Assembly: GCF_003254525.1 (NCBI RefSeq)
Contig: NZ_QFYS01000003.1
Location: forward strand, 124,001 to 188,000
Length of the DNA stretch: 64,000 nt
Direction of reading: 5' to 3'
Source of the DNA: Phenylobacterium kunshanense
GTDB taxonomy: Bacteria; Pseudomonadota; Alphaproteobacteria; Caulobacterales; Caulobacteraceae
Below the pieces are notes generated by a model. It was given only the letters and a program-made list of their open reading frames with translations. It searched no databases and had not been told where the DNA came from. Positions 1-64,000 of the stretch are shown in pieces. A program made the position numbers and the translations under genes. Within the stretch, counting starts at the first letter, position 1. Each line of letters starts with the position of its first letter.

Positions 1-538
<538 letters not shown>

Positions 539-539
<1 letters not shown>

Positions 540-1702
540 TGACGGCCGCCTCCGATGCCGATTGGCTCCTCACCGCCGGGGCCGTGCGCGAGACCGCGCG
601 CCAGATGCTGCGGCTCGCCCTCGACTGGCAGCTGCCGGAATGGAGTGTCCAACCGGACCGGATGCACGCCGCCGCCGATCTGGTGGCCGACACGGTCCGG
701 GCCAACTATCCCGACCTGAACGTGCCGTTTCACGCCCGCTGGCGCCACTTCGTCGTGGGCGGCCGCGACCTCTGGGCCGGACTCGAAACCCCGGGCGACG
801 CCCAGGCCCGGGCCCGGGCCGCCTTCGACCTGGTGATCCCCTCGGTCCTGCTGGACGCTGGCTCCGGCCCGGGCTGGCGCTACCGCGATCCCGAGACCGG
901 CGTGGAGCTCGCCCGGTCCGAGGGGCTGGGCGTCGCCTCGTTCCGGCTCTTCCAGTCCGGCGCGTTCTCGTCCGACCCGGCCGACCCGCTGCGGTCGGAC
1001 GCCTTGGGCCGCGTCGACGCGGCGATGATCGCTGACGCTTTCCAGGTGTGCGATGACAATCTCCTGGCGGGCCTGGAGGGACGCGCCGCCCTGCTGCGAC
1101 GGCTGGGATCGGTCGTCGAGCGCCCAGGCGACCTGTTCGACCTCATCAAGGCGCGCGCCAAGCGGGACTACCTCGCCGCGCCGACCATCCTCGAAGTGCT
1201 GCTGCAGACGCTTGGCCCCATCTGGCCCGGCCGGCTCAGTCTCGACGGCCGCCCGCTCGGCGACTGCTGGCGCCATCCGTCGATCGACGGCTTCGTGCCG
1301 CTGCACAAGCTGTCCCAGTGGATGGCCTATTCCCTCATCGAGCCGCTGGAAGCCGCGGGCCTGAAGATCGTCGACCTCGACGGTCTCACCGGTCTCGCCG
1401 AATACCGCAACGGCGGCCTGTTCGTGGATACGGGTGTGATCGTCCTTCGGAATCCCGACGACACGCGCATCCGGCATCCCGTGGACAGTCCCACTGTGGT
1501 GGCCTGGCGCTCGCTGACCGTGGCCCTGCTGGACGAGTTGGCGCCGATGGTGCGCGAGCGGCTTGGGGTGTCGAAGCGCGACTTCCCCCTGGCCCGGGTG
1601 CTGGAAGGCGGAACCTGGGCCGCGGGCCGGCGGATCGCGAGACAACTCCGGGCGGACGGCGGTCCGCCCCTCGCCGTCATCTCGGACGGCACGGTATTCT
1701 AG
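539..1702 (+). CDS. DUF1688 / URC4-like uracil catabolism protein
   Basis: A 387-residue protein whose ATG overlaps the previous stop by one base. It matches the DUF1688 (URC4) family, including the early block PFHARWRHF and a C-terminal region rich in conserved aromatic residues. URC4 is genetically required for uracil breakdown in yeasts that use the URC route, and bacterial homologues sit next to URC1-like and uracil phosphoribosyltransferase genes exactly as here. No signal peptide or membrane segment is visible, so it should be cytoplasmic. Its catalytic activity cannot be read from the sequence. Length is normal for the family. It is followed after 10 bases by the upp-like gene, completing a three-gene operon. 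Confidence 0.85.
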
Positions 1703-1712
1703 GGGAGTTCAG

Positions 1713-2342
1713 ATGCAGGGCGTCACCGTCGTCGACCATCCGCTGGTGCAGCACAAGCTGACCCTGATGCGGAAGAGGGACACCTCCACCAAGAGCTTCC
1801 GGGAGCTGCTGCGCGAGATCGCCTCGCTGGTCTGCTACGAGGTCACCCGCGACCTGCCGCTGGAGCAGGTGGAGATCGAAACCCCGCTTGCCACCATGCA
1901 GGCGCCGATGCTCGCGGGGAAGAAGCTCGTGTTCGCGCCCATCCTGCGGTCTGGCCTCGGAATGCTGGAGGGGATGCTGGAGCTGGTCCCGGCGGCGCGC
2001 GTCGCCCACATCGGGCTCTATCGAGACCCGGCCACGCTTCACTGCGTGGAATACTACTTCAAGGCTCCCGCCGACCTCGCCGAACGGGCCGTGGTGGTGG
2101 TCGACCCCATGCTGGCCACGGGCAACACCGCCATCGCCGCCGTCGACCGGCTGCGCGAGGCGGGGGCGAAGTCGGTCCGGCTGGCCTGCCTCCTGGCCTC
2201 GCCCGAGGGGCTGTCCAAGTTCCACGGCCATCACCCCGACGTCCACGTCTGGACCGCGGCCATCGACGAACGGCTGAACGACCACGGCTACATCCTGCCG
2301 GGCCTGGGTGATGCCGGGGACCGCATGTACGGCACGCGATAG
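1713..2342 (+). CDS. upp: uracil phosphoribosyltransferase
   Basis: A 209-residue type I phosphoribosyltransferase that converts uracil and PRPP to UMP. Seen: the PRPP loop [13 protein letters not shown] (about residues 130-142), an upstream PILRSGLGM block and a C-terminal [10 protein letters not shown] block, all hallmarks of Upp. Length is standard. The start is fixed by GGGGAG at 1702-1707, six bases before the ATG. It closes the URC operon. In that pathway UPRT is proposed to make the uridine nucleotide that the RibA-like enzyme then opens, so here it may be catabolic as well as salvage. It is followed by a strong inverted repeat before the opposing CoA-transferase gene. Confidence 0.96.
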
Positions 2343-2490
2343 CCGCGAAACCGGGCGCCCTGGGGCGGACATGCCTCAGGTCTGGGCGTTCGTCGGCAAG
2401 TTCGTGCGGCTGGTCGCAGGTCGATTGCCGCTGCGTCGGTGAGGGCGAACAGTGGGTCAGCCCTCTCGGGGCGTTCTCCTTCCTCGCCTT

Positions 2491-2519
2491 GCGGCCGCGC
2501 GGTCAACCTGCGCGGCCGC
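2491..2519. terminator. 10-bp GC stem between convergent genes
   Basis: GCGGCCGCGC (2491-2500) and its exact complement GCGCGGCCGC (2510-2519) flank a 9-base loop, between the upp stop and the opposing CoA-transferase stop at 2528. The following TCTTGTCT is only moderately T-rich. It would serve as a two-way terminator or transcript-end stabiliser. The rest of the 185-base gap shows nothing else. Confidence 0.6.
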
Positions 2520-2527
2520 TCTTGTCT

Positions 2528-3700
2528 CTAGAGCACCGCGGCGATCTCGTCGGGCGTCAGGCCGGCCGCCTCCAGCACCTCGCGCGTGTGCTCGCCGAGC
2601 TTCGGCGCGGGGCGGGTGACCGGGGGCGCACCTTCGGGGAAGCGGGCCGGCGAGGCGGGCAGGCGGTAGGGCGTGCCCCAGCCGTCGTCGACCATTTCGA
2701 AGCAGCCGGCGTCCTTCGCATAGTCCGCCTCCGCCAGCTCGGCCAGCGTGCCCATGGGCGCCCAGGCCAGGTCACCGGCGGTCAGCCGCTCGCCCACTTC
2801 GGCCAGAGTCATCTGGGCGAAGGCCTCGTCGACCAGGGCGCGAACTTCGCGCACCGTGTCCATGTCCTCGATGGGCCACTCGTAGCGCGGCTCGGCCAAC
2901 AGTTCGGGACGGTCCAGCGCGATCATGAGCTGGGTGAAGCAGTCGTTCGTCCGCGGCAGCAGCAGCAGCCAGCGGTCGTCCTTGGTCCGGAAGAAGCCCG
3001 AGATCGGCCCAGGCCGCTCGTCGCGCGGCTGGGCGGTGACCACGTGGCCGAGGCGAAGCTGGATCGCCAGGTCCCAACTGATGGCATAGGCGCCGGCGCG
3101 GAGCAGACTGGTCTCCACCAGGCGCCCCTTGCCCGTCGAATGCCGCTCGTGCAGCGCGGCGAGGATCGCCGAGACGGTGGCCAGGGCGGTGACATGGTCA
3201 CCGAAGCCCGGGCGGGAGGCGAACGGCTCCTGGTCCGGTGGGATGGTGGCGTGGGCCACGCCCGAGCGGGTCCAGAAGGCGGTCATGTCGAAGGCCGGCG
3301 TATCGGCTTCGGGGCCGACGAGGCCGTAGCCGGTGACGGCGGAGTAGATGAGCTTGGGGAATTCGACCTTCAGGCTGTCATAGTCGAGGCCGAGGCGCTT
3401 CATCGATCCGGGGCGGACGTTGGTGACGAAGATGTCCGCGTCGCGCAGCAGCGCCTTCAGCGCATGGCGCCCTTCCGGCCTGCTGATGTCGAGGACCACA
3501 CCCTTCTTGCCGCGGTTCTCGTTGGTGAAAATCGGATTGCCCGGGTTTTCGGGTGTGTCCGGGAAATAGACCCGGGTGGCGTCGCCGAGCGGGCTCTCAA
3601 CCTTGATCACGTCGGCGCCCCAGTCGGCCAGCACGGCGGCGGCGCTGGGCCCGGCGACCCACGTGGCCATCTCCACCACCTTCAATCCCTCGAGCAACAT
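2528..3700 (-). CDS. CaiB/BaiF (family III) CoA-transferase
   Basis: A 390-residue family III CoA-transferase, which moves CoA between an acyl-CoA and a carboxylic acid. Seen: the N-terminal LEGLKVVEMATWVAGP block, the VIKVESP strand, ENRGKKGVVLD, and PAFDMTAFW with Asp138 at the position of the aspartate that forms the covalent anhydride in this family. A later GHHGDH-like loop is present as PGFGDHVT. Length is normal. It is divergent from the double TetR gene across 116 bases, so that regulator is a reasonable candidate to control it. Together with the acyl-CoA ligase at 6705 it suggests degradation of an organic or fatty acid. The substrate cannot be told from sequence. Confidence 0.9.
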   Translation of the reverse strand: MLLEGLKVVEMATWVAGPSAAAVLADWGADVIKVESPLGDATRVYFPDTPENPGNPIFTNENRGKKGVVLDISRPEGRHALKALLRDADIFVTNVRPGSMKRLGLDYDSLKVEFPKLIYSAVTGYGLVGPEADTPAFDMTAFWTRSGVAHATIPPDQEPFASRPGFGDHVTALATVSAILAALHERHSTGKGRLVETSLLRAGAYAISWDLAIQLRLGHVVTAQPRDERPGPISGFFRTKDDRWLLLLPRTNDCFTQLMIALDRPELLAEPRYEWPIEDMDTVREVRALVDEAFAQMTLAEVGERLTAGDLAWAPMGTLAELAEADYAKDAGCFEMVDDGWGTPYRLPASPARFPEGAPPVTRPAPKLGEHTREVLEAAGLTPDEIAAVL

Positions 3701-3816
3701 TCCGGCCTCCCGTACGCTTTTGCGCCAGCTAATCGCGCGCCGCGCGCCAGGACAACAGAGTGACGTCGCGGCAGGCCCCGTGGAGGGCGCACAAAAAGTC
3801 GGTTAGATACAGCGGT

Positions 3817-5055
3817 ATGGCCATGACACTCGACGACGGCGCGGAAGGCGGATCGAGCGGGCGGCGCGCGCCCACCCGCCGCTATGAGGCCCGGCGCAGC
3901 GCCATCGTCAGTTCCGCCGTAGAGGAGATGAACCGCAAGGGTGTGCGTGGCATGACCCTGGGCGACGTGGCCGCGCGGCTCGACCTCGTGCCGACGGGGG
4001 TCATCTACTACTTCCGCAACAAGGAAGAACTGGCCGCCGCGGCGTTCCTGAAGGGGATCCAGTCCTACGAGGCGCTGATCGACAGCGCGAGCGGCGAGGC
4101 CTCGGCCGAAGGGCGGCTGAGCGCCTTTCTCGCCGGCTGGTTCGACTACGCGCGCCGCGTCCAGGCAGGCGAGGCCGATCGGCTCCCGGTCTTCAACGAC
4201 GTCCGCGCGCTGAACGCGCCAGTGGTCAACGAGGCCTACATCGGCATGTTCCGCCGGTTCAGGTCGCTGCTGGATCCGGCGCTGTCCCGGCCGCACGCCA
4301 ACGCCCGCGCACACATGCTGCTGAGCGAGGTGTTCTGGATCCCGGCCTGGCTGCATCAGGCCGAGGTCGCGGACTACGCCCGGTCCGCCGATCGGATGGC
4401 GCGCATCCTGGCCCGCGGGGTCGCCAGCCGCGACGCCGCCTGGCCACAACCGCGGCCGCTACCGCTTGCCGCCGCGGGGGAGCCGGTCGCATCGGAGCCC
4501 TTCCTCCGCGCCGCCACGGGCCTCATCAACGAGGAGGGCTACCACGGCGCGTCGGTGGAGAAGATCTCGGCGCGGCTCAACGTCAGCAAGGGCGCCTTCT
4601 ACCACCACAACCAGACCAAGGATGAGCTGGTCCTGGCGTGTTTCGAGCGCACGTTCGAGATCATGTGGCGCGCGATCCACGCGGCGGAACAGGCCGGTGG
4701 CTCCGGACTCGAAGTACTCGTCAGCGCGGTCGCCGCCCTGATCGAGCATCAGGTGAGCGGGGAGGCTCCGCTCCTGCGCACGTCGGCCCTGACGGCGGTG
4801 CCGGAAGCCCTGCGCGCCGGTCTGATGCAGCGCTTCGACCGCCTGTCGTACCGCTTTGCATCGATCCTTTGCGACGGGATCGCCGACGGCTCCGTCGCCC
4901 CGGTGGACGTGAACATCGCCGCGCAGATCATCACCGCGGCCATCAATGCGGCGGCCGAGCTGCACTATTGGACGCCAGGTGTCGCGCCGCAGGCGGTGGT
5001 CGCGCACTACGTGCGCCCCCTGTTCGAAGGGCTTTGTTCGCCGGCTGCGAGCTGA
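3817..5055 (+). CDS. TetR/AcrR regulator with two tandem TetR modules
   Basis: A 412-residue protein, about twice the usual TetR length. The first TetR helix-turn-helix is at about residues 27-75 (MTLGDVAARLDLVPTGVIYY, then NKEEL), followed by a ligand domain. A second complete HTH lies at about 228-275 (ASVEKISARLNVSKGAFYHH, then TKDEL), followed by a second ligand domain. The start was put at 3817 because upstream in-frame codons lie in the promoter of the divergent CoA-transferase; an ATG at 3823 is an alternative. One chain could bind an operator as an intramolecular pseudo-dimer. Neighbours (CoA-transferase, symporter, acyl-CoA ligase) suggest an acyl-CoA or organic-acid ligand. It could equally regulate distant genes. 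Confidence 0.9.
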   Translation: MAMTLDDGAEGGSSGRRAPTRRYEARRSAIVSSAVEEMNRKGVRGMTLGDVAARLDLVPTGVIYYFRNKEELAAAAFLKGIQSYEALIDSASGEASAEGRLSAFLAGWFDYARRVQAGEADRLPVFNDVRALNAPVVNEAYIGMFRRFRSLLDPALSRPHANARAHMLLSEVFWIPAWLHQAEVADYARSADRMARILARGVASRDAAWPQPRPLPLAAAGEPVASEPFLRAATGLINEEGYHGASVEKISARLNVSKGAFYHHNQTKDELVLACFERTFEIMWRAIHAAEQAGGSGLEVLVSAVAALIEHQVSGEAPLLRTSALTAVPEALRAGLMQRFDRLSYRFASILCDGIADGSVAPVDVNIAAQIITAAINAAAELHYWTPGVAPQAVVAHYVRPLFEGLCSPAAS

Positions 5056-5193
5056 GCCGTACTATTCGCTCAAAATCGCGGCGCACTTTACGCGATCCCG
5101 GAAGTACCGGGCGCTCAAACGCATTGACGGGGAGTGGCTGGTCACGCAGGTTCCGCCACAACGACGGCTTAGCCGCATCCCCGGAGGAAGACT

Positions 5194-6681
5194 TTGTCCA
5201 CCGACGCCCCGGCGCCGAGCACCGCGCGCCGCCTGAATTTCCCGACCCGGTTCTTCTATGGCTTCGGCTCGGTGGCCTTCGGGGTGAAGGACAACGGCTT
5301 CTCGTACTTTCTGGCCTTCTTCTATGCCCAGGTCATGGGCCTGCCCGCCGGGACCGTGGGCCTGGCCATCGCCGGGGCGCTGATCCTCGACGCCTTCATC
5401 GACCCGATCATCGGCCAATTGTCGGACAACACACGCTCGAAGTGGGGCCGGCGGCATCCCTTCATGTATGCGGCGGCGATCCCGGTGGCGGTATCGTACC
5501 TTCTGCTCTGGAACCCACCGAAAGGCTGGGAGGACGGGGCGCTGATCGCCTACCTGATGTCGACCGCGATCCTGATCCGATCCTTCATCAGCTGCTACGA
5601 GATCCCGTCGGCGGCGCTCGCGGCGGAGCTGACCACCGAGTACGACGAGCGCACCCGGCTGCTCTCCTATCGCTACCTGTTCGCGTGGATGGGAGGCCTT
5701 GCCATGTACGGCCTGGCGCTTGCCGTCTTCCTGCGGCCGACCGAGCAGTATCCGGTCGGCCAGTTGAACCCCGAGGGCTACGCCAACTACGGGCTCTTCG
5801 CAGGGGGCCTCATGCTGCTGGCGATCCTGGTGTCGGCCATCGGGACACACCGCCAGATCCCTCACTTGCGTGAGCCGCCGAGCGAGCACCTCACCTTTGG
5901 CCGCCTGGCCCGCGAGATGGTCGGCACGCTGTCGAACCGGAACTTCCTCATGATCCTGGCGTCCAGCTTCTTCCTCTATGCGGGGATCGGGCTGGGCTTT
6001 GCGATCAATCTCTACTTCTCGACCTACTTCTGGGAGTTCACGTCGGCCGAGATCGCCGCCTTCACCTTCTCCAGCCTGACCGCGGCCATCCTGGCCTTCC
6101 TGGTCGCGCCGCAGGTGGCCAAACGCTTCGACAAGAAGCCGGCGGCCATGATCCTGATTCCCGCGGCGCTGCTGGTGGCCATCGGGCCGATCGTGCTGAG
6201 GCTCCTGGGCGCTTTCCCGGCCAACGACAGCCCGCTGATCTTCGGGGTCATCTTCGCGACCAACATCTTCGCCGTCGGGATCGGTATCGTCGCCAACATC
6301 CTCTTCTCCTCGATGATCGCCGACGTGGTCGAGGATTCCGAGCTGCAGACGGGGCGGCGCCAGGAGGGGCTGTTCTTCGCCGCGGTCGCCTTCATCAACA
6401 AGTCGGTGTCCGGCCTGGGGATCTTCGCCTCGGGCCTGATCGTCGCGGCCATCAATTTCCCGACTGGCGCAAGGCCAGGCGAGGTGCCTGAGGCGACGGT
6501 CCGGGCGCTGGGGCTCGTGTACGTGCCGACCCAGGTCGCGCTCTACGGCGTCGCGACGATCCTGCTGCTCGGCTACGGGATCACGCGCAAGAGCCACATG
6601 GAGACGCTGCGCAAGCTTGCCGCCGCCGCGGACCTGGCGCAGGAGGGCGAGCCGGCTTCGTCCATCGGCCGGCTGAGCTGA
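5194..6681 (+). CDS. MFS transporter, glycoside-pentoside-hexuronide (GPH/MelB-like) type
   Basis: A 495-residue inner-membrane protein with about twelve hydrophobic segments. Seen: the early FYGFGSVAFGVKDN segment, DAFIDPIIGQLSDNT and then RWGRRHPF-like SKWGRRHPF in the first cytoplasmic loop, and SMIADVVEDSE with ETGRRQEGLF-like TGRRQEGLFF in the C-terminal half. These are signatures of the GPH cation-symporter branch. The start is TTG, chosen because GGAGG (5183-5187) sits six bases upstream and the downstream protein begins with family-like sequence. The 138-base gap before it holds no clear element. It is probably expressed with the acyl-CoA ligase 23 bases downstream, so its cargo may be an acid rather than a sugar. 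Confidence 0.87.
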   Translation: MSTDAPAPSTARRLNFPTRFFYGFGSVAFGVKDNGFSYFLAFFYAQVMGLPAGTVGLAIAGALILDAFIDPIIGQLSDNTRSKWGRRHPFMYAAAIPVAVSYLLLWNPPKGWEDGALIAYLMSTAILIRSFISCYEIPSAALAAELTTEYDERTRLLSYRYLFAWMGGLAMYGLALAVFLRPTEQYPVGQLNPEGYANYGLFAGGLMLLAILVSAIGTHRQIPHLREPPSEHLTFGRLAREMVGTLSNRNFLMILASSFFLYAGIGLGFAINLYFSTYFWEFTSAEIAAFTFSSLTAAILAFLVAPQVAKRFDKKPAAMILIPAALLVAIGPIVLRLLGAFPANDSPLIFGVIFATNIFAVGIGIVANILFSSMIADVVEDSELQTGRRQEGLFFAAVAFINKSVSGLGIFASGLIVAAINFPTGARPGEVPEATVRALGLVYVPTQVALYGVATILLLGYGITRKSHMETLRKLAAAADLAQEGEPASSIGRLS

Positions 6682-6704
6682 CCGATCGTTCAGGAGTATC
6701 CTTA

Positions 6705-8252
6705 GTGACCGCCGAAGAGCTGCTTTCCCAGGATTTTGGAACCCTGGCCGACGTCATCCGCGCCCACGCGGTCGAGCAGGCGGGCAAGCCGGCGCTGGTC
6801 GATGCGCGGCGCACGCTCACCTACGGCGAGCTGGACGCCCTAATGGATCGCGTCGCGGCGGCTCTGCAGCGGGACGGCGTCGGCAAGGCCGAGGTGGTGG
6901 CCATCTGCGCGACGACGTCGGTGGAGTATGCGGCCGTGTTCCTCGGCATCCTGCGTGCGGCCGCGATCGTGGCGCCGCTGGCGCCGTCGTCGACGCCTGA
7001 GAGCCTGGTGATCCAGCTCAAGGACTCGGGCGCCAAGGTCTTCTTCCTCGACGCACAGCTCGCCCAGCACATGGCGGGGGTGATGGACGAGGTGGAGGCC
7101 ATCCGCGTGTCGCTCGACGGCTCGGACGCCGGCGCGCCGCTCGAGCGGTGGCTGGCGCCCGAGGGCGCGAAGCCGCAACTGCACGAGGTCGATCCCGACC
7201 AGGGCTTCAACATCATCTACTCGTCGGGCACCACGGGCGCGCCGAAGGGGATCGTCCAGCCGCATCGGATGCGCTGGGGGCAGGTCCGGCGCGGCGTCTA
7301 TCCGGCCGACGCCGTGACGATGATCTCGACGCCCCTCTACTCCAACACGACGCTGGTCTCGTTCCTGCCGACGCTGTCGAACGGCGGCGCCGCCGTGCTG
7401 ATGCCCAAGTTCGACGTGAAGCAGTTCCTGGAGCTGTCCGAAAAGCACCGCGCCACCCACGCCATGCTGGTGCCGGTGCAGTACCGGCGGCTGATGGAGT
7501 ATCCGGAGTTCGACCGCTACGACCTCTCCTCGTACCAGATGAAGTTCGCCACCTCGGCGCCCTTCTCGGCCGAGCTCAAGCGGCAGGTGCTGGACCGCTG
7601 GCCGGGCGGACTGACCGAGTTCTACGGCATGACCGAGGGCGGCGGTTCCTGCTACCTGCAGGCGCACCTGCATCCCGACAAGCTGCACACCGTGGGCACG
7701 CCGCTGCCGGGCCACGACATCCGGCTGATCGGCGAGGACGGCAAGGAAGTCGCCCAGGGCGAGATCGGCGAAGTGGTGGGCCGCTCAGGCGCAATGATGG
7801 TCGGCTACCACAATCAGCCGGGCAAGACGTCCGAGGCCGAGTGGTACAGCCCGGAGGGTCTTCGCTACATCCGGACGGGCGACGTGGGCCGCTTCGACGA
7901 GGACGGGTTCCTCACGCTCATGGACCGCAAGAAGGACATGATCATCTCGGGCGGTTTCAACATCTATCCGAGCGACCTGGAAGCCGAGCTGGCGCAGCAT
8001 CCTGCCGTGGTGGAAGCCGCCGTGGTCGGCGTGCCGTCACAGGCCTGGGGCGAGACGCCGGTGGCGTTCGTGGCGCTGAAGGCGGGCGTTCCGGCCACGG
8101 CCGAAGAGATCAAGGCCTTCGTCAATGGCCGGGTCGGCAAGACCCAGCGGCTGGCCGATGTGCAGATCGTCGAGTCCTTGCCGCGCAGCCATATCGGCAA
8201 GGTGCTGAAGCGTGAGCTGCGCGACGGGTACAGGACGCCGGCCGGCGCCTGA
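6705..8252 (+). CDS. AMP-dependent acyl-CoA synthetase/ligase
   Basis: A 515-residue member of the adenylate-forming ANL family, which activates a carboxylic acid to its acyl-CoA via acyl-AMP. Seen: the P-loop YSSGTTGAPKG (about residues 170-181), FYGMTEGGG, the TGDVGRFDEDGF hinge block, DRKKDMIISGGFNIYPSD, and the C-terminal catalytic lysine region SHIGKVLKREL. The start is GTG with CAGGAG nine bases upstream. Length is typical of medium-chain or aromatic acid ligases; no signal peptide. It lies just after the symporter gene and near the CoA-transferase, so the locus likely imports an acid and makes its CoA ester. A 9-bp GC inverted repeat (8238-8246/8253-8261) spans the stop codon. Confidence 0.92.
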   Translation: MTAEELLSQDFGTLADVIRAHAVEQAGKPALVDARRTLTYGELDALMDRVAAALQRDGVGKAEVVAICATTSVEYAAVFLGILRAAAIVAPLAPSSTPESLVIQLKDSGAKVFFLDAQLAQHMAGVMDEVEAIRVSLDGSDAGAPLERWLAPEGAKPQLHEVDPDQGFNIIYSSGTTGAPKGIVQPHRMRWGQVRRGVYPADAVTMISTPLYSNTTLVSFLPTLSNGGAAVLMPKFDVKQFLELSEKHRATHAMLVPVQYRRLMEYPEFDRYDLSSYQMKFATSAPFSAELKRQVLDRWPGGLTEFYGMTEGGGSCYLQAHLHPDKLHTVGTPLPGHDIRLIGEDGKEVAQGEIGEVVGRSGAMMVGYHNQPGKTSEAEWYSPEGLRYIRTGDVGRFDEDGFLTLMDRKKDMIISGGFNIYPSDLEAELAQHPAVVEAAVVGVPSQAWGETPVAFVALKAGVPATAEEIKAFVNGRVGKTQRLADVQIVESLPRSHIGKVLKRELRDGYRTPAGA

Positions 8253-8269
8253 GCCGGCCGGGCCAGAGT

Positions 8270-8713
8270 TCAGATTTCGTCGGCGCAGACGCGGACGAGT
8301 TCCACGATCTTGCGGCGGATGGACGGCTCGCTGATGCGGGGGAAGGCCTGCACCAGCTCGATGCCTTCGCTGGAGCACAGAAAGTCCTGGGCCGCGTCGC
8401 GCTGGGCCGACAGCGCCTCTTGGTCGCCGAGGCCGTCGTAGAAGTAGGCCACCGGCGTTTTCAGGGCCGCGGCGATCTCCCAGAGCTTGGAGGCGCTGAC
8501 CCGATTGGCGCCGCGTTCGTACTTCTGGACCTGCTGGAACGTGATCCCCAGCGCTTCGGCGAGGCGTTCCTGGCTGACCCCCATTTCCTTGCGGCGCATG
8601 CGGATCCGCAGGCCCACGTGGCGATCGACGGGATGGGGGCCTTCGCCCCGGGCGGTCTCGGCGTCACCGTTGTACGGTACGCCGGTAATCTCTCGGTCTA
8701 ACAGCTTCGTCAT
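8270..8713 (-). CDS. XRE-family helix-turn-helix transcriptional regulator
   Basis: A 147-residue cytoplasmic DNA-binding protein. An XRE/Cro-type HTH spans about residues 30-85 (RRKEMGVSQERLAEALGITF, then QKYERGANRVSASKLWEIA). The C-terminal half has no recognisable domain and is short. The ATG at 8713 was chosen because upstream codons run through a repeat-rich intergenic region, although the frame stays open. This class of short XRE regulator is common in alphaproteobacteria. The 18-base palindrome at 8776-8793 lies 63-80 bases before the start and is a plausible autoregulatory operator. It converges with the acyl-CoA ligase across 17 bases. Target genes are unknown. Confidence 0.9.
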   Translation of the reverse strand: MTKLLDREITGVPYNGDAETARGEGPHPVDRHVGLRIRMRRKEMGVSQERLAEALGITFQQVQKYERGANRVSASKLWEIAAALKTPVAYFYDGLGDQEALSAQRDAAQDFLCSSEGIELVQAFPRISEPSIRRKIVELVRVCADEI

Positions 8714-8775
8714 AGCCCCTAACCAGGTGAAGCGGGGACCGCGCCACCCCCCCGGATGGAACAGCCCCCGCACCT

Positions 8776-8793
8776 GTACCTCCCCCGAGGTAC
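8776..8793. promoter_or_regulatory. palindrome GTACCTC-N4-GAGGTAC upstream of the XRE regulator
   Basis: Perfect 7-bp arms around CCCC, with outer flanks CCTGT (8773-8777) and ACAGG (8798-8802) also complementary. It sits in the only gap (8714-8873) upstream of the XRE gene. XRE repressors often bind such dyads to control themselves. The role is inferred. Confidence 0.45.
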
Positions 8794-8873
8794 GTCCACA
8801 GGTTGAGGTAAGGTGGGGCCTCTGGGAAACCTGCGCATACCCATTTTGGGGGTGTGGCGCGTTCTCGTTTCGG

Positions 8874-9836
8874 TCAGGCCGCGCCGCGCAGGGCCTGGAC
8901 CTCCCGTTCCCACTCGGAAAGCACCCCAAAATCAGCGAGTGAGGCGAACAGCCGGTGCATGTGCGACTGATTGTCCAGCATGAACTGGACGATGCCCGGG
9001 CGCGCCAGGATGCGGGCGGAGACGATGTATCCGTCCTCCTTTCGTTCGCATAGGTCCTGCTTGGCCAGACGCTGCATGTGGCGTCTCACGGTCTCCGGCG
9101 CGATGCCGAGGCGCTGGGCGATGGCGGCGGTGCGAACGGCCCGGCGCTGATCGTCCGGAACAAAGCCTTGCTCAGTCCACTCGGCGTCCGCCGCTCCCCC
9201 CTCATTGTCGGAGAGGTGCTCGGTGTTCGCGTGGAACAGATCCAGCAGGATCACCCCGGTGACGACATCGCCGATGTGGGCGCCGATGGTCTCCGCCAAC
9301 CGCAGCACATAGTCCGAAGACATTCGCACCACGAGACGGACCGGCGGGGTCTCCGGATCGAAGGCCGGGACAGCCGCACGCGGCAGGTCCTCGAACATGC
9401 CGATGGCGCGAAGGCGGAAGTAGAGGGCGCGGACCAGGTTGTAGTGCCCCTCGGCGACGAAGCGATAGAATGGGGAGCTCAGCGGGGCCGTCGGGATGAT
9501 GACGCCGCGCGGCGTGGTTCGGATCGCGCCGAGCTCGGCGAGCGAGGCCACCCGTCGGCGCGTGGTCTCGAAAGGCAGGCGAAGCGAATTGGCCGTGGCG
9601 CTGACGCTGACCGGCCGACGCAGCTCGTCCGGCGGCGCTTGGTCCAGGGTGGCGTAGGCAAGTTGCAGCTCGCGGCTACGGCTGATCTGGGCGACATTCG
9701 CCTGGCTGATGGCGGTGATCAGCAGGCCGTCGACCACGTCCCGTCCGAAGCCGAGCATCTTGACGAGGTCGAGGGTGAAGCCGATGGCCAGGCGCGCCGC
9801 CACCCGGATCGTCGAGTGCGAGACGGGTCCTGACAT
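8874..9836 (-). CDS. predicted double winged-helix transcriptional regulator, not assigned to a family
   Basis: A 320-residue protein I cannot place in a named family. It appears to contain two DNA-binding segments. One is near residues 75-115 (VSATANSLRLPFETTRRRVA, then SLAELGAIRTTPRGVII). The second is near 240-280 (AAIAQRLGIAPETVRRHMQR, then LAKQDLCERKEDGYIV). Each reads as an HTH followed by a wing, like MarR/IclR-type domains. A region with EGHYNLVRALYFRLRAI lies between them. The start is the ATG at 9836, preceded by a GGTGAG-like site; a GTG at 9848 is possible. No signal peptide is obvious. It lies 80 bases downstream of the S9 peptidase region on the same strand. Regulator is the best guess; the ligand and targets are unknown. 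Confidence 0.75.
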   Translation of the reverse strand: MSGPVSHSTIRVAARLAIGFTLDLVKMLGFGRDVVDGLLITAISQANVAQISRSRELQLAYATLDQAPPDELRRPVSVSATANSLRLPFETTRRRVASLAELGAIRTTPRGVIIPTAPLSSPFYRFVAEGHYNLVRALYFRLRAIGMFEDLPRAAVPAFDPETPPVRLVVRMSSDYVLRLAETIGAHIGDVVTGVILLDLFHANTEHLSDNEGGAADAEWTEQGFVPDDQRRAVRTAAIAQRLGIAPETVRRHMQRLAKQDLCERKEDGYIVSARILARPGIVQFMLDNQSHMHRLFASLADFGVLSEWEREVQALRGAA

Positions 9837-9916
9837 CAGCGGTCTCACCCTCGAAACTTGAGCGTTCCAGGCAGCTTAACCACGTTTCCGCGAGTCTGGG
9901 CGCCCCTCTCGCCACG

Positions 9917-11956
9917 TCAACGGTAGCGCTCGAACCACGCCAGGATCGCGGCCGCTTTCGATGCCGACTGGGACGGCCGCGCGGCGATGCCGCCATGGCT
10001 GGCGCCCGGAACACGGACCAGGGCCGTCGGCACGCCGCGCAGTTGGAGCGCCGCGAAATACTGATCGGCCTCGGAGGGCGGGGTGCGGTCATCGTTCTCG
10101 CCGACCACCACCAGGGTCGGGGTTTTCACATTGCCGACCAGGCTGAGCGGCGACCGGGCCCAGTACCCTTGCGGGTCTTCCCACGGCATCTTCCCGAACC
10201 AGTAGCTGGCCATGAAGGTGTAGCCGTCGGTGGTCAGCACCTGGCTGGTCCAGTTGATCACCGGCTTCTGGGTCGCCGCGGCGCGGAATCGATCGGTCTT
10301 GCCGACGATCCAGGCCGTCAGGGCGCCGCCGCCCGAACCGCCGGTCACATAGAGCCGCTTGTCGTCGACGAAGCCCTTGGCCACGGCCGCGTCCACGACG
10401 CTCATCAGATCGTCGTAGTCGTGGCTGGGATAGTTACGGTCGATCTCGTTGGCGAAGGCCTCGCCGTAGGACGTGGAGCCGCGCGGGTTGGAATAGACCA
10501 CCACATAGCCAGCGGCCGCATAGAGCTGGACGTCGGTCGAAAAGAACGGGCCATAGGCGGCGAACGGGCCGCCGTGGATCTCCAGGATCAGCGGATACTT
10601 CTTCGCCGGGTCGAAATTCGGCGGATAGGCGATCCAGGCGCCGATGGGCTTCTTGTCGTGGCTGGACGTCACCGGCAGCGCCTCGACCCGAGACATCGCC
10701 TTGCCGGCGAGCAGGCCGGCATTGAGATCGGTCAGAGTGCGCGTCTTGCCGCCGCTCCAGACCGCCAGGTCCGCCGGCCGGTTGGGTACGCCGTCGGTGA
10801 AGGCGATCAGGCCGCCGCGACCCACCGAGAACTGGCCGCCGGTGTACGGTCTGTCCAGGCCGCCGCCGCCGAGGCCGGAGAACAGCATCTCGACCTTACC
10901 GTCCAGGCCGACGCGGGCGACCTTGGTCTGGCCGTCGTCCTCGACCGAGACGTAGAGGTGGCGCCCGTCCGCCGACCACTGCGGGTCGGCGACGCTGCGG
11001 TCCAGGTCGGCGGTGAGGACGCGGGCGTTCTTCCCGTCGCGGTCCATCACATGGAGGCGCACGTTCTCGTAGCCGCGCCGCCGGGCGTCGTCGAAGCCGA
11101 GGTAGGCGATCTTGCCGCCATCGGGCGAGACCACCGGGTTCACGTCGGGCCCCACGCGGTTGGTCAGGCGCGTCAGGGCGCCGTCCGCCAGAGACACGGC
11201 GTAGATCTCGGACTCCTGCGCGTCGCGCTCCCAGGTCTCGGCCCGGTTGGTGGCGAAAAGCACCGACCGGCCGTCCCGGGCGAAGCTGATCGGCCCGCCG
11301 TTGTCGAACTTGCCGAAGGTAAGCTGGCGCGGCTGGCCGCCGTCGGCCGAGACCGTGAACAGGTGGCGGTAGCCCGGCTTCAGGAATCCCTCGCCGTCGG
11401 CGCGGTAGGTGATCTTGTCGATCACCTTCAGCGGCTCGGCCCACTTGGCGCCTTCCGGCCTGCGGATCGGCGCGCCCAGCGGGCGTCCCTCGTCCCCGAC
11501 CAGCATGGTGAAGGCCAGGGTCTTGCCGTCGGGTGACCAGGCGATGTCGTTGGGCGCCTGCTCCAGGGTCGCGACCCGCGCCGAACGGCCCGTGGCCATC
11601 CAGCGGACGTAGAGCTGCGCCCCGCCCGGGCCGGCGGCGATGTAGGCTAGACGCGAGCCGTCGGGGGACCAGCGCGGCGCCAGGTAGTTGGCCTCGCCGG
11701 CTTCCAGCGGGGTCTGGGCCCCCGTCTTGGCGTCGACCAGCCAGATCGAGCGCTGGGCGCGGTCGGTCATGATGTCATTGGCGGCGCGCACGTAGGCGAT
11801 GCTCCCGCCGTCCGGGCGCACCTGGGGATCCGACGCCTGGGCGAGCCCGAACAGGTCGCGGGCGCTAAACACCTTGGTGGGCGCTTCGGAAACCTGAGCG
11901 GTCGCGGGCAGCCCGCCCGCAAGCGCCATAACCATCGCCATCGTCGCCAGACGCAT
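9917..11956 (-). CDS. S9-family (prolyl oligopeptidase type) exported peptidase
   Basis: A 679-residue serine peptidase with an N-terminal signal peptide ending near TAQ (residue 21), then a WD40/TolB-like beta-propeller (about 35-400; repeated WSPDG and SPDGGKIAY blocks), then an alpha/beta hydrolase domain. The nucleophile is in GGSGGGALTAW (Ser541), the acid in GENDDRTPP and the histidine in PGASHGG. The order and spacing fit S9C acylaminoacyl-peptidase-like enzymes, which remove residues from short peptides. It would act in the periplasm. It follows the phosphatase-like gene by 90 bases on the same strand. It is one of many exported peptidases in this window. Confidence 0.94.
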   Translation of the reverse strand: MRLATMAMVMALAGGLPATAQVSEAPTKVFSARDLFGLAQASDPQVRPDGGSIAYVRAANDIMTDRAQRSIWLVDAKTGAQTPLEAGEANYLAPRWSPDGSRLAYIAAGPGGAQLYVRWMATGRSARVATLEQAPNDIAWSPDGKTLAFTMLVGDEGRPLGAPIRRPEGAKWAEPLKVIDKITYRADGEGFLKPGYRHLFTVSADGGQPRQLTFGKFDNGGPISFARDGRSVLFATNRAETWERDAQESEIYAVSLADGALTRLTNRVGPDVNPVVSPDGGKIAYLGFDDARRRGYENVRLHVMDRDGKNARVLTADLDRSVADPQWSADGRHLYVSVEDDGQTKVARVGLDGKVEMLFSGLGGGGLDRPYTGGQFSVGRGGLIAFTDGVPNRPADLAVWSGGKTRTLTDLNAGLLAGKAMSRVEALPVTSSHDKKPIGAWIAYPPNFDPAKKYPLILEIHGGPFAAYGPFFSTDVQLYAAAGYVVVYSNPRGSTSYGEAFANEIDRNYPSHDYDDLMSVVDAAVAKGFVDDKRLYVTGGSGGGALTAWIVGKTDRFRAAATQKPVINWTSQVLTTDGYTFMASYWFGKMPWEDPQGYWARSPLSLVGNVKTPTLVVVGENDDRTPPSEADQYFAALQLRGVPTALVRVPGASHGGIAARPSQSASKAAAILAWFERYR

Positions 11957-12046
11957 GCCGCACTCTCCGAATTCTACCTTCGCGCGCAGATGAGGGGCGC
12001 GGCGGAGCTTTGTCTAGCCAGCGGGATGCCGGGTCGCTGCGCCCTC

Positions 12047-12580
12047 TCAGGTCCGACCGGCTGTCGCCTTGGTCAACGCCAGCGGTATGAGGCGATCCAG
12101 CTGCGCGATGACGGCTTCGTAGGCGGCCATGGGTTTGCCCCAGGCGTCAGGAATCTGTTCGTCGGCGCCGATCGCGTAGCTCGCGAGCGTGAAGGTCTTG
12201 GTGGCTGCATATGGCGCCAGGGCCCGTACGCCTGCCACATGATCGGTCGTCATCGTGAGAATGAGGTCGGCGTGGACGATGTCGCCGGGCTCGAGATGGC
12301 GCGCACGATGGCCGGCCACGTCGATTCCTCGATTCATCAACAGGATCTTGGCGTTGGCTTCCGCCCTTTCATCGAAGGGATCGGGGTTCAGTCCGCGTGA
12401 GATCAGCGCGACGGGCAGACTGCGCCTCGCCGCCTCGGCCCTCGCCAGGACTTCCGCCATCAGGCCGCGCCCGGTGTTGCCGGTGTCGACAAATGCGATC
12501 TTCACGGGCTCGGCGGCCCAGCAGGGGAGGGGGGCAGCCACTGCGGACAGCCCCATGAGCAGATGACGACGGTTGAGCAT
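12047..12580 (-). CDS. exported LMW protein-tyrosine-phosphatase-like protein with degenerate active site
   Basis: A 177-residue protein with a low-molecular-weight PTP fold signature but a changed active-site loop. The family loop V-C-x-G-N-x-C-R-S-P is here VDTGNTGRGLMAE, so the nucleophilic Cys is Asp32 and the second Cys is Gly37; Arg38 remains. The late acid motif IPDAWGKPMAAYE is kept. The N-terminus NRRHLLMGLSAVAAPLPCWA reads as a twin-arginine signal, unusual for this normally cytoplasmic family. Without the cysteine, normal phosphatase or arsenate-reductase chemistry is not possible, so a binding or altered role is more likely. The ATG at 12580 begins exactly at the signal. Divergent from the SDR at 12794. 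Confidence 0.85.
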   Translation of the reverse strand: MLNRRHLLMGLSAVAAPLPCWAAEPVKIAFVDTGNTGRGLMAEVLARAEAARRSLPVALISRGLNPDPFDERAEANAKILLMNRGIDVAGHRARHLEPGDIVHADLILTMTTDHVAGVRALAPYAATKTFTLASYAIGADEQIPDAWGKPMAAYEAVIAQLDRLIPLALTKATAGRT

Positions 12581-12793
12581 GGCGAGGAGCCTCGTTGGCG
12601 CGGGGTGGCGGGTCCAGCCCATTCCGCCGGTGGGCGGGTTCGTTGTGGCGCGAGCCCAGGTTTCACGCTGGCCTGACTGCGCGGCGCCTGTTCGTTCGAC
12701 TTCCACTGGCGGCTATCGGCGTCCCCCACGTCAGCCCGCTTAGGCTGCGTCAGCCGCGAAACGGCGGGCAACAACGATACGGAGGGAACCCAC

Positions 12794-13591
12794 ATGAGCG
12801 ACATCCTCGATCTGGGCGGGCGGGTCGCCCTGGTGACGGGCGCAGGGCAGGGCGTGGGGCGGCAGGTCGCCCTGCAGCTGGCGGACGCCAAGAACAGCGG
12901 CGGCGTGGTCGTGAACGACTATGTGCTGGAGCGGGCGGAGGCGGTGGCCGAGGAGATTCGCGCCGCGGGTGGCAAGGCGATCGCCCTGCAGTGCGACGTG
13001 TCTGACCACGCCGCGGTCAAGGAAATGGTCGCCAAGGCGGCCGCCGACCTGGGCGTCGTCGGCATCCTGGTCAACAACGCGGGCAACTCCGGCGCCAATC
13101 CCTCGCCCGAGCTGGGCAAGCCGTTCTGGGAGACCAGCCCCGAGGTCTGGAACAGCTTCATCGGCGTCAATCTCTACGGCGTGATGAACTGCACCGCAGC
13201 GGTGATCCCCGGGATGCTGCAGCGCCAGGCGCCGGGCCGGATCATCACCGTGATCTCTGACGCCAGCCGCTGGGGGGACGCGGGCCTGGAGATCTATGCC
13301 GGCGCCAAGGCCGGCGCGGCGGGCTTCATGCGTTCGGTGGCGCGGTCGCTGGGCCGCTACGGGATCACCGCGAACTCGGTGGCGATCGCGCTGACGGCCA
13401 CCCCGGCGGTGCGCCGGACCCTGGAGGGCGACCCCGAGCGCCTGAAGCGGACGCTGGAAAAATACATCATCCGTCGTCCCGGGCAGCCGGACGACATCGC
13501 CAACATGGTGCAGTTCCTGGCCTCGGACGCCTCGAGCTGGATCACGGGGCAGGTCTACCCGGTGAACGGCGGCTTCTCGTTCGCGCTCTGA
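12794..13591 (+). CDS. SDR-family oxidoreductase
   Basis: A 265-residue classical short-chain dehydrogenase/reductase. Seen: the dinucleotide loop TGAGQGVGR (about 16-24), NNAG (about 94-97), a catalytic-serine strand ending VISDAS, the YAGAK pair (Tyr and Lys of the catalytic triad), and a C-terminal WITGQVYPVNGG block. An acidic CDV after the second strand is in the usual place. Start ATG with GGAGGG nine bases upstream. The gap of 213 bases to the divergent phosphatase-like gene contains the promoters and nothing else obvious. The substrate is unknown; similar SDRs in this group act on steroids, 3-hydroxyacyl-CoA or sugars. The GAF-domain gene follows 23 bases later. Confidence 0.9.
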   Translation: MSDILDLGGRVALVTGAGQGVGRQVALQLADAKNSGGVVVNDYVLERAEAVAEEIRAAGGKAIALQCDVSDHAAVKEMVAKAAADLGVVGILVNNAGNSGANPSPELGKPFWETSPEVWNSFIGVNLYGVMNCTAAVIPGMLQRQAPGRIITVISDASRWGDAGLEIYAGAKAGAAGFMRSVARSLGRYGITANSVAIALTATPAVRRTLEGDPERLKRTLEKYIIRRPGQPDDIANMVQFLASDASSWITGQVYPVNGGFSFAL

Positions 13592-13614
13592 CGCGGGCGG
13601 ACCGGGGCTGGCCG

Positions 13615-14139
13615 ATGGGCGAGGGGATCGCTACATCGGCCGGCATGGCCGAAGCTTTCAACGACCTCGCCCTGCCCGCCGAGAAGGCCGCGCGCTACGC
13701 CACCGTGGCCGAGGAGATCGCCTCGGTGCTGGACGGAGAGCCGAACGTCACCGCGCGGATGGCGACGGTGGCCTCGATGCTGGCCAACAGCTTCGACCAC
13801 TTCTTCTGGACCGGGTTCTACGTGGTGGACCCGGCGAAGGGGGACGAGCTGGTGGTGGGGCCGTACCAGGGAACCCTGGGCTGCCTGCGGATCGCGTTCG
13901 GGCGCGGCGTCTGCGGCACGGCGGCGGCGCGGCGGGAGACCCAGGTGGTGGAGGACGTCCACGCCTTTCCCGGCCACATCGCCTGCGACAGCCGCTCGGC
14001 GAGCGAGATCGTCGTGCCGGTGATCGACGCGGACGGCGAGCTGATCGCCGTGTTCGACGTGGATTCCGAGCGCCCGGCGGCGTTCGATGCGGTCGACCGA
14101 AACTGGCTGGAGCGCATCCTCAGGGCGACGTTCGGATGA
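13615..14139 (+). CDS. msrC: free methionine-(R)-sulfoxide reductase (GAF domain)
   Basis: A 174-residue GAF-domain protein that reduces free methionine-R-sulfoxide. It shows the full fRMsr pattern: FFWTGFYV, GPYQGTLGCLRI, FGRGVCG and FPGHIACDS, giving the three family cysteines at Cys90, Cys100 and Cys124, plus the closing FDVDSERP block. Cytoplasmic, no signal. The first ATG (13615) lacks a clear ribosome site; the ATG at 13645 is an alternative that removes ten non-conserved residues. It probably shares a transcript with the SDR upstream. A long hairpin lies seven bases after its stop. The family call is firm because all three redox cysteines and their surroundings are intact. Confidence 0.93.
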   Translation: MGEGIATSAGMAEAFNDLALPAEKAARYATVAEEIASVLDGEPNVTARMATVASMLANSFDHFFWTGFYVVDPAKGDELVVGPYQGTLGCLRIAFGRGVCGTAAARRETQVVEDVHAFPGHIACDSRSASEIVVPVIDADGELIAVFDVDSERPAAFDAVDRNWLERILRATFG

Positions 14140-14145
14140 GCGTTC

Positions 14146-14202
14146 GGCGCCCCAACGTAAGGTGACGCCCGCGTCACCTCCGTTGTCTTACGCAGGGGCG
14201 CC
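14146..14202 (+). promoter_or_regulatory. long nested hairpin between msrC and thiolase
   Basis: Three nested complementary pairs: GGCGCCCC/GGGGCGCC (14146-14153/14195-14202), CGTAAG/CTTACG (14156-14161/14187-14192) and GTGACG/CGTCAC (14162-14167/14172-14177) around a CCCG loop, with one 9-base bulge. There is no T-run. It could end the upstream transcript, structure the thiolase leader, or present GTGACG-N4-CGTCAC as a protein-binding dyad. Confidence 0.55.
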
Positions 14203-14273
14203 CCGCTAAGACCCGCTGCGACGCGCCCTGCGAGGCGCAGAGAGCATGCGCTAGCAAGTCTGGGAGCTTTGAG

Positions 14274-15446
14274 ATGGCCGAAGCCTATATCGTCGCCGCA
14301 ACCCGCACCGCCGGTGGCCGCAAGGGCGGCCGCGTTCGCGGTTGGCACCCCTCCGACCTGGGCGGCGCCGTCCTGAACGAGCTGCTCGACCGGACCGGCG
14401 TCGATCCGGCCGTGATCGAGGACGTGGTCATGGGCTGCGTGATGCAGGTGGGCGAGCAGTCGACCAACATCGCGCGCAACGCGGTGCTGTCCTCGCGCCT
14501 GCCGGAAAGCGTGCCGGCGACCTCGGTCGACCGTCAGTGCGGCTCCTCGCAGCAGGCCCTTCAGTTCGCCGCCCAGGCGGTGATGGCCGGCACCATGGAC
14601 GTGGTGATCGCGGCGGGCGTCGAGAGCATGACCCGCGTGCCGATGGGCCTGTCGGTCAGCCTGGCCGCCAAGGAAGGCTTCGGCGTTCCCAAGAGCCCCC
14701 GCCAGGAAGAGCGCTATCCGAACATCCAGTTCAGCCAGTTCATGGGCGCTGAGATGATCGCCGAGAAGTACGGCCTGACGAAGGACCAGCTGGACGAGTT
14801 CGGCTACCACAGCCACCAGCGCGCGATCGCGGCCACCCAGGGCGGCGCCTTCAAGGACGAGATCCTGGCCATCGACGGCCTGGACGCCGAAGGCAACACC
14901 GTGCGTCACGACAGCGACGAGGGCATCCGCTACGACGTCAGCCTCGAGGGCATGCGCGGCGTGAAGCTGCTGCGCGAGGGCGGCCGGATCACGGCGGCGA
15001 CCTCCAGCCAGATCTGCGACGGCGCCTCGGGCGTGATGGTCGTGTCGGAGAAGGCGCTGAAGGAGCACAACCTGACGCCGCTGGCCCGCGTCCACCACCT
15101 GTCGGTCCTGGGCCACGACCCGGTGATCATGCTGGAAGCCCCGATCCCGGCGACCGAGCGCGCGCTGAAGAAGACCGGCCTCAACATCGACGACATCGAC
15201 CTGTTCGAAGTGAACGAGGCCTTCGCCTCGGTACCGGTGGCGTGGCTGCAGAAGCTGGGCGCTGATCCCGAGCGCCTGAACGTCAACGGCGGCGCCATCG
15301 CGCTGGGCCACCCGCTTGGCGCCTCGGGCACCAAGCTGATGACCACCCTGATCTACGCCCTGAAGAACCGCGGCAAAAAGTACGGCCTGCAGACCATGTG
15401 CGAAGGCGGCGGCATGGCGAACGTGACGATCGTCGAGCGGCTCTAG
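14274..15446 (+). CDS. acetyl-CoA C-acetyltransferase (thiolase)
   Basis: A 390-residue thiolase. Seen: the acylated cysteine in DRQCGSSQQA (Cys89), NEAFASVP, the GGAIALGHPLGASG block with His346, and the C-terminal acid/base cysteine in MCEGGGMAN (Cys376). All catalytic residues are present. It condenses two acetyl-CoA or cleaves 3-ketoacyl-CoA; the beta-oxidation or broad-range branch seems more likely than the PhaA biosynthetic one, but this is not settled by sequence. Start ATG with GGGAG seven bases upstream. It is monocistronic: a long structured leader lies before it and a strong terminator follows 20 bases after the stop. Cytoplasmic. Confidence 0.95.
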   Translation: MAEAYIVAATRTAGGRKGGRVRGWHPSDLGGAVLNELLDRTGVDPAVIEDVVMGCVMQVGEQSTNIARNAVLSSRLPESVPATSVDRQCGSSQQALQFAAQAVMAGTMDVVIAAGVESMTRVPMGLSVSLAAKEGFGVPKSPRQEERYPNIQFSQFMGAEMIAEKYGLTKDQLDEFGYHSHQRAIAATQGGAFKDEILAIDGLDAEGNTVRHDSDEGIRYDVSLEGMRGVKLLREGGRITAATSSQICDGASGVMVVSEKALKEHNLTPLARVHHLSVLGHDPVIMLEAPIPATERALKKTGLNIDDIDLFEVNEAFASVPVAWLQKLGADPERLNVNGGAIALGHPLGASGTKLMTTLIYALKNRGKKYGLQTMCEGGGMANVTIVERL

Positions 15447-15466
15447 GCTTCGACGGCGAATATCGA

Positions 15467-15492
15467 GGGGGCGCTTCGGCGCCCCCTTTTTT
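15467..15492 (+). terminator. intrinsic terminator with UUCG tetraloop
   Basis: GGGGGCGC (15467-15474), loop TTCG, GCGCCCCC (15479-15486), then six T (15487-15492). It is the clearest Rho-independent terminator in the window and ends the thiolase transcript. Confidence 0.95.
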
Positions 15493-15498
15493 ATTTGA

Positions 15499-15586
15499 AC
15501 CACGGAAAACACAGAAGGACGCGGAAGCGGATCTGGGATGACCGGGCCGCCCCGGCGCCGTCTGTGTTTTCCGAATTTTCTGTGGT
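15499..15586. repeat. REP-like inverted repeat element
   Basis: GGAAAACACAGA (15504-15515) and its exact complement TCTGTGTTTTCC (15561-15572) flank a 45-base GC-rich core. Outer 5-bp arms ACCAC (15499-15503) and GTGGT (15582-15586) also match, with nine unpaired bases on one side. Its A-rich, CACAGA-type arms are unlike the surrounding GC-rich DNA. It probably belongs to an interspersed repeat family; copy number is unknown. Confidence 0.55.
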
Positions 15587-15619
15587 CTGAAAGCCTGCGG
15601 CGCTTGGTGAGGATGAGTC

Positions 15620-16300
15620 ATGACGAGTCGGGTCATCGCGATCACGGGGGCTTTCGGGGTGCTGGGCTCGGCGGTCGCCGGGGCGGCACGCGCGCAGGGC
15701 GATGAGGTGGCGCTGATCGACTTCGCCAAGGCGCCGGCGGGCGCGGAGGGCGCGCTGGTGCTGGCGGAGGTCGACCTGGCCGACCCGGTGCAGGCGGCGG
15801 CGGCCATGGCGGCGGTCGGCGAGCGGTTCGGACGGATCGATGCGCTGCTCAACATCGCGGGCGGCTTCGTCTGGGAGACCATCGAGACTCAGGACCCCTC
15901 CACCTGGGCCCGGATGCACACCCTGAACGTGGTCACGGCCGCGAACGCCAGCCGCGCGGCGATCCCTCACCTGCGGGCCAGCGCGGCCGGCCGGATCGTC
16001 AACGTCGGCTCGGCCGCGGCGTTGAAGGCGGGCCTGGGGATGGGGGCCTATGCGGCGGCCAAGGCGGGCGTCCACGCCCTGACCCAGTCGCTGGCGGAAG
16101 AACTCAAGGGCGACGGGATCAACGTCAACGCCGTGCTGCCGTCGATCATCGACACGCCCACGAACCGGGCCGACATGCCGGATGCCGACTTCTCCGCATG
16201 GGTGGCTCCCGCCGACCTGGCCGCGGTCATGCTGTTCCTGGCGAGCGAGGCGGCGACGGCGGTGACCGGTGCGCTGATGCCCGTGACCGGCCGTGTCTGA
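15620..16300 (+). CDS. SDR-family oxidoreductase
   Basis: A 226-residue short-chain dehydrogenase. Seen: the N-terminal loop TGAFGVLGSAV, the NIAGG variant of the NNAG motif, a catalytic-serine strand NVGSAAALKAG, YAAAK carrying the catalytic Tyr and Lys, and a C-terminal VTGALMPVTGRV. It is slightly shorter than average and ends directly after the last strand. Its last eight bases overlap the start of the RpiB-like gene, so the two are translationally coupled and likely work on the same compound, possibly a sugar or polyol derivative. The cofactor preference cannot be assigned with confidence. The region upstream holds the repeat element at 15499-15586. Confidence 0.88.
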   Translation: MTSRVIAITGAFGVLGSAVAGAARAQGDEVALIDFAKAPAGAEGALVLAEVDLADPVQAAAAMAAVGERFGRIDALLNIAGGFVWETIETQDPSTWARMHTLNVVTAANASRAAIPHLRASAAGRIVNVGSAAALKAGLGMGAYAAAKAGVHALTQSLAEELKGDGINVNAVLPSIIDTPTNRADMPDADFSAWVAPADLAAVMLFLASEAATAVTGALMPVTGRV

Positions 16301-16778
16301 GGCCGAGCGGCCGGGCCGCCTGACGAACAAGCCGATCTGCGTGGGGTCGGACCATCGCGGCTTTGCGCTGAAGACGCGGCTGGCGGACTGGCTGAAGACC
16401 CACGGATACGAGGTCACCGATTGCGGGGCGGACGGCGGGGCCGAGCGGGTCGACGCCATGGACCACGCGCTGCGGCTGGTGGACGAGATCAGGGCGGGGC
16501 GCTCCGACTTCGCCATCGGGATCTGCGGCAGTGGGCAGATGATGGCGATGACCGCCAACCGCTTTCCCTTCATGCGCGCGACGCTTCTGCACACACCGGC
16601 CGAGAGCGGTCCCGCGCGGGAGCATGGCGACGCCAACATGCTGGTGCTCGGCGCTGACAACACGGATGGCGCCGTCGCGGAGCAAATCCTGGAGGCCTTC
16701 CTGGCCACGCCTGCCCTGGGCGATCGCTATGCGGCCCGACGCGAGCGGCTGGCGAAGCTGGACATCCAGTCGCGCTGA
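16293..16778 (+). CDS. RpiB/LacAB-family sugar-phosphate isomerase
   Basis: A 161-residue member of the RpiB/LacA/LacB aldose-ketose isomerase family. Seen: the GSDHRGFALK start block, GICGSGQMMAMTANR with the cysteine base used by RpiB, a RAT block in place of RAA, and EHGDANMLVLGA in place of the usual EHNDANVLALG. Start is GTG inside the SDR coding sequence (8-base overlap). The QMMAM segment differs from the GIGMSIA usual in ribose-5-phosphate isomerase B, so a different sugar phosphate is possible. Coupling to the SDR suggests a two-step sugar conversion. It is followed by a large palindrome and then a TonB receptor gene. Confidence 0.88.
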   Translation: MSEAERPGRLTNKPICVGSDHRGFALKTRLADWLKTHGYEVTDCGADGGAERVDAMDHALRLVDEIRAGRSDFAIGICGSGQMMAMTANRFPFMRATLLHTPAESGPAREHGDANMLVLGADNTDGAVAEQILEAFLATPALGDRYAARRERLAKLDIQSR

Positions 16779-16794
16779 GGCTTCCGACCGGTCG

Positions 16795-16821
16795 GCAATG
16801 CCTTATCAGATAAGGGATTGC
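16795..16821. promoter_or_regulatory. 27-base near-perfect palindrome upstream of a TonB receptor
   Basis: Core CCTTATCAGATAAGG (16801-16815) is a perfect 15-base dyad. GCAAT (16795-16799) and ATTGC (16817-16821) extend it after one mismatch. It sits 17 bases after the isomerase stop and 115 bases before the receptor start. An operator is the likeliest reading; weak terminator is an alternative. Confidence 0.55.
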
Positions 16822-16935
16822 GGCATTTATGCTGCAGTTGCGAGATAACTGGGTTGTGCGGTGCGGCGCCTTCATGCGTCCGTCACACGGCCACGCTAGG
16901 GCCGCCCCACGCGCATTCGCGTAGGGGATAGATCA

Positions 16936-19491
16936 ATGACCAATTCACGTGCGCGGCTGCTGGCCGCGGCGAGCGCCGTGCTGATGGCCGGCGCGGCCGG
17001 GGCGGCGTTCGCCCAGGAGCCGGTGGCGATCGAGGAGATCGTCGTGACGGCGCAGAAGCAGCAGCAGCGGGCCATCGACGTGCCGCTGGCGCTGACCGCT
17101 TACGGCCAGGAGCGGCTGGACGCCCTGGGCGTCCAGGACTTCAACGACCTGTCGCTGTTCACGCCCGGCTTCGAGGTGCAGGACCAGTCGCCGAACAACC
17201 CCGGCTTCGTGATGCGCGGCATCACCTCGGACTCCACCGATCCGGCCGCCGAGGCGCGGGTGTCGGTGTTCCAGGACGGGGTCTCGATCTCCAAGGCCCA
17301 GGGCGCCTACGTCGAGCTGTTCGACCTGGAGCGGGTGGAGGTGGCCAAGGGGCCGCAATCGACGCTGTTCGGTCGCGGGGCCCTGATCGGCGGCGTGAAC
17401 ATCATCCAGGCCAAGGCCTCGACGGCCGGCGTGGACGGCTACGCGCGGTTCGAGGCCGGCGACTTCGACTACCGCATGGTCGAGGCGGCGGTGAACCTGC
17501 CGCTGGGCGAGCAGGCGGCTCTGCGCCTTGCGGGCCGGATGCGGGCGCGTGACGGCTATGTGGAGAACGCCCTGGGCGGCGAGGCCTTCCAGTCGGTGGA
17601 CAGCAAGGCGATCCGCGGCGCGCTGCGGCTGGAGCCCGCCGACAGGATCAAGGCGGACCTGATCGTCAACTACCAGAAGGACGAGCCGACCGGCACGGCG
17701 TTCAAGTCGGGCGGGTTCTCGCCGGCCGATCCGGTCACGGGGCAGGTGCTGGGCGACCGCCGGCCGCAGAGCGCGGCCGCGCTACTGGCGCCGGCGAACT
17801 TCGGCGACGGCCGGGCGCTGGGGCTGGAGCGCGAGGTGCTGAGCTACACCGGTCTGGTGGAATTCAAGCTCACGGACTCGCTGACGCTGAACTCGATCAG
17901 CGCCTGGCGCCGCTACGACGCCGAGGAGACCTACGATCCTGACGGCCTCGGCCTGCCGATCCTGACGGGCCTCAATGATGCGCGCGGGACGCAGTGGAGC
18001 CAGGAGCTGCGGCTGAATTTCGACAACGGCGGCCGGATCCGCGGCTTCGTCGGCGGCGACATCTTCGGGGCGAAGGACAAGCAGCGCCTGCCGCTGCAGT
18101 TCGACGAGCGGATCGGGCTGGCGGTGCTGACCGGCCAGCTCAACGGCTCGGCCGCCGGCTCTGGCCTGCCGGCGACGACGGCTGCGCCCGCCGGCCTGTT
18201 CGCCAACACCGCCTTCACCGGCGCGCTGGTGCGGGGTCTGGTGGCGAGCCTGTCGGGCAACCGCATCGTCCTGACCCCGGCCCAGGCGACGGCCATCGCC
18301 GGCAACCTGCGCGCCGCTCACGTGGAGGAAGCCCGCAGCACCAGCGACCTGGATTCATTCGACGTGTTCGCCGACGTCACCGCCAAGGTCACCGAGAAGC
18401 TGGAGGTCTCGGCCGGGGTCCGCTTCACCCGCGATGAGAAGACCACGGGCTTCGGCTCGCGGGTCGTCGGCGGGCGCAGCGTGCTAGGCGGCGCCATCGG
18501 GGCGGCGCAGCTCGCCTCGGCGGGCACGCCGGCGGCCATCGCGCAGGCGCAGGCGATCCTCGGGGCGCTGCAGCTTCCGATCGTCCAGTCGATCCCTGAA
18601 AGCCAGCTTCCGCTGTTCGGCCTGACCTTCCAGCCCACCACGGGCGGACAAGCGTTCGAGCAGGATCTGACCGACGAGGGCGTCACCTGGCGCCTCGTGG
18701 GCCGCTATGCCGCCAGCGCGGACGCCAACCTCTACGCCTCGATCGCGCGGGGACGGCGGCCGGAGGTGCTGGCCGCCTCGGGCCCGGCGCTGCCCGGTTC
18801 GACCCCGCGGTTCGCCCGGGTGGAGGCCGAGACGGTCGACAGCTACGAACTCGGCGGCAAGTTCGCCCTGATGGACCGGCGCCTGCGCCTGGACCTGTCG
18901 GCCTACCGCTACGACTACGACAACTTCCAGACCGTGGAGCAGCAGGGCACGCTGTTCGTCACCACCAACGCCGGCAAGGCCAAGGCCTATGGCGTCGAGG
19001 GACAGGCGGACTGGGCGGTGACCGCCGACCTGGACCTGCTGGCCACCTACGCCTACAGCCACGCCCGCTTCGACGGCGGAGCCTATGACGGCAACCGCTT
19101 CCGCCTGTCGCCCGACCACTCGCTGTCGCTGGCGGCGGCGTGGCGGTTCCGCGGCCTGGGCGGCGAGTTCGAGGTGCGGCCCAGCTACACCTGGCAGTCG
19201 AAGGCGTTCTTCGACGACAACAACGACCTGGCGAAGTTCCAGCGGCCGCCCAGCGTCTTCGTGGCGGACACGGCTCAGGACGAGTTCAAGAAGGCGTACG
19301 GCCTCCTGAACCTGCGCGTCGCGTGGACGTCGGAGACGATGCCGGTGACGGTCGAGGCCTTCGCCACCAACCTGACGGACGAGGACTACATCATCGACGC
19401 CGGCAACACGGGCGACAGCCTGGGCCTGCCCACCTTCATCGCGGGCGCGCCGCGGATGGTGGGGATCGGGGTCACCTACCGCTACCGCTGA
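16936..19491 (+). CDS. TonB-dependent outer-membrane receptor
   Basis: An 851-residue TonB-dependent receptor that should import a large or scarce nutrient across the outer membrane. Seen: a signal peptide ending AAFAQ (about residue 27), a TonB box EEIVVTAQ, a plug domain (about 45-165; FVMRGITSDS, VEVAKGPQSTLFGRGALIGG), a long beta-barrel, and a C-terminal aromatic-Arg end VTYRYR. The barrel includes an unusually Ala/Gly-rich insert around residues 395-560. The branch resembles receptors abundant in Caulobacterales and Sphingomonadales, often for plant-derived or sugar compounds. Ligand unknown. It follows the SDR-isomerase pair, and the palindrome at 16795-16821 is probably part of its control region. 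Confidence 0.93.
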   Translation: MTNSRARLLAAASAVLMAGAAGAAFAQEPVAIEEIVVTAQKQQQRAIDVPLALTAYGQERLDALGVQDFNDLSLFTPGFEVQDQSPNNPGFVMRGITSDSTDPAAEARVSVFQDGVSISKAQGAYVELFDLERVEVAKGPQSTLFGRGALIGGVNIIQAKASTAGVDGYARFEAGDFDYRMVEAAVNLPLGEQAALRLAGRMRARDGYVENALGGEAFQSVDSKAIRGALRLEPADRIKADLIVNYQKDEPTGTAFKSGGFSPADPVTGQVLGDRRPQSAAALLAPANFGDGRALGLEREVLSYTGLVEFKLTDSLTLNSISAWRRYDAEETYDPDGLGLPILTGLNDARGTQWSQELRLNFDNGGRIRGFVGGDIFGAKDKQRLPLQFDERIGLAVLTGQLNGSAAGSGLPATTAAPAGLFANTAFTGALVRGLVASLSGNRIVLTPAQATAIAGNLRAAHVEEARSTSDLDSFDVFADVTAKVTEKLEVSAGVRFTRDEKTTGFGSRVVGGRSVLGGAIGAAQLASAGTPAAIAQAQAILGALQLPIVQSIPESQLPLFGLTFQPTTGGQAFEQDLTDEGVTWRLVGRYAASADANLYASIARGRRPEVLAASGPALPGSTPRFARVEAETVDSYELGGKFALMDRRLRLDLSAYRYDYDNFQTVEQQGTLFVTTNAGKAKAYGVEGQADWAVTADLDLLATYAYSHARFDGGAYDGNRFRLSPDHSLSLAAAWRFRGLGGEFEVRPSYTWQSKAFFDDNNDLAKFQRPPSVFVADTAQDEFKKAYGLLNLRVAWTSETMPVTVEAFATNLTDEDYIIDAGNTGDSLGLPTFIAGAPRMVGIGVTYRYR

Positions 19492-19640
19492 GGGCGGCGC
19501 CGGCGTGGCGGAGACGTCACGCCGGCGGGCTCTGTTACGTGAAAGCCGCACCCGACTTTCGAAATCCGACGGCCAACTGAACGTTGGTAGCTTAGCCCTC
19601 CAAAGCGCGCGAAAGTGCCGCTTGGGAGGGAACCCCGAAG

Positions 19641-21692
19641 ATGGGTCCATGGGTCATGCTCGCCGCCGCGGCCGCGCCGCCGGCGGCTGTCGAGGCTTTG
19701 CCGGCTGCGCCTCAGCCCGCTGCCGCCGAGCGGGGCGTGACCGCCTATCCGCCGGCGTTCTTCGCAGACGTGCGGCCGGTCAGCGCCTACGACATGGTGG
19801 TCCGGTTGCCGGGGTTCACCTTCGACAAGGGCTCGACGGTCAGGGGCCTTGAGGGCTCGGGCGGCAATGTGCTGATCGACGGCAAGCCGCCGCTGGCCAA
19901 GAACGACACGCTGGAAGACATCCTGCGACGCATTCCCGCCGCCTCCGTGGCGCGGGTCGAGGTGATCCGCGGAGGCGCACCCGGCATCGACATGGAGGGC
20001 CGTTCGGTGGTGGCCAATGTCGTGCGCGGCCAGCAGGCCGGCTTCCGCGGCGCCGTGCAGCCCTATTTCGACGCCGTCTACGACGGGCGGTTCCTGCCGG
20101 GGGTCAGGTTCGAGGGGCAGTGGACCTTGCCGGGCGGCCGGAACGCGGAGTTCAGCCAAACCTTCAGCACGGGCCATTTCCCCAACGACGAGAACGGGGA
20201 CGGCGGGCGTATCCGGTATGCTCCGGACGGCCGGCGCCTGATCGACTCCGAGGTCGACGCCGATCAGCACGGCCACCGGATCCAGTCCACGGGCGCCTTC
20301 TCCACTCCGCTGATGGGCGGACAGCTCAGTCTGACCGGCTCGATCCAGTTCAACTACGGCGCTCTGGAGCTCTATGACAACGACCGCATCGCCGGCGGGG
20401 TCGAGTACGAGAAGTCGCCGAACAAGCGCGGCCAGCACGAGGCCGGCATCCGGTTCACCCGCCGGCTAAACGAGAAGGTCGGGATGGAGGCGCTGCTCTT
20501 CCAGCAGGTGTTCATCCAGGACCTGGAGTCCATCTTCCGGGGACCGACGCTCACACGCGACTTCGCCCTGGACCGCAAGAGCTATGAGACCGTCGGGCGG
20601 CTTCAGTTCAACATCACGCCGGCGCCTGGCATGCGGATAGAGGCCGGCGGGGAGGGCGCCTACAACCGCCTCGACAGCCAGACCGCCCTCGCGGTCAACG
20701 GCCGCCCCGTGCCCCTTCCGGCCGGAGACGTCCTGGTGGAGGAGGTGCGCGGTCAGGCGATCCTGCGCGGGACCTGGCGTCTGTCGCCGCGTCTTACCCT
20801 GGAGGCCGGCGCCCGGCAGGAGTATTCGCGGGTGACCTCGGCCGGCGACGTCACGCTGGAGAAGTCGCTCACCTATCTGAAGCCGCGGGCCGCCCTAACG
20901 TGGACGCCCGGCGAGGGCGCCCAGATGCGGTTGCGCATCGAGCGGGAGGTGGGACAGCTCAACTTCGACGACTTCGTCGCCTCGCCGAACGTCGCCTCGA
21001 CAGGGGTGGTAGTCGCCGGCAATCCCGACCTTACCCCGCTGCAGGCCTGGGTCTACGAAGCGACCGTCGAGCGCAGCTTCTGGAAGGATGGGTCGATCGT
21101 CCTGACCTACCGCCACTTCGATCTCTCGGATGTGGTGGACCGCGCGCCGATCCTGGGGCCGGGCGGGGTCATCCTGGCGGACGCGCCGGGGAATATCGGC
21201 AGTGGACGCAAGACCGAGGTGCAGGCCGGGCTCACGGCGCCGCTTGATCGGCTGGGGCTTCGATCGGCCCAGCTCAAGGGCCAGGTCACCTGGCGCGACA
21301 CCAAGGTGCTCGACCCCCTGACCCGCTCGAACCGGCAGATCTCGACGCTGCACCCGGTCGACTGGGAGGTCCACTTCAGCCAGGCGCTGCCGCAGTGGCG
21401 CATGACCTGGGGGCTCGACCTGCTGGGCGGCTTTCGCGAGCGGGTGTTCCGGCTGACGGAGATCGAGACCAAGAAGGTCTCACCCTACCTGATCCTCTAC
21501 ACCGAGCACCGCCTGCGCCCCGACGTGACACTGCGCATCGAGGCCAACGGGATCAACATGCGCGACGCCAAGCGAATCCGCGAGGTCTATGCCGGTCCGC
21601 GCAGCCTGGGCCAGCTCGTCTACACCGACGTCCGTGACCTTGAGTGGGGCGGCAACCTGATGGTCCGGCTGCGCAAGACGTTCGGCCGGTGA
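19641..21692 (+). CDS. TonB-dependent receptor-like outer-membrane protein without an evident TonB box
   Basis: A 683-residue barrel protein with a plug-like N-terminus (GGNVLIDGKPPLAKNDTLED, then ILRRIPAASVARVEVIRGGAPGIDMEG) and a beta-barrel ending MVRLRKTFGR. The family matches TonB-dependent receptors whose plug contains the LIDGKP motif. No TonB box is visible before the plug. The N-terminal 30 residues are hydrophobic and Pro/Ala-rich but lack positive residues, so the signal peptide is weak or the start is misplaced; GGAGGG ten bases upstream supports 19641. A small dyad CCAAC-N5-GTTGG (19573-19587) lies upstream. It converges with the acylase gene with seven bases between stops. Ligand unknown. 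Confidence 0.85.
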   Translation: MGPWVMLAAAAAPPAAVEALPAAPQPAAAERGVTAYPPAFFADVRPVSAYDMVVRLPGFTFDKGSTVRGLEGSGGNVLIDGKPPLAKNDTLEDILRRIPAASVARVEVIRGGAPGIDMEGRSVVANVVRGQQAGFRGAVQPYFDAVYDGRFLPGVRFEGQWTLPGGRNAEFSQTFSTGHFPNDENGDGGRIRYAPDGRRLIDSEVDADQHGHRIQSTGAFSTPLMGGQLSLTGSIQFNYGALELYDNDRIAGGVEYEKSPNKRGQHEAGIRFTRRLNEKVGMEALLFQQVFIQDLESIFRGPTLTRDFALDRKSYETVGRLQFNITPAPGMRIEAGGEGAYNRLDSQTALAVNGRPVPLPAGDVLVEEVRGQAILRGTWRLSPRLTLEAGARQEYSRVTSAGDVTLEKSLTYLKPRAALTWTPGEGAQMRLRIEREVGQLNFDDFVASPNVASTGVVVAGNPDLTPLQAWVYEATVERSFWKDGSIVLTYRHFDLSDVVDRAPILGPGGVILADAPGNIGSGRKTEVQAGLTAPLDRLGLRSAQLKGQVTWRDTKVLDPLTRSNRQISTLHPVDWEVHFSQALPQWRMTWGLDLLGGFRERVFRLTEIETKKVSPYLILYTEHRLRPDVTLRIEANGINMRDAKRIREVYAGPRSLGQLVYTDVRDLEWGGNLMVRLRKTFGR

Positions 21693-21699
21693 GCCGGAC

Positions 21700-24081
21700 C
21701 TATTTCGCCGGCGTCAGCTTCATCACCACCTCGGCGTCGCCCTCGACCGCCGCGCGGCTGAAGCGCAGGGGCACGTAGGACCCCGCCGCCCACAGGGGGA
21801 AGAGGTCGCGGTAGTGCGGGCTCATGGGGTCGGCGGACTGGCCGGGGGTGTTTATGGCCATGGAGTTGTCCCAGGCGCCGACGTCCAGGACGATCCGCAC
21901 CGACGCGCCCGAGCTCTGGGCGAAGTCGTTCGGTCGCCAGGTGGCGGCGCGCGGGGTCGAGGCCGAGCCGGGGACCTGCAGCGGGCCTACCGTCATCTGG
22001 GCGGCGAGTTGCGGGTCGGCCAAGGTCGCGACGGCCGGGACGAACTTCGCGTGGTGCAGCCGGCCCCAGGTCCAGGTCGCCATGTCGGCGCCGAGGCGGC
22101 CCTTCAGCTCGGCGATCGTGTCAGCGAGGGCGGCGAGCATCAGCGGCGCGCGCGCGGCGGGTGGCTGGGCTTCCAGCCAGGCGAAGATCGGGTCGGGTGC
22201 GCCGTCCCCGATGAGCTTGGCGGCGGCGGGCGTTGTCGCCCTCACGGCCACTTGGCGGCCCAGGTGCTTGAGCGCCCAGGTCTCATAGAGGGCGGCGGCG
22301 ACGCTGTCGGTGGTCTCGTTCCCATCCCAGGCCTGGAGGTAGCCGAGCGCCCTGGCCAGCGCGGGATCAGGGGATGTGACGTCCTTCAACAGGGCGACGC
22401 CCCGGCGGGCCTGCGGGCTCACGCTGTCGACCTGCAAGGCCATGGAGTCGGCCAAGGTCGACTTGGGGAGGGCGTTCAGCACCTCGTGGATGCGCTGGCT
22501 GCGGCTGGGGTCGGCCCATTCGAAGCCAAGCTGGCGCTTCTCGCGCGGGTAGGCCGGCTCGGCTGGGATGTTCATGGCGTTGGCGGTGGCGAAGAAGCCC
22601 TCCTTCGGATTCTTCACGACCGGCAGGCCGCCGTCCTCGACGAAGCCGGTCCACTCATAGCGGCCATCGCCGGGTACGGGCATCAGGCCGTCCCAACCCT
22701 TGCGCACGGGGGTCCGGGCGGCGACCGACCAGCCGATGTCGCCATGGGTGTCGGCGTAGACGAGGTTGAGCGGCGGCGCGCCCCAGCGGTTGCGGGCGAG
22801 CTGGAAATCCTCCCACGACTTCGCCCGCCACATGCGCGAGGAGCCGAAGTAGCCGGCGAGGCCCGGCTCGTTCCAGATGGTGCGGACGGCGAAGGCGCGG
22901 CCCTTGGCGGCGTCTTCCCACACGACGGGGCCGTGGCGGGTGAACTTCAGCTCCACCTCGCGGGGGGCCTCGCCCTTGACCTCGATGGTCTCGCGGATCA
23001 CCCGCATCGGCTCGTGGCCGCCCTTGTAGCGGTAGGCGCCGGCGCGGGTCTGGTAGGCGTAGAGGTCCTCCTGGTCGACGTAGTTGATGGTGATGCCGAA
23101 GGCGGTGGTGCCGTTGTGGCCGAAGGAGACGCCGGGCAGGGCCGGCTCTCCCGCGCCGATGATGCTCAGCCCCGGTGCGTCCAGGTGAGCGATGTAGCGC
23201 AGCGAGGGGGCGCCGACCGGCCGGTGCGGGTCATTGGCGAGGATCGGGCGGCCGGTGGCGCTGCGGGCGGCTGAGATCGTCCAGTTGTTGGAGCCCTCGG
23301 CGGCGCGCTCGTCGATCACCTGGGCCAGCGGCTTTGGCGCCTCCGCCTCCGCCTTGGCCTTGGCGAAGGCGGCGAAGCTGACCGGCTCGGTGGCGCGGAC
23401 GTAGTCGGCCAGGACATCTTCCGGCACCTCGCAGGGATCGAGGCCCTTGGGGACCGTGACCTTGTGCGCCGGCTCCAGCTTACGGCGCAGGGTGTCGGCG
23501 GCCAGGCCCCCGGCGCAGATCGTCCGGGCGCGGGCGACCTCGGAGGTGACGTTGCTGACCAGGGCGTGGCTGCGGATGCGCAGGATGTCCTCGGGGTTCC
23601 AGGTCTCGGGCTGGCTGTCGGTGAGCCGGAACTCCACGGGCAGGGGCCGCTGGCCGGCGCGGACCTCGGCCACATAGGCGTTCACGCCGGCGGCGAAGGA
23701 CTCCACCGCTTCGCGGCCGATGGGGTCATACGACGCCCACTCTGCGGCCATGTCGCCCCGATAGAGGAACAGGCGCGCGGCCCGGTCCTGGGCGACATAG
23801 GCGGGCCCGAAGCTGGCGGAGAGGCGCCCCAGGCCCCGCTTTCGCCAGAGGTCGATCTGCCAGAGCCGGTCGCGGGCGGCGTTCCACCCCTGGAGGAAGA
23901 AGGCGTCCTTCGTAGAGGCAGCGTAGATGTGCGGGATGCCCCAGCGGTCGACCACGATCTCTGCCGGCGCGGACAGGCCGCGGACGGCGCCCGTCTCCTG
24001 CCGCACGGCCGTCGACACCTCGGCCCGGGCGGTCCCCGCCGCCGCCAGCGCCAACCCCAACACCACACCTGCCAGCTTCAT
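21700..24081 (-). CDS. penicillin acylase-family protein
   Basis: A 793-residue Ntn-hydrolase precursor. A signal peptide ends near ARA (about residue 20). The alpha part carries VDRWGIPHIYA and DRLWQID. The autocatalytic Ser that becomes the beta-chain N-terminus is in EGSNNWTIS (Ser264), followed by the expected RPILANDPH and later GVSFGHNGTTAFGIT. These enzymes cut amide side chains (penicillins, N-acyl homoserine lactones, other N-acyl compounds) in the periplasm after self-cleavage. The ATG at 24081 was chosen since the signal peptide begins there. Divergent from the VOC gene. The natural substrate cannot be inferred; quorum-signal or N-acyl amino acid breakdown are options. Confidence 0.93.
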   Translation of the reverse strand: MKLAGVVLGLALAAAGTARAEVSTAVRQETGAVRGLSAPAEIVVDRWGIPHIYAASTKDAFFLQGWNAARDRLWQIDLWRKRGLGRLSASFGPAYVAQDRAARLFLYRGDMAAEWASYDPIGREAVESFAAGVNAYVAEVRAGQRPLPVEFRLTDSQPETWNPEDILRIRSHALVSNVTSEVARARTICAGGLAADTLRRKLEPAHKVTVPKGLDPCEVPEDVLADYVRATEPVSFAAFAKAKAEAEAPKPLAQVIDERAAEGSNNWTISAARSATGRPILANDPHRPVGAPSLRYIAHLDAPGLSIIGAGEPALPGVSFGHNGTTAFGITINYVDQEDLYAYQTRAGAYRYKGGHEPMRVIRETIEVKGEAPREVELKFTRHGPVVWEDAAKGRAFAVRTIWNEPGLAGYFGSSRMWRAKSWEDFQLARNRWGAPPLNLVYADTHGDIGWSVAARTPVRKGWDGLMPVPGDGRYEWTGFVEDGGLPVVKNPKEGFFATANAMNIPAEPAYPREKRQLGFEWADPSRSQRIHEVLNALPKSTLADSMALQVDSVSPQARRGVALLKDVTSPDPALARALGYLQAWDGNETTDSVAAALYETWALKHLGRQVAVRATTPAAAKLIGDGAPDPIFAWLEAQPPAARAPLMLAALADTIAELKGRLGADMATWTWGRLHHAKFVPAVATLADPQLAAQMTVGPLQVPGSASTPRAATWRPNDFAQSSGASVRIVLDVGAWDNSMAINTPGQSADPMSPHYRDLFPLWAAGSYVPLRFSRAAVEGDAEVVMKLTPAK

Positions 24082-24198
24082 GTGCGCCTCCCCTGCACCG
24101 AGATACTGGACCTTCGAGGGACTGTTCGTCACGCGCCGCTTGCGCTTCCGTGCGGGTCATCGGCTAGGAGTGTCAGTTCAACAGGGAGGGATTCCGAA

Positions 24199-24570
24199 AT
24201 GATCGGCTATGTGACCATCGGGACGAACGATCTCGAGAAGGCCAAGACGTTCTACGACGCGGTGCTGGCGCCGCTCGGCGGCAAGCGCACCTTCGCCAAC
24301 GGCGACCGGATGCAATTCTACGGCGGCGGCGCGACGCCCGGCATGATCGCCATCAGCAAGCCCTATGACGAGAAGCCCGCCAGCGCCGGCAACGGCAGCA
24401 TGTTCGGCTTCCCGGCGACCTCGACCGAGCAGGTGGACGCCGCCCACGCCGCTGCCCTGGCTGCTGGCGGCACGTGCGACGGCCCGCCCGGCCAGCGGAT
24501 GCCGACCTTCTACGGCGCCTACGTCCGCGACCTGGACGGCAACAAGCTCTGCTTCTTCAAGATGGGCTGA
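24199..24570 (+). CDS. VOC (glyoxalase/bleomycin-resistance) family protein
   Basis: A 123-residue single-module vicinal-oxygen-chelate protein. Seen: the starting strand IGYVTIGTNDLEKAKTFYDA and the closing YVRDLDGNKLCFFK, both typical. The usual metal-binding histidine of the first strand is replaced (YVTIG), so metal use is uncertain. Start ATG with GGGAGGG eight bases upstream. Small cytoplasmic proteins of this type serve as lyases, dioxygenase-like enzymes or binding proteins; function here is not assignable. Its last 52 bases overlap the C-terminal coding region of the opposing sugar dehydrogenase. Divergent from the penicillin acylase across 117 bases. Confidence 0.9.
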   Translation: MIGYVTIGTNDLEKAKTFYDAVLAPLGGKRTFANGDRMQFYGGGATPGMIAISKPYDEKPASAGNGSMFGFPATSTEQVDAAHAAALAAGGTCDGPPGQRMPTFYGAYVRDLDGNKLCFFKMG

Positions 24571-25910
24571 CGATCAGGGCGCGCCTGCCCCGCCTGTGGG
24601 GCGGGCGCGACCCGCCAGATGATGTCGCCCACGTCGTCGGCGACCAGGAGGGCGCCGCGGCCGTCCACGGCGACGCCGACCGGGCGGCCCTGGATCTTGT
24701 TTTCGGCGTTGAGGAAGCCCGTCAGGAAGGCCTCGGCCGGCATCTGCGGCCGGCCGCCGGAGAAGGGCACGAAGACCACGCGATAGCCGTTCAGCGGCTT
24801 CCTGTTCCACGAGCCGTGCTGGCCGATGAAGGCGCCGGCCTGGTACTTCTCGGGGAAGGCCGTGGCGCGATAGAAGGTCAGCCCCAGCGAGGCGGTGTGC
24901 GGCCCGAGGCCGTAGTCCGGCGCCAGGGCCTTGGCCACCAGGTCGGGCCGCTGGGGTTTCACCCGCTGGTCGACGATCTTCCCCCAATAGCTGTAGGGCC
25001 AGCCGTAGAAGCCGCCATCCCTGACGCTGGTGAGGTAGTCGGGCGGCAAGTCGCTGCCGATCTCGTCACGCTCGTTGGCGACGGTCCACATCGTTCCGGT
25101 CGTCGGCTCGAAGTCGAGGCCGTTCGGGTTGCGGATGCCGGTCGCGTAGAGTCGCTTGGCGCGAGTGGCCAAGTCGTACTCCCAGATCGCCGCGCGCCCC
25201 TCTTCGGCGGCCATGCCGTTCTCGCCAATGTTCGAATTGGAGCCGACCGTGGCGTAGAGCTTGGTCCCGTCCGGGCTGGCCACGACATTCTTCGTCCAGT
25301 GGTGATTGATTGGCCCGCCCGGCAGGTCGAACACCGGCGCGCCCGGACCGGCCACCTGGGTCGCGCCGGGCTGGTAGGGGAAACTGACCACGCCGTCGGC
25401 ATTGGCCACGTAAAGCGTCTCGCCCACGAGCGTCATGCCGAACGGCGACTTCAGGCCCGTGGCGAACGCGGTTCGGGTCTCTGCCACGCCGTCGCCGTCT
25501 ACGTCGCGCAAGAGGGTGATGCGGTCCGCGCTCCTCACCACCGCGCCGGCGCGCTTCATCAGCATCTTGGCGAAGAACTCACGCAGTCCGCCGGACTTGC
25601 CTGTCTCCGCCTTGGGCGGGGCGGCGGACTCGGCCACCAGGACGTCGCCGTTAGGTAGCGCCAGCAGCCAGCGGGGATGATCCAGGCCTTCTGCGAAGCG
25701 CGTGACGGTGAAGCCCGGAGGCGCCTTCGGCGCGGCGCCGGCAGGCCAGCCGACGACCTCCGGCACGCCGATCGTCGGGATCAGGCTCTTCTGCGGCGGC
25801 GGCAGGTCCGGGTTCGGTCCAAAGCCGACGAACGGATCATCCGACCCGGCGGAACTGCACGAGGCCAGGAGGAACAGGGCCGCGCCCGCGGCCAACCAGC
25901 GAGACTTCAT
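24519..25910 (-). CDS. PQQ-dependent sugar dehydrogenase/sorbosone dehydrogenase-like lipoprotein
   Basis: A 463-residue six-bladed beta-propeller protein of the L-sorbosone/PQQ sugar dehydrogenase family. A lipobox LASC (about residues 13-17) predicts a lipoprotein anchored in the periplasm. Seen: LDHPRWLLALPNGDVLVAE, GLKSPFGMTL, NHHWTKNVVASPDGTKLYATVGSNSN broken across strands, GIRNPNGLDF and GQHGSWNRKPLNGYRV. Family members oxidise sugars or act as carbohydrate-binding propellers. GGAGGA before the ATG at 25910 supports that start. The last about 20 residues (after VAPAPQAG) are encoded antisense to the VOC gene and are probably non-conserved. Divergent from the acyl-CoA dehydrogenase pair. 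Confidence 0.9.
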   Translation of the reverse strand: MKSRWLAAGAALFLLASCSSAGSDDPFVGFGPNPDLPPPQKSLIPTIGVPEVVGWPAGAAPKAPPGFTVTRFAEGLDHPRWLLALPNGDVLVAESAAPPKAETGKSGGLREFFAKMLMKRAGAVVRSADRITLLRDVDGDGVAETRTAFATGLKSPFGMTLVGETLYVANADGVVSFPYQPGATQVAGPGAPVFDLPGGPINHHWTKNVVASPDGTKLYATVGSNSNIGENGMAAEEGRAAIWEYDLATRAKRLYATGIRNPNGLDFEPTTGTMWTVANERDEIGSDLPPDYLTSVRDGGFYGWPYSYWGKIVDQRVKPQRPDLVAKALAPDYGLGPHTASLGLTFYRATAFPEKYQAGAFIGQHGSWNRKPLNGYRVVFVPFSGGRPQMPAEAFLTGFLNAENKIQGRPVGVAVDGRGALLVADDVGDIIWRVAPAPQAGQARPDRQPILKKQSLLPSRSRT

Positions 25911-25970
25911 CACATCCTCCCAGGGGCGGCCCAATCGCACCAGACTGACGCCACGGCGCCGTTGCGGGCG

Positions 25971-25984
25971 ACCGGAAAACCGGT
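25971..25984. promoter_or_regulatory. dyad ACCGG-AAAA-CCGGT upstream of acyl-CoA dehydrogenases
   Basis: Perfect 5-bp arms around AAAA in the 118-base divergent gap, 45 bases before the dehydrogenase ATG. The size suits a TetR- or MarR-type operator. Weak evidence: only one copy is visible. Confidence 0.3.
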
Positions 25985-26028
25985 TCACTGACGCGACAGC
26001 AGAAACGCACAAAGGGGCCGAAAGGCAA

Positions 26029-27195
26029 ATGGACCTGACGCTGACGCCCGAGCTGGCGGCCTTCCGCGACGAGGTGCGGTCCTTCCTGAACGCGCACAAG
26101 GGCGAATACGAGGGCGGCGCGCCCAAGGACCCCAAGGCCTGGCAGAAGCTGCTGATCGCCAACGGCTACGCCGCCCGCACCATCCCGAAGGAATACGGCG
26201 GCTACGGCGCCGAGCCCAACATCCTGAAGTCGCGGATCATCGCCGAGGAGTTCATCGCCGCCGGGGCGCCTCCCGGGATGGCGGGGCAGGGCATCTCCAT
26301 GCTGGTCCCGACCCTGCTGGAGGTCGGCTCCGAGGAGCAGAAGCGCCAGTGGATCCCGCCGACGTTGGCCGGGGACATCATCTGGTGCCAGGGCTATTCC
26401 GAACCGGGCGCCGGTTCCGACCTCGCCAACCTGCAGACCCGAGCCGTCGAAGACGGTGATGATTTCGTCATAAATGGTTCAAAAATTTGGACTTCTACGG
26501 CGGCCCAGGCGCAGATGATGTTCTGCCTGGTGCGCACTGAACCCGACAAGCCGAAGCACGAGGGCATCTCCTACCTCCTGTTCCCCATGAGCACGCCGGG
26601 GATCGAGGTGCGGCCGCTGAAGACCATGACCGGCCAGGCGGAATTCAACGAGGTGTTCTTCACCGACGTGCGCGTGCCGAAGGCGAGCGTCGTTGGCGGG
26701 CGCGGTCGAGGCTGGTTCGTGGCCAACGCCACCCTGAAGCACGAGCGGGGGATGCTGGGCGATCCCAATGCGACGGAAGCGCGGCTCAAGTCCCTGATCG
26801 AACTCATGAAGTCAGAGACGGTGGACGGCCAGAGGATCATCGACAACCCGATCCTCCGCGACCGGCTGATGCAGCTCCAGGCGCGGGTGCTGTCGATGAA
26901 ATTCAACGGCCTGCGCACCATGACCGACCAGACGGCCGGCTTGGCGCGGCTGGTGGTCAAGCTGCAGGGCTGCGAGCTGAATCACCAGGTGGCGGCGCTG
27001 GCGATCGACGCGCTGGGCGAGCTGGGCATCCTCTATCAGGACGGTCCGCACCTGCGGGCCCAGGGGCGCTGGCAGTGGAACTACATGTTCGACCTGGGGC
27101 TGATCATTGGCGGCGGCACCGCCCAGATCCAGAAGAACATCATCTCGGAGCGCGGCCTGAACATGCCGCGCGAGCCCAAGGTCGTGGAGGCCTAA
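26029..27195 (+). CDS. acyl-CoA dehydrogenase (first of a pair)
   Basis: A 388-residue FAD-dependent acyl-CoA dehydrogenase. Seen: IPKEYGGYGAEP, the flavin-contacting WCQGYSEPGAGSDLANLQT block, NGSKIWTSTAAQA, the MLGD helix region, and GGGTAQIQKNIISERGL near the C-terminus. It introduces an alpha-beta double bond into an acyl-CoA in the cytoplasm. The true start is the ATG at 26029; the frame is open upstream but runs antisense to the lipoprotein promoter. Three bases separate it from a second, shorter acyl-CoA dehydrogenase. Such side-by-side pairs often form alpha2beta2 enzymes for bulky substrates such as sterol side chains. This assignment is by analogy. Confidence 0.93.
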   Translation: MDLTLTPELAAFRDEVRSFLNAHKGEYEGGAPKDPKAWQKLLIANGYAARTIPKEYGGYGAEPNILKSRIIAEEFIAAGAPPGMAGQGISMLVPTLLEVGSEEQKRQWIPPTLAGDIIWCQGYSEPGAGSDLANLQTRAVEDGDDFVINGSKIWTSTAAQAQMMFCLVRTEPDKPKHEGISYLLFPMSTPGIEVRPLKTMTGQAEFNEVFFTDVRVPKASVVGGRGRGWFVANATLKHERGMLGDPNATEARLKSLIELMKSETVDGQRIIDNPILRDRLMQLQARVLSMKFNGLRTMTDQTAGLARLVVKLQGCELNHQVAALAIDALGELGILYQDGPHLRAQGRWQWNYMFDLGLIIGGGTAQIQKNIISERGLNMPREPKVVEA

Positions 27196-27198
27196 GCC

Positions 27199-28269
27199 AT
27201 GCGTTTCGCGCTCTCTGACGACCAGGTGATGCTGCAGGACAGCCTGAACCGGGCCCTCGCCGACCTCGCGCCGCTGGAACGGGTGCGGCGGTTCGCGGAC
27301 GGGGGCGAGCAGACGGCCCCGGACATCTGGAAGGGCCTCGCCGACCTTGGCCTTCCGGGCCTGCTCGTGCCCGAGGAGCATGGCGGCCTGGGCCTCGGGA
27401 TGCTGGAGGCGGCGCTGGCGGCCGAGGCCCTGGGACGGCATGTGGCGCCGACTCCATTCCTGAGCACGGCGGTGCTGGCGCCGCTGGCGCTCGCCGCCGG
27501 CAGTGACGCCCAGCGCCGGGAATGGCTGCCGAAGCTGGCGGCGGGCGCGGTGCTGGCCGGTGCGGCGATCTCCGAGCCGATCGCCGGCGCGCGCGATGGC
27601 GCGGGCGTGACGGCCGGGGGCGGGCGGCTGTCCGGCAAGGCGCTGTTCGCGCTGGACGTTGCGGGCGCGGACCTGCTGGTGGTGGCCGACCGGGGCGGGG
27701 CGCTGCACCTCGCCCGCGGCGCGGCCGAAACGGCGGCGATGCCGAGTATCGACAACACGCGCCGCCTCTCTGAGCTGGTGTTCCGCGACACGCCCGCCGA
27801 GCCGCTCGCGAACGGACAGGCGCTGGAGCGTCTGCGGGACGCGGCCTGGATCGTGCTGGCCGCCGACACTCTGGGCGCGGCGCAGGCGATGCTGGACAGG
27901 GCCGTCGACTACGCCAAGGAGCGCAAGCAGTTCGGCCGCACCATCGGCTCGTTCCAGGCGGTGAAGCACCTGTGCGCCGAGATGGCCGCCGAGCTGGAGC
28001 CTGCGCGGGCGCTCGTCTGGTACGCCGCCTACGCCTTCGACCACGCGCCGGAGGAGGCCTCGCTGATGGCGGCCCACGCCAAGGCGCATCTGTCGGAGAT
28101 CGGCCGTTTCGTCGCGCGCACGGCGACCGAGGTGCACGGCGGCATCGGCATGACCGATCTCCTGGGCCTGCACTACTGGTTCAAGCGCATCGGCCAGAAC
28201 CGCCAGCTCCTGGGCGGTCCCGAACGGGTGCGCGAGGCGGCGGCGAGGATGCAGGGCCTGGCGGCCTGA
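27199..28269 (+). CDS. acyl-CoA dehydrogenase (second of a pair)
   Basis: A 356-residue acyl-CoA dehydrogenase-family protein. Seen: LPGLLVPEEHGGLGLG in the N-terminal domain, AAISEPIAGARDG as a divergent form of the flavin block, YAKERKQFGRTIGSFQAVKH, and TEVHGGIGMTD near the end. It is shorter and more divergent in the middle domain than its partner, where the substrate beta-domain is eroded. That is the usual picture for the second subunit of heteromeric enzymes. Starts three bases after the partner stop. Converges with the small DUF3008 gene. Likely cotranscribed and co-assembled with 26029-27195; the substrate is unknown. Confidence 0.92.
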   Translation: MRFALSDDQVMLQDSLNRALADLAPLERVRRFADGGEQTAPDIWKGLADLGLPGLLVPEEHGGLGLGMLEAALAAEALGRHVAPTPFLSTAVLAPLALAAGSDAQRREWLPKLAAGAVLAGAAISEPIAGARDGAGVTAGGGRLSGKALFALDVAGADLLVVADRGGALHLARGAAETAAMPSIDNTRRLSELVFRDTPAEPLANGQALERLRDAAWIVLAADTLGAAQAMLDRAVDYAKERKQFGRTIGSFQAVKHLCAEMAAELEPARALVWYAAYAFDHAPEEASLMAAHAKAHLSEIGRFVARTATEVHGGIGMTDLLGLHYWFKRIGQNRQLLGGPERVREAAARMQGLAA

Positions 28270-28272
28270 GCC

Positions 28273-28455
28273 TCAGTGCTTGACGTGCTGGGGCTTACCC
28301 TTGCGCTTCGTCGAGGCCATCTTCTCGAGCTCCTTCTCGGACATCGACATCATCGACTTCGAGGCGCCCTTGAGTTCGCTCTTGGGCGTGTCTCCCCGCT
28401 TGGCCGACAGCGCGGCGCCGGCGGCCTTCTGCTGAGCGGCGGATTTGGCGGGCAT
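28273..28455 (-). CDS. DUF3008 family small basic protein
   Basis: A 60-residue Lys/Ala-rich protein matching the DUF3008 family: PAKSAAQQKAAGAALSAKRG at the start, SELKGASKSM in the middle and STKRKGKPQHV at the end. Members are small, highly charged and widespread in alphaproteobacteria; some are reported among stress-induced genes, but no biochemical function is established. The ATG at 28455 begins exactly at the family start. It ends four bases from the opposing acyl-CoA dehydrogenase stop and is divergent from the potassium channel gene across 74 bases. Complete and intact. Confidence 0.9.
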   Translation of the reverse strand: MPAKSAAQQKAAGAALSAKRGDTPKSELKGASKSMMSMSEKELEKMASTKRKGKPQHVKH

Positions 28456-28529
28456 GGTTGTCCTCCTCCCAATGTCGCGCGAGGGTGCGCGGCTGAGGGC
28501 ATGAACCCGCAAGTCGGACGAGGGTTCTT

Positions 28530-29348
28530 GTGAAGCATGAGGGGATCGGCAGCTTGACCGAGGGAGCCGTCGCCGGGCGGGAAAAGGTTTCGCGGCTGCG
28601 CGCGCGCCTGCGGGCGCTCTACCATGGCAAGTCGCCGGGCGCGGTGCGATTCCGGCTCTGGGTGATCGCCATCGATTTCCTGGCGATCGGGTTCTTCATC
28701 GCGGCCCCCTTCCTGCGCGATTTTCCGGCCTACCTCTATGTCGACTACACGGTGGCCTGCATCCTGGCCGCCGACATCGCCGCCAGGGCGCTGAGCTACC
28801 GCAACCTGCGGGAATGGCTGCGCAAGCCGAACACCTGGATCGATCTCTTCGTCCTGGCCACCCTGCTGTTCCCGCTCTGGCTGTTCAACCTGGCGTTCCT
28901 GCGCGTGCTTCGCCTGTGGTCGCTGTTTCACAGCGAGTTCTTCTGGCAGACGATCGGTCGGCGCTACGACGAGACGCGATGGGAAGAGGTTGCGAAGACG
29001 CTTGCGACCCTGGTCACCTTCGTCTTCGTGGCCACTGGCTTCGTCTATGCCAGCTTTGCGCGGGAACATCCGGGCATCCAGGGCTATGTGGACGCGCTCT
29101 ACTTCACGGTGACCACCCTGACCACGACCGGGTTCGGCGACATCACCCTGCCGGGGGTCTGGGGCCGGCTCCTCACCATCGTGATCATGATCAGCGGCAT
29201 CACGCTGTTTGTCCGACTGGCCCAGACACTGATCCGTCCGTTCAAGGTGCGTTTCCTGTGCCCGACCTGCGGCCTCATGCGCCACGACCCGGACGCGGTG
29301 CACTGCAAGGCGTGCGGAACCCTGCTCAACATCCCCAACGAGGAATAG
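28530..29348 (+). CDS. potassium channel family protein with C-terminal zinc ribbon
   Basis: A 272-residue inner-membrane protein. About six hydrophobic helices are visible, with an R-rich fourth segment (FLRVLRLWSLFH). A pore loop TTLTTTGFGDI sits between the last two helices, so it resembles a voltage-gated-type K+ channel with GFGD in place of GYGD. After the last helix (about residue 232) comes CPTC-x11-CKAC (Cys244, 247, 259, 262), a zinc ribbon, in place of the usual RCK or cyclic-nucleotide domain. Start GTG. Single gene between DUF3008 and the histidine kinase, 46 bases before the latter. The ribbon may gate the channel in response to metal or redox state; this is inference. Confidence 0.87.
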   Translation: MKHEGIGSLTEGAVAGREKVSRLRARLRALYHGKSPGAVRFRLWVIAIDFLAIGFFIAAPFLRDFPAYLYVDYTVACILAADIAARALSYRNLREWLRKPNTWIDLFVLATLLFPLWLFNLAFLRVLRLWSLFHSEFFWQTIGRRYDETRWEEVAKTLATLVTFVFVATGFVYASFAREHPGIQGYVDALYFTVTTLTTTGFGDITLPGVWGRLLTIVIMISGITLFVRLAQTLIRPFKVRFLCPTCGLMRHDPDAVHCKACGTLLNIPNEE

Positions 29349-29394
29349 GCGCAGCGCTCGCGCCGCCTGTCCTTCGCAAATGCTTTAGGTTTCT

Positions 29395-31377
<1,983 letters not shown>

Positions 31378-31394
31378 GCGCCGCCCGGCCGGGG

Positions 31395-33212
31395 TCAGTA
31401 ATAGTCCTTCAGCACGAGGCTCATCGTCTCGCCCGAGGCGAGGGTCAGCGCCAATGCCCGGCCCGCGGGGCCGGTCCGCAGGGCGGTGAGGCCCGCGACG
31501 CCCAGCTCTGCGGCTGGGCGGCCATCGACCGCCGTGATGACCTGGCCGACCTTCAGGCCGGCGGCCTCGGCGGGCGATCCGGGCGCGACGACGCCGATGG
31601 TGAAGGCGCCGTTCCCGAAGCGGGTCAGCGCGCCGAGACGGTCCTTGGGGAACGGCGCGTCGATCACGCCGGGCCGCGGCTTCAGGAATATGCGGCTGCG
31701 CGCGTAGTCGGTGGTCAGTTCGAAGCGCCCGAGGATCGGCATGCCGATGTTGCCGGCCGTGTGGCCGTTGTTCAGCGCGCTGTTGTCCTCGTCGCCGAAG
31801 GTGGCGGGGATGTCGCGCAGGGTGACACCGGCGAGCGTCAGGCTCTTGACGGTTGCGACGTTGCGGGAGCGCATTCCGCCGATCGCCCCCGACATGCCCT
31901 TGGACGTCGGGCGGTCGGACAGCATGCCGTTCGGCTTCCAGTAGGTCGGGAAGACCAGCAGCGGCTGGCCGTTGCCGAGGTCGAAGTCCATCAGCACCGG
32001 CTTGCCCCCTTCGATCGAGGCGGGAATGGCGTGCAGGCCCGAGACATTGGTCACCGGCACGGGGACGGCGCCCGCCGGCGGCTGGAAGCGGGCCGGATCG
32101 TGGAAGGTGATGGTCTGGCCGCCGAAGTCGAGCTGCACCGTCAAGGCGTTCAGCACCTCCTTGCCGAGGATCGCGGGCAGCGGCCGGCCGATGGCGGCGG
32201 CGATGGGCTTGAGGTCCATCAGCGCCACGGTCAGGTCCCGCAGCTCCACATCGCCGATCCGTATCGTCACGCCGTTGGCCAGCTCGGCGACGTCGCGTCC
32301 GCCGGTGCCGACGGCAGCGACGATGGCCGTCGGCTTGATCCCGAGGCTCTCGGCATAGGCCTTGTCCAGCACGGTCGCCTCGGCGCCGCTGTCGAGCATC
32401 ACGTTGGTCTGGGCGCCGTTGACCGCCGCGGGAATGTTGATCCGCGTGCCCATGTACAGCTCGAAGGTGAGCGGGTCGGTGTGCGCCCGCCCTTCCGGGA
32501 AGGCGTAGAGCTTCCGCGACGCCGGGCGCGCGAATGCGCCCGGGTCGGCTTTCGGATTGATGTCCACTTCTGTGAGGAGGGTGGTCATCACGATGGGGTC
32601 CTCGGCAGTCTGCTGGACCTGCCGGAAGGGCATGCGGACGCCTTCGACCATGCGCCAGTCGTCGAAGCGTGTCGTGGTCGTCGTGCCCTCCTCGGTCAGC
32701 CGCTCGGCCACGAGGGCGCCGCTCGCGGGATCGAGCAGCAGGTCGTACCGGTTGCGGCCGTCGAAGGTCACGCGCAGCACCTGAACGGTGCGCCCCTCGA
32801 ATGTCTCGCCCGGTTCGAGCGTGACCTTCCCATTCTTGCCCCGAAGCGCGTCGTCGAAGGCGACCAGGCGTCGGCGGGCGGCGTCCTTTGCGGCGGGGGC
32901 GCCGGCGTCCTCGACCTGCCCGCTCAGGGTGACGGTCCAGCCGCCGTCGCCGATGAAGGCCCGGTGGATGACGGCCGAGCCAAGGCTGATGCGCTCGACG
33001 CTACGCCCGGGTTCGATGCGGCGCTCCACCTCGCCCTGGAAGCGGCCGTTGTCGGTCTTGCCGCGGACCAGGAGGCCGGTCGCCTTCTCGAAGGCGGGTC
33101 CGCCACGCCAGGCGACGTAGCGGTCGATGGCCTCGCGGGCCGGGTCGGCGAGCGCAACGGCGGGCGCGGCCAGGGCGAGAGCGGCCACGGCGGCGGCCAG
33201 GACGGATTTCAT
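31395..33212 (-). CDS. exported retropepsin-like aspartyl protease with PDZ domain
   Basis: A 605-residue protein with a signal peptide (about 1-22). An N-terminal region reads as an outer-membrane lipoprotein-sorting-like fold. Two retropepsin-like lobes follow: one with MLDSGAEATVLD (Asp-Ser-Gly active-site motif), the second beginning near VLMDFDLGNGQPLLV, where the motif is DLGNG. A PDZ domain lies at the end (GVVAPGSPAEAAGLKVGQVI). Family proteins are periplasmic. The degenerate second lobe suggests that one active-site aspartate does the work with its partner from a dimer, or reduced activity. The ATG is two bases after the stop of the TrmB gene, so the two form an operon. Confidence 0.87.
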   Translation of the reverse strand: MKSVLAAAVAALALAAPAVALADPAREAIDRYVAWRGGPAFEKATGLLVRGKTDNGRFQGEVERRIEPGRSVERISLGSAVIHRAFIGDGGWTVTLSGQVEDAGAPAAKDAARRRLVAFDDALRGKNGKVTLEPGETFEGRTVQVLRVTFDGRNRYDLLLDPASGALVAERLTEEGTTTTTRFDDWRMVEGVRMPFRQVQQTAEDPIVMTTLLTEVDINPKADPGAFARPASRKLYAFPEGRAHTDPLTFELYMGTRINIPAAVNGAQTNVMLDSGAEATVLDKAYAESLGIKPTAIVAAVGTGGRDVAELANGVTIRIGDVELRDLTVALMDLKPIAAAIGRPLPAILGKEVLNALTVQLDFGGQTITFHDPARFQPPAGAVPVPVTNVSGLHAIPASIEGGKPVLMDFDLGNGQPLLVFPTYWKPNGMLSDRPTSKGMSGAIGGMRSRNVATVKSLTLAGVTLRDIPATFGDEDNSALNNGHTAGNIGMPILGRFELTTDYARSRIFLKPRPGVIDAPFPKDRLGALTRFGNGAFTIGVVAPGSPAEAAGLKVGQVITAVDGRPAAELGVAGLTALRTGPAGRALALTLASGETMSLVLKDYY

Positions 33213-33214
33213 GG

Positions 33215-34030
33215 TCAGTCTCCGAAGGCTGGATCGGTCAGGGCGTCGAGGCCCGGAGGCCGCGAGCCGAACAGCGAAGGGTCGAAGGGGAGGGTGAGGC
33301 CGCGCGCCTGGGCCCCGAGCACGATCTCTGCGGCGAGCCCGCTGTGGTACAGGCACGCGAGGTACACGCTGTCGCTCCAGACCCCGTGACGGCAGCGCTG
33401 GCCGTCCCGGGAGAGCAGGGCGGTGAGGTGTTCGCGGCCGTCGGCGATGATCGTCACCTGGCGGCCGGGCCAGGCCGCAAGCTGGGTCTCGGCCACCGGC
33501 TGGCTGACCGCGGGGACCCGGGTGGGCCCGTCGCCGTAGACCTGGCCGACGACGCGGACGCCTCGGGCGCCGCAGCGGACCAGGTCGGGTTCGAGCGCCA
33601 CATAGGGCTCGGGAAAAAGGTCGAACAGCAGGATCTCTTGGGCGGCCTCGATCATGGCCCGGGCCCGCGATATCACCTGATCGGGGGTCTTTACGGCGTA
33701 GAGACGAGCCTCGGCCGCGGGCGGTTTCAGATCCGCGAGCGCCGCAAGCGCCGACTGGCTGCGCTGCTGGAAGCGCGCTCCGAGGGCGGCGATCAGTTCG
33801 GCGGCTGGCGCCGCTCGCCAGATGCGGGTCTCACCCTCGTCGACGATCACGGCGCCCTTCTGGGCCAGGGTCTCGAGGGCCTGGTAGGTGTTGGCGCTGG
33901 CCTTTCCGATCGCCTTGGACAGCCGGTAACCGGTGGCGGGGCCCAGGCGCGTGAGCTCGCAGAAGATGCGCGCCTCGATGTCGGTGAAGCCGAGGTCCAG
34001 AAGCGCCGCGACGGGTGTAGTAGCAGTCAT
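33215..34030 (-). CDS. TrmB-family transcriptional regulator
   Basis: A 271-residue regulator. The N-terminal winged helix (about 8-75; LGFTDIEARIFCELTRLGP, then ATGYRLSKAIGKASANTYQA) is the TrmB domain. The rest (about 105-240) resembles the phospholipase-D-like ligand domain often attached to it (ARAMIEAAQEILLFDL). TrmB proteins are sugar- or metabolite-responsive and common in archaea, less so in proteobacteria. The start codon lies inside a perfect 9-bp inverted repeat (34018-34041), suggesting that the protein represses its own gene. It is followed immediately by the aspartyl protease and divergent from ppsA, which it could also control. Confidence 0.87.
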   Translation of the reverse strand: MTATTPVAALLDLGFTDIEARIFCELTRLGPATGYRLSKAIGKASANTYQALETLAQKGAVIVDEGETRIWRAAPAAELIAALGARFQQRSQSALAALADLKPPAAEARLYAVKTPDQVISRARAMIEAAQEILLFDLFPEPYVALEPDLVRCGARGVRVVGQVYGDGPTRVPAVSQPVAETQLAAWPGRQVTIIADGREHLTALLSRDGQRCRHGVWSDSVYLACLYHSGLAAEIVLGAQARGLTLPFDPSLFGSRPPGLDALTDPAFGD

Positions 34031-34041
34031 GGCTGCTACTA
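34018..34041. promoter_or_regulatory. palindrome TAGTAGCAG-N6-CTGCTACTA on the TrmB start codon
   Basis: Perfect 9-bp arms (34018-34026 and 34033-34041) around TCATGG; the TrmB start codon (34028-34030, minus strand) is in the centre. The placement fits autorepression that blocks both RNA polymerase and ribosome access. Confidence 0.6.
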
Positions 34042-34096
34042 AATGTGCGCTCGCATGTTTGGTCCAGTTAAGCTCTCGTAAGGTCGGACGCGCGGG

Positions 34097-34110
34097 TTGA
34101 CCGTGCTCAA
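34097..34110 (+). promoter_or_regulatory. FNR/FixK-like box TTGACCGTGCTCAA
   Basis: Matches the TTGA-N6-TCAA core of FNR/FixK sites exactly, 56 bases before the ppsA start. A second, 7-of-8 match is upstream of the BON gene (38556-38569). Function inferred from consensus and from gene content. Confidence 0.55.
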
Positions 34111-34166
34111 CGCGGGCGGCGTCGCGGGCCGGTTAGCTTGCAGGTTCGCGGCAAGGGAGCAGGCGA

Positions 34167-36587
34167 ATGGGCGGTCACGTCCGATCCTTCGACGGCCTGA
34201 CGCTCGACGACGTGCCGGTCGTAGGGGGTAAGACCGCCTCGCTCGGGGAGCTTCATCGGCTCCTGGATCAGGGCCCGGCTCGCGTGCCGGAGGGATTTGC
34301 GATTACCGCCGATGCCTATCGGGAAGCTATCGCTCGCGCGGGCGCCGGGCCCCGGCTGGCCGAACTGATGGCGGGGCTGGACGTCGCTGACGTCGCGGAC
34401 CTGGCGCGACGCGGCGCGGAAGCCCGGAGGATCGTCTACGAGGCGACGGGGACGCCGGAGCTCGCAGCGGCGATCGTCGAGGCGTTCCGCGACCTGAAGG
34501 TCCGCACGGGCCCGGACCTCAGCGTCGCGGTTCGCAGCTCGGCCACAGCAGAGGACCTGCCCACGGCCAGCTTCGCCGGCCAGCACGAGAGCTTCCTGCA
34601 CGTGCGGGACGAGGACGGTCTGATCGAGGCCTGCCGCCGCTGCTTCGCCTCGCTCTACACCGACCGGGCGATCGTCTATCGGGTGAACAACGGCTTCGCG
34701 CATGAGAAGGTCGCGCTGTCCGTGGCCGTGATGCGGATGGTGCGCTCGGACGAGGCGGCGAGCGGGGTGAGCTTCACGCTCGACACTGAAAGCGGCTTCC
34801 GGGACGTAGTCTTCATCACCGGCGCCTACGGCCTCGGCGAGAATGTGGTGCAGGGGCGGGTGGATCCCGACGAGTGGTATGTCCACAAGCCCACGTTCCT
34901 GCAGGGCGCGCGCGCGGTGCTGAAGCGGAGCCTGGGGACTAAGCACACGCGGATGACCTGGCGGCGCGGGGGCGGGCTCGCCACGCGTCCGGTCCCGAGG
35001 GCGCTGCGGGGACGGTTCTGCCTGACCGACGACGAGGTTCTCACCCTGGCCGATGTAGCGCTGCGGATCGAGACCCACTACTCGCAGCGCGCCGGTCGCC
35101 CCATGCCGATGGACATCGAGTGGGCCAAGGACGCCGTCGACGGGCGGCTCTACATCGTCCAGGCGCGACCGGAGACCGTGGCCTCGCAGCGGAGCGGCGC
35201 CGAGATCGAGAGCTTCCGGCTCAAGGGCTCGGGCAAGGTCCTGGTTGAGGGGAAGGCGGTCGGCGAACGGGTCGCCGCCGGTCCGGTCCGGATCGTGCGC
35301 GAGCCCGCTGACCTCAAGGCCTTCCAGACAGGCGAGGTGCTGGTCGCGCCGGTCACCAATCCCGACTGGGAGCCGGTGATGAAGCGGGCGGCGGCGGTGG
35401 TGACCGAGCGCGGCGGCCGCACCTGCCACGCCGCGATCATCGCGCGTGAGCTGGGCGTTCCGGCGGTGGTCGGGACCGGCGACGCGACGCGGCGCCTCGC
35501 GGATGGCGACCGTGTGACCGTCTCGTGCGCCGAGGGGGAGACCGGCCGGGTCTTTGCGGGCGACGTGCCGTTCGAAGTCCAGCGCCTGAACGTGGCCGAC
35601 CTGAAGCCGCCACGGACGCACATCATGCTGAACCTGGCGCAGCCCGACCTGGCCTTCCGGTTCGCCCAGGCGCCCAGCGCCGGCGTGGGGCTCGCGCGGC
35701 TGGAGTTCATCATCGGCGAGCAGATCCGACTGCATCCGATGGCGGCGGCCCATCCGGACCGCGTGACGTCGGCCCGCGACCGGACGGCGATGGCGCGTCT
35801 GGCCAGGGCGTATCCCTCACCGCGACAGTATTTCGTGGACCGACTGGTGGAGGGCGCCGGCGTGATCGCGGCGGCCTTCTGGCCTCGCCCGGTGATCGTG
35901 CGGCTGTCCGACTTCAAGACCAACGAGTACGCACGGCTGACCGGCGGCCGTGATTTCGAGCCGACAGAGGAGAACCCGATGCTCGGGTTCCGGGGCGCCG
36001 CGCGCTACGCGCACCCGCTCTACGCCGACGGATTCGCCCTGGAATGCGAGGCGCTGGCCCGGGTGCGGGGCGAGCTTGGGCTGACGAATCTGAAGGTCAT
36101 GGTCCCGTTCTGCCGTCGGGTCGACGAGGCCCGCCGGGTGCTGGACGCCATGGCGGCACACGGCCTGAAGCGTGGAGAGGGCGGGCTCGAGGTCTATGTG
36201 ATGTGCGAGATCCCGAACAACGTCATCCAGATCGACGCCTTCGCCGAACTGTTCGACGGCTTCTCCATCGGCTCCAACGACCTGACCCAGCTCGTGCTGG
36301 GTGTGGACCGCGACTCCGAGACCGTCGCGTTTGATTTCGACGAGCGCGATCCAGGCGTCATGGAGATGCTGCGGCAGGCCGTGACGGGCGCCCACCGGAA
36401 CGGCCGGCACGTCGGCATCTGTGGAGAGGCGCCGGCGACCTATCCCGAGATCGCGGCCTTCCTGGCCGGCCTCGGCGTGGACTCCATCAGCGTGAATCCC
36501 CAGAGCCTGCCCCGGACTCTCGCCATCGTGCGCGAGGCCGAGGCGGACGCCCGACAACCCCAGAACAAACCCGGAGCGATCCCATGA
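34167..36587 (+). CDS. ppsA: phosphoenolpyruvate synthase
   Basis: An 806-residue PEP synthase making PEP, AMP and phosphate from pyruvate and ATP. Order: N-terminal ATP-binding domain (VGGKTASLGE, VRSSATAEDLPTASFAGQ), the swivelling phosphohistidine domain (GGRTCHAAIIARE, His421), and the C-terminal PEP/pyruvate barrel (GLARLEFIIGEQ, CGEAPA with Cys752). All catalytic blocks and length fit E. coli PpsA. Start ATG at 34167. It overlaps the universal-stress gene by four bases (ATGA). An FNR/FixK-like box lies upstream, and with usp and a BON gene nearby it looks like part of a low-oxygen or redox-stress gene set, not simply gluconeogenesis. Confidence 0.95.
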   Translation: MGGHVRSFDGLTLDDVPVVGGKTASLGELHRLLDQGPARVPEGFAITADAYREAIARAGAGPRLAELMAGLDVADVADLARRGAEARRIVYEATGTPELAAAIVEAFRDLKVRTGPDLSVAVRSSATAEDLPTASFAGQHESFLHVRDEDGLIEACRRCFASLYTDRAIVYRVNNGFAHEKVALSVAVMRMVRSDEAASGVSFTLDTESGFRDVVFITGAYGLGENVVQGRVDPDEWYVHKPTFLQGARAVLKRSLGTKHTRMTWRRGGGLATRPVPRALRGRFCLTDDEVLTLADVALRIETHYSQRAGRPMPMDIEWAKDAVDGRLYIVQARPETVASQRSGAEIESFRLKGSGKVLVEGKAVGERVAAGPVRIVREPADLKAFQTGEVLVAPVTNPDWEPVMKRAAAVVTERGGRTCHAAIIARELGVPAVVGTGDATRRLADGDRVTVSCAEGETGRVFAGDVPFEVQRLNVADLKPPRTHIMLNLAQPDLAFRFAQAPSAGVGLARLEFIIGEQIRLHPMAAAHPDRVTSARDRTAMARLARAYPSPRQYFVDRLVEGAGVIAAAFWPRPVIVRLSDFKTNEYARLTGGRDFEPTEENPMLGFRGAARYAHPLYADGFALECEALARVRGELGLTNLKVMVPFCRRVDEARRVLDAMAAHGLKRGEGGLEVYVMCEIPNNVIQIDAFAELFDGFSIGSNDLTQLVLGVDRDSETVAFDFDERDPGVMEMLRQAVTGAHRNGRHVGICGEAPATYPEIAAFLAGLGVDSISVNPQSLPRTLAIVREAEADARQPQNKPGAIP

Positions 36588-37405
36588 CCTATCGCGACAT
36601 CCTCGTCAGCATGGACGGCGGCGAAGCCCAGGCGGCGACGGCCCGGTTCGCCGCCGACGTGGCCGCCAAGTTCGGCGCGACCCTGATCGGGGCCTATGCG
36701 CGGAGCCAGGTCGGAGCGCCCTTCGTGCCGCCGGACGTGACGGCCGCGCTGTCGGCCGCGGAGATCCAGCGGATGGTCGACGCCTATGACAAGGCGGCGG
36801 CCGCGGCCGCGGAAGGCGCGCGGCGGGTGTTCGAGGCCGCCGCCGCCGAGCAGGAGGTGTCCAGCGTCTGGGACGTGGTTTCCGACTCCGAGGCGCTGGC
36901 GGCCTGCGCGCGCCGGACTGACCTCTTCATCCTGAGCGCCGCGTCCGAGACCGCGCGGGGAGGGCTGGAGCCGGCGTCGCTGGCGATGGCGAGCGGGGGC
37001 CCAGCGATCCTGCTGCCCGATGGCGCGAAGCCGTCGACCTTCCGCCGCATCCTCGTCGCCTGGAACGGCAGCCGGGAGGCTGCGCGAGCGCTGCGGAGCG
37101 CCTGGCCGCTCATCGGCCTGGCGGACGCCGTGGATGTGGTCATGGTCGCCCGCGGCGGGGCCGACGGCGCGGACGGCCTGCTTCAGCGGCATTTCGAACA
37201 TCACGGGGTCGAGCCGAACGTGATCGTGGAGCGGGGCGGCGATGCGCCGGTCGGCGTCCTGCTGCAGCGCCAGGTGGAGGCGGCCAGGCCCGACCTGGTG
37301 GTCATGGGACTCTACGGCCGGCCGCGACTGCAGGAACAGGTCCTGGGAGGAGTCAGCCGGCGCATGCTCGACGGGCCTAGGGTCCCGCTGTTCGTCAGCC
37401 ACTGA
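36584..37405 (+). CDS. universal stress protein with tandem UspA domains
   Basis: A 273-residue cytoplasmic protein with two UspA-like halves. The first begins YRDILVSMDGGEAQ. The second begins FRRILVAWNGSREAARAL (about residue 150) and ends LVVMGLYGRPRLQEQVLGGV, with SRRMLD and PLFVSH following. The second half carries the G-x2-G-x9-G-like nucleotide loop; the first is degenerate, as is usual in tandem USPs. The start overlaps ppsA by four bases and the stop overlaps the phosphoribosyltransferase by one base, so all three are translationally coupled. Tandem USPs are often induced under hypoxia or energy stress. Exact role unknown. Confidence 0.92.
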   Translation: MTYRDILVSMDGGEAQAATARFAADVAAKFGATLIGAYARSQVGAPFVPPDVTAALSAAEIQRMVDAYDKAAAAAAEGARRVFEAAAAEQEVSSVWDVVSDSEALAACARRTDLFILSAASETARGGLEPASLAMASGGPAILLPDGAKPSTFRRILVAWNGSREAARALRSAWPLIGLADAVDVVMVARGGADGADGLLQRHFEHHGVEPNVIVERGGDAPVGVLLQRQVEAARPDLVVMGLYGRPRLQEQVLGGVSRRMLDGPRVPLFVSH

Positions 37406-38049
37406 TGTTCCGGGATCGCCGGGACGCGGGCCGCCGGCTTGCCGCGGCCCTGGCCTCGTTTGCCGGCCAGGACGTCGTGGTGCTGGCGCTCCCACGGGGC
37501 GGTGTTCCGGTCGCCGCCGAGGTGGCGCAGGCCCTGGCGGCTCCGCTGGACTTGATCCTGGTGCGCAAGATCGGCTCGCCCTTCCATGAGGAACTGGCGA
37601 TGGGCGCGGTGGCCGATGGCGGCGCCACGGTTCGCAATCCGGACGTCATGGCGGCGTACGGCGTGGACGAGGCCACCTTCGAGGCGGCCCGCGCCGCTCA
37701 GCTCCGCGAGATCGAGCGGCGACGCGCGGCCTATCTCGGCAAGCGCCCGCCCGTGGACGTGGCGGGGCGCGTGGCGATCCTGGTGGACGACGGAGTCGCG
37801 ACCGGCGCCACCACCCGCGCCGCGCTTCAGGCGGTGCGGGCGCGCGGCCCCCGGCGGCTGCTCCTGGCGACCCCGGTGGCGCCGTCGGATGTCCTGGTCG
37901 CACTGGAGGCGGACGCTGATGAGGTCGTCTGCCTGGAGCCGCTCGGCCCGGTGGGCGCGATTGGCGCGCACTATCTCGACTTCCGCCAGCTGGAGGACGA
38001 CGAGGTCGTGAAGACGATGGCCCGCTTGCGCCAGCCTGGCCGGGATTAG
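37405..38049 (+). CDS. phosphoribosyltransferase domain protein
   Basis: A 214-residue type I PRTase-fold protein. Seen: an N-terminal RRDAGRRLA block, VVLALPRGGVPVAAEVA, LVRKIGSPFHEELAMGAV, and the PRPP loop ILVDDGVATGATTRAAL. This branch, unlike nucleotide-salvage PRTases, is often found beside stress proteins and erythromycin-esterase-like domains, and its substrate is not known. Start ATG overlaps the usp stop (TGATG). The stop overlaps the stop of the opposing BON gene by four bases. Expression with ppsA and usp suggests a role in dormancy or energy stress. Cytoplasmic, intact. Confidence 0.9.
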   Translation: MFRDRRDAGRRLAAALASFAGQDVVVLALPRGGVPVAAEVAQALAAPLDLILVRKIGSPFHEELAMGAVADGGATVRNPDVMAAYGVDEATFEAARAAQLREIERRRAAYLGKRPPVDVAGRVAILVDDGVATGATTRAALQAVRARGPRRLLLATPVAPSDVLVALEADADEVVCLEPLGPVGAIGAHYLDFRQLEDDEVVKTMARLRQPGRD

Positions 38050-38501
38050 GGGATCAGGTCGCCGCCTGCGTCGCGGCCCGGCTCGACAGCGCCCGGCGGC
38101 AGGGTGACCCGGCTGACGACCTCACGAACGCCCGGAAGGGTCCAGGCCAGACGGCCCATGGCGTCGCGGTCGAACCAGCTCGCCGCCCGACCAGAGAGGG
38201 TGACGACGCCGCCCTCGATCGTGACGCGAAGGTCGTCGGCCGAGATCCCGTCGCGTGCCAGCATGGCCAGGAAGCGGTCTTCCAGGCCGTCGCAGGGCGG
38301 GGTCACGTCGACGTAGCAGTGGACGTCCAGCACGTCGGGGAGGGCCAGGAGCTGCTGTTCGATCCGGCGTCGCAGTTCCTCGTCGGGGACCGTACCGCTG
38401 AGAGTGACGATCCCGTCCGCCATCTTCGCATGAAGGTCGGGAAGCGGGCCGAACTTGTCCAGTTCGGCGCGAACAGCGGCGCTCAGCGGGGCATTGTCCA
38501 T
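38046..38501 (-). CDS. BON-domain protein (two BON modules)
   Basis: A 151-residue protein with two BON modules: about 10-68 (MADGIVTLSGTVPDEELRRR) and about 75-140 (TIEGGVVTLSGRAASWFDRD). Each shows the DxxVTLxGxV turn. No signal peptide or lipobox is visible, so unlike OsmY it seems cytoplasmic. BON domains are thought to bind phospholipids or other hydrophobic surfaces. It ends against the phosphoribosyltransferase gene. Upstream are a near-match FNR/FixK box (38556-38569) and ATGGTA-N6-TACCAT (38516-38533). It is probably co-regulated with the ppsA-usp operon even though it is on the other strand. Confidence 0.88.
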   Translation of the reverse strand: MDNAPLSAAVRAELDKFGPLPDLHAKMADGIVTLSGTVPDEELRRRIEQQLLALPDVLDVHCYVDVTPPCDGLEDRFLAMLARDGISADDLRVTIEGGVVTLSGRAASWFDRDAMGRLAWTLPGVREVVSRVTLPPGAVEPGRDAGGDLIP

Positions 38502-38555
38502 GTCGGCCTCATGCGATGGTAGACGTATACCATGGCGAGGATGCGCGGAGCGGCC

Positions 38556-38569
38556 TTGCGATCAGTCAA
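38556..38569. promoter_or_regulatory. FNR/FixK-like near-consensus box
   Basis: TTGCGATCAGTCAA matches TTGA-N6-TCAA at 7 of 8 core positions, 54 bases before the BON start and 46 before the L,D-transpeptidase start. Its proximity to the exact box at 34097 raises its value; alone it would be weak. Confidence 0.35.
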
Positions 38570-38615
38570 TCGCGTGGACGGCCGTTCCGCGTAGACGGCG
38601 GGCCGGTGATCTCGG

Positions 38616-40016
38616 GTGGTGAACGTGGCGTTGTGGGTGTTGACTATCGCGCGGCTGGCGGTCGCCGCGGCGCTGGCGTGGAGCGCCGGCGCGATATCCG
38701 CGCAGGCGGCCGCCCTGTCGTCGGCCGAGCGCCAGGCCATTGTCCGGACGTTGGCGGAGGCCGATCCGCAGGCGGCCAGCCGCGATGACGCGGATCTGCT
38801 GGCGGCCTTGCGTCGGCACGCCGAGACGGAGCTGGGCCAGCGGCTTCGACCGCGCGCCGTGGTCGACGAATGGGCTTTGCAGCCGCCTCGGCGGGACGTG
38901 TCGCGAGAGCTGGAGGCCGCCCGGGCCGCTGGAACGCTCGAGGCCTGGCTCGGAAACCTGTCGCCCGCTTCCGCGCAGTATCGCGCGCTCCGCGAGGCTC
39001 GGGCTCGGTATGCGTCGCTCACGACGCGGGGCTGGAGCATCCTGCCAGCCGGGCCGACCCTGCGCGAAGGCGACCGCCACGACACGATCCCCGCCCTGCG
39101 CGCGCGACTAGCGGCTGAGGGCTACGAAGTCGGTGCGGAGGCCGAGCCCACCCTGTTCGACGCCAGCCTGCGGGCGGCGTTGGAGGCGTTCCAGGTCCGG
39201 CACGGCCTGGAGGTCGACGGCGTTCTCGGCCCGGCCACCCGCGCGGCCCTGAATGTGCCGGCGGCGACCCGCCTCGCTCAGATCGACGCGAACCTGGAAC
39301 GCCATCGCTGGACGCCGCGCGACCTGCCCGCTGACCGGCTGGAAGTGGACACCGGAGGGGCGACCGCGACCCTGTTCGCCGGCGGTCGGCCGAGCCTGAC
39401 CATGCGGGTCATCGTGGGCGACCCGAAGCACCCGACGCCGATGTTCGCCTCGCGGATCGAAGCGGTGGTGTTCAACCCGCCTTGGCGGGTGCCCGGCTCC
39501 ATCGCGACCAAGGAGATCCTGCCGCGCGCCCGGCGCGATCCCGGCTATCTCGCGCGCAACAACTTCACCTGGGTCGGCGGCCAGCTCGTCCAGCGGCCCG
39601 GGCCCAAGAACTCGCTGGGGGTGGTGAAGTTCGACCTGCCGAGCCCGTTCGGCGTCTATCTGCACGACACGCCGGGCAAGGCCGCCTTCACCCGCGCCGA
39701 TCGGGCCCTGAGCCATGGGTGCATGCGGCTGGAGAAGCCGCGGGAGCTGGCGGCGATCTTGCTGTCGCCGCAGGGTGGTTCGGTGGAAGGCGTAGAGACT
39801 GCGATCGCGGCCGGCTCCACCCAGCGCGTGGCGCTGCGGACGCCCGTGCCCCTCTATGTGTTTCACTGGACCGCCGTGGCGGACGAGGATGGCAGGGTGG
39901 CGTTCCGTCGCGACGTCTATGGATGGGATCGCAAGCTGATGATCGCGCTGGGTGGCGTGAGGCCGGCCGGCGGCGCCATGGCCTCGGCGGGCTCCACGGA
40001 CTGCGCAGACGCCTGA
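38616..40016 (+). CDS. L,D-transpeptidase (YkuD domain) with peptidoglycan-binding domain
   Basis: A 466-residue exported cell-wall enzyme. A signal/anchor segment lies at about 5-32. A scaffold region follows, then a peptidoglycan-binding repeat (about 145-215; FQVRHGLEVDGVLGPATRAAL), then the YkuD domain (about 235-410) with HDTPGKAAF and SHGCMRLEKP. Cys369 in the latter is the nucleophile that forms 3-3 cross-links or attaches proteins. The layout matches the YcbB/LdtD type. Start is one of two adjacent GTG codons at 38616/38619. It ends one base before the stop of the opposing aminotransferase. All catalytic residues are present. Confidence 0.92.
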   Translation: MVNVALWVLTIARLAVAAALAWSAGAISAQAAALSSAERQAIVRTLAEADPQAASRDDADLLAALRRHAETELGQRLRPRAVVDEWALQPPRRDVSRELEAARAAGTLEAWLGNLSPASAQYRALREARARYASLTTRGWSILPAGPTLREGDRHDTIPALRARLAAEGYEVGAEAEPTLFDASLRAALEAFQVRHGLEVDGVLGPATRAALNVPAATRLAQIDANLERHRWTPRDLPADRLEVDTGGATATLFAGGRPSLTMRVIVGDPKHPTPMFASRIEAVVFNPPWRVPGSIATKEILPRARRDPGYLARNNFTWVGGQLVQRPGPKNSLGVVKFDLPSPFGVYLHDTPGKAAFTRADRALSHGCMRLEKPRELAAILLSPQGGSVEGVETAIAAGSTQRVALRTPVPLYVFHWTAVADEDGRVAFRRDVYGWDRKLMIALGGVRPAGGAMASAGSTDCADA

Positions 40017-40017
40017 T

Positions 40018-41196
40018 TCAGCGCTCCGCGGCGAGACCCTCGGCGAGGCGGGCGAGACCTAGCTCGACCGTTTGCACGTCGGCGCCGAAGCCGATGCGGA
40101 GGCGCCCTGGGGCGCCGAAATACTCGCCGGGCGCGACCAGCACGCCGTGGCGCTCGAACAGACGGCGAGCCAGCGCCCGCGTGTCGTCCACGCCCGGCAC
40201 GCGCGGGAAATACATGCAGCCGTAGGGCTGGAGTTCGCCTTCCAGAAGCCCCCTTCGAAGCAGCGCTTCGGCGGTACGCGCGACCGGCGCGCGGGTTGCG
40301 GCGAGGGTGCGGGTCCAATGCGCCTCGAACGGCGCGGGAGCCTCCAGCACATGGGCGGCCACGGCATGGGACAGCTTCGAGATGCCGATGTCGCCGTCGG
40401 GCGCGGCGGCGCGGATCTTCGCCAGCAGGCCCGCGTCGGCGGTAAGCCAGCCGAACTTGAGTGCGAAGAGGCCGAACACCTTGGTGAGGCTGGAGACCGT
40501 GACGATGTTGGGGGCAAGGGTCGCGGCGGGCGGATCCCCGGCCTCGCGGGCGAAGTCGGCATAGACCTCGTCCACTACCAGCACCGCCCCGACCCGGTCG
40601 GCGACGGCGGCGATGGCGGCGATTTCCGCGGGCGTCAGTCGCGCGCCGCTGGGGTTGTGCAGGTTGGTGATCAGGACAGCGCGGGTTCGGGGCGTCAGTC
40701 GGTCCGCCAGATCGTCCAGGTCGACGCGGAAATCCGGCGCGGGACGCCTGACATGGCCGACCACCGCGCCGACCTCGCGCGCCTGCCGCGCCAGGACGTC
40801 GAAGCCCGGCTGTTCCACCAGCACCTGGTCGCCAGGCTCCACCAGCGCCTTCAGGGTCAGGGCGAGGGCGCCTGTCGCGCCCGTGGTCGTGAGGATCTGG
40901 CCGGTCGCGAGGCCGTATCGCTGGGCCAGCGCTTCGATCGCGAAGCGGTTGCCGTCGGCGAAGACGCTCACGTAGCGCGAGGTGACGCTTGGCGAGAAGG
41001 CGTTGCGGACCACGTCCATCAGGGCGGCGGTGGGCTCGGCGATGGTGCTGTCCCACAGCATGGCCACGTCGGCCCCGGAATCGCGCACGCGCAGAACGCC
41101 GCGGCCCCATTCTGCATAGGACGGCGCCTCGAACAGGCTCTCGCCCGCAGCCAGGGGCTGCGCGCCGGGCGCGCGGGGCGATTGGGCAGAGGTCAA
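40018..41196 (-). CDS. class I/II PLP-dependent aminotransferase
   Basis: A fold-type I aminotransferase of about 392 residues. Seen: GATGALALTLKALVEPGDQVLVE split across strands, TNLHNPSGARL (cofactor Asn), VVDEVYADF (Asp for the pyridine nitrogen), SSLTKVFGLFALKFGWL with the Schiff-base lysine, and GRLRIGFG near the end (substrate Arg). No signal peptide. The start is uncertain: TTG at 41196 is preceded by AAGGA seven bases away; a TTG at 41223 would add nine residues without a ribosome site. Amino donor unknown. It is divergent from the first S10 peptidase gene, but no copy of the cluster motif points toward it. Confidence 0.88.
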   Translation of the reverse strand: MTSAQSPRAPGAQPLAAGESLFEAPSYAEWGRGVLRVRDSGADVAMLWDSTIAEPTAALMDVVRNAFSPSVTSRYVSVFADGNRFAIEALAQRYGLATGQILTTTGATGALALTLKALVEPGDQVLVEQPGFDVLARQAREVGAVVGHVRRPAPDFRVDLDDLADRLTPRTRAVLITNLHNPSGARLTPAEIAAIAAVADRVGAVLVVDEVYADFAREAGDPPAATLAPNIVTVSSLTKVFGLFALKFGWLTADAGLLAKIRAAAPDGDIGISKLSHAVAAHVLEAPAPFEAHWTRTLAATRAPVARTAEALLRRGLLEGELQPYGCMYFPRVPGVDDTRALARRLFERHGVLVAPGEYFGAPGRLRIGFGADVQTVELGLARLAEGLAAER

Positions 41197-41396
41197 CGAT
41201 ACGTCCTTACGCGCCGCCCCCAAGTTTGGCGGGTATCCGCAAGCTTAGGCGCCGCCGCCGGACAATCTTTGCGAATTTGCCTCAGGTCGCGGGGCGTCGC
41301 GCGTGGGCTATTCGTGCCGAAAGGCCTGGGCGCATAACTCATGCGTCAATGCGGGGAGACGCAGAACCATCCCTGTCGCTGGACGTCGCCCAGGCT

Positions 41397-41417
41397 GCAC
41401 AACGAAAGGAAAATCCG
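41397..41417 (+). promoter_or_regulatory. copy 1 of the peptide-cluster motif (AACGAAAGGAAAATCCG)
   Basis: The 17-base core is at 41401-41417, preceded by GCAC. The whole 21-base stretch is identical to the copy on the other strand at 55330-55350, almost 14 kb away. Its end is 41 bases before the S10 peptidase ATG. Promoter or activator site is inferred. Confidence 0.65.
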
Positions 41418-41458
41418 GGTGACGGCGGCTAGGGTGTCCGCAAGTCCGGGGGGTGCGC

Positions 41459-42973
41459 ATGAAGACTTTGCGGAGCGGCGGCCTGGCCGCGCTGGGTTTG
41501 ATCGTCCTTTCGTCCATGGGCGCGCCGTCGGCCGCCCAGACCCGGCCTGGCAGCCCCCCCGAGGCCACGGCTCAGGCCCCCCGGATGGCGGTGACCCGGC
41601 ATGTGGGCGTCTTCGGGGGGCAGAGGTTTCGCTACACGGCGACGGTCAGCGAAGTCCGCGTCGATGACGCTGCGGGCAAGCCGGTCGGCCACGCCACGAC
41701 GATCGCCTATGTGCGCGACGGCGTGAGGGAGCCGGCGAAGAGGCCAGTGGTGTTCGTGTTCAACGGGGGGCCAGGGGCCTCGTCGTCTCCGCTGCACATG
41801 AGCGCCATGGGGCCATATCGGCGAACGCCCGCAGCGCCTGGGGACCGCAGCGGCGGAGCCTGGGAGCCGAATCCCGAGAGCCCGCTGGACGTGGCGGACC
41901 TGGTGTTCATCGATCCCGTGGGGACAGGGTTTTCCCGCGCTTTGCCGGACGCCGACACAGGCGGTGTCTATTCGACCACCGGCGACGCCCTGGCGACACG
42001 GGATGTGATCGCTGGCTGGCTGAAGGCCAACGCCCGCGAGGCCTCACCCCGCTATATGGCCGGCGAGAGCTATGGCACGACGCGGGCGGCGATGCTGACG
42101 AAGGTGGCGAAGGATCTGCCGTTCGACGGCGTCCTGCTGATCGCCCTGGTGGGCGACACGCCCGGCCGTGAGATGCCGCATGTGGCGAGCCTGCCGACCA
42201 TGGCTGCGGGGGCCTGGCACTTCCAGACCATCGCCCGGGCGGGGCGGACCGTGGACCAGGTCTATGCCGAGGCCCTTCAGTTCGCGCGCACCGACTATGT
42301 GGCGGCGCTTATCCAGGGCGGCAGCCTGCCGGAGGCCGAGAAGCGCCGGGTCGCCGAGCGGATGTCGGCGCTGGTGGGGCTGCCCGCGGCGCTGATCCTG
42401 GAGAAGGACCTCAGGCTCTCCAAGAACGACTGGATGTTCAACGTCCTGAAGGACCGAGGCCTGCGTACGGGTCTCCTGGACGTCCGGGTGACCGCGCCGC
42501 TGGAGCCCGGGCAGGACGGGGCGATCGACGACCCCGCGCTGGGCGTCGTGCCGAAGCGGGCGCCGGGCGCGCCGGCCGGTCCGCCGCCGAGCCCCGCCGC
42601 CATCGGCGCGGTGCCCTCGCCGGTGGTCAGGCGCTACATGACCGAGGTGCTGAAGTTCCCCGCCGGCGCCGAGCCCTACTACGGCGTGAACTTCACCGTG
42701 AACGCGGCTTGGAAGCACGAGCGCGACGCTCGGGCCATGGAGGCCCTGGGCGCGGCGATGCGGGCGGACCCGACACTGCGGCTGTTCTGGGCGGCCGGCT
42801 ACTACGACCTGACCACCCCGGCCTATGCGGCGCGCTACACCCTGGACCAGGCGGGCGTGCCGGCGGGCCAGCTCACGGCGGCCTACTTCCCTGGTCCACA
42901 TGGTGTGTACGAGGGGCCGGAGAACCTGGCGCGGTTCAGCGCGGCGGTGCGGGCGTTCGTGACTGCGAAGTAG
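41459..42973 (+). CDS. exported S10-family serine carboxypeptidase-like protein (1)
   Basis: A 504-residue protein with a signal peptide (about 1-27). Alpha/beta-hydrolase features of S10 carboxypeptidases: the oxyanion segment FVFNGGPGASSS, IDPVGTGFS, the nucleophile in GESYGTTRAA (Ser204), the acid in GYYDLTTPAY, and the histidine in FPGPHGVYEG, where the paralogues have GGHM. The ATG at 41459 is preceded by a G-rich ribosome site; a GTG six bases earlier is an alternative. S10 enzymes remove C-terminal residues at acidic pH; bacterial members are exported and poorly studied. It has its own motif copy upstream and ends ten bases from the opposing S10 gene. Confidence 0.92.
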   Translation: MKTLRSGGLAALGLIVLSSMGAPSAAQTRPGSPPEATAQAPRMAVTRHVGVFGGQRFRYTATVSEVRVDDAAGKPVGHATTIAYVRDGVREPAKRPVVFVFNGGPGASSSPLHMSAMGPYRRTPAAPGDRSGGAWEPNPESPLDVADLVFIDPVGTGFSRALPDADTGGVYSTTGDALATRDVIAGWLKANAREASPRYMAGESYGTTRAAMLTKVAKDLPFDGVLLIALVGDTPGREMPHVASLPTMAAGAWHFQTIARAGRTVDQVYAEALQFARTDYVAALIQGGSLPEAEKRRVAERMSALVGLPAALILEKDLRLSKNDWMFNVLKDRGLRTGLLDVRVTAPLEPGQDGAIDDPALGVVPKRAPGAPAGPPPSPAAIGAVPSPVVRRYMTEVLKFPAGAEPYYGVNFTVNAAWKHERDARAMEALGAAMRADPTLRLFWAAGYYDLTTPAYAARYTLDQAGVPAGQLTAAYFPGPHGVYEGPENLARFSAAVRAFVTAK

Positions 42974-42983
42974 CCGCGCGCCG

Positions 42984-44558
42984 CTACTTCTTCTTCGTCG
43001 CGTCGCGGATGAGGGTGCGGACGTCGTCGGCGAAGGCTCCGGCGGTGTCGCCCAGGTACAGCATGTGGCCCGAGGCGTAGCGGCGCAGCATGGTGCGGTC
43101 GGGCGGGAGCCTGGCCTGCTCCACCGAGAACTCCGCCGGCGCCGAGTGGGTGGAGAAGTCGTAGTAGCCTGAGGCCACCAGCACCCTGAGCGTCTCGTTG
43201 CGCCGCATGGCGACGGCGAGGTCGGTGGCGAAGCTCTGGCCCGGCGGCACGCCCTTGCGGTCCCAGTTCCAGGACGGCAGCAGGTCCTTCCAGACGATGG
43301 CGCCGTAGGGACGGTCCATCTTCACCCCGAGGTCTTCCGCGACGGTCTGGTGGAAGGCGGCTAGGAAGCCGGGGACATAGCGGCCCATGGCGGGGTCGTC
43401 GCCGACGGGATCGTTCCCACTGCCCGCGAGCGGCAGGGTGTAGCGGGAATCGTAGGTCCCCACCTGCAGGCCCTGGTCGGCCAGGAGGCGGCGGGAGAAC
43501 TCGCCGTCGGACATCCTGAGCGACTTCTCCCAGGCGGCGGCGGGCAGGCCGGTGTAGCCGGCGAGCCGAGCGGCGACGGCGCCGCGCCGATCCGGCGACA
43601 GGCTGCCGGCCTTCTCGGCCTGGAGGGCGGCGAGGTAGTCGCCCTTGGCGAAGGCCAGGACCTCCTGATGGAAGGCCTCCAGGCCGCGGCCGGCGCGATC
43701 GACCTTCTGGTGATACCAGGCGGTGTCGGCCATGGCGGGCAGCATCAGGGCCTGGCGCATCTCGGCGCCCTCCGCGTCGGGCTGGCCGATGCGGGCGTTG
43801 AGGGTCGTGCCCAGCAAGACCACTCCGTTGACGGTGATCCCGCGCATCATGCCGACGTAGAGCGGCCCGCCCATCAGCGCCCGGGGCAGCACAGCGGCCC
43901 GGACCGAGCCGTAGCTCTCGCCCATCAGGAACTTCGGACTGTTCCAGCGGCCGTGTTCGGTGAGCCAGAGCTCGATGAACTGGGCCACGGTGTCGGCGTC
44001 CTCGTCGACACCCCAGAAGTCGGCGGTAGTCCCCTTGCCGACGACGCGCGACCAGCCCGTGCCGACAGGATCGATGAAGACCAGGTCGGCCACGTCGATC
44101 AGGCTGTAGGGATTGTCGGCGACGCCGAAGGGCGGGGTGTTGGACGGGTTCACCTCGCGGTCCAGCACCACGCGGCGGGGGCCGACGACGCCCATGTGGA
44201 GCCAGAGCGAGGAGGAGCCGGGGCCGCCGTTGAACACGAACAGAACCGGCCGGTTTGGATCCTTCGCGCCGTCGCGCAGGTAGCTGAACGAGAAGATCGA
44301 GCCGATCGGCTCGGCGGCACGGTTGTAGAGGTAGGTCTCGCCGGCGATGGCCGTGTAGGCGACCTTCTGGCCCTTGACGGTGATGCTGCGCTTGCTGAGG
44401 AAGCGTTTAGGCGCGGGCAGGGGCTCGACGGGGCCGGGCGCCGTGGGCCGCGACATGGGGATCGCGAAGGGGCTGGAGTTCGGCGGTGGCGGCGCTGTCT
44501 GGGCGAACGCGCCGCTTGCCGTGAGCAGCGCGGCGGCCAGGGTCGTGGCGAGCTTCAT
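42984..44558 (-). CDS. exported S10-family serine carboxypeptidase-like protein (2)
   Basis: A 524-residue paralogue with signal peptide ending AFAQ (about 20). Seen: FVFNGGPGSSSLWLHMG, IDPVGTGWS, GESYGSVRAA with Ser215, acid in SGYYDFSTHS and histidine in YASGHMLYLG. It ends KKK. The ATG overlaps the stop of the PLP-enzyme gene by four bases (ATGA), so the two are translationally coupled and, both being exported, probably act on one substrate in the periplasm. An insertion around 345-400 distinguishes it from copy 1. Converges with copy 1. Carboxypeptidase activity is the family expectation, not shown here. Confidence 0.92.
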   Translation of the reverse strand: MKLATTLAAALLTASGAFAQTAPPPPNSSPFAIPMSRPTAPGPVEPLPAPKRFLSKRSITVKGQKVAYTAIAGETYLYNRAAEPIGSIFSFSYLRDGAKDPNRPVLFVFNGGPGSSSLWLHMGVVGPRRVVLDREVNPSNTPPFGVADNPYSLIDVADLVFIDPVGTGWSRVVGKGTTADFWGVDEDADTVAQFIELWLTEHGRWNSPKFLMGESYGSVRAAVLPRALMGGPLYVGMMRGITVNGVVLLGTTLNARIGQPDAEGAEMRQALMLPAMADTAWYHQKVDRAGRGLEAFHQEVLAFAKGDYLAALQAEKAGSLSPDRRGAVAARLAGYTGLPAAAWEKSLRMSDGEFSRRLLADQGLQVGTYDSRYTLPLAGSGNDPVGDDPAMGRYVPGFLAAFHQTVAEDLGVKMDRPYGAIVWKDLLPSWNWDRKGVPPGQSFATDLAVAMRRNETLRVLVASGYYDFSTHSAPAEFSVEQARLPPDRTMLRRYASGHMLYLGDTAGAFADDVRTLIRDATKKK

Positions 44559-45784
44559 GCGGGCGGGGCCTTGGGCAGGACCGCGAGCAGGCGGTCGACG
44601 TCGTTCATGTCGTTGAACACCGAGAGCGAGACGCGGAAGCGGTTGGCGCTGACGGTCAGGCGAAGGTCGTTCCTGGCCAGCAGGTCGCTCAGCTTCGCCC
44701 GGGCGTCCTTGAGGGCGAAGGCGACCAGGGGCGTGCGGCTGCCGAGCGGTGTCATCGGCTGGTAGCCGCGGCGGCGAAGCTCGGTCTGGATCGCGTCGGC
44801 CATCGGCTGGCGGTAGGCCTGGATGCGGTCGACGCCCAGCCCGCGGATGAAGCCCAGGCTGTGCTCGAGCTGGACCACGCCGGTCCACGATGTGGTTCCC
44901 ATGGCGAACTTGCCGGTGGCGCCGGGGGCGTAGCCGTAGTCGGCGACCGCCTCGCCGGGCGGGTCGAAAGGGAAGACGTGGGTGACGAACCGGCCGCCGA
45001 CCTGGTGATAGCCCCACCAGGGCCGCGCGATCTTCTCCTGCACCTCGCGGCGCACGTAGAGGAAGGCGAGGCCGAAGTCGCCCATCAGCCACTTGTAGGA
45101 GGATGAGGCCGCGAAATCGACGCCGGCCGCCCGCAGGTCCAGGGGCGTGGAGCCGGCGCCGTGGACGATGTCGGCATAGACGTAGGCGCCGTGGGCGTGA
45201 GCCAGGTCGCAGACGGCCTTCAGGTCGTGCTCGAAGCCGTTGGTGGTCGAGACGTGGCTGATGGAGACCAGCTTCGTCCTGTCGTTCACGGCGGCCGCCA
45301 TGGCCTGCATGTCGATGCGACCCTCGGGGGTCATCGGCAGGGTCACCACGTCGACCCCAGCCTTGCCAAGCTCGCCGTAGGTGTAGAACGAGCCGAAGAA
45401 GTGCAGGGCGTCGGTGACGATGCGTCCGCCGGCCTCAGGGAAGCCCAGGGCCTGGAGGACGAGGTTCTCGCCCATGGTGGTGGACTGGATCATGGTCAGC
45501 TCGTCGGGCGCCGCGCCGACCAGGGCGCCGAAGCCCTCCACGACCGCCTTCTCCTTGGCGTCCATGCTGTAGCCGGGCCAGAGCCCGTCGCGGGTCTTGT
45601 AGCGGAGGTATTCCTCAAGCGCGGCGCGGGCGCCCAGCGGCATGGGATGGGTCGAGCCGCTGTCGAGGTAGACGTAAGGCATCTTCGCGAAGGCGGCCTT
45701 CGCCGGCAGGGCCTGCTCGGCGGCGTGGGCCAGGGCGGGCGCCGCTGCGGCGCCGGCGACGAGGGCTCTACGGGTGAATTCCAT
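44555..45784 (-). CDS. Tat-exported class V PLP enzyme (aminotransferase/cysteine desulfurase fold)
   Basis: A 409-residue fold-type I class V enzyme. The N-terminus FTRRALVAGAAAAPALA is a twin-arginine signal, so the cofactor-loaded enzyme should be exported folded. Seen: a cofactor-binding STTMGENLVL block (about 101-110), SHVSTTNGFEHDL, YADIVHGAG (Asp205), and the Schiff-base lysine in SSSYKWLMGDFG (Lys231). Relatives include isopenicillin-N-epimerase-like proteins and the periplasmic PvdN. It could act on an amino-acid or peptide substrate as an epimerase, lyase or oxidative enzyme. The motif copy at 45827-45843 lies 42 bases upstream; it is coupled to the S10 gene downstream. Confidence 0.9.
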   Translation of the reverse strand: MEFTRRALVAGAAAAPALAHAAEQALPAKAAFAKMPYVYLDSGSTHPMPLGARAALEEYLRYKTRDGLWPGYSMDAKEKAVVEGFGALVGAAPDELTMIQSTTMGENLVLQALGFPEAGGRIVTDALHFFGSFYTYGELGKAGVDVVTLPMTPEGRIDMQAMAAAVNDRTKLVSISHVSTTNGFEHDLKAVCDLAHAHGAYVYADIVHGAGSTPLDLRAAGVDFAASSSYKWLMGDFGLAFLYVRREVQEKIARPWWGYHQVGGRFVTHVFPFDPPGEAVADYGYAPGATGKFAMGTTSWTGVVQLEHSLGFIRGLGVDRIQAYRQPMADAIQTELRRRGYQPMTPLGSRTPLVAFALKDARAKLSDLLARNDLRLTVSANRFRVSLSVFNDMNDVDRLLAVLPKAPPA

Positions 45785-45826
45785 CGGGTCTCCTGCCCCT
45801 CGACGACAAGGCTAGCTCCGCAAGGT

Positions 45827-45843
45827 CGGATTATCCTTTCGAA
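45827..45843 (-). promoter_or_regulatory. copy 2 of the peptide-cluster motif (TTCGAAAGGATAATCCG)
   Basis: Minus-strand copy with four differences (first two bases, plus the AAAA to ATAA change at one position). Its end is 42 bases before the PLP-enzyme ATG. Contains the small dyad GGATAATCC. Confidence 0.6.
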
Positions 45844-45887
45844 CTTCGGGCGGGGCGCCGGGTCGCTTGGATGATTTATTCGTGGGC

Positions 45888-46370
45888 CTACCGGAACTGG
45901 CGGGCGACGAGCGGCACGGCCTGACTGCTCTTCTGGGCGCCGAGGGTGACAATGGAGCGGACGTCGACCACGCCGGGCAGCTTCAGCAGCACCGAGAAGA
46001 TGAAGTCCTGGTACCAGGCGACGTCGGGGGCCAGGATCTTCATCATGGCGTCCATCTCGCCGAATACGGTCCAGCAGTCCTGGATTTCCGGGATGCTGTT
46101 GATCGCCTTGTAGAAATTCGCCCGCTCGGCCTCGGTGAGCGTGGTCATCTTCACCTGGGCGAAGATCTGCATCTTGTAGCCGAGCTTCTCGTGGTCGACG
46201 ACGGCGACGATCCCCTTGATGTAGCCCTCCTCGCGCAGCCGCTGGATGCGCCGCCAGCACGGCGACTGCGACAAGCCTACCCGCTCCGCCAGCTCGCCCG
46301 TCGAGAGCGAGGCGTCCTTCTGCATCAGCTCCAGGATCTTGATGTCGATCGCGTCCAGCGGGGCGGGCAT
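45888..46370 (-). CDS. Lrp/AsnC-family transcriptional regulator
   Basis: A 160-residue feast/famine regulator. The N-terminal HTH (about 5-55; AIDIKILELMQKDASLSTGE, then LAERVGLSQSPCWRRIQRL) and C-terminal RAM ligand domain (about 75-145; FYKAINSIPEIQDCWTVFGE) are both complete. The ATG at 46370 has AGGA seven bases upstream. Lrp proteins sense amino acids. It lies between the PLP-enzyme/S10 operon and the TonB receptor, so it is the natural candidate regulator of the peptide cluster, although no copy of the shared motif is seen at its own promoter. A 25-base palindrome lies 112 bases upstream in the divergent control region. Confidence 0.95.
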   Translation of the reverse strand: MPAPLDAIDIKILELMQKDASLSTGELAERVGLSQSPCWRRIQRLREEGYIKGIVAVVDHEKLGYKMQIFAQVKMTTLTEAERANFYKAINSIPEIQDCWTVFGEMDAMMKILAPDVAWYQDFIFSVLLKLPGVVDVRSIVTLGAQKSSQAVPLVARQFR

Positions 46371-46481
46371 AGAAATGTCCTGTGCGGCAAGGTTGCGCGC
46401 ATAGCGGATGCACGAAACGTCGCTGTCAAGGCTGGGCTGTGTCGGTTGGCGGGACCCGGCGTCACCGTCGGTTCCTGCATT

Positions 46482-46506
46482 GGCCATGCACGGCCGTGCT
46501 GTGGCC
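46482..46506. promoter_or_regulatory. palindrome around GCACGGCCGTGC between lrp and TonB receptor
   Basis: GCACGGCCGTGC (46488-46499) is perfect; flanks GGCCA (46482-46486) and TGGCC (46502-46506) extend it with one extra base on the right. Within the 273-base divergent gap. Candidate operator for the Lrp protein or another regulator. Confidence 0.4.
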
Positions 46507-46545
46507 TGCATTATCAATCTGTGACGCGCGCGTGATGCTTCCAAG

Positions 46546-46562
46546 AACGAAAAGAAAAACCG
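46546..46562 (+). promoter_or_regulatory. copy 3 of the peptide-cluster motif (AACGAAAAGAAAAACCG)
   Basis: Matches the core at 15 of 17 positions. Its end is 81 bases before the receptor ATG, about twice the distance seen at the other four copies, so the receptor mRNA may have a longer leader. Confidence 0.55.
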
Positions 46563-46643
46563 AGCCTCCGACATTACCGTTCGTTCACGCAGAGCTCTGG
46601 GCGGGTCCCTAACCCTCCTGTCCGGGCCGGAACCGCGGGGGAT

Positions 46644-49616
46644 ATGATGATCGGGAATTCGGTGCGCGGGCGGCTGTTCGCCTCGACCATGGTGGCGGGC
46701 CTCGCGCTGACGGCGGCCCAGCCGGCCGCGGCCCAGGCCGTGGGCGACGCGCAGGAGCTGGGCGAGGTGGTCATCACCGGCTCGCGCATCAAGCGCGCCG
46801 AGACGACGACCGAAGCGCCGGTGGCGGTGATCGACGCCCAGGCGATCATGGACCGCGGCTTCGTGCAGGCCGGTCAGGCGCTGAACGAGCTCACCTCCAA
46901 CATGCCTCAGTTCGCCATCGCGCCCGGCAACGGGGCGGCGGCTGGCAGCGGCCAGCAGTTCCCGAACATCTTCGGCCTCGGACCGGGACGCACGCTGACG
47001 CTGGTCAACGGCCGCCGGTTCGTGACCTCCTCGCAGGGCCTGGGCGACCGGGTGGTCGACACCAACATCATCCCGACAGGCCTCATCCAGCGTGTGGATG
47101 TGGTCCAGGGCGGCGGCGCCGCCGTCTACGGCTCGGACGCCATCGCCGGGGTGGTGAACTACGTCCTGAAGGACAACTTCGAGGGCCTGGAGCTGGACGC
47201 CCAGTACGGCATCAGCTCGCGCAACGACTATCCGGAGTCCAGCCTGCGGGCGACGGCCGGCCGCAACTTCCTGGACGACCGCGCGAACCTCGCGGTGAAC
47301 CTGGAATGGTCGAAGACCCGGCCGCTGTACGACTACGACCGCCCCCGCTCGAACCTGGGCCGGGTGACGATCTCGAACCCGCTGAACCGCTCGAATTCCG
47401 ACGGGATCCCCGCCGTCACCGAGAACCTCAACACGCGGTTCGTGAGCTTCAACGCCAACGGCGTGCTGTTCAATCCGGGCCCGCCCTTCGCCAGCTCGAT
47501 CTACCGCGTCGGAGGCGTGCCGCAGCAGTTCAACGCCGCCGGCACGGCGCTGGTCCCGTACAGCATCGGCAACCTGCTCAACAACGCGGTCCCGCCCTTC
47601 ACCAGCGGCGGCGACGGCAATCCGTACCAGGAACTCGCGGCGCTCTACACGGGTGTCGAGCGCTGGGCCGGCACCGTGGTGGGTCACTACGACATCACCG
47701 ACCGCATCAAGCTGTCGGGCGAGCTTCTCTACGCCCGGGTCGGAAGCCGCGACCCCTATGGCAACCAGGCCAGCAATACGGTGCTGAACAACGCCGCCAG
47801 CGGCGCCGGCGCGATCTCGGTGTCCCGCACGAACCCGTATCTGTCGCCCGAGGTGCGGGCGATCCTTGGGCCGGCCGGCGCGCCGCTGACGCTCTCGAAG
47901 TGGTGGAGCGACCTGCTGCCGACCCGCGAGAACAACCTGCAGACCGACACCGTCCGGGCCCTGCTGGCCCTCGACGGTGACTTCGACGTGGGCGAGCGGA
48001 ACTTCTACTGGAGCGTCTCGGCCAGCCATGCCGAGACCGACGGCGAACTGCGCGGCTGGGGCGTCTGGACCTCGCGGTTCAACAATGCGGTCAACGCGGT
48101 GCGGAACTCGGCCGGCAACATCGTCTGCGGGATCAACGCCGACGCCTCGACGGCCAATGACGACCCGGCCTGCGCGCCGCTGAACCCGTTCGGCGTGGGC
48201 AACGTCAGCCAGGAGGCGCGGCTCTACGTGACCACGCCGATCGGCCAGGACTACCTCAACACCCAAGACGACTATCTGGCGACCCTGGGCGGCGACCTGA
48301 TCGCCCTGCCGGGCGGCAAGGCGAAGTTCAGCGTCGCCTACGAGCACCGCGCGGAGAAGGCCAAGTTCGTCCCACTGGCGGCAAACCAGCAGGGCCTCGT
48401 CGGCTCGCGGGTGCCGACGGTCGCCACCGGCGGCAAGTTCAACACCGACGAGTTCTCGGCCGAGCTGCTGGTCCCGGTGCTGGGCGGCGATTTCAGCCTT
48501 CCGTTCGCCCGGTCGGTCGAGCTGAACGGCGCCTACCGCTATGTGGACCATTCCATCGCCGGCAAGGAAGACGTCTGGGGCGTAGGCGGCCGCTGGGAAG
48601 TGGTCGAGGGCTTCACGCTCCGCGCCTCGCGCAGCCGCAACTTCCGGGCTCCCACCCTCGACCAGCTCTTCGCGCCGACGCGGACGGCGCTGGGCTCGAT
48701 CGGGGTGGATCCATGCGACGCCGACCGGATCGCGTCCGGCCCCGCGCCGGCCACGCGCCTCGCCAACTGTCAGGCGCTGTTCCGGGCCAACCCCGGCTAC
48801 GGCAATCTCGCCACCTTCCAGGACTTGGCCGAGAACTTCTCCTCGGCTCAGATCACCACGGGCGGCAACTCGGCGCTGAAGAACGAAATCGCCAAGACCT
48901 GGACCTACGGCTTCGTCTTCCAGCCGACGTTCATCCCGGGCCTGACGATCGTCGCCGACCGCGTCGAGGTGGACCTGACCAACGGCCTGTCGGCGTTCAC
49001 GCCACAGAACTTCCTGGAGACCTGCTTCGACTCCTCGCCGCAGCCGGCCGACATCTGCTCGACCTTCGCGCGTGATGCGGCGGGCCAGATCATCTCGGCG
49101 CGCTCGACGACGTTCAACGCGGGCCGAACCACGTTCCGCGGTGAGGTCTACAACATCAACTACACCTTCCCGATCGGCCGGTTCTTCGAGGACCGCGATC
49201 TGGGCGAGCTGGAGCTGAACCTGGAGGCGACCCGCACCGAGAAGCTGGAAGTGTCGGTGACCGGCTTCGATGTGCTCCGCGTGGACAACACCTCCTCGAC
49301 GACCGGCTACGGTCCGTCGCCGGACTTCGCAGCGAAGTTCGACGCGCGGTTCCGCAAGGGTCCGTTCCGCGCGACCTACACCATGAACTATCTGTCGCCG
49401 GTGAAATTCCAGGCCAACTCGACCATCGAGACGGTGCCGACGCCGACGATCAAGGAGAACATCCGGCACAATGTGTCGGCCTCGTACGACTTCCTGAACT
49501 ACACGGTCCGGGCCGGGGTCACCAACCTGACCGACGAGGAGCCGTCGTTCCCCACCCGCACCTATGGCGACATTCTTGGCCGGCGGTACTTCGTCGGCGT
49601 GAAGGCCAGGTTCTAG
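46644..49616 (+). CDS. large TonB-dependent outer-membrane receptor
   Basis: A 990-residue receptor. Signal peptide ends AAAQA (about 31), then a TonB-box-like GEVVITGSRIKR, a plug (about 50-175; VNGRRFVTSSQGLGDRVVDT, then VQGGGAAVYGSDAIAGVVNY), and a barrel ending FVGVKARF. The ITGSRI box, NIFGLG and long barrel are typical of receptors that, in Caulobacterales and Sphingomonads, sit beside exported peptidases. Start: two adjacent ATG codons at 46644/46647 after a G-rich site. It leads a unit with the OCD-family enzyme and M61 peptidase, separated from them by a hairpin. Predicted to import the substrate that the exported peptidases process. Confidence 0.94.
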   Translation: MMIGNSVRGRLFASTMVAGLALTAAQPAAAQAVGDAQELGEVVITGSRIKRAETTTEAPVAVIDAQAIMDRGFVQAGQALNELTSNMPQFAIAPGNGAAAGSGQQFPNIFGLGPGRTLTLVNGRRFVTSSQGLGDRVVDTNIIPTGLIQRVDVVQGGGAAVYGSDAIAGVVNYVLKDNFEGLELDAQYGISSRNDYPESSLRATAGRNFLDDRANLAVNLEWSKTRPLYDYDRPRSNLGRVTISNPLNRSNSDGIPAVTENLNTRFVSFNANGVLFNPGPPFASSIYRVGGVPQQFNAAGTALVPYSIGNLLNNAVPPFTSGGDGNPYQELAALYTGVERWAGTVVGHYDITDRIKLSGELLYARVGSRDPYGNQASNTVLNNAASGAGAISVSRTNPYLSPEVRAILGPAGAPLTLSKWWSDLLPTRENNLQTDTVRALLALDGDFDVGERNFYWSVSASHAETDGELRGWGVWTSRFNNAVNAVRNSAGNIVCGINADASTANDDPACAPLNPFGVGNVSQEARLYVTTPIGQDYLNTQDDYLATLGGDLIALPGGKAKFSVAYEHRAEKAKFVPLAANQQGLVGSRVPTVATGGKFNTDEFSAELLVPVLGGDFSLPFARSVELNGAYRYVDHSIAGKEDVWGVGGRWEVVEGFTLRASRSRNFRAPTLDQLFAPTRTALGSIGVDPCDADRIASGPAPATRLANCQALFRANPGYGNLATFQDLAENFSSAQITTGGNSALKNEIAKTWTYGFVFQPTFIPGLTIVADRVEVDLTNGLSAFTPQNFLETCFDSSPQPADICSTFARDAAGQIISARSTTFNAGRTTFRGEVYNINYTFPIGRFFEDRDLGELELNLEATRTEKLEVSVTGFDVLRVDNTSSTTGYGPSPDFAAKFDARFRKGPFRATYTMNYLSPVKFQANSTIETVPTPTIKENIRHNVSASYDFLNYTVRAGVTNLTDEEPSFPTRTYGDILGRRYFVGVKARF

Positions 49617-49648
49617 TACGGCGCGAGCCAGAGTATCGGATCGCGTGG

Positions 49649-49680
49649 ACGCGGCGGCGGACCCCACTTCGCCGCCGCGT
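49649..49680 (+). terminator. hairpin between TonB receptor and OCD-family gene
   Basis: ACGCGGCGGCG (49649-49659) and CGCCGCCGCGT (49670-49680), 11 bp with a 10-base loop, followed by TCGTCATT. It starts 33 bases after the receptor stop and ends 20 before the next ATG. A partial terminator or mRNA stabiliser that lowers expression of the downstream enzymes is likely. Confidence 0.55.
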
Positions 49681-49700
49681 TCGTCATTGGAGGGTCACCC

Positions 49701-50642
49701 ATGCGGTTCATCGACCAGGACGAGGTGCGCGAGCGGCTGACCTACGAACTGTGCATCCCCCTCGTGCGGCAGGCGATGATCGCCTTTTCGCGTGGGGAGA
49801 CCCGCCAGCACCTGCGCTCGATCCTCCCGCTCAGCGAGGGGCGGGTGCTGGGGATCATGCCGGGGGCCCTGGGCGAACACGCCATGTTCGGCGCCAAGCT
49901 GATCAGCGTCTTTGCCGGGAATTTCGCCAAGGGCATCCAGTCGCACCAGGGCGTGGTCGTGCTGTTCGACGGCGAGAGCGGGGCGCCCGTCTGCATCGCC
50001 CATGCCGGCGAGGTCACGGCGATCCGGACCGCCGCCGCCAGCGCCGTGGCCACCGACGCGCTGGCGCGGCCCGACGCGGCGCGCATGGCGATCCTGGGCT
50101 ATGGCGAGCAGGCCCATACCCACGCACGGGCCATCTCGAAGGTGCGCAAGCTGGAGGCGATCACCGTCTGGGGCCGGGACCCCGCGCGCGCCAAGGCGTT
50201 CGCCAAGTCGGTGGAGGTCGAACTGGGCCTGCCAGTGTTCGTCGCCTCGACCGTCCGCCAGGCCGTCACCGGCGTCGACATCGTGACGACAGTGACCAAT
50301 GCGCGGGAGCCGATCCTGGAGGGGGCCTGGCTGGCGCCGGGCACGCACCTGAACCTTGTGGGCTCGAGCGGCGCGGGACCGACCGAGGTGGATCACGAGG
50401 TGGTGGTCCGTTCGCGCTTCATCGCCGACAGCCGCGAGGGCGTGCTGGCTCAAGGGGCCGAGTTCCTGCGCGCCAAGGCTGCCGGGCTGGTGGACGACAG
50501 CCATGTCGTGGGCGAGATCGGCCAGGTGCTTGCCGGCGACCTGGAAGGGCGGCAGTCGCGCGACCAGATCACGGTCTACAAGTCGCTCGGACACATCGTG
50601 CAGGACCTGGCGGCCGCCAAGGCGCTCTACGAGGCCGGCTGA
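49701..50642 (+). CDS. ornithine cyclodeaminase/mu-crystallin family enzyme
   Basis: A 313-residue NAD(P)-dependent protein of the OCD/mu-crystallin family. Seen: KLISVFAGNF, HAGEVTAIRTAAASAVATDA, the Rossmann loop LGYGEQAHTH (about 134-143), VTTVTNAREPIL and HLNLVGSSGAGPTEVD. The loop is GYGEQA rather than the common GTGVQA. Family activities include ornithine to proline, alanine dehydrogenase and pyrroline-2-carboxylate reductase, so which amino or imino acid it uses cannot be told. Start ATG with GGAGG seven bases upstream. No signal peptide: it should act on amino acids after uptake. Its stop overlaps the M61 start by one base. Confidence 0.92.
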   Translation: MRFIDQDEVRERLTYELCIPLVRQAMIAFSRGETRQHLRSILPLSEGRVLGIMPGALGEHAMFGAKLISVFAGNFAKGIQSHQGVVVLFDGESGAPVCIAHAGEVTAIRTAAASAVATDALARPDAARMAILGYGEQAHTHARAISKVRKLEAITVWGRDPARAKAFAKSVEVELGLPVFVASTVRQAVTGVDIVTTVTNAREPILEGAWLAPGTHLNLVGSSGAGPTEVDHEVVVRSRFIADSREGVLAQGAEFLRAKAAGLVDDSHVVGEIGQVLAGDLEGRQSRDQITVYKSLGHIVQDLAAAKALYEAG

Positions 50643-52336
50643 TGCGTCGCCTGTCGTTCGTCCTTGCTGCGGCGGCCGCCGCCACCGCCGTCCACGCCCA
50701 GACACCGCCGGAGCTCCGCGTACGCCTCGCGCCGGGACCGATGGACCAGACCGCCGGCAAGGGTTTCGTGGATGTGACCCTGACCGTTCCCCAGGTTGAC
50801 GCGGCAGAGGGCGCGCCGCTGCTGACCCTGCCGGTGGTGATCGCCAATACGGACACTGTGGCGAACACGCTGACCGGCCTGAAGGCGGTGGACGCCCTCG
50901 GCGAGGTCCCGCTGACCGTGAAGGACGACCCCGTCGCCATCGCCTATGCGCGGCGCTGGCTGGCCGGGCGGGCCGTGAAGGGCGATGTGACCGTCACCTA
51001 TCGGGCGCCCGTGGACAACACGCCGCCGACGCGCGGTTCGGGCCCGCCCTACAGCTTGCGGACCGAGGGCGGCGGCGTATCGGGTGTCGGCAACACCTTC
51101 ATCCTACTCCCTGAGGGCGGCCGCTCTTACCGGATCGCGCTGACTTGGGACCTCACGCGCCTGGGCGCCGGGGCCAAGGCCATGTCCAGCCTGGGTGAGG
51201 GTGACGTGCGGCTGGAGCCGGGCCCGGTCGAGCGCCTGCACCGCTCGCTGTTCATGGCCGGGGACATGCGCCGCGTGCCGGCGGAGGTGAAGCCGACCGG
51301 CTTCTCGGCCGCCTGGCTGGGCGACCCGCCGTTCGACCCGCGCCCGCTGATGACCTGGGCCGGCGAGCTTCACGGCTGGATGAGCGGCTTCTTCCAGGAC
51401 CCGACCCAGCCGCCGTACCGGGTGATCCTGCGTTACAACCCGATCAATGCCGGCGGCGGGGCGGCGCTGGCCAACTCCTTCCTGCTGACCTGGGGCGAGA
51501 CCGCCAAGGACCCCGAGGGGCTCAAGGGCACCCTGGCGCACGAGATGATCCATACCTGGACGGCCGGCGGGCTTGGCGGCCAATGGTACGGCGAGGGGAT
51601 CGCGGTGCACTACCAGGCGCTGCTGCCGCTGCGCGCGGGCCTGATCAAGCCCGAGGCCTATCTCGAGGACATCAACGACACGGCGCGGCGCTACTACACC
51701 AATGCGCTCAACGACACGCCGGACGACCAGATCGCCCCGCGGTTCTGGGAGGACACCCGGATCCGCGTGCTGCCGTACGACCGCGGCGCCATGTACTTCG
51801 CGGTTCTGGACGGGAAGATCCGCCGCGCGTCTGGCGGCAAGCGGTCGCTGGACGAGCTGGTGATCGAGATGTCGCGCCGGCGCCGCGTCGGCGAGCCGGT
51901 GACGGACGCAGTGTGGCTGGAGCTGCTGGACGGCGCGCTGGGGCCGGAGGGCCGGAAGGTCCACGCCGACATGCTGGCGGGCCGCTTGATGCTGCCCGAG
52001 GCGGGGGACTTCGGCCCCTGCTTCACGCGCACGACCGCTCGGTTCCGTCGTTTCGAGCTGGGCTTCGAGCCGAAGTCTCTGGTGGGCGCCGTGAAGACGA
52101 TCCGCGGCGTGCAGCCGGGATCGGAAGCCGCCAAGGCGGGGCTCCGCGACGGCGACGTGGTGACCTATGCCGCGGCTCTGGACGGGGTGCAGGGCGACCA
52201 GAAGCGCACCCTGACCTTGAACGTCACCCGCGACGGCAGGACCTTCCCGATCACCTACCTTCCGCGCGGCGAGTTGGTCGAGGCCTGGCAGTGGAGGCGT
52301 GTGCCCGGCGTGCCTGACGGCGCCTGCGGGAACTAG
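50642..52336 (+). CDS. exported M61-family (glycyl aminopeptidase-like) metallopeptidase with PDZ domain
   Basis: A 564-residue protein with a signal peptide ending HAQ (about 20). A beta-rich N-terminal domain is followed by a gluzincin active site AHEMIHTWTAGG (His300, Glu301, His304), with a third ligand in QWYGEGIAVHY (Glu318), and a PDZ-like tail (about 475-545; IRGVQPGSEAAKAGLRDGDV). This is the M61 order, though the overall sequence is divergent and somewhat short. M61 enzymes cleave N-terminal Gly/Ala residues. Coupled to the OCD gene (TGATG). Its stop overlaps that of the opposing S10 gene by four bases. Periplasmic aminopeptidase activity complementing the carboxypeptidases is the simplest reading. 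Confidence 0.88.
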   Translation: MRRLSFVLAAAAAATAVHAQTPPELRVRLAPGPMDQTAGKGFVDVTLTVPQVDAAEGAPLLTLPVVIANTDTVANTLTGLKAVDALGEVPLTVKDDPVAIAYARRWLAGRAVKGDVTVTYRAPVDNTPPTRGSGPPYSLRTEGGGVSGVGNTFILLPEGGRSYRIALTWDLTRLGAGAKAMSSLGEGDVRLEPGPVERLHRSLFMAGDMRRVPAEVKPTGFSAAWLGDPPFDPRPLMTWAGELHGWMSGFFQDPTQPPYRVILRYNPINAGGGAALANSFLLTWGETAKDPEGLKGTLAHEMIHTWTAGGLGGQWYGEGIAVHYQALLPLRAGLIKPEAYLEDINDTARRYYTNALNDTPDDQIAPRFWEDTRIRVLPYDRGAMYFAVLDGKIRRASGGKRSLDELVIEMSRRRRVGEPVTDAVWLELLDGALGPEGRKVHADMLAGRLMLPEAGDFGPCFTRTTARFRRFELGFEPKSLVGAVKTIRGVQPGSEAAKAGLRDGDVVTYAAALDGVQGDQKRTLTLNVTRDGRTFPITYLPRGELVEAWQWRRVPGVPDGACGN

Positions 52337-53790
52337 CGGCCAGAAACCAGGGCCCGGATATCCTGGCTGAACTGCAGACGTGTCGGCTGGTCGCGGTACA
52401 TCATGTGGCCGCCGGGGTAGCACTTGAACCGCATGGAGGCCTTCAGCGGCGCGGGCAGGGTCCGGGCGATCTCCTCGTCGCCGGCGCAGTTGGCGAGGGA
52501 GTCGTAGAGGCCTGACGCGACGAGCACGCGCAGCTTCGGGTTCAGCGCGACGGCTTCCGCGGTCCCGGGCAGCGGCGGACCCAGGCGCGGCGGGCCAGCG
52601 CCGGTGCGGACGGCCTCGGCGATGGCGGCCTGGCGCTCCTCGGGCGTCACCTTGGCGGTGGCGTAGTCCCAGCGCGCGCCGACCGAGGCGGGCGGCTTGC
52701 CGTCGGGCAGGTAGGCGTCCTCCAGCGGTTCCAGGCCGACGTACGGCAGGTCCGTGGCGTAGCCGAGGTCGCGGCGCAGGTAGCGGAGGATGGCCTCGCG
52801 GGAGGACTCCCGAGGCTCGTCGGCGAGGCGCATGTCGAAGATGTTCAGCGTCTTGCCGGCCACCAGCTGCGTCCGAAACTGGCGGGGCGTGATCGCGAGG
52901 GTCCTGCGGTCGATCCGGTCGGCCGGGACACCGGTGAAGCGCGACAGGCCCGCAGCGACCTGATCTCGCTCGTCGGGGGTGAGTTGCTCAAGGCGGGCGA
53001 TCGCCGGAGCGTAGGTCTCTCGGATCCACTGGGCCGCAGCGCGCTCCACAGCAGCGGACGTCGCGCCGACGTCGGGCGCGAGTTTGCCGTGGTGGAAGGC
53101 CGTCGCGGCGAAGCCGACGATCTTCAGCGGGCCGACCGGGCCGTCGTCGCCCAGGCGGGAGAGGCCCGTGCCCCCTGAGACGAGCCCGAGACCATCGACA
53201 CGGACTCCGCGCTTCAGCAGCGCATGGCCGACGCCGGCCGCCCGGCCGGCGCCCCAGCTCTCGCCGATGAGGTAGAGGGGGCTCGCCTCGGCGCCGTGGG
53301 TCAGGCGCCACGCGCGGACGAACTCGGTGACCGAGGCCACGTCGCCGACCGTGCCGTAGAACTGTTCGCCGTATTCCGCCTTGGCCGGCCGGCTGAAGCC
53401 CGTGCCGATGGGATCGACGAAGACGAGGTCGGCGTCGGTGAGCCAGGTCTCGTGGTTGTCGACCAGCTTGCCGGATTCGGCGCGCTTCGGGCCGGCGACC
53501 TCGAAGTGCAGCGTCGCCGAATTGGCCCCCGGTCCGCCGTTCCACACGAAGGCCAGCGGCCGCGGCTTCGCGGAGGGGACACGGTAGGCGATGTAGCCCA
53601 TCCAGCCCCGGACCTCGCCGGTCTCGGCGTCGCGGATCGCGAGACGGCCGACCTCGGCGGTGTAGGCGAGCGGCCCGCCGTTCACCGTCATCCGGTGCTG
53701 GGAGACGACCGGGGTCTCGGCCGCGGGCAGGGCGACGGCGGGGGCTGCGGCCGCGAGCGCCAGGCTGGCGGCGAGGGCGAGGCGTCTCAT
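52333..53790 (-). CDS. exported S10-family serine carboxypeptidase-like protein (3)
   Basis: A 485-residue paralogue with a signal peptide (about 1-20). Seen: FVWNGGPGANSATLHFE, VDPIGTGFS, nucleophile in GESWGAGRAAG (Ser178), acid in SGLYDSLANC and histidine in YPGGHMMYRD. It is the most divergent of the four: NGGPGAN replaces NGGPGSS/ASS and GESWG replaces GESYG. This suggests a different side-chain preference at the scissile bond. The ATG overlaps the stop of the upstream S10 gene by four bases, so the two are coupled in one operon reading from 55283. Complete and intact. Confidence 0.92.
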   Translation of the reverse strand: MRRLALAASLALAAAAPAVALPAAETPVVSQHRMTVNGGPLAYTAEVGRLAIRDAETGEVRGWMGYIAYRVPSAKPRPLAFVWNGGPGANSATLHFEVAGPKRAESGKLVDNHETWLTDADLVFVDPIGTGFSRPAKAEYGEQFYGTVGDVASVTEFVRAWRLTHGAEASPLYLIGESWGAGRAAGVGHALLKRGVRVDGLGLVSGGTGLSRLGDDGPVGPLKIVGFAATAFHHGKLAPDVGATSAAVERAAAQWIRETYAPAIARLEQLTPDERDQVAAGLSRFTGVPADRIDRRTLAITPRQFRTQLVAGKTLNIFDMRLADEPRESSREAILRYLRRDLGYATDLPYVGLEPLEDAYLPDGKPPASVGARWDYATAKVTPEERQAAIAEAVRTGAGPPRLGPPLPGTAEAVALNPKLRVLVASGLYDSLANCAGDEEIARTLPAPLKASMRFKCYPGGHMMYRDQPTRLQFSQDIRALVSGR

Positions 53791-55283
53791 GCGGGCTGGC
53801 CGCCCTGGACCCAGGCGCGGATGTCGTCCGTGAAGGCTTTCAGGCTGGGTTCGTGGGTGTAGGCCATGTGGCCGCCCTCGTACTGACGCTGGATGACCCG
53901 GTCGCGCGGCCAGTCGCTCTTGGTGACCATGTAGCGGGCCGGACCGACGGTCGTGGTGAGGTCGTAGATGCCGGTGCCGATCATCAGCTGGAATTTTGGA
54001 TTGGCCTTGAAGGCGGCGGTGAGGCGGGCGGGGTAGTCGTAGTCGAGGAATGGGCCGCCGGGTCCGAGCGTGCCGTTCCAGGCCCAGCCGCCGGTCTCGG
54101 GAGCCAGGCTCCGATACTCCGACGCCGGCCAGGTCACGCCGAGGGTCTGGGCGTAGTGGGCCAGCATGGCCGGCTGGATCGGGGCGGTGACCTTGGCGAA
54201 GGGGTCGACGTGGCGCTGGCCCGGCCCGGGGGCGGGGCCGGCGTAGCGGGCGTCGTACATGCCGAGCACCTGCCCCTTGTCTTTCAAGAGCTCGCGCAGG
54301 AAGGCGATCTTGGTGATCTGCAGGTCGTTGGCGAGATAGTAGTCGGCCGAGATCCCCGTGTAGGCCTGGAGCTGGACCGCGATGCGGCGTCGGCCCGCCT
54401 CGGGCAGGTCGTAGCCGCGCAGCAGCGCCTGGACGTACTCGCCCATGCCCCAGGCGTAGACCTCATCGATGAAGGTGGCCATCGAACGGCCCTTGAGATC
54501 CGCGCGGCCGTGGTAGGCGGCGATGGCGGCCAGGGCGGGCAGGTTGGTTCCGTACGAGACCACGTTCTTCGCCCGCTGGCTGGTCTCGATCATGTTGACC
54601 GCCTGGCCGAAGAGGAAGACGCCGTCGAGCGGCAGGACCGGCGCGAGCTGCCCTGCCATCAGGGCCGCGCGCAGCGTGCCGTAGCTCTCGCCCAGCACGT
54701 ACTTCGGCGAGGCCTCACGGCCGTTGGCCTTGCACCAGGCGATCACGAAGTCGGACACCGACTGGGCGTCGCCCTCCACCGAGTAGAACAGCTCGCGGCG
54801 GCCGCCGGGCAGCACGCGGGAGTAGCCGGTCTCCGCCGGATCGATGAAGACGATGTCGGCGACGTCGAGGACGGTGGCTGTGTTGTCCGTGAGTTGTGGG
54901 CCGGGCGATGGCGCGGCTGGATCCTGCGCCACAACCAGCCGCCTTGGACCCAGCGCCATCATGTGCAGCGTGGCCGAGGAGGAGCTGGGACCGCCGTTGA
55001 AGGCGAAGAGCACGGGGCGCTTCGCCGGATCGCCGCCGCGGGCGACATAGGAGGTGGAGACGAACCGCGCGGTCGGACGACCGTCCGGGGTGGCGATGAG
55101 CGTCTCGCCGACGGTGGCGACGTAGTCGACCTTGCGGCCGTTGAAGACGCCCTTGTGGCGGGTGACGAAGGGGCCGCCGGACGTCGCGACGGGACCCTGG
55201 GCGGCGGCGTCCTGGGCGCGGGTGGCGCCGGCCATGGCGAACGCGCCGGCGGCCAACAGCGCTCTCTTGGTGACCTGCGGCAT
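53787..55283 (-). CDS. exported S10-family serine carboxypeptidase-like protein (4)
   Basis: A 498-residue paralogue with signal peptide (about 1-24, TKRALLAAGAFAMAGATRAQ). Seen: FAFNGGPSSSSATLHMM, IDPAETGYS, GESYGTLRAA with Ser200, acid in GTGIYDLTTT, histidine in YEGGHMAYTH. NGGPSSSS replaces the usual NGGPG: the oxyanion glycine is serine, unlike the other three. The start at 55283 is chosen over 55289 because GAGGGG then has proper spacing. First gene of the two-S10 operon. A motif copy identical over 21 bases to that of S10 (1) is 46 bases upstream. Divergent from the amidohydrolase gene, which has its own copy. Confidence 0.92.
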   Translation of the reverse strand: MPQVTKRALLAAGAFAMAGATRAQDAAAQGPVATSGGPFVTRHKGVFNGRKVDYVATVGETLIATPDGRPTARFVSTSYVARGGDPAKRPVLFAFNGGPSSSSATLHMMALGPRRLVVAQDPAAPSPGPQLTDNTATVLDVADIVFIDPAETGYSRVLPGGRRELFYSVEGDAQSVSDFVIAWCKANGREASPKYVLGESYGTLRAALMAGQLAPVLPLDGVFLFGQAVNMIETSQRAKNVVSYGTNLPALAAIAAYHGRADLKGRSMATFIDEVYAWGMGEYVQALLRGYDLPEAGRRRIAVQLQAYTGISADYYLANDLQITKIAFLRELLKDKGQVLGMYDARYAGPAPGPGQRHVDPFAKVTAPIQPAMLAHYAQTLGVTWPASEYRSLAPETGGWAWNGTLGPGGPFLDYDYPARLTAAFKANPKFQLMIGTGIYDLTTTVGPARYMVTKSDWPRDRVIQRQYEGGHMAYTHEPSLKAFTDDIRAWVQGGQPA

Positions 55284-55329
55284 GGACATCCCCCTCGCGA
55301 GCTTCCCGGGGACGCTAACCCAGCGCCGA

Positions 55330-55350
55330 CGGATTTTCCTTTCGTTGTGC
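55330..55350 (-). promoter_or_regulatory. copy 4 of the peptide-cluster motif, identical to copy 1
   Basis: On the minus strand this reads GCAC followed by AACGAAAGGAAAATCCG, 21 of 21 identical to 41397-41417. Outside this stretch the two regions differ, so the identity is not a recent duplication of the whole promoter. End is 46 bases before the S10 (4) ATG. Confidence 0.65.
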
Positions 55351-55440
55351 CGCTGGCGCGCCGGAGCGTCGGCATAGGCTATGCCGTCCGGGCGCCGCGC
55401 CTGCATTGAAGTCGTCGCGCCGCGGGGGCGCCTGACGCAG

Positions 55441-55458
55441 TTCGAATAGAAAAACCCG
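55441..55458 (+). promoter_or_regulatory. copy 5 of the peptide-cluster motif (TTCGAATAGAAAAACCCG)
   Basis: The weakest copy: 13 of 17 positions match copy 3 when aligned without gaps, and it begins TTCGAA like copy 2. Its end is about 42 bases before the amidohydrolase ATG, the spacing shared by the better copies. Confidence 0.45.
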
Positions 55459-55500
55459 GTCTGCGGGGTACGATGATGCCGAGCCGGTTTGGGGGTCTCG

Positions 55501-57528
55501 ATGCGATTTCGTGCTGGTCTGCTCGCGGGCGCCGTGACGGCGCTGCTGCTCTCGTCGCCGGCCCAGGCCGAGATCCAGAAGTTCACTGTCATCGCCAACG
55601 GCGAGAAGGTCGGCCACCTGACCGCCGACGTGCAGGCCCGGTCGGCGAGCGTCGACTACGCGGTCTCGAACAACGGCCGCGGACCGAAGGCGAAGGAACA
55701 GGTGGTGTTCGACGGCGCCGGCATGCCGGTGACGTGGACCATCGAGGGCTCGTCGCTGTTCGGCAGCCCGGTGTCGGAACGCTTCGCCTGGACGCCAGGG
55801 ACGGCCGAATGGACCAGCCAGGCCGACAAGGGCGCGATCCCGGCCGCCAAGCCGCTGCTCTACGTCGGCAATGACGTCAGCCCATGGATGCTGAACGTCT
55901 ACGTGAAGCAGCTCCTGAAGGCGCCCAACCGGACCCTGCCGGTGGCGCCGGCCGGCAGCCTGCGCCTGACCGAGGTGAGGAAGATCACCCTGGGCGAGGG
56001 CAAGGCGGCGGTCCCGCTCACGGTCTACGAGATCTCGGGCATCGACCTCGCGCCCGACTATGTGCTGGTGGACGCCAAGGGCGAGATGTTCGCCACCGGC
56101 GGCGGCGGGGTGATCCGCGAGGGCTACGAGGCGCACTATCCGCGCCTGCAGGAACTGGCCCGCGAGATCGCGGTGGCCCGGGCCGAGGCGGCGCAGAAGA
56201 AACTGGCGCACAGGTTCGACGGGCCGATCCGCATTCGCAACGTCAGAATCTACGACCCCCACACGATGACCGTCGGCGCCCCGTCGTCGGTGGTCGTGTT
56301 CCGTGATCGCATCACGCTGGTCGAGCCGGAGGGCGGCGCCGGCGCTCCACAGCCAGGTGACACCGTGATCGACGGGCAGGGCGGGACGCTGGTCCCCGGC
56401 CTGCACGACATGCACTCGCACACCAGCTTCTCGTCGAACCTCTTCAACCTGGCGGCCGGGGTCACGGCGACGCGGGACCAGGGCAACGACAATGAAGAGC
56501 TGCTGCACATGCTGACCGAGCTGCAGGCCGGCCGGCTGGCGGGGCCCCGCATCGTGCGGAACGGGTTCCTCGAGGGGCGCAGCCCGTACTCGGCCCGCCA
56601 CGGCTTCATCGCCGACAGCCTGGATGAGGCTTTGAAGGACGTGCGCTGGTACGCCGAGCACGGCTACTGGCAGGTCAAGCTCTACAACTCCTTCAACCCG
56701 GACTGGATCGCGCCGGTGGCGGCCGAGGCCAAGCGGCTGGGCATGGGCGTCACGGGTCACGTCCCGGCGTTCAGCTCGCCGGACAAGGTGATCATGGCCG
56801 GCTACGACGACATCGCGCACATCAACCAGCTCATGCTGGGCTGGATCCTGGACCCGAAGGAGGACACCCGCACGCCGCTGCGCCTGACCGGCATGGCGCG
56901 GGGCAAGGACCTGGACCTGAGGTCCGAGCGCGTGCAGGCCACCGTGCGCCTGATGAAGGAGCGCAAGGTCGCCCTGGACACGACGGCGATGATCCTGGAG
57001 CGCCTGATGCTGTCGCGCTCTGGCCAGGTGCAGGCGGGCGACGCGCCGTATCTCGACCACGTGCCGATCGGCTACCAGCGCTACCGCAAGCGCAACTTCG
57101 TCACCATCAACAGCCCGCAGGACGACGCCGACTATCAGGCCGGCTTCCGGAAGGTGCTCGAGGTGCTGAAGATGCTGGACGACGCCGGCGTCCAGCTGCT
57201 GCCCGGCACGGACGACGGCACGGGATTCTCCAACCTGCGCGAGCTGGAGGTCTACGTCATGGCCGGCATCTCCCCGGGCAAGGCGCTGCGGCTGTCGACG
57301 CTGGACGCCGAGCGGTACTTCGGGCGCGACCGCGAGCTGGGCTCGATCGAGCGCGGCAAGCTGGCGGACTTCTTCCTGGTCGAGGGCGACCCGACCGCCG
57401 ACATCAGAGCCGTGCGCCGCAACCGGATGACCATGGTGGGCGGGGTCGCGTACTACCCGGCCGAGATCTACGAGCACCTGGCGATCAAGCCGTTCGCGGC
57501 GAAGCCGCCGGTGACGGTGGCGAAGTGA
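55501..57528 (+). CDS. exported amidohydrolase with long N-terminal extension
   Basis: A 675-residue metal-dependent amidohydrolase. Signal peptide ends PAQAE (about 24). Residues about 25-235 form an extension not part of the hydrolase barrel. The barrel then shows HDMHSHTSF (His305, His307), a candidate bridging lysine in WQVKLYNSF, TGHVPAF, AHINQ and PGTDDGTGF (catalytic Asp), ending with the GSIERGKLADFFLVEGDPT block. The barrel is closest in layout to COG1228 enzymes, which include exported prolidases that split Xaa-Pro dipeptides; that activity is a guess. The ATG at 55501 has a G-rich ribosome site. The APC permease follows 40 bases later, suggesting product uptake. Confidence 0.9.
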   Translation: MRFRAGLLAGAVTALLLSSPAQAEIQKFTVIANGEKVGHLTADVQARSASVDYAVSNNGRGPKAKEQVVFDGAGMPVTWTIEGSSLFGSPVSERFAWTPGTAEWTSQADKGAIPAAKPLLYVGNDVSPWMLNVYVKQLLKAPNRTLPVAPAGSLRLTEVRKITLGEGKAAVPLTVYEISGIDLAPDYVLVDAKGEMFATGGGGVIREGYEAHYPRLQELAREIAVARAEAAQKKLAHRFDGPIRIRNVRIYDPHTMTVGAPSSVVVFRDRITLVEPEGGAGAPQPGDTVIDGQGGTLVPGLHDMHSHTSFSSNLFNLAAGVTATRDQGNDNEELLHMLTELQAGRLAGPRIVRNGFLEGRSPYSARHGFIADSLDEALKDVRWYAEHGYWQVKLYNSFNPDWIAPVAAEAKRLGMGVTGHVPAFSSPDKVIMAGYDDIAHINQLMLGWILDPKEDTRTPLRLTGMARGKDLDLRSERVQATVRLMKERKVALDTTAMILERLMLSRSGQVQAGDAPYLDHVPIGYQRYRKRNFVTINSPQDDADYQAGFRKVLEVLKMLDDAGVQLLPGTDDGTGFSNLRELEVYVMAGISPGKALRLSTLDAERYFGRDRELGSIERGKLADFFLVEGDPTADIRAVRRNRMTMVGGVAYYPAEIYEHLAIKPFAAKPPVTVAK

Positions 57529-57568
57529 GGACGACTCTGGCGGGATCATTTGGGTTCAGGGAGACCGC

Positions 57569-58867
57569 ATGACCGACCAGCTCCGCCACGGCGTCCGCCT
57601 CATCGACCTGGTCATGCTGGGCGCCGGCACCGCCATCGGCGCGGCGATCTTTTCGGTGCTCGGGCCGGCGGCGGAGGTCGGCGGCGCCGGCATCCTGATC
57701 GCCGTGGGCGTCGCGGCCCTGCCGATGGTGCTCTTCGGCCTAGTCTACGCCTTCATGGCCTCGGCCATCCCGAAAACGGCGGCCTCGTACGAGTGGCAGC
57801 GGCAGTTTACCCACCCCGTCATCGCGTTCGGGATCGTCTGGCTGCGGGTGCTGTCCAACGCCGTGGTGATGGTGATCCTGGCGCAGGTGCTGGTGAACTA
57901 CCTCTCCATGGTGCTGCCTCTACCGGCAAAGCCGGTGATGCTGGCCTTCTTCGCCGCCGTCTTCGCGCTGAACTTCCTGGGCGTGGCGATCGCGGCGCGG
58001 GCGCAGACGGTGCTGATGCTGGGCTTGCTGGCGGTGTTCATGGTTCTGGTGATCGCGGGCGCGCCGAGCCTGAAGCCGCAGTTGTTCGTCGAGGCGGCCA
58101 CCGGCGGCTGGCTGCCGATCGTGGCGGCGCTGCCGCTGATGATCCAGCTCTTCCTCGGCATCGAGACGGCGACCGAGGTCGGCGAGGAGGTGGACAATCC
58201 GAAGACCACGGTGCCGCTGGGCCTCGCGCTCGGCCTGCTGCTGACGGTGGTGGTCTACCTGGCGATCTCGTTCACCGCGCTCAGCCTCGTCGGGCCCGAG
58301 GCGCTCGCGGCCAGCCAGGCGCCGCTGCTGGACGCGGCCAAGGTGGCGCTGGGGCCGGTGGCGACGCCGCTGATCGTGGTGGCCGCGGTCCTGGCCCTGA
58401 CCAAGTCGATGAACGCGGTGTTCCTCGTCTTCTCCCGGTTCCTGTTCGCCATGGGCCGCTCGGGTGTGCTGCCCGCCGCGCTGGGCAAGGTGCATCCGAA
58501 GTTCGGCACGCCGCACGTGGCCACGATCGTGGCCTTTGGGGCCTGCGTGGCGGGCCTGCTGTTGCCGTCCAGCCTGTTGTTCCTGCTGATCGCTGTGAAC
58601 ATCCCGACGATGATGAAGTACCTCGGGTCTTGCCTGGCGGCCTGGAGCGTCGCGGCCCACCACCCCGATATCCACGCCCAGGCGCGGCTGCCGTTCAGCC
58701 GGGGGCTGGTGAAGGCGCTGTCGGCGCTCGGGATGGTGGCGGCGGTCGTGATCGCGCTCTTGGGCCTCGCCTCGGACTGGCGGCCGTACGTGCTGCTGGC
58801 GGTCTGGCTCGTGGGCGGGCTGGCCTACTATGCAGTGCGGACGCGGCGGGCGCCCGCGTCAGCCTAG
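57569..58867 (+). CDS. APC-family amino acid permease
   Basis: A 432-residue inner-membrane protein with about twelve hydrophobic segments. Seen: the first-helix motif VMLGAGTAIGAAIFSVLGPA with the GxG substrate break, the helix-6-like region FLGIETATEVGEEVDNP typical of APC transporters, and a cytoplasmic FSRFLFAMGRSGVLP block. Start ATG with GGGAG six bases upstream; it is probably cotranscribed with the amidohydrolase. It would bring amino acids or small peptides released in the periplasm into the cell. Its last nine bases overlap the end of the opposing LysR gene. Substrate range unknown. Confidence 0.92.
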   Translation: MTDQLRHGVRLIDLVMLGAGTAIGAAIFSVLGPAAEVGGAGILIAVGVAALPMVLFGLVYAFMASAIPKTAASYEWQRQFTHPVIAFGIVWLRVLSNAVVMVILAQVLVNYLSMVLPLPAKPVMLAFFAAVFALNFLGVAIAARAQTVLMLGLLAVFMVLVIAGAPSLKPQLFVEAATGGWLPIVAALPLMIQLFLGIETATEVGEEVDNPKTTVPLGLALGLLLTVVVYLAISFTALSLVGPEALAASQAPLLDAAKVALGPVATPLIVVAAVLALTKSMNAVFLVFSRFLFAMGRSGVLPAALGKVHPKFGTPHVATIVAFGACVAGLLLPSSLLFLLIAVNIPTMMKYLGSCLAAWSVAAHHPDIHAQARLPFSRGLVKALSALGMVAAVVIALLGLASDWRPYVLLAVWLVGGLAYYAVRTRRAPASA

Positions 58868-59755
58868 CAGCCGCAGGAGCCCCTTGAGGGTCGGCGTCTC
58901 GTCGTCGCGCCGCCAGGCGAGGCCCGTCTCCAGCGTCGGCGGATCGCGGATCTCGGCATAGGCGACGCCAGCGCGCGCGAGGTTGCGGAGCGAGGCGGGG
59001 ACGAGCGCAAGGCCGAGACCGGCCGAGACGAGGCTGATGATCGTCTGCATCTGGATCGCCTCCTGGACGATCCGCGCGGGGCGTCCCTGGGCAGCGAAGT
59101 AGCCGGTGACAAGGTCGTGGAACGCCGGCGCGACGGCGCGCGGGAACAGGATCAGCGGTCCGCCCGCGATGGCCTCTGGCGCAATGACGCCGCCCGCCAC
59201 CGACAGCCGTCCGTCCTCAATCCACGCGGCCGGGACCGCCGCGACCAGCGGCTCGGAGACCAGGCGGCGGTAGGCGAGGCTCGACGGCAGGGCCCGGTCG
59301 TGTGGTGGGATGATGATCCCGGCATGCCGCTCGCCCGCGACCAGGGCCGGAACCTGGACGTCGCTGGTCGCCTCGACCAGGCGGATCTCCACCTCCGGAA
59401 ACGCCTCGGCGTAGCGGCGGACGAGGTCGGGCAGGATGCTGTAGTCGGCGGTGCTGACGAAGGAGAGCGAGAGGTGTCCGCTGAGGCCGTCGCGCAGCCG
59501 CCGGGCGCTCTCGGGCAGGGCGTCCAGCGCCGCCAGCGCCGCGCGGACCTCGGGCAGCCACTGCTCGCCGAAAGGGGTCAGGCGGACGCTGCGCCGGGTG
59601 CGGACGAAAAGCGGGGCGCCCAGCGTGCGCTCCAGCGCCATTATCGACTGGCTCAGCGGCGGCTGGGTGATGTGCAGGTGCTCGGCCGCGCGGCCGAAGT
59701 GTAGCGTGTCGGCGACCGCCGCGAAGTGCCGGAGCTGTCGGGTGTCGATAGTCAT
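58859..59755 (-). CDS. LysR-family transcriptional regulator
   Basis: A 298-residue LysR protein. The N-terminal HTH (about 4-62; [20 protein letters not shown], then [16 protein letters not shown]) and the periplasmic-binding-fold effector domain (about 90-295) are complete. It is divergent from ilvD across 93 bases that contain AT-rich, LysR-like dyads, so it probably controls ilvD and itself, perhaps in response to a branched-chain amino-acid intermediate. It could also influence the permease, with which it overlaps tail to tail. Start ATG fits the normal LysR N-terminus ([10 protein letters not shown]). Confidence 0.95.
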
Positions 59756-59779
59756 TCGCCAAGCGACCTTATAGCCGCA

Positions 59780-59793
59780 GAATTATATATTTC
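59780..59793. promoter_or_regulatory. AT-rich dyad GAATTATATATTTC between lysR and ilvD
   Basis: A 14-base dyad with one mismatched pair in the 93-base divergent gap; it stands out in GC-rich DNA and also contains a TATATT -10-like string. Candidate LysR operator/promoter. Confidence 0.45.
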
Positions 59794-59848
59794 ACAAAGC
59801 CTCCAGGGTGGCGCATCCGTCGGCCGCTATCCAGCCGGAGCCCTGTCC

Positions 59849-61702
59849 ATGCCTCCCTATCGCTCGCGTACCTCCACCCACGGCCGCAACATGGCCGGCG
59901 CCCGGGGCCTGTGGCGCGCGACCGGCATGAAGGATTCCGACTTCGGCAAGCCGATCATCGCCGTCGCCAACAGCTTCACCCAGTTCGTGCCGGGCCACGT
60001 GCACCTGAAGGACCTGGGACAGCTGGTCGCGCGCGAGATCGAGGCGGCCGGCGGCGTCGCCAAGGAGTTCAACACCATCGCGGTGGATGACGGCATCGCC
60101 ATGGGCCACGGCGGGATGCTCTATTCGCTGCCCAGCCGCGAGCTGATCGCCGACAGCGTCGAATACATGGTCAACGCGCACTGCGCCGACGCGATGGTGT
60201 GCATCTCGAACTGCGACAAGATCACGCCCGGGATGCTGATGGCGGCCATGCGGCTGAACATCCCGGTGGTGTTCGTTTCCGGCGGGCCGATGGAGGCCGG
60301 CAAGGTGGTGGTGAAGGGCCAGAAGCGGGCCCTGGACCTGGTCGACGCCATGGTCGTGGCCGCCGACGACAACTACAGCGACGCCGAGGTCGAGGCGATC
60401 GAGCGCTCGGCCTGCCCGACCTGCGGCTCGTGCTCGGGCATGTTCACCGCCAACTCCATGAACTGCCTGACCGAGGCGCTGGGCCTGTCGCTGCCGGGCA
60501 ACGGCTCGGTGCTGGCGACTCACGCTGACCGCGAGGCCCTTTTCAAGGAGGCTGGCCGCCTGATCGTCGACCTGACGCAGCGCTGGTACGAGCAGGAGGA
60601 CGCGACGGCCCTGCCGCGCGGGATCGCGACCCGCGCCGCGTTCGAGAACGCCATGAGCCTGGACATCGCCATGGGCGGCTCGACCAACACCGTCCTGCAC
60701 CTGCTGGCCGCGGCCCAGGAAGGCGGGGTCGACTTCGGCATGGCGGACATCGACCGCCTGTCCCGGCGCGTGCCCTGCCTGTGCAAGGTGGCCCCGGCGA
60801 AGAGCGACGTGCACATGGAGGATGTCCACCGCGCGGGCGGGGTCATGGCCATCCTGGGCGAGCTGGAGCGTGGCGGACTGCTGGACGCCAGCCAGCCGAC
60901 CGTTCACGCCGCCACCCTGGGCGAGGCGCTGGCGCGATGGGACATCGGCCGCACCAACAGCCAGATCGCTCACGAGCTGTTCCGGGCCGCGCCCGGCGGC
61001 AAGCCCACGCAGGTCGCCTTCAGCCAGGCCGAGCGGTGGGAAGAGCTGGACCTCGATCGGGAGTCCGGGGTCATCCGCTCGGTCGAGCACCCGTTCTCGA
61101 AGGACGGCGGCCTGGCCGTGCTGTTCGGCAACCTTGCGCCCGAAGGGTGCATCGTGAAGACGGCCGGGGTCGACGAGTCGATCCTGACCTTCACCGGTAC
61201 GGCCCGGGTCTATGAGAGCCAGGATGCGGCGGTCAGCGGGATCCTGGGCGGGCAGGTCAAGGCCGGCGAGGTCGTGGTCATCCGCTACGAGGGGCCAAAG
61301 GGCGGCCCAGGGATGCAGGAGATGCTGTATCCGACGACCTATCTGAAATCGAAGGGCCTGGGCGCGGCCTGCGCCCTGGTGACGGACGGCCGCTTCTCGG
61401 GCGGCACCTCGGGTCTCTCCATCGGCCACGTCTCGCCGGAAGCGGGCGAGGGCGGCCTGATAGCCCTGGTCGAGACCGGCGACCCGATCGTCATCGACAT
61501 CCCGAACCGCAGCATCCGGCTGGACCTGCCCGAGGCCGAGATCGCCGCGCGGCGCGAGGCCATGCTGGCCCGCGGCGCCGACGCCTGGAAGCCGCTGGGC
61601 CGCCAGCGGGAGGTCTCGCCGGCGCTGCGCGCCTACGCGGCCATGACCACCAACGCCGCGCGCGGCGCCGTGCGCGACGTCAGCCAGGTGGAGCGGAAGT
61701 AG
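59849..61702 (+). CDS. ilvD: dihydroxy-acid dehydratase
   Basis: A 617-residue DHAD that makes the 2-keto acids for valine, leucine and isoleucine. Seen: [52 protein letters not shown] and [19 protein letters not shown] (iron-sulfur ligands), [12 protein letters not shown], and [14 protein letters not shown] near the end. Sequence and length match the E. coli-type IlvD with [10 protein letters not shown], the group with the oxygen-sensitive cluster. The ATG at 59849 has GGAG eight bases upstream; the open frame before it is not conserved. Apparently a single gene controlled by the divergent LysR regulator. Confidence 0.97.
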
Positions 61703-62089
61703 GGCTGCGACGCCCTGCGGCTTCGAATGCCGAGCAAAACGTCGTAGAGAGCCGGCGGCCCGCAGGACGGGCCAGCCTCTGCGACCACGCGCGTTGACCC
61801 GACCCAGCCACACTCTCTCCATTGCGCCCATGATGGATGGGACGGATTATTTAATGTAATCAATATCTTCCAACATGAAGTGTGCGAAATTTGCACACTT
61901 TTGTTCGCGTGAGTTCGCGTAAAATTTCGGGTTTGTTCGTGCTCAGTCGGTAGTTCCAGAACTGGACCGACTGGGAAAATAACAGGTGTCTTATGGCCCT
62001 TCGGGGATCTGCGCGACGCCCAGAATGGGCACACCCCGATAGCCCTATTCCGCTGTGCGACACTTGAAGCGTCGTGCTAGATTCTGCGC
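61703..62089. other. gene-free AT-richer spacer (387 bases) with repeats and palindromes
   Basis: No convincing coding region. From about 61850 the base composition drops well below the neighbours (TTATTTAATGTAATCAATAT). It contains AAGTGTGC-N7-GCACACTT (61878-61900), two copies of GTTCGCGT ten bases apart (61903-61910, 61913-61920) with a partial third (61935-61940), and a dyad CAGTCGGT (61944-61951)/ACCGACTG (61966-61973) enclosing AGTTC/GAACT. It marks the junction between the conserved ilvD region and the Fic/AbiEii accessory region. Confidence 0.6.
61878..61900 (+). terminator. inverted repeat with T-rich tail downstream of ilvD
   Basis: AAGTGTGC (61878-61885) and GCACACTT (61893-61900), 8 bp with a 7-base loop GAAATTT; the right arm runs into CTTTTGTT. 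It may end ilvD transcription 176 bases past the stop, or protect the accessory genes from read-through. Confidence 0.45.
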
Positions 62090-62497
62090 ATGAGCCGGTC
62101 GCAAAGCCGTACGTACTTCGTCGCGAAGAATGCCACGGGCAGCTGGACCGTGACCCGATCGGGAGCTTCGTCGAAGGTGTTCGAGACGAAGGACGCCGCG
62201 GTAAAGGCGGCGAGGCAGATCGTGCGTCAAGACGGCGGCGTGCTTGAGATCAAGAACAGCGACGGCCGCACCCAAAAGAGCTTCACGCTTGGTCGAGCGG
62301 CCATGACCAAGCTGAATGAGGTCGAGGGTGTCACGCTATCTGGCGCGGGCAAGCGGACCTTCAAGGAGTTTGATCGCAAGGGACTGACGCCGAGCGAGCG
62401 GCGCGCGAAGTTGCGCAAGGATCCGACTAAGCTGACGGCTGGGGTGAGGTCTCCACAGTCCCCGCGTTCCTCGCAGAGTGAACGAACGAAGGTCTAG
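62090..62497 (+). CDS. DUF2188-domain protein, possible partner of Fic
   Basis: A 135-residue basic protein. The N-terminal about 65 residues match DUF2188 (TYFVAKNATGSWTVTRSGAS, then ETKDAAVKAARQIVRQDGG with LEIKNSDGRTQKSFTLG). The C-terminal half is Lys/Arg-rich with GLTPSERRAKLRKDP and looks disordered. DUF2188 has no established function. It ends at a TAG (62495-62497) and the Fic coding frame continues directly after it without a frame change. By position it could be the antitoxin of the Fic protein, but it lacks an [ST]xxxE[GN] inhibitory helix. The two may also derive from one fused gene. Lower GC than the neighbours suggests recent acquisition. Confidence 0.8.
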   Translation: MSRSQSRTYFVAKNATGSWTVTRSGASSKVFETKDAAVKAARQIVRQDGGVLEIKNSDGRTQKSFTLGRAAMTKLNEVEGVTLSGAGKRTFKEFDRKGLTPSERRAKLRKDPTKLTAGVRSPQSPRSSQSERTKV

Positions 62498-62500
62498 TCC

Positions 62501-63091
62501 CTGACGTTCGAAGGCTACTTCGTCGATGAGGACCCCTACCGCGCGAACGGCACGGAGGTGCTTCGCAATCTTCCCGGGATCGCGGATCCTGCGGCGCTCG
62601 AGGCGTTCGAGACCTTCTCAGTCACGCAGCGGTCCGAAGAACCCTTCCCAGAGGGCGTCTTCGACGCAGATCATTTCTGCGCGATCCATCGCCATCTCTT
62701 CCAGGACGTCTACGACTGGGCCGGCGAGCCCAGGACGATCCGCACGTTTAAGGATGGCAGTCCGTTCTGCTACCCGGAGAGCTTCGACCAGGAACTTTCG
62801 AAGCTCTTTGGATGGCTGGCGGCGCGCGACCACTTGCACGGTCTGACGAGCGACGAGTTCGCAGAGGCGGCCGCGCACTTCCTGAGCGAGCTGAACGCAA
62901 TTCATCTTTTCCGCGAGGGGAATGGGCGTGCTCAGTCCGCCTTCCTCGCCATGCTTGCGGCGGACGCCGGTCATCCACTTGATTTTGAGCGGCTCGACAC
63001 GGCCGCGTGGATGCAGGCGATGATTGTCAGCTTCTACAATGGAACAGAACTCCTGACCGCCCAGATCCGCCGGCTCATCGACGACGGGTAG
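62501..63091 (+). CDS. fic: Fic/DOC-family protein with degenerate core motif, probable CTG start
   Basis: A 196-residue Fic-domain protein. The family N-terminus (DEDPYRANGTEVLRNLPGI, comparable with DPYxYPGTDVLxN) lies upstream of the first conventional start (GTG 62558). A CTG at 62501, eight bases after GAAGG, is the only fitting start short of TAG read-through. Seen: AIHRHLFQDVYDWAGEPRTIR and the core HLFREGNGRAQS (His135-Ser146). The usual HxFxxGNGRxxR ends in Arg; here it is Ser146, so nucleotide handling may be changed, though His, Gly-Asn-Gly and the first Arg remain. Fic proteins transfer AMP or related groups to target proteins. Paired with the DUF2188 gene; likely toxin-antitoxin. 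Confidence 0.8.
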   Translation: MTFEGYFVDEDPYRANGTEVLRNLPGIADPAALEAFETFSVTQRSEEPFPEGVFDADHFCAIHRHLFQDVYDWAGEPRTIRTFKDGSPFCYPESFDQELSKLFGWLAARDHLHGLTSDEFAEAAAHFLSELNAIHLFREGNGRAQSAFLAMLAADAGHPLDFERLDTAAWMQAMIVSFYNGTELLTAQIRRLIDDG

Positions 63092-63108
63092 AGGGGCGGC
63101 CGGCCTAA

Positions 63109-63153
63109 TCTCCGCAAAACCTGCGGAGAATGCCGTCTCCATTCTCCGCAGGT
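63109..63153. repeat. two mutually exclusive hairpins between fic and the AbiEii-like gene
   Basis: TCTCCGCA (63109-63116) pairs with TGCGGAGA (63122-63129). The latter segment is also part of ACCTGCGGAGAAT (63119-63131), which pairs over 13 bases with ATTCTCCGCAGGT (63141-63153). It lies between converging genes and probably ends transcripts from both sides; no T-run is present. Confidence 0.5.
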
Positions 63154-63226
63154 ACCTTGCCTGCGGCTCGTGTTCTGCCATCCGGCGAAGTTCGCCTTGG
63201 AAAGCCTGAATTCAAGTCGCGTCCGG

Positions 63227-64000
63227 CTAGGCCAGGACCTCGGCCAGCAACCGGGCCTGGATCGCACGGACTTCGGGGGGCAGGGCCTCTAGTCGCGCCT
63301 GGCGGCCGCGCACGGCGGGCAGGTCTGCGATGATCGGCGCTGAGAGAAGGGACCAATCGGGCGCGCCGGTCTTGAACGACATCAGGAATTGGCGGTGGTC
63401 AGCGGGCATCTCGCGGACCATCACCTGAATGGTCCGCTCCCGTATCTGCTCCAGCGACCCGAGCGAGGTCGGGAGGGAGGTCATGCCGACGAACTCCTGG
63501 TCGTAGCGGGGCTGCAGCGGCCGCGTCGGAGCCTTGAGGATCCGGTGCATCGGACGCGGGCTGCTCAGGAGGTAGGCGATGAAGGCGACCCGAAGATCGT
63601 CGTCGATCCCCTCGGCGTCCAGCAGAAGGCCGGCATCGAACAGGTCACGTGGATGCTGCCGATCGAGTGCGGCGACGAGCTTCCCCGCGTACAGGTCAGC
63701 ATGGGACACAACTGGCGCTTCGACGAAGCCGAAGCGGTCTTCCACCGCTGGCGTGACGGTGCGCGTGGCGGCGTCGAAGACGACGCCGCGGGACACGGGT
63801 GTGACCTCAATCTTCACAGGCGCGCCCGCCTGCACGTGGGCCTTGACCATCTGGCCCTCGGCATTGCGCGCCAGGTTCACCTGGGCGTTGGGGATGCGTT
63901 CGCGAATTCGGCCTGCGATACGCGTCAGCGCCGCCTCGATACGGGCCACGGATGTGGCCCAGTCCTCGATCGGCAGATAGGTGAGGTCAATGTCGACGGA
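63227..64000 (-). CDS. nucleotidyltransferase AbiEii/AbiGii-type toxin, 5' partial
   Basis: The C-terminal about 257 codons; the start lies beyond the right edge. The first visible residues SVDIDLTYLP match the DxD catalytic segment of AbiEii/AbiGii nucleotidyltransferases (family pattern FSxDIDLxY). Later ADLYAGKLVAALDRQHPRDLFDAGLLL is a hallmark block of the family. In AbiE systems this protein is the toxin, paired with a winged-helix AbiEi antitoxin that is normally encoded immediately upstream and so would be outside this window. It converges with the Fic gene. The pairing suggests a toxin-antitoxin or phage-defence island at the right edge. The frame is uninterrupted as far as visible. 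Confidence 0.85.
   Translation of the reverse strand, partial: SVDIDLTYLPIEDWATSVARIEAALTRIAGRIRERIPNAQVNLARNAEGQMVKAHVQAGAPVKIEVTPVSRGVVFDAATRTVTPAVEDRFGFVEAPVVSHADLYAGKLVAALDRQHPRDLFDAGLLLDAEGIDDDLRVAFIAYLLSSPRPMHRILKAPTRPLQPRYDQEFVGMTSLPTSLGSLEQIRERTIQVMVREMPADHRQFLMSFKTGAPDWSLLSAPIIADLPAVRGRQARLEALPPEVRAIQARLLAEVLA

Follow-up and report, generated by a model that had tools for sequence, protein, structure and literature searches.

The window analysed here is a 64,000-nt stretch of Phenylobacterium kunshanense DNA, and all positions are numbered within it. It holds a peptidase cluster in which a short motif, the proximal site, precedes the transcription units. The motif AACGAAAGGAAAATCCG lies at 41401-41417 (+), ahead of an S10 carboxypeptidase gene (41459-42973). 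Further copies lie at 45827-45843 (−), ahead of a unit of a class V aminotransferase (44555-45784) and an S10 peptidase (42984-44558); at 46546-46562 (+), ahead of a TonB receptor (46644-49616), an ornithine-cyclodeaminase-family enzyme (49701-50642) and an M61-like peptidase (about 50642-52336); at 55330-55346 (−), ahead of two S10 genes (53787-55283 and 52333-53790); and at 55441-55457 (+), ahead of an amidohydrolase (55501-57528) and an amino-acid permease (57569-58867). All five copies were found where the preliminary description had placed them, and the first and fourth have the 21-mer GCACAACGAAAGGAAAATCCG in common (41397-41417, +, and 55330-55350, −), as it had reported.

The motif is largely confined to this cluster. 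Four of the five copies (all but the amidohydrolase site) were matched in the window with up to three mismatches to AACGAAAGGAAAATCCG, where shuffles lead one to expect 0.03 matches. The same search of the 4.18-Mb genome gave six places, four of them the cluster copies; the other two (L004 and L005) were rejected, as both appear to lie inside coding sequence, judged by eye from 301 bases each. A profile was then used that had been built from 65 distinct sites among 71 collected at related loci. Its top five genome matches, with E = 3.9e-7 to 0.07, were these copies, which are themselves part of the profile, and its best match elsewhere had E = 0.2. Three other matches (L122-L124) were set aside, since no cluster genes occur in the surrounding 3 kb.

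The preliminary description counted five units and saw no comparable copy elsewhere in the window. This count proved too low: a weaker, sixth proximal site, TTCGCAAAGATTGTCCG, lies at 41259-41275 (−), ahead of a class I/II aminotransferase gene (40018-41223) that is divergent from the S10 gene, so that the units number six plus lrp, the gene of the linked regulator described below. The sixth copy is too divergent for a three-mismatch search to find, and it is conserved in relatives, where 26 of 27 instances outscore all 30 of their own shuffles (single-letter shuffles, as in our controls for site conservation, the sphingomonad matrix, the lrp palindrome and the palindrome offsets).

Conservation extends to the other units. 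Among the relatives analysed (the best 80 of 215), the proximal site is kept before orthologous units. Caulobacter segnis FS (L050), an environmental relative in culture, has the Lrp, the TonB receptor, the two aminotransferases and the proximal sites. For the class V aminotransferase, 22 of 35 rows were positive in the conservation test (L043 was left out because of a coordinate artefact), and the site is still present where this gene lies away from the cluster (L067, L160). In the 'M61' row, the query ORF (49751-52336) starts in a shadow frame of the ornithine-cyclodeaminase-family gene, so matches to its first 300 residues mark the gene at 49701-50642, and the row reports the sequence before that gene. 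De novo Gibbs motifs in Nitrospirillum, Novosphingobium-2 and most Brevundimonas rows were discarded as conservation of coding sequence. Across 101 genomes of the genus, Lrp and the motif occur together in 32, Lrp without the motif in one and a motif match without Lrp in two; Lrp is inseparable from the cluster in this comparison. All 29 motif loci found in other genomes by the genus search adjoin cluster genes. The two motif-only matches (G178 and G318) were rejected as cluster sites, because cluster genes are absent from the 4 kb around each.

The proximal sites belong to a larger structure that the preliminary description had not noticed. Palindromes of 15 bp (CGCAT-N5-ATGCG) recur at exactly 41 and 72 bp before the centre of the motif, distances that correspond to four and seven helical turns. 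One of them, CGCATAACTCATGCG (41331-41345), lies between the promoters of the divergent S10 and class I/II aminotransferase genes, 72 bp from both proximal sites, and a degenerate palindrome with 8 of 10 arm bases (41300-41314, −) precedes the aminotransferase site by 41 bp and is 103 bp from the S10 site. A degenerate palindrome with 7 of 10 arm bases (45868-45882, −) lies 41 bp upstream of the class V aminotransferase site. The TonB-receptor site is preceded by TGCATTGGCCATGCA at 72 bp (46476-46490) and by the degenerate TGCATTATCAATCTG at 41 bp (46507-46521; 7 of 10 arm bases). At the second divergent pair, GGCATAGGCTATGCC (55371-55385) is 41 bp from the S10 site and 72 bp from the amidohydrolase site.

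The same ruler is seen in relatives. In 98 promoters, arm matches peaked at exactly 41 and 72 bp with z about 6, against 2.3 at the next offset besides 0, although these scores overstate independence because the promoters are related by descent. At least 7 of 10 arm bases were present in 61 of the 98 at each of the two offsets, and a palindrome lay within 1 bp of them in 62 (41 bp) and 70 (72 bp), compared with a mean of 5.6 and a 95th percentile of 21 at random offsets. Both palindromes were within 1 bp of their places in 24/24 TonB-receptor promoters; an upstream palindrome was found in only 10/22 class V aminotransferase promoters. Cluster promoters whose upstream sequence was previously unseen had the palindromes in nine of ten cases (three of the ten being near-identical), and the chance genome matches L122 and L123 lacked them at 41 and 72 bp. 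Outside Caulobacteraceae, where 164 offsets were tried in 55 promoters, the upstream peaks were weak and fell at 75, 97 and 41 bp. The palindrome alone is not specific within the genome, as it has five exact occurrences of which one is in the cluster. Taken together, the shuffles, the exclusivity in the genome, the array peaks and the fact that relatives keep the site with its spacing and orientation make it hardly credible that the motif is a chance or dispersed repeat without a regulatory role, as its few copies in one genome might have suggested.

The array also changes how the proximal motif is to be read. The preliminary description called it non-palindromic, which holds for the Caulobacteraceae copies read alone: only two of seven dyad pairs are strong, and 48 of 2000 column permutations were equally or more symmetric, so that the site is itself weakly dyadic. 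It does not hold for the motif as a stand-alone element, since it belongs, as the degenerate promoter-proximal member, to an array of 15-bp palindromes. In the orthologous sphingomonad cluster the motif is palindromic, both in a Gibbs search and in a matrix, the matrix having been built from the very sequences on which it was tested, with a register fixed by the chosen seeds.

These features point to a particular protein family. Lrp dimers bind imperfect inverted repeats of 13-17 bp that are clustered and aligned by helical turns, according to the accessible text of PMC2995911. The palindromes at 41 and 72 bp and at the lrp promoter are imperfect inverted repeats of this length, and the offsets place several sites on one helical face. 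The presumed binding protein is encoded within the cluster (45888-46370, −). It has the domains of an Lrp/AsnC-family regulator, with an AsnC-type HTH at the N-terminus and a ligand-binding domain at the C-terminus (PF13404, PF13412 and PF01037, all above cut-off); residues 4-152 align with the E. coli Lrp structure 2gqq, 3i4p is also related, and the recognition helix is nearly invariant among relatives. Its own promoter has a canonical -35 box, TTGACA (46424-46429, −), and a palindrome, TGCATCCGCTATGCG, over the -10 region (46398-46412, −), which presumably serves autoregulation. A palindrome lies on the -10 box in 30 of 33 lrp genes; with a sphingomonad-trained matrix that left out the lrp sites, the top-scoring position fell on it in only 13 of 36 lrp upstream regions. 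On the strength of the phased array and of the palindrome at its own promoter, Lrp is the leading candidate for the regulator.

Lrp is tied to these sites by linkage and co-occurrence. Another protein might occupy the array instead, such as a regulator encoded elsewhere, the neighbouring LysR-type protein or a distant paralogue of the AsnC type; a second, distant AsnC-type gene (<40% identity) is present in 9 of 84 loci. We consider this improbable. A homologue of the LysR gene (58859-59755) was found in 1 of the 84 loci, one without the permease; the permease is present in 44 loci, 31 of which reach at least 1 kb beyond it, and LysR is in none of those 31. Of other neighbours, among the top 14 families listed, one that is not DNA-binding recurs in 14 of 35 loci and the rest in at most five. 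The features of the array, moreover, fit the Lrp family, and the lrp promoter carries the palindrome.

We also examined where the proximal site lies relative to the promoter. At related loci the motif is followed by a -10 box of the form TAnnnT, which begins 12 nt downstream in 66 of 71 sites, 11 nt in four and 13 nt in one; this places the motif at the -35 position, with its centre at about -32. In the window, the boxes are TAGGGT for the S10 carboxypeptidase unit (41430-41435, +; 12 nt), TAGCCT for the class V aminotransferase unit (45809-45814, −), TACCGT for the TonB-receptor unit (46575-46580, +), TAGCGT for the paired S10 unit (55312-55317, −), TACGAT for the amidohydrolase unit (55469-55474, +; 11 nt) and TAAGCT for the class I/II aminotransferase unit (41242-41247, −; 11 nt, as in 24 of 27 promoters of this gene). 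The fixed spacing in the preliminary description is borne out as a distance of 11-12 nt to the -10 box; the distance to the start codon, which it had given, is not the one that matters.

A -35 position at a fixed distance from a -10 element would also be expected if an alternative (ECF) sigma factor recognized the motif as its -35 element. This is very unlikely here: the -10 boxes of the six units resemble that of housekeeping sigma-73 (GCtANAWC in the accessible text of PMC5324124 and PMC8144410), the nearest region 4 match in a PF08281 search is about 20 kb away (C29:202569), and the palindromes at -41 and -72 and the palindromic sphingomonad version would be left unexplained. A sigma-70 consensus scan returned no sites against 0.9 expected. 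A sigma-73-like -10 with a deficient -35 is consistent with, and does not prove, an activated housekeeping promoter.

Most probably, then, the motif serves a cluster-specific Lrp as the operator nearest the promoter, within an array that activates six units, with Lrp repressing its own gene. From the observed sites, their geometry, conservation, exclusivity and co-occurrence with Lrp we infer the binding by Lrp, the sign of control and the effector. Each unit of this peptide-import and -degradation cluster would carry a degenerate 15-bp site at -35 and one or two palindromes upstream on the same helical face, to which Lrp dimers or an octamer would bind cooperatively, wrapping the array. Lrp most likely holds housekeeping RNA polymerase at the six promoters, because the site replaces the -35 box and stands at a constant distance from the -10 box; the effector is presumably an amino acid or small peptide. 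Self-repression is most likely at lrp, because that promoter has a canonical TTGACA and its -10 box is covered by a palindrome. One point against our explanation is that a site with its centre near -32 lies closer to the start than most known activator sites.

With the same Lrp and the same operators, control could instead be purely negative, the proximal site occluding sigma and the array keeping the promoter wrapped and closed until its release by an effector. The site does cover the -35 position, lrp itself looks autorepressed, and rigid spacing would also be expected if the site had to hold a -35 hexamer (with a 17-bp spacer, three of six positions agree with TTGACA in 56 of 65 sites). However, a purely repressed promoter needs a working -35, as at lrp, and TTGAC occurs in none of the 65 sites; the best TTGACA matches at spacers of 15-19 do not exceed those of shuffled motifs (at least four of six in 4/65, versus 16% of shuffles). 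We therefore regard repression as the less likely sign, if the most serious alternative to activation. The proposal in the preliminary description that a dedicated site unites these genes in a regulon has good support, because the site is, at the thresholds used, restricted to the cluster, is kept in orthologues, has a fixed -10 geometry and co-occurs with the linked Lrp.

Known Lrp/AsnC arrays (E. coli Lrp; archaeal Ss-LrpB, Ptr2 and FL11) likewise have several imperfect repeats of about 15 bp per target, helically aligned and variably degenerate, with centres two or three turns apart in the accessible text of PMC2995911. Here, in contrast, the upstream palindromes are 31 bp (three turns) apart, the proximal site at the -35 position is a further 41 bp (four turns) away, and, at the thresholds used, the sites are restricted to a single cluster. 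In Caulobacter crescentus, PutR, a proline-responsive activator of putA, is similarly an alphaproteobacterial Lrp-like local activator of amino-acid use, but its abstract names one target gene rather than six units; the terms 'motif', 'binding site' and 'palindrom' are absent from the main text of that paper (PMC6168545). DriD, a WYL-domain activator in Caulobacter, has a site that lies over a poor -35, a constant distance away from the -10, and acts with sigma-73 polymerase; it belongs to another protein family, and a phased upstream palindrome array was not found described in the accessible part of the preprint (PMC12340889). A description of the present regulon was not found in the literature searched, which covered few subscription journals. 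The kind of control is already known, and the regulon is most likely a new, unusually clean example of it.

More tentatively, and with slightly less than even confidence, we suggest a local Lrp family with a rigid ruler of 0, 41 and 72 bp (four plus three turns), in which the proximal operator replaces the -35 box, Lrp-wrapped DNA stands in for the -35 contact of sigma, the dyad is mostly lost in Caulobacteraceae but kept in sphingomonads, and one central palindrome is common to divergent promoters, at 72 bp from each or at 41 bp from one and 72 bp from the other. The result is a sharply defined regulon of six units and their regulator, in a cluster for peptide scavenging whose genes occur in organisms ranging from Phenylobacterium to sphingomonads. 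With site positions fixed to the base, it is a natural test bed for activation by the Lrp family, and it suggests how a palindromic operator may lose its symmetry when forced to sit on a promoter.

In the window, the Lrp/AsnC-family regulator gene lrp (45888-46370, -) is surrounded by six putative transcription units, into which we sorted the genes by their order and closeness. These are a class I/II aminotransferase (40018-41223, -); the S10 serine carboxypeptidase S10a (41459-42973, +); a class V aminotransferase with an S10 peptidase (44555-45784 and 42984-44558, -); a TonB receptor with an ornithine-cyclodeaminase/mu-crystallin-family enzyme and an M61-like peptidase (46644-49616, 49701-50642 and about 50642-52336, +); two S10 peptidases, the first being S10d (53787-55283 and 52333-53790, -); and an amidohydrolase with an amino-acid permease (55501-57528 and 57569-58867, +). 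The beginning of an 861-aa ORF at 49751-52336 is a shadow frame of the cyclodeaminase-family gene, which matches PF02423 (E 5e-74); the true start of the M61-like gene is near 50642, and its N-terminus is signal-like. The N-terminus of the class V aminotransferase, MEFTRRALVAGAAAAPALAH, resembles a Tat export signal of the type that PvdN-like PLP enzymes of the periplasm carry.

The preliminary description placed one motif before five units. All five copies are present where described (41401-41417 (+), 45827-45843 (-), 46546-46562 (+), 55330-55346 (-) and 55441-55457 (+)), but the units number six, with the class I/II aminotransferase bearing a sixth, variant copy (41259-41275, -). At three or fewer mismatches, the consensus occurs four times in the window (0.03 expected) and at six places in the whole 4.18-Mb genome, four of them in the cluster. 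We also built a 40-column profile, from sequence only, using 65 of 71 sites. Its five best genome matches are the five window copies (E = 3.9e-7, 2.8e-6, 7.4e-6, 2.6e-5 and 0.07), a ranking that is not independent because the profile contains the window sites. The absence of other matches is independent: the next three (E = 0.2-0.8) have no cluster genes in their 3-kb loci. The proposed scan of this and related genomes found copies concentrated in the cluster, at the thresholds used, and kept in relatives.

Of 215 loci that encode relatives of the class V aminotransferase, we took the best 80 and mapped cluster genes in them. The near set comprised 33 loci plus the window, mostly from Caulobacteraceae but including Steroidobacter (L051) and a small number of MAGs without assignment. 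In a scan with a matrix built on the five window copies (score at least 14, coding strand), the motif stood before the TonB receptor in 24/26 cases, S10a in 13/16, S10d in 9/17, the amidohydrolase in 4/6, and the class V aminotransferase in 22/35 (23 scored, one an artefact). It was absent upstream of the presumed operon-internal genes of the near set (M61/cyclodeaminase 0/14, S10b 0/26, S10c 0/13, permease 0/7) and from the coding strand of lrp (0/38); opposite-strand matches accompanied divergent neighbours of S10a (10/16), S10d (6/17) and lrp (17/38). The variant copy of the class I/II aminotransferase, found in two gene arrangements, outscored all of its own shuffles in 26 of 27 cases. A relative of the cyclodeaminase-family gene occurs in 14 of 35 near loci. 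In L044 and L067, no other cluster gene lies within 10 kb of the class V aminotransferase, and a good proximal site is nevertheless present. The gammaproteobacterium Steroidobacter gossypii (L051) carries the class V aminotransferase (70%), Lrp (72%) and a proximal motif before an S10 gene; these cluster genes suggest horizontal transfer.

Downstream of the 17-nt motif, a TAnnnT element begins after 12 nt in 66 of 71 sites (11 nt in four, 13 nt in one). It resembles the Caulobacter sigma-73 −10 consensus GCtANAWC, as given in the available text of PMC5324124 and PMC8144410. Taking TAnnnT as the −10 box puts the motif centre near −32, on the −35 position. TTGAC was found in none of 65 sites, and similarity to TTGACA did not exceed that of shuffled motifs. 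The lrp promoters differ: a conserved TTGACA is followed by GCATCCGCTATGC, a palindrome covering the −10 box, and such a palindrome is present for 30 of 33 lrp genes. The lrp promoter, which has a perfect TTGACA, looks repressed. The six units may be repressed by occlusion; we favour activation because none of their promoters has a −35 box and each carries the proximal site in its place, with constant spacing to the −10 box, while the repressed-looking lrp has one. The same placement relative to the −10 box is described for the Caulobacter activator DriD in the portion available of a preprint (PMC12340889), and the accessible part of PMC6168545, on PutR, indicates that Caulobacter Lrp-like proteins can activate.

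Palindromes of the lrp kind (CGCAT-N5-ATGCG) also lie upstream of the motif. In a set of 98 promoters, arm matches averaged 6.62 of 10 at 41 bp from the motif centre and 6.55 at 72 bp, against a background over offsets of 2.63 (sd 0.64; next-best offset 4.09). A third peak, 6.05 at offset 0, is the motif itself, which had been called non-palindromic and alone is only weakly dyadic. Palindromes with at least 7 of 10 arm matches lay within 1 bp of 41 in 62/98 promoters and of 72 in 70/98, where random offsets gave 5.6 on average (95th percentile 21). They occurred at both offsets in all 24 TonB receptor promoters, and at either offset for the class I/II aminotransferase (26/26), S10a (13/13), S10d (8/9) and amidohydrolase (3/4); class V aminotransferase promoters often had no clear one (10/22). 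Such 15-mers occupy 0.48% of window positions, and still every one of the six window promoters carries one or more at offset 41 or 72. The divergent S10a and class I/II aminotransferase promoters have one palindrome in common, 72 bp from each proximal site, as do S10d (41 bp) and the amidohydrolase (72 bp). The two chance motif matches L122 and L123 elsewhere in the genome have no palindrome at those offsets, and the palindrome alone is not specific within this genome. Among cluster promoters with upstream sequence outside the first set, 9/10 had one (three of the ten being near-identical relatives). The 31- and 41-bp steps correspond to three and four turns of the helix. The array is looser in promoters from outside Caulobacteraceae. 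These statistics gauge conservation more than independent origin because the sequences share descent.

Lrp has HTH and ligand domains and aligns with E. coli Lrp. In 101 genomes of the genus (motif E ≤ 0.01 with stricter filters; Lrp E ≤ 1e-45, a threshold we set), the motif occurred in 34, Lrp in 33 and both in 32. Among the matches listed, 29/29 motif loci in other genomes adjoin cluster genes; the two motif-only genomes had no cluster gene in the 4 kb examined at the match, and in the Lrp-only genome lrp was the sole cluster gene over the 19 kb examined. The class V aminotransferase of L160, away from the cluster, retains its site. Co-occurrence and this retention tie the motif to the cluster, from which Lrp is not separable on that alone. 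Lrp (at least 150 bits) is present in 57 of 84 loci; no other DNA-binding family was seen recurring widely among the top 14 clusters of neighbour genes. A distant AsnC-type gene occurs in 9/84 and a homologue of the neighbouring LysR gene in 1/84. LysR was absent from 31 loci extending at least 1 kb past the permease, and no ECF sigma gene, looked for as PF08281, lies near the cluster. The array has the traits of Lrp operators in the available text of PMC2995911: imperfect 13-17-bp inverted repeats, clustered, on one helix face. Against Lrp control, only 13 of 36 lrp upstream regions yielded the lrp palindrome to a cross-clade matrix. One Phenylobacterium subclade (L054, L056, L057, L060, L062, L065) has two Lrp paralogues inside the cluster. 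Its class V aminotransferase site, where seen, has diverged (e.g. ATGGACAAGATAATGTC), and none was found in L065; regulator duplication with operator divergence is possible.

In the orthologous sphingomonad cluster, an unseeded Gibbs search gave a palindromic motif. A seeded search, with its register fixed by our seeds and its matrix trained on the same data, found the motif in 76 of 154 upstream regions, where shuffles gave 3.7 and never more than 9. In that seed-fixed register, the best dyad centre is at position 10. Part of the sites are followed after 11-12 nt by TAnnnT, the arrangement also seen in Phenylobacterium. All eight orthologous lrp genes of this set have a copy across the start codon, the start codon itself giving part of the match.

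The claim of a dedicated site defining a regulon is well supported as to a real, lineage-conserved, cluster-tied site; a stand-alone element is not supported, the site being part of an array. We did not find this base-exact architecture described in the literature searched. Gene content suggests that the signal is amino acids or small peptides. The regulon is real and conserved in the lineage, and probably under Lrp control; its type is ordinary, and as an example it is unusually clean, its architecture being exact to the base.
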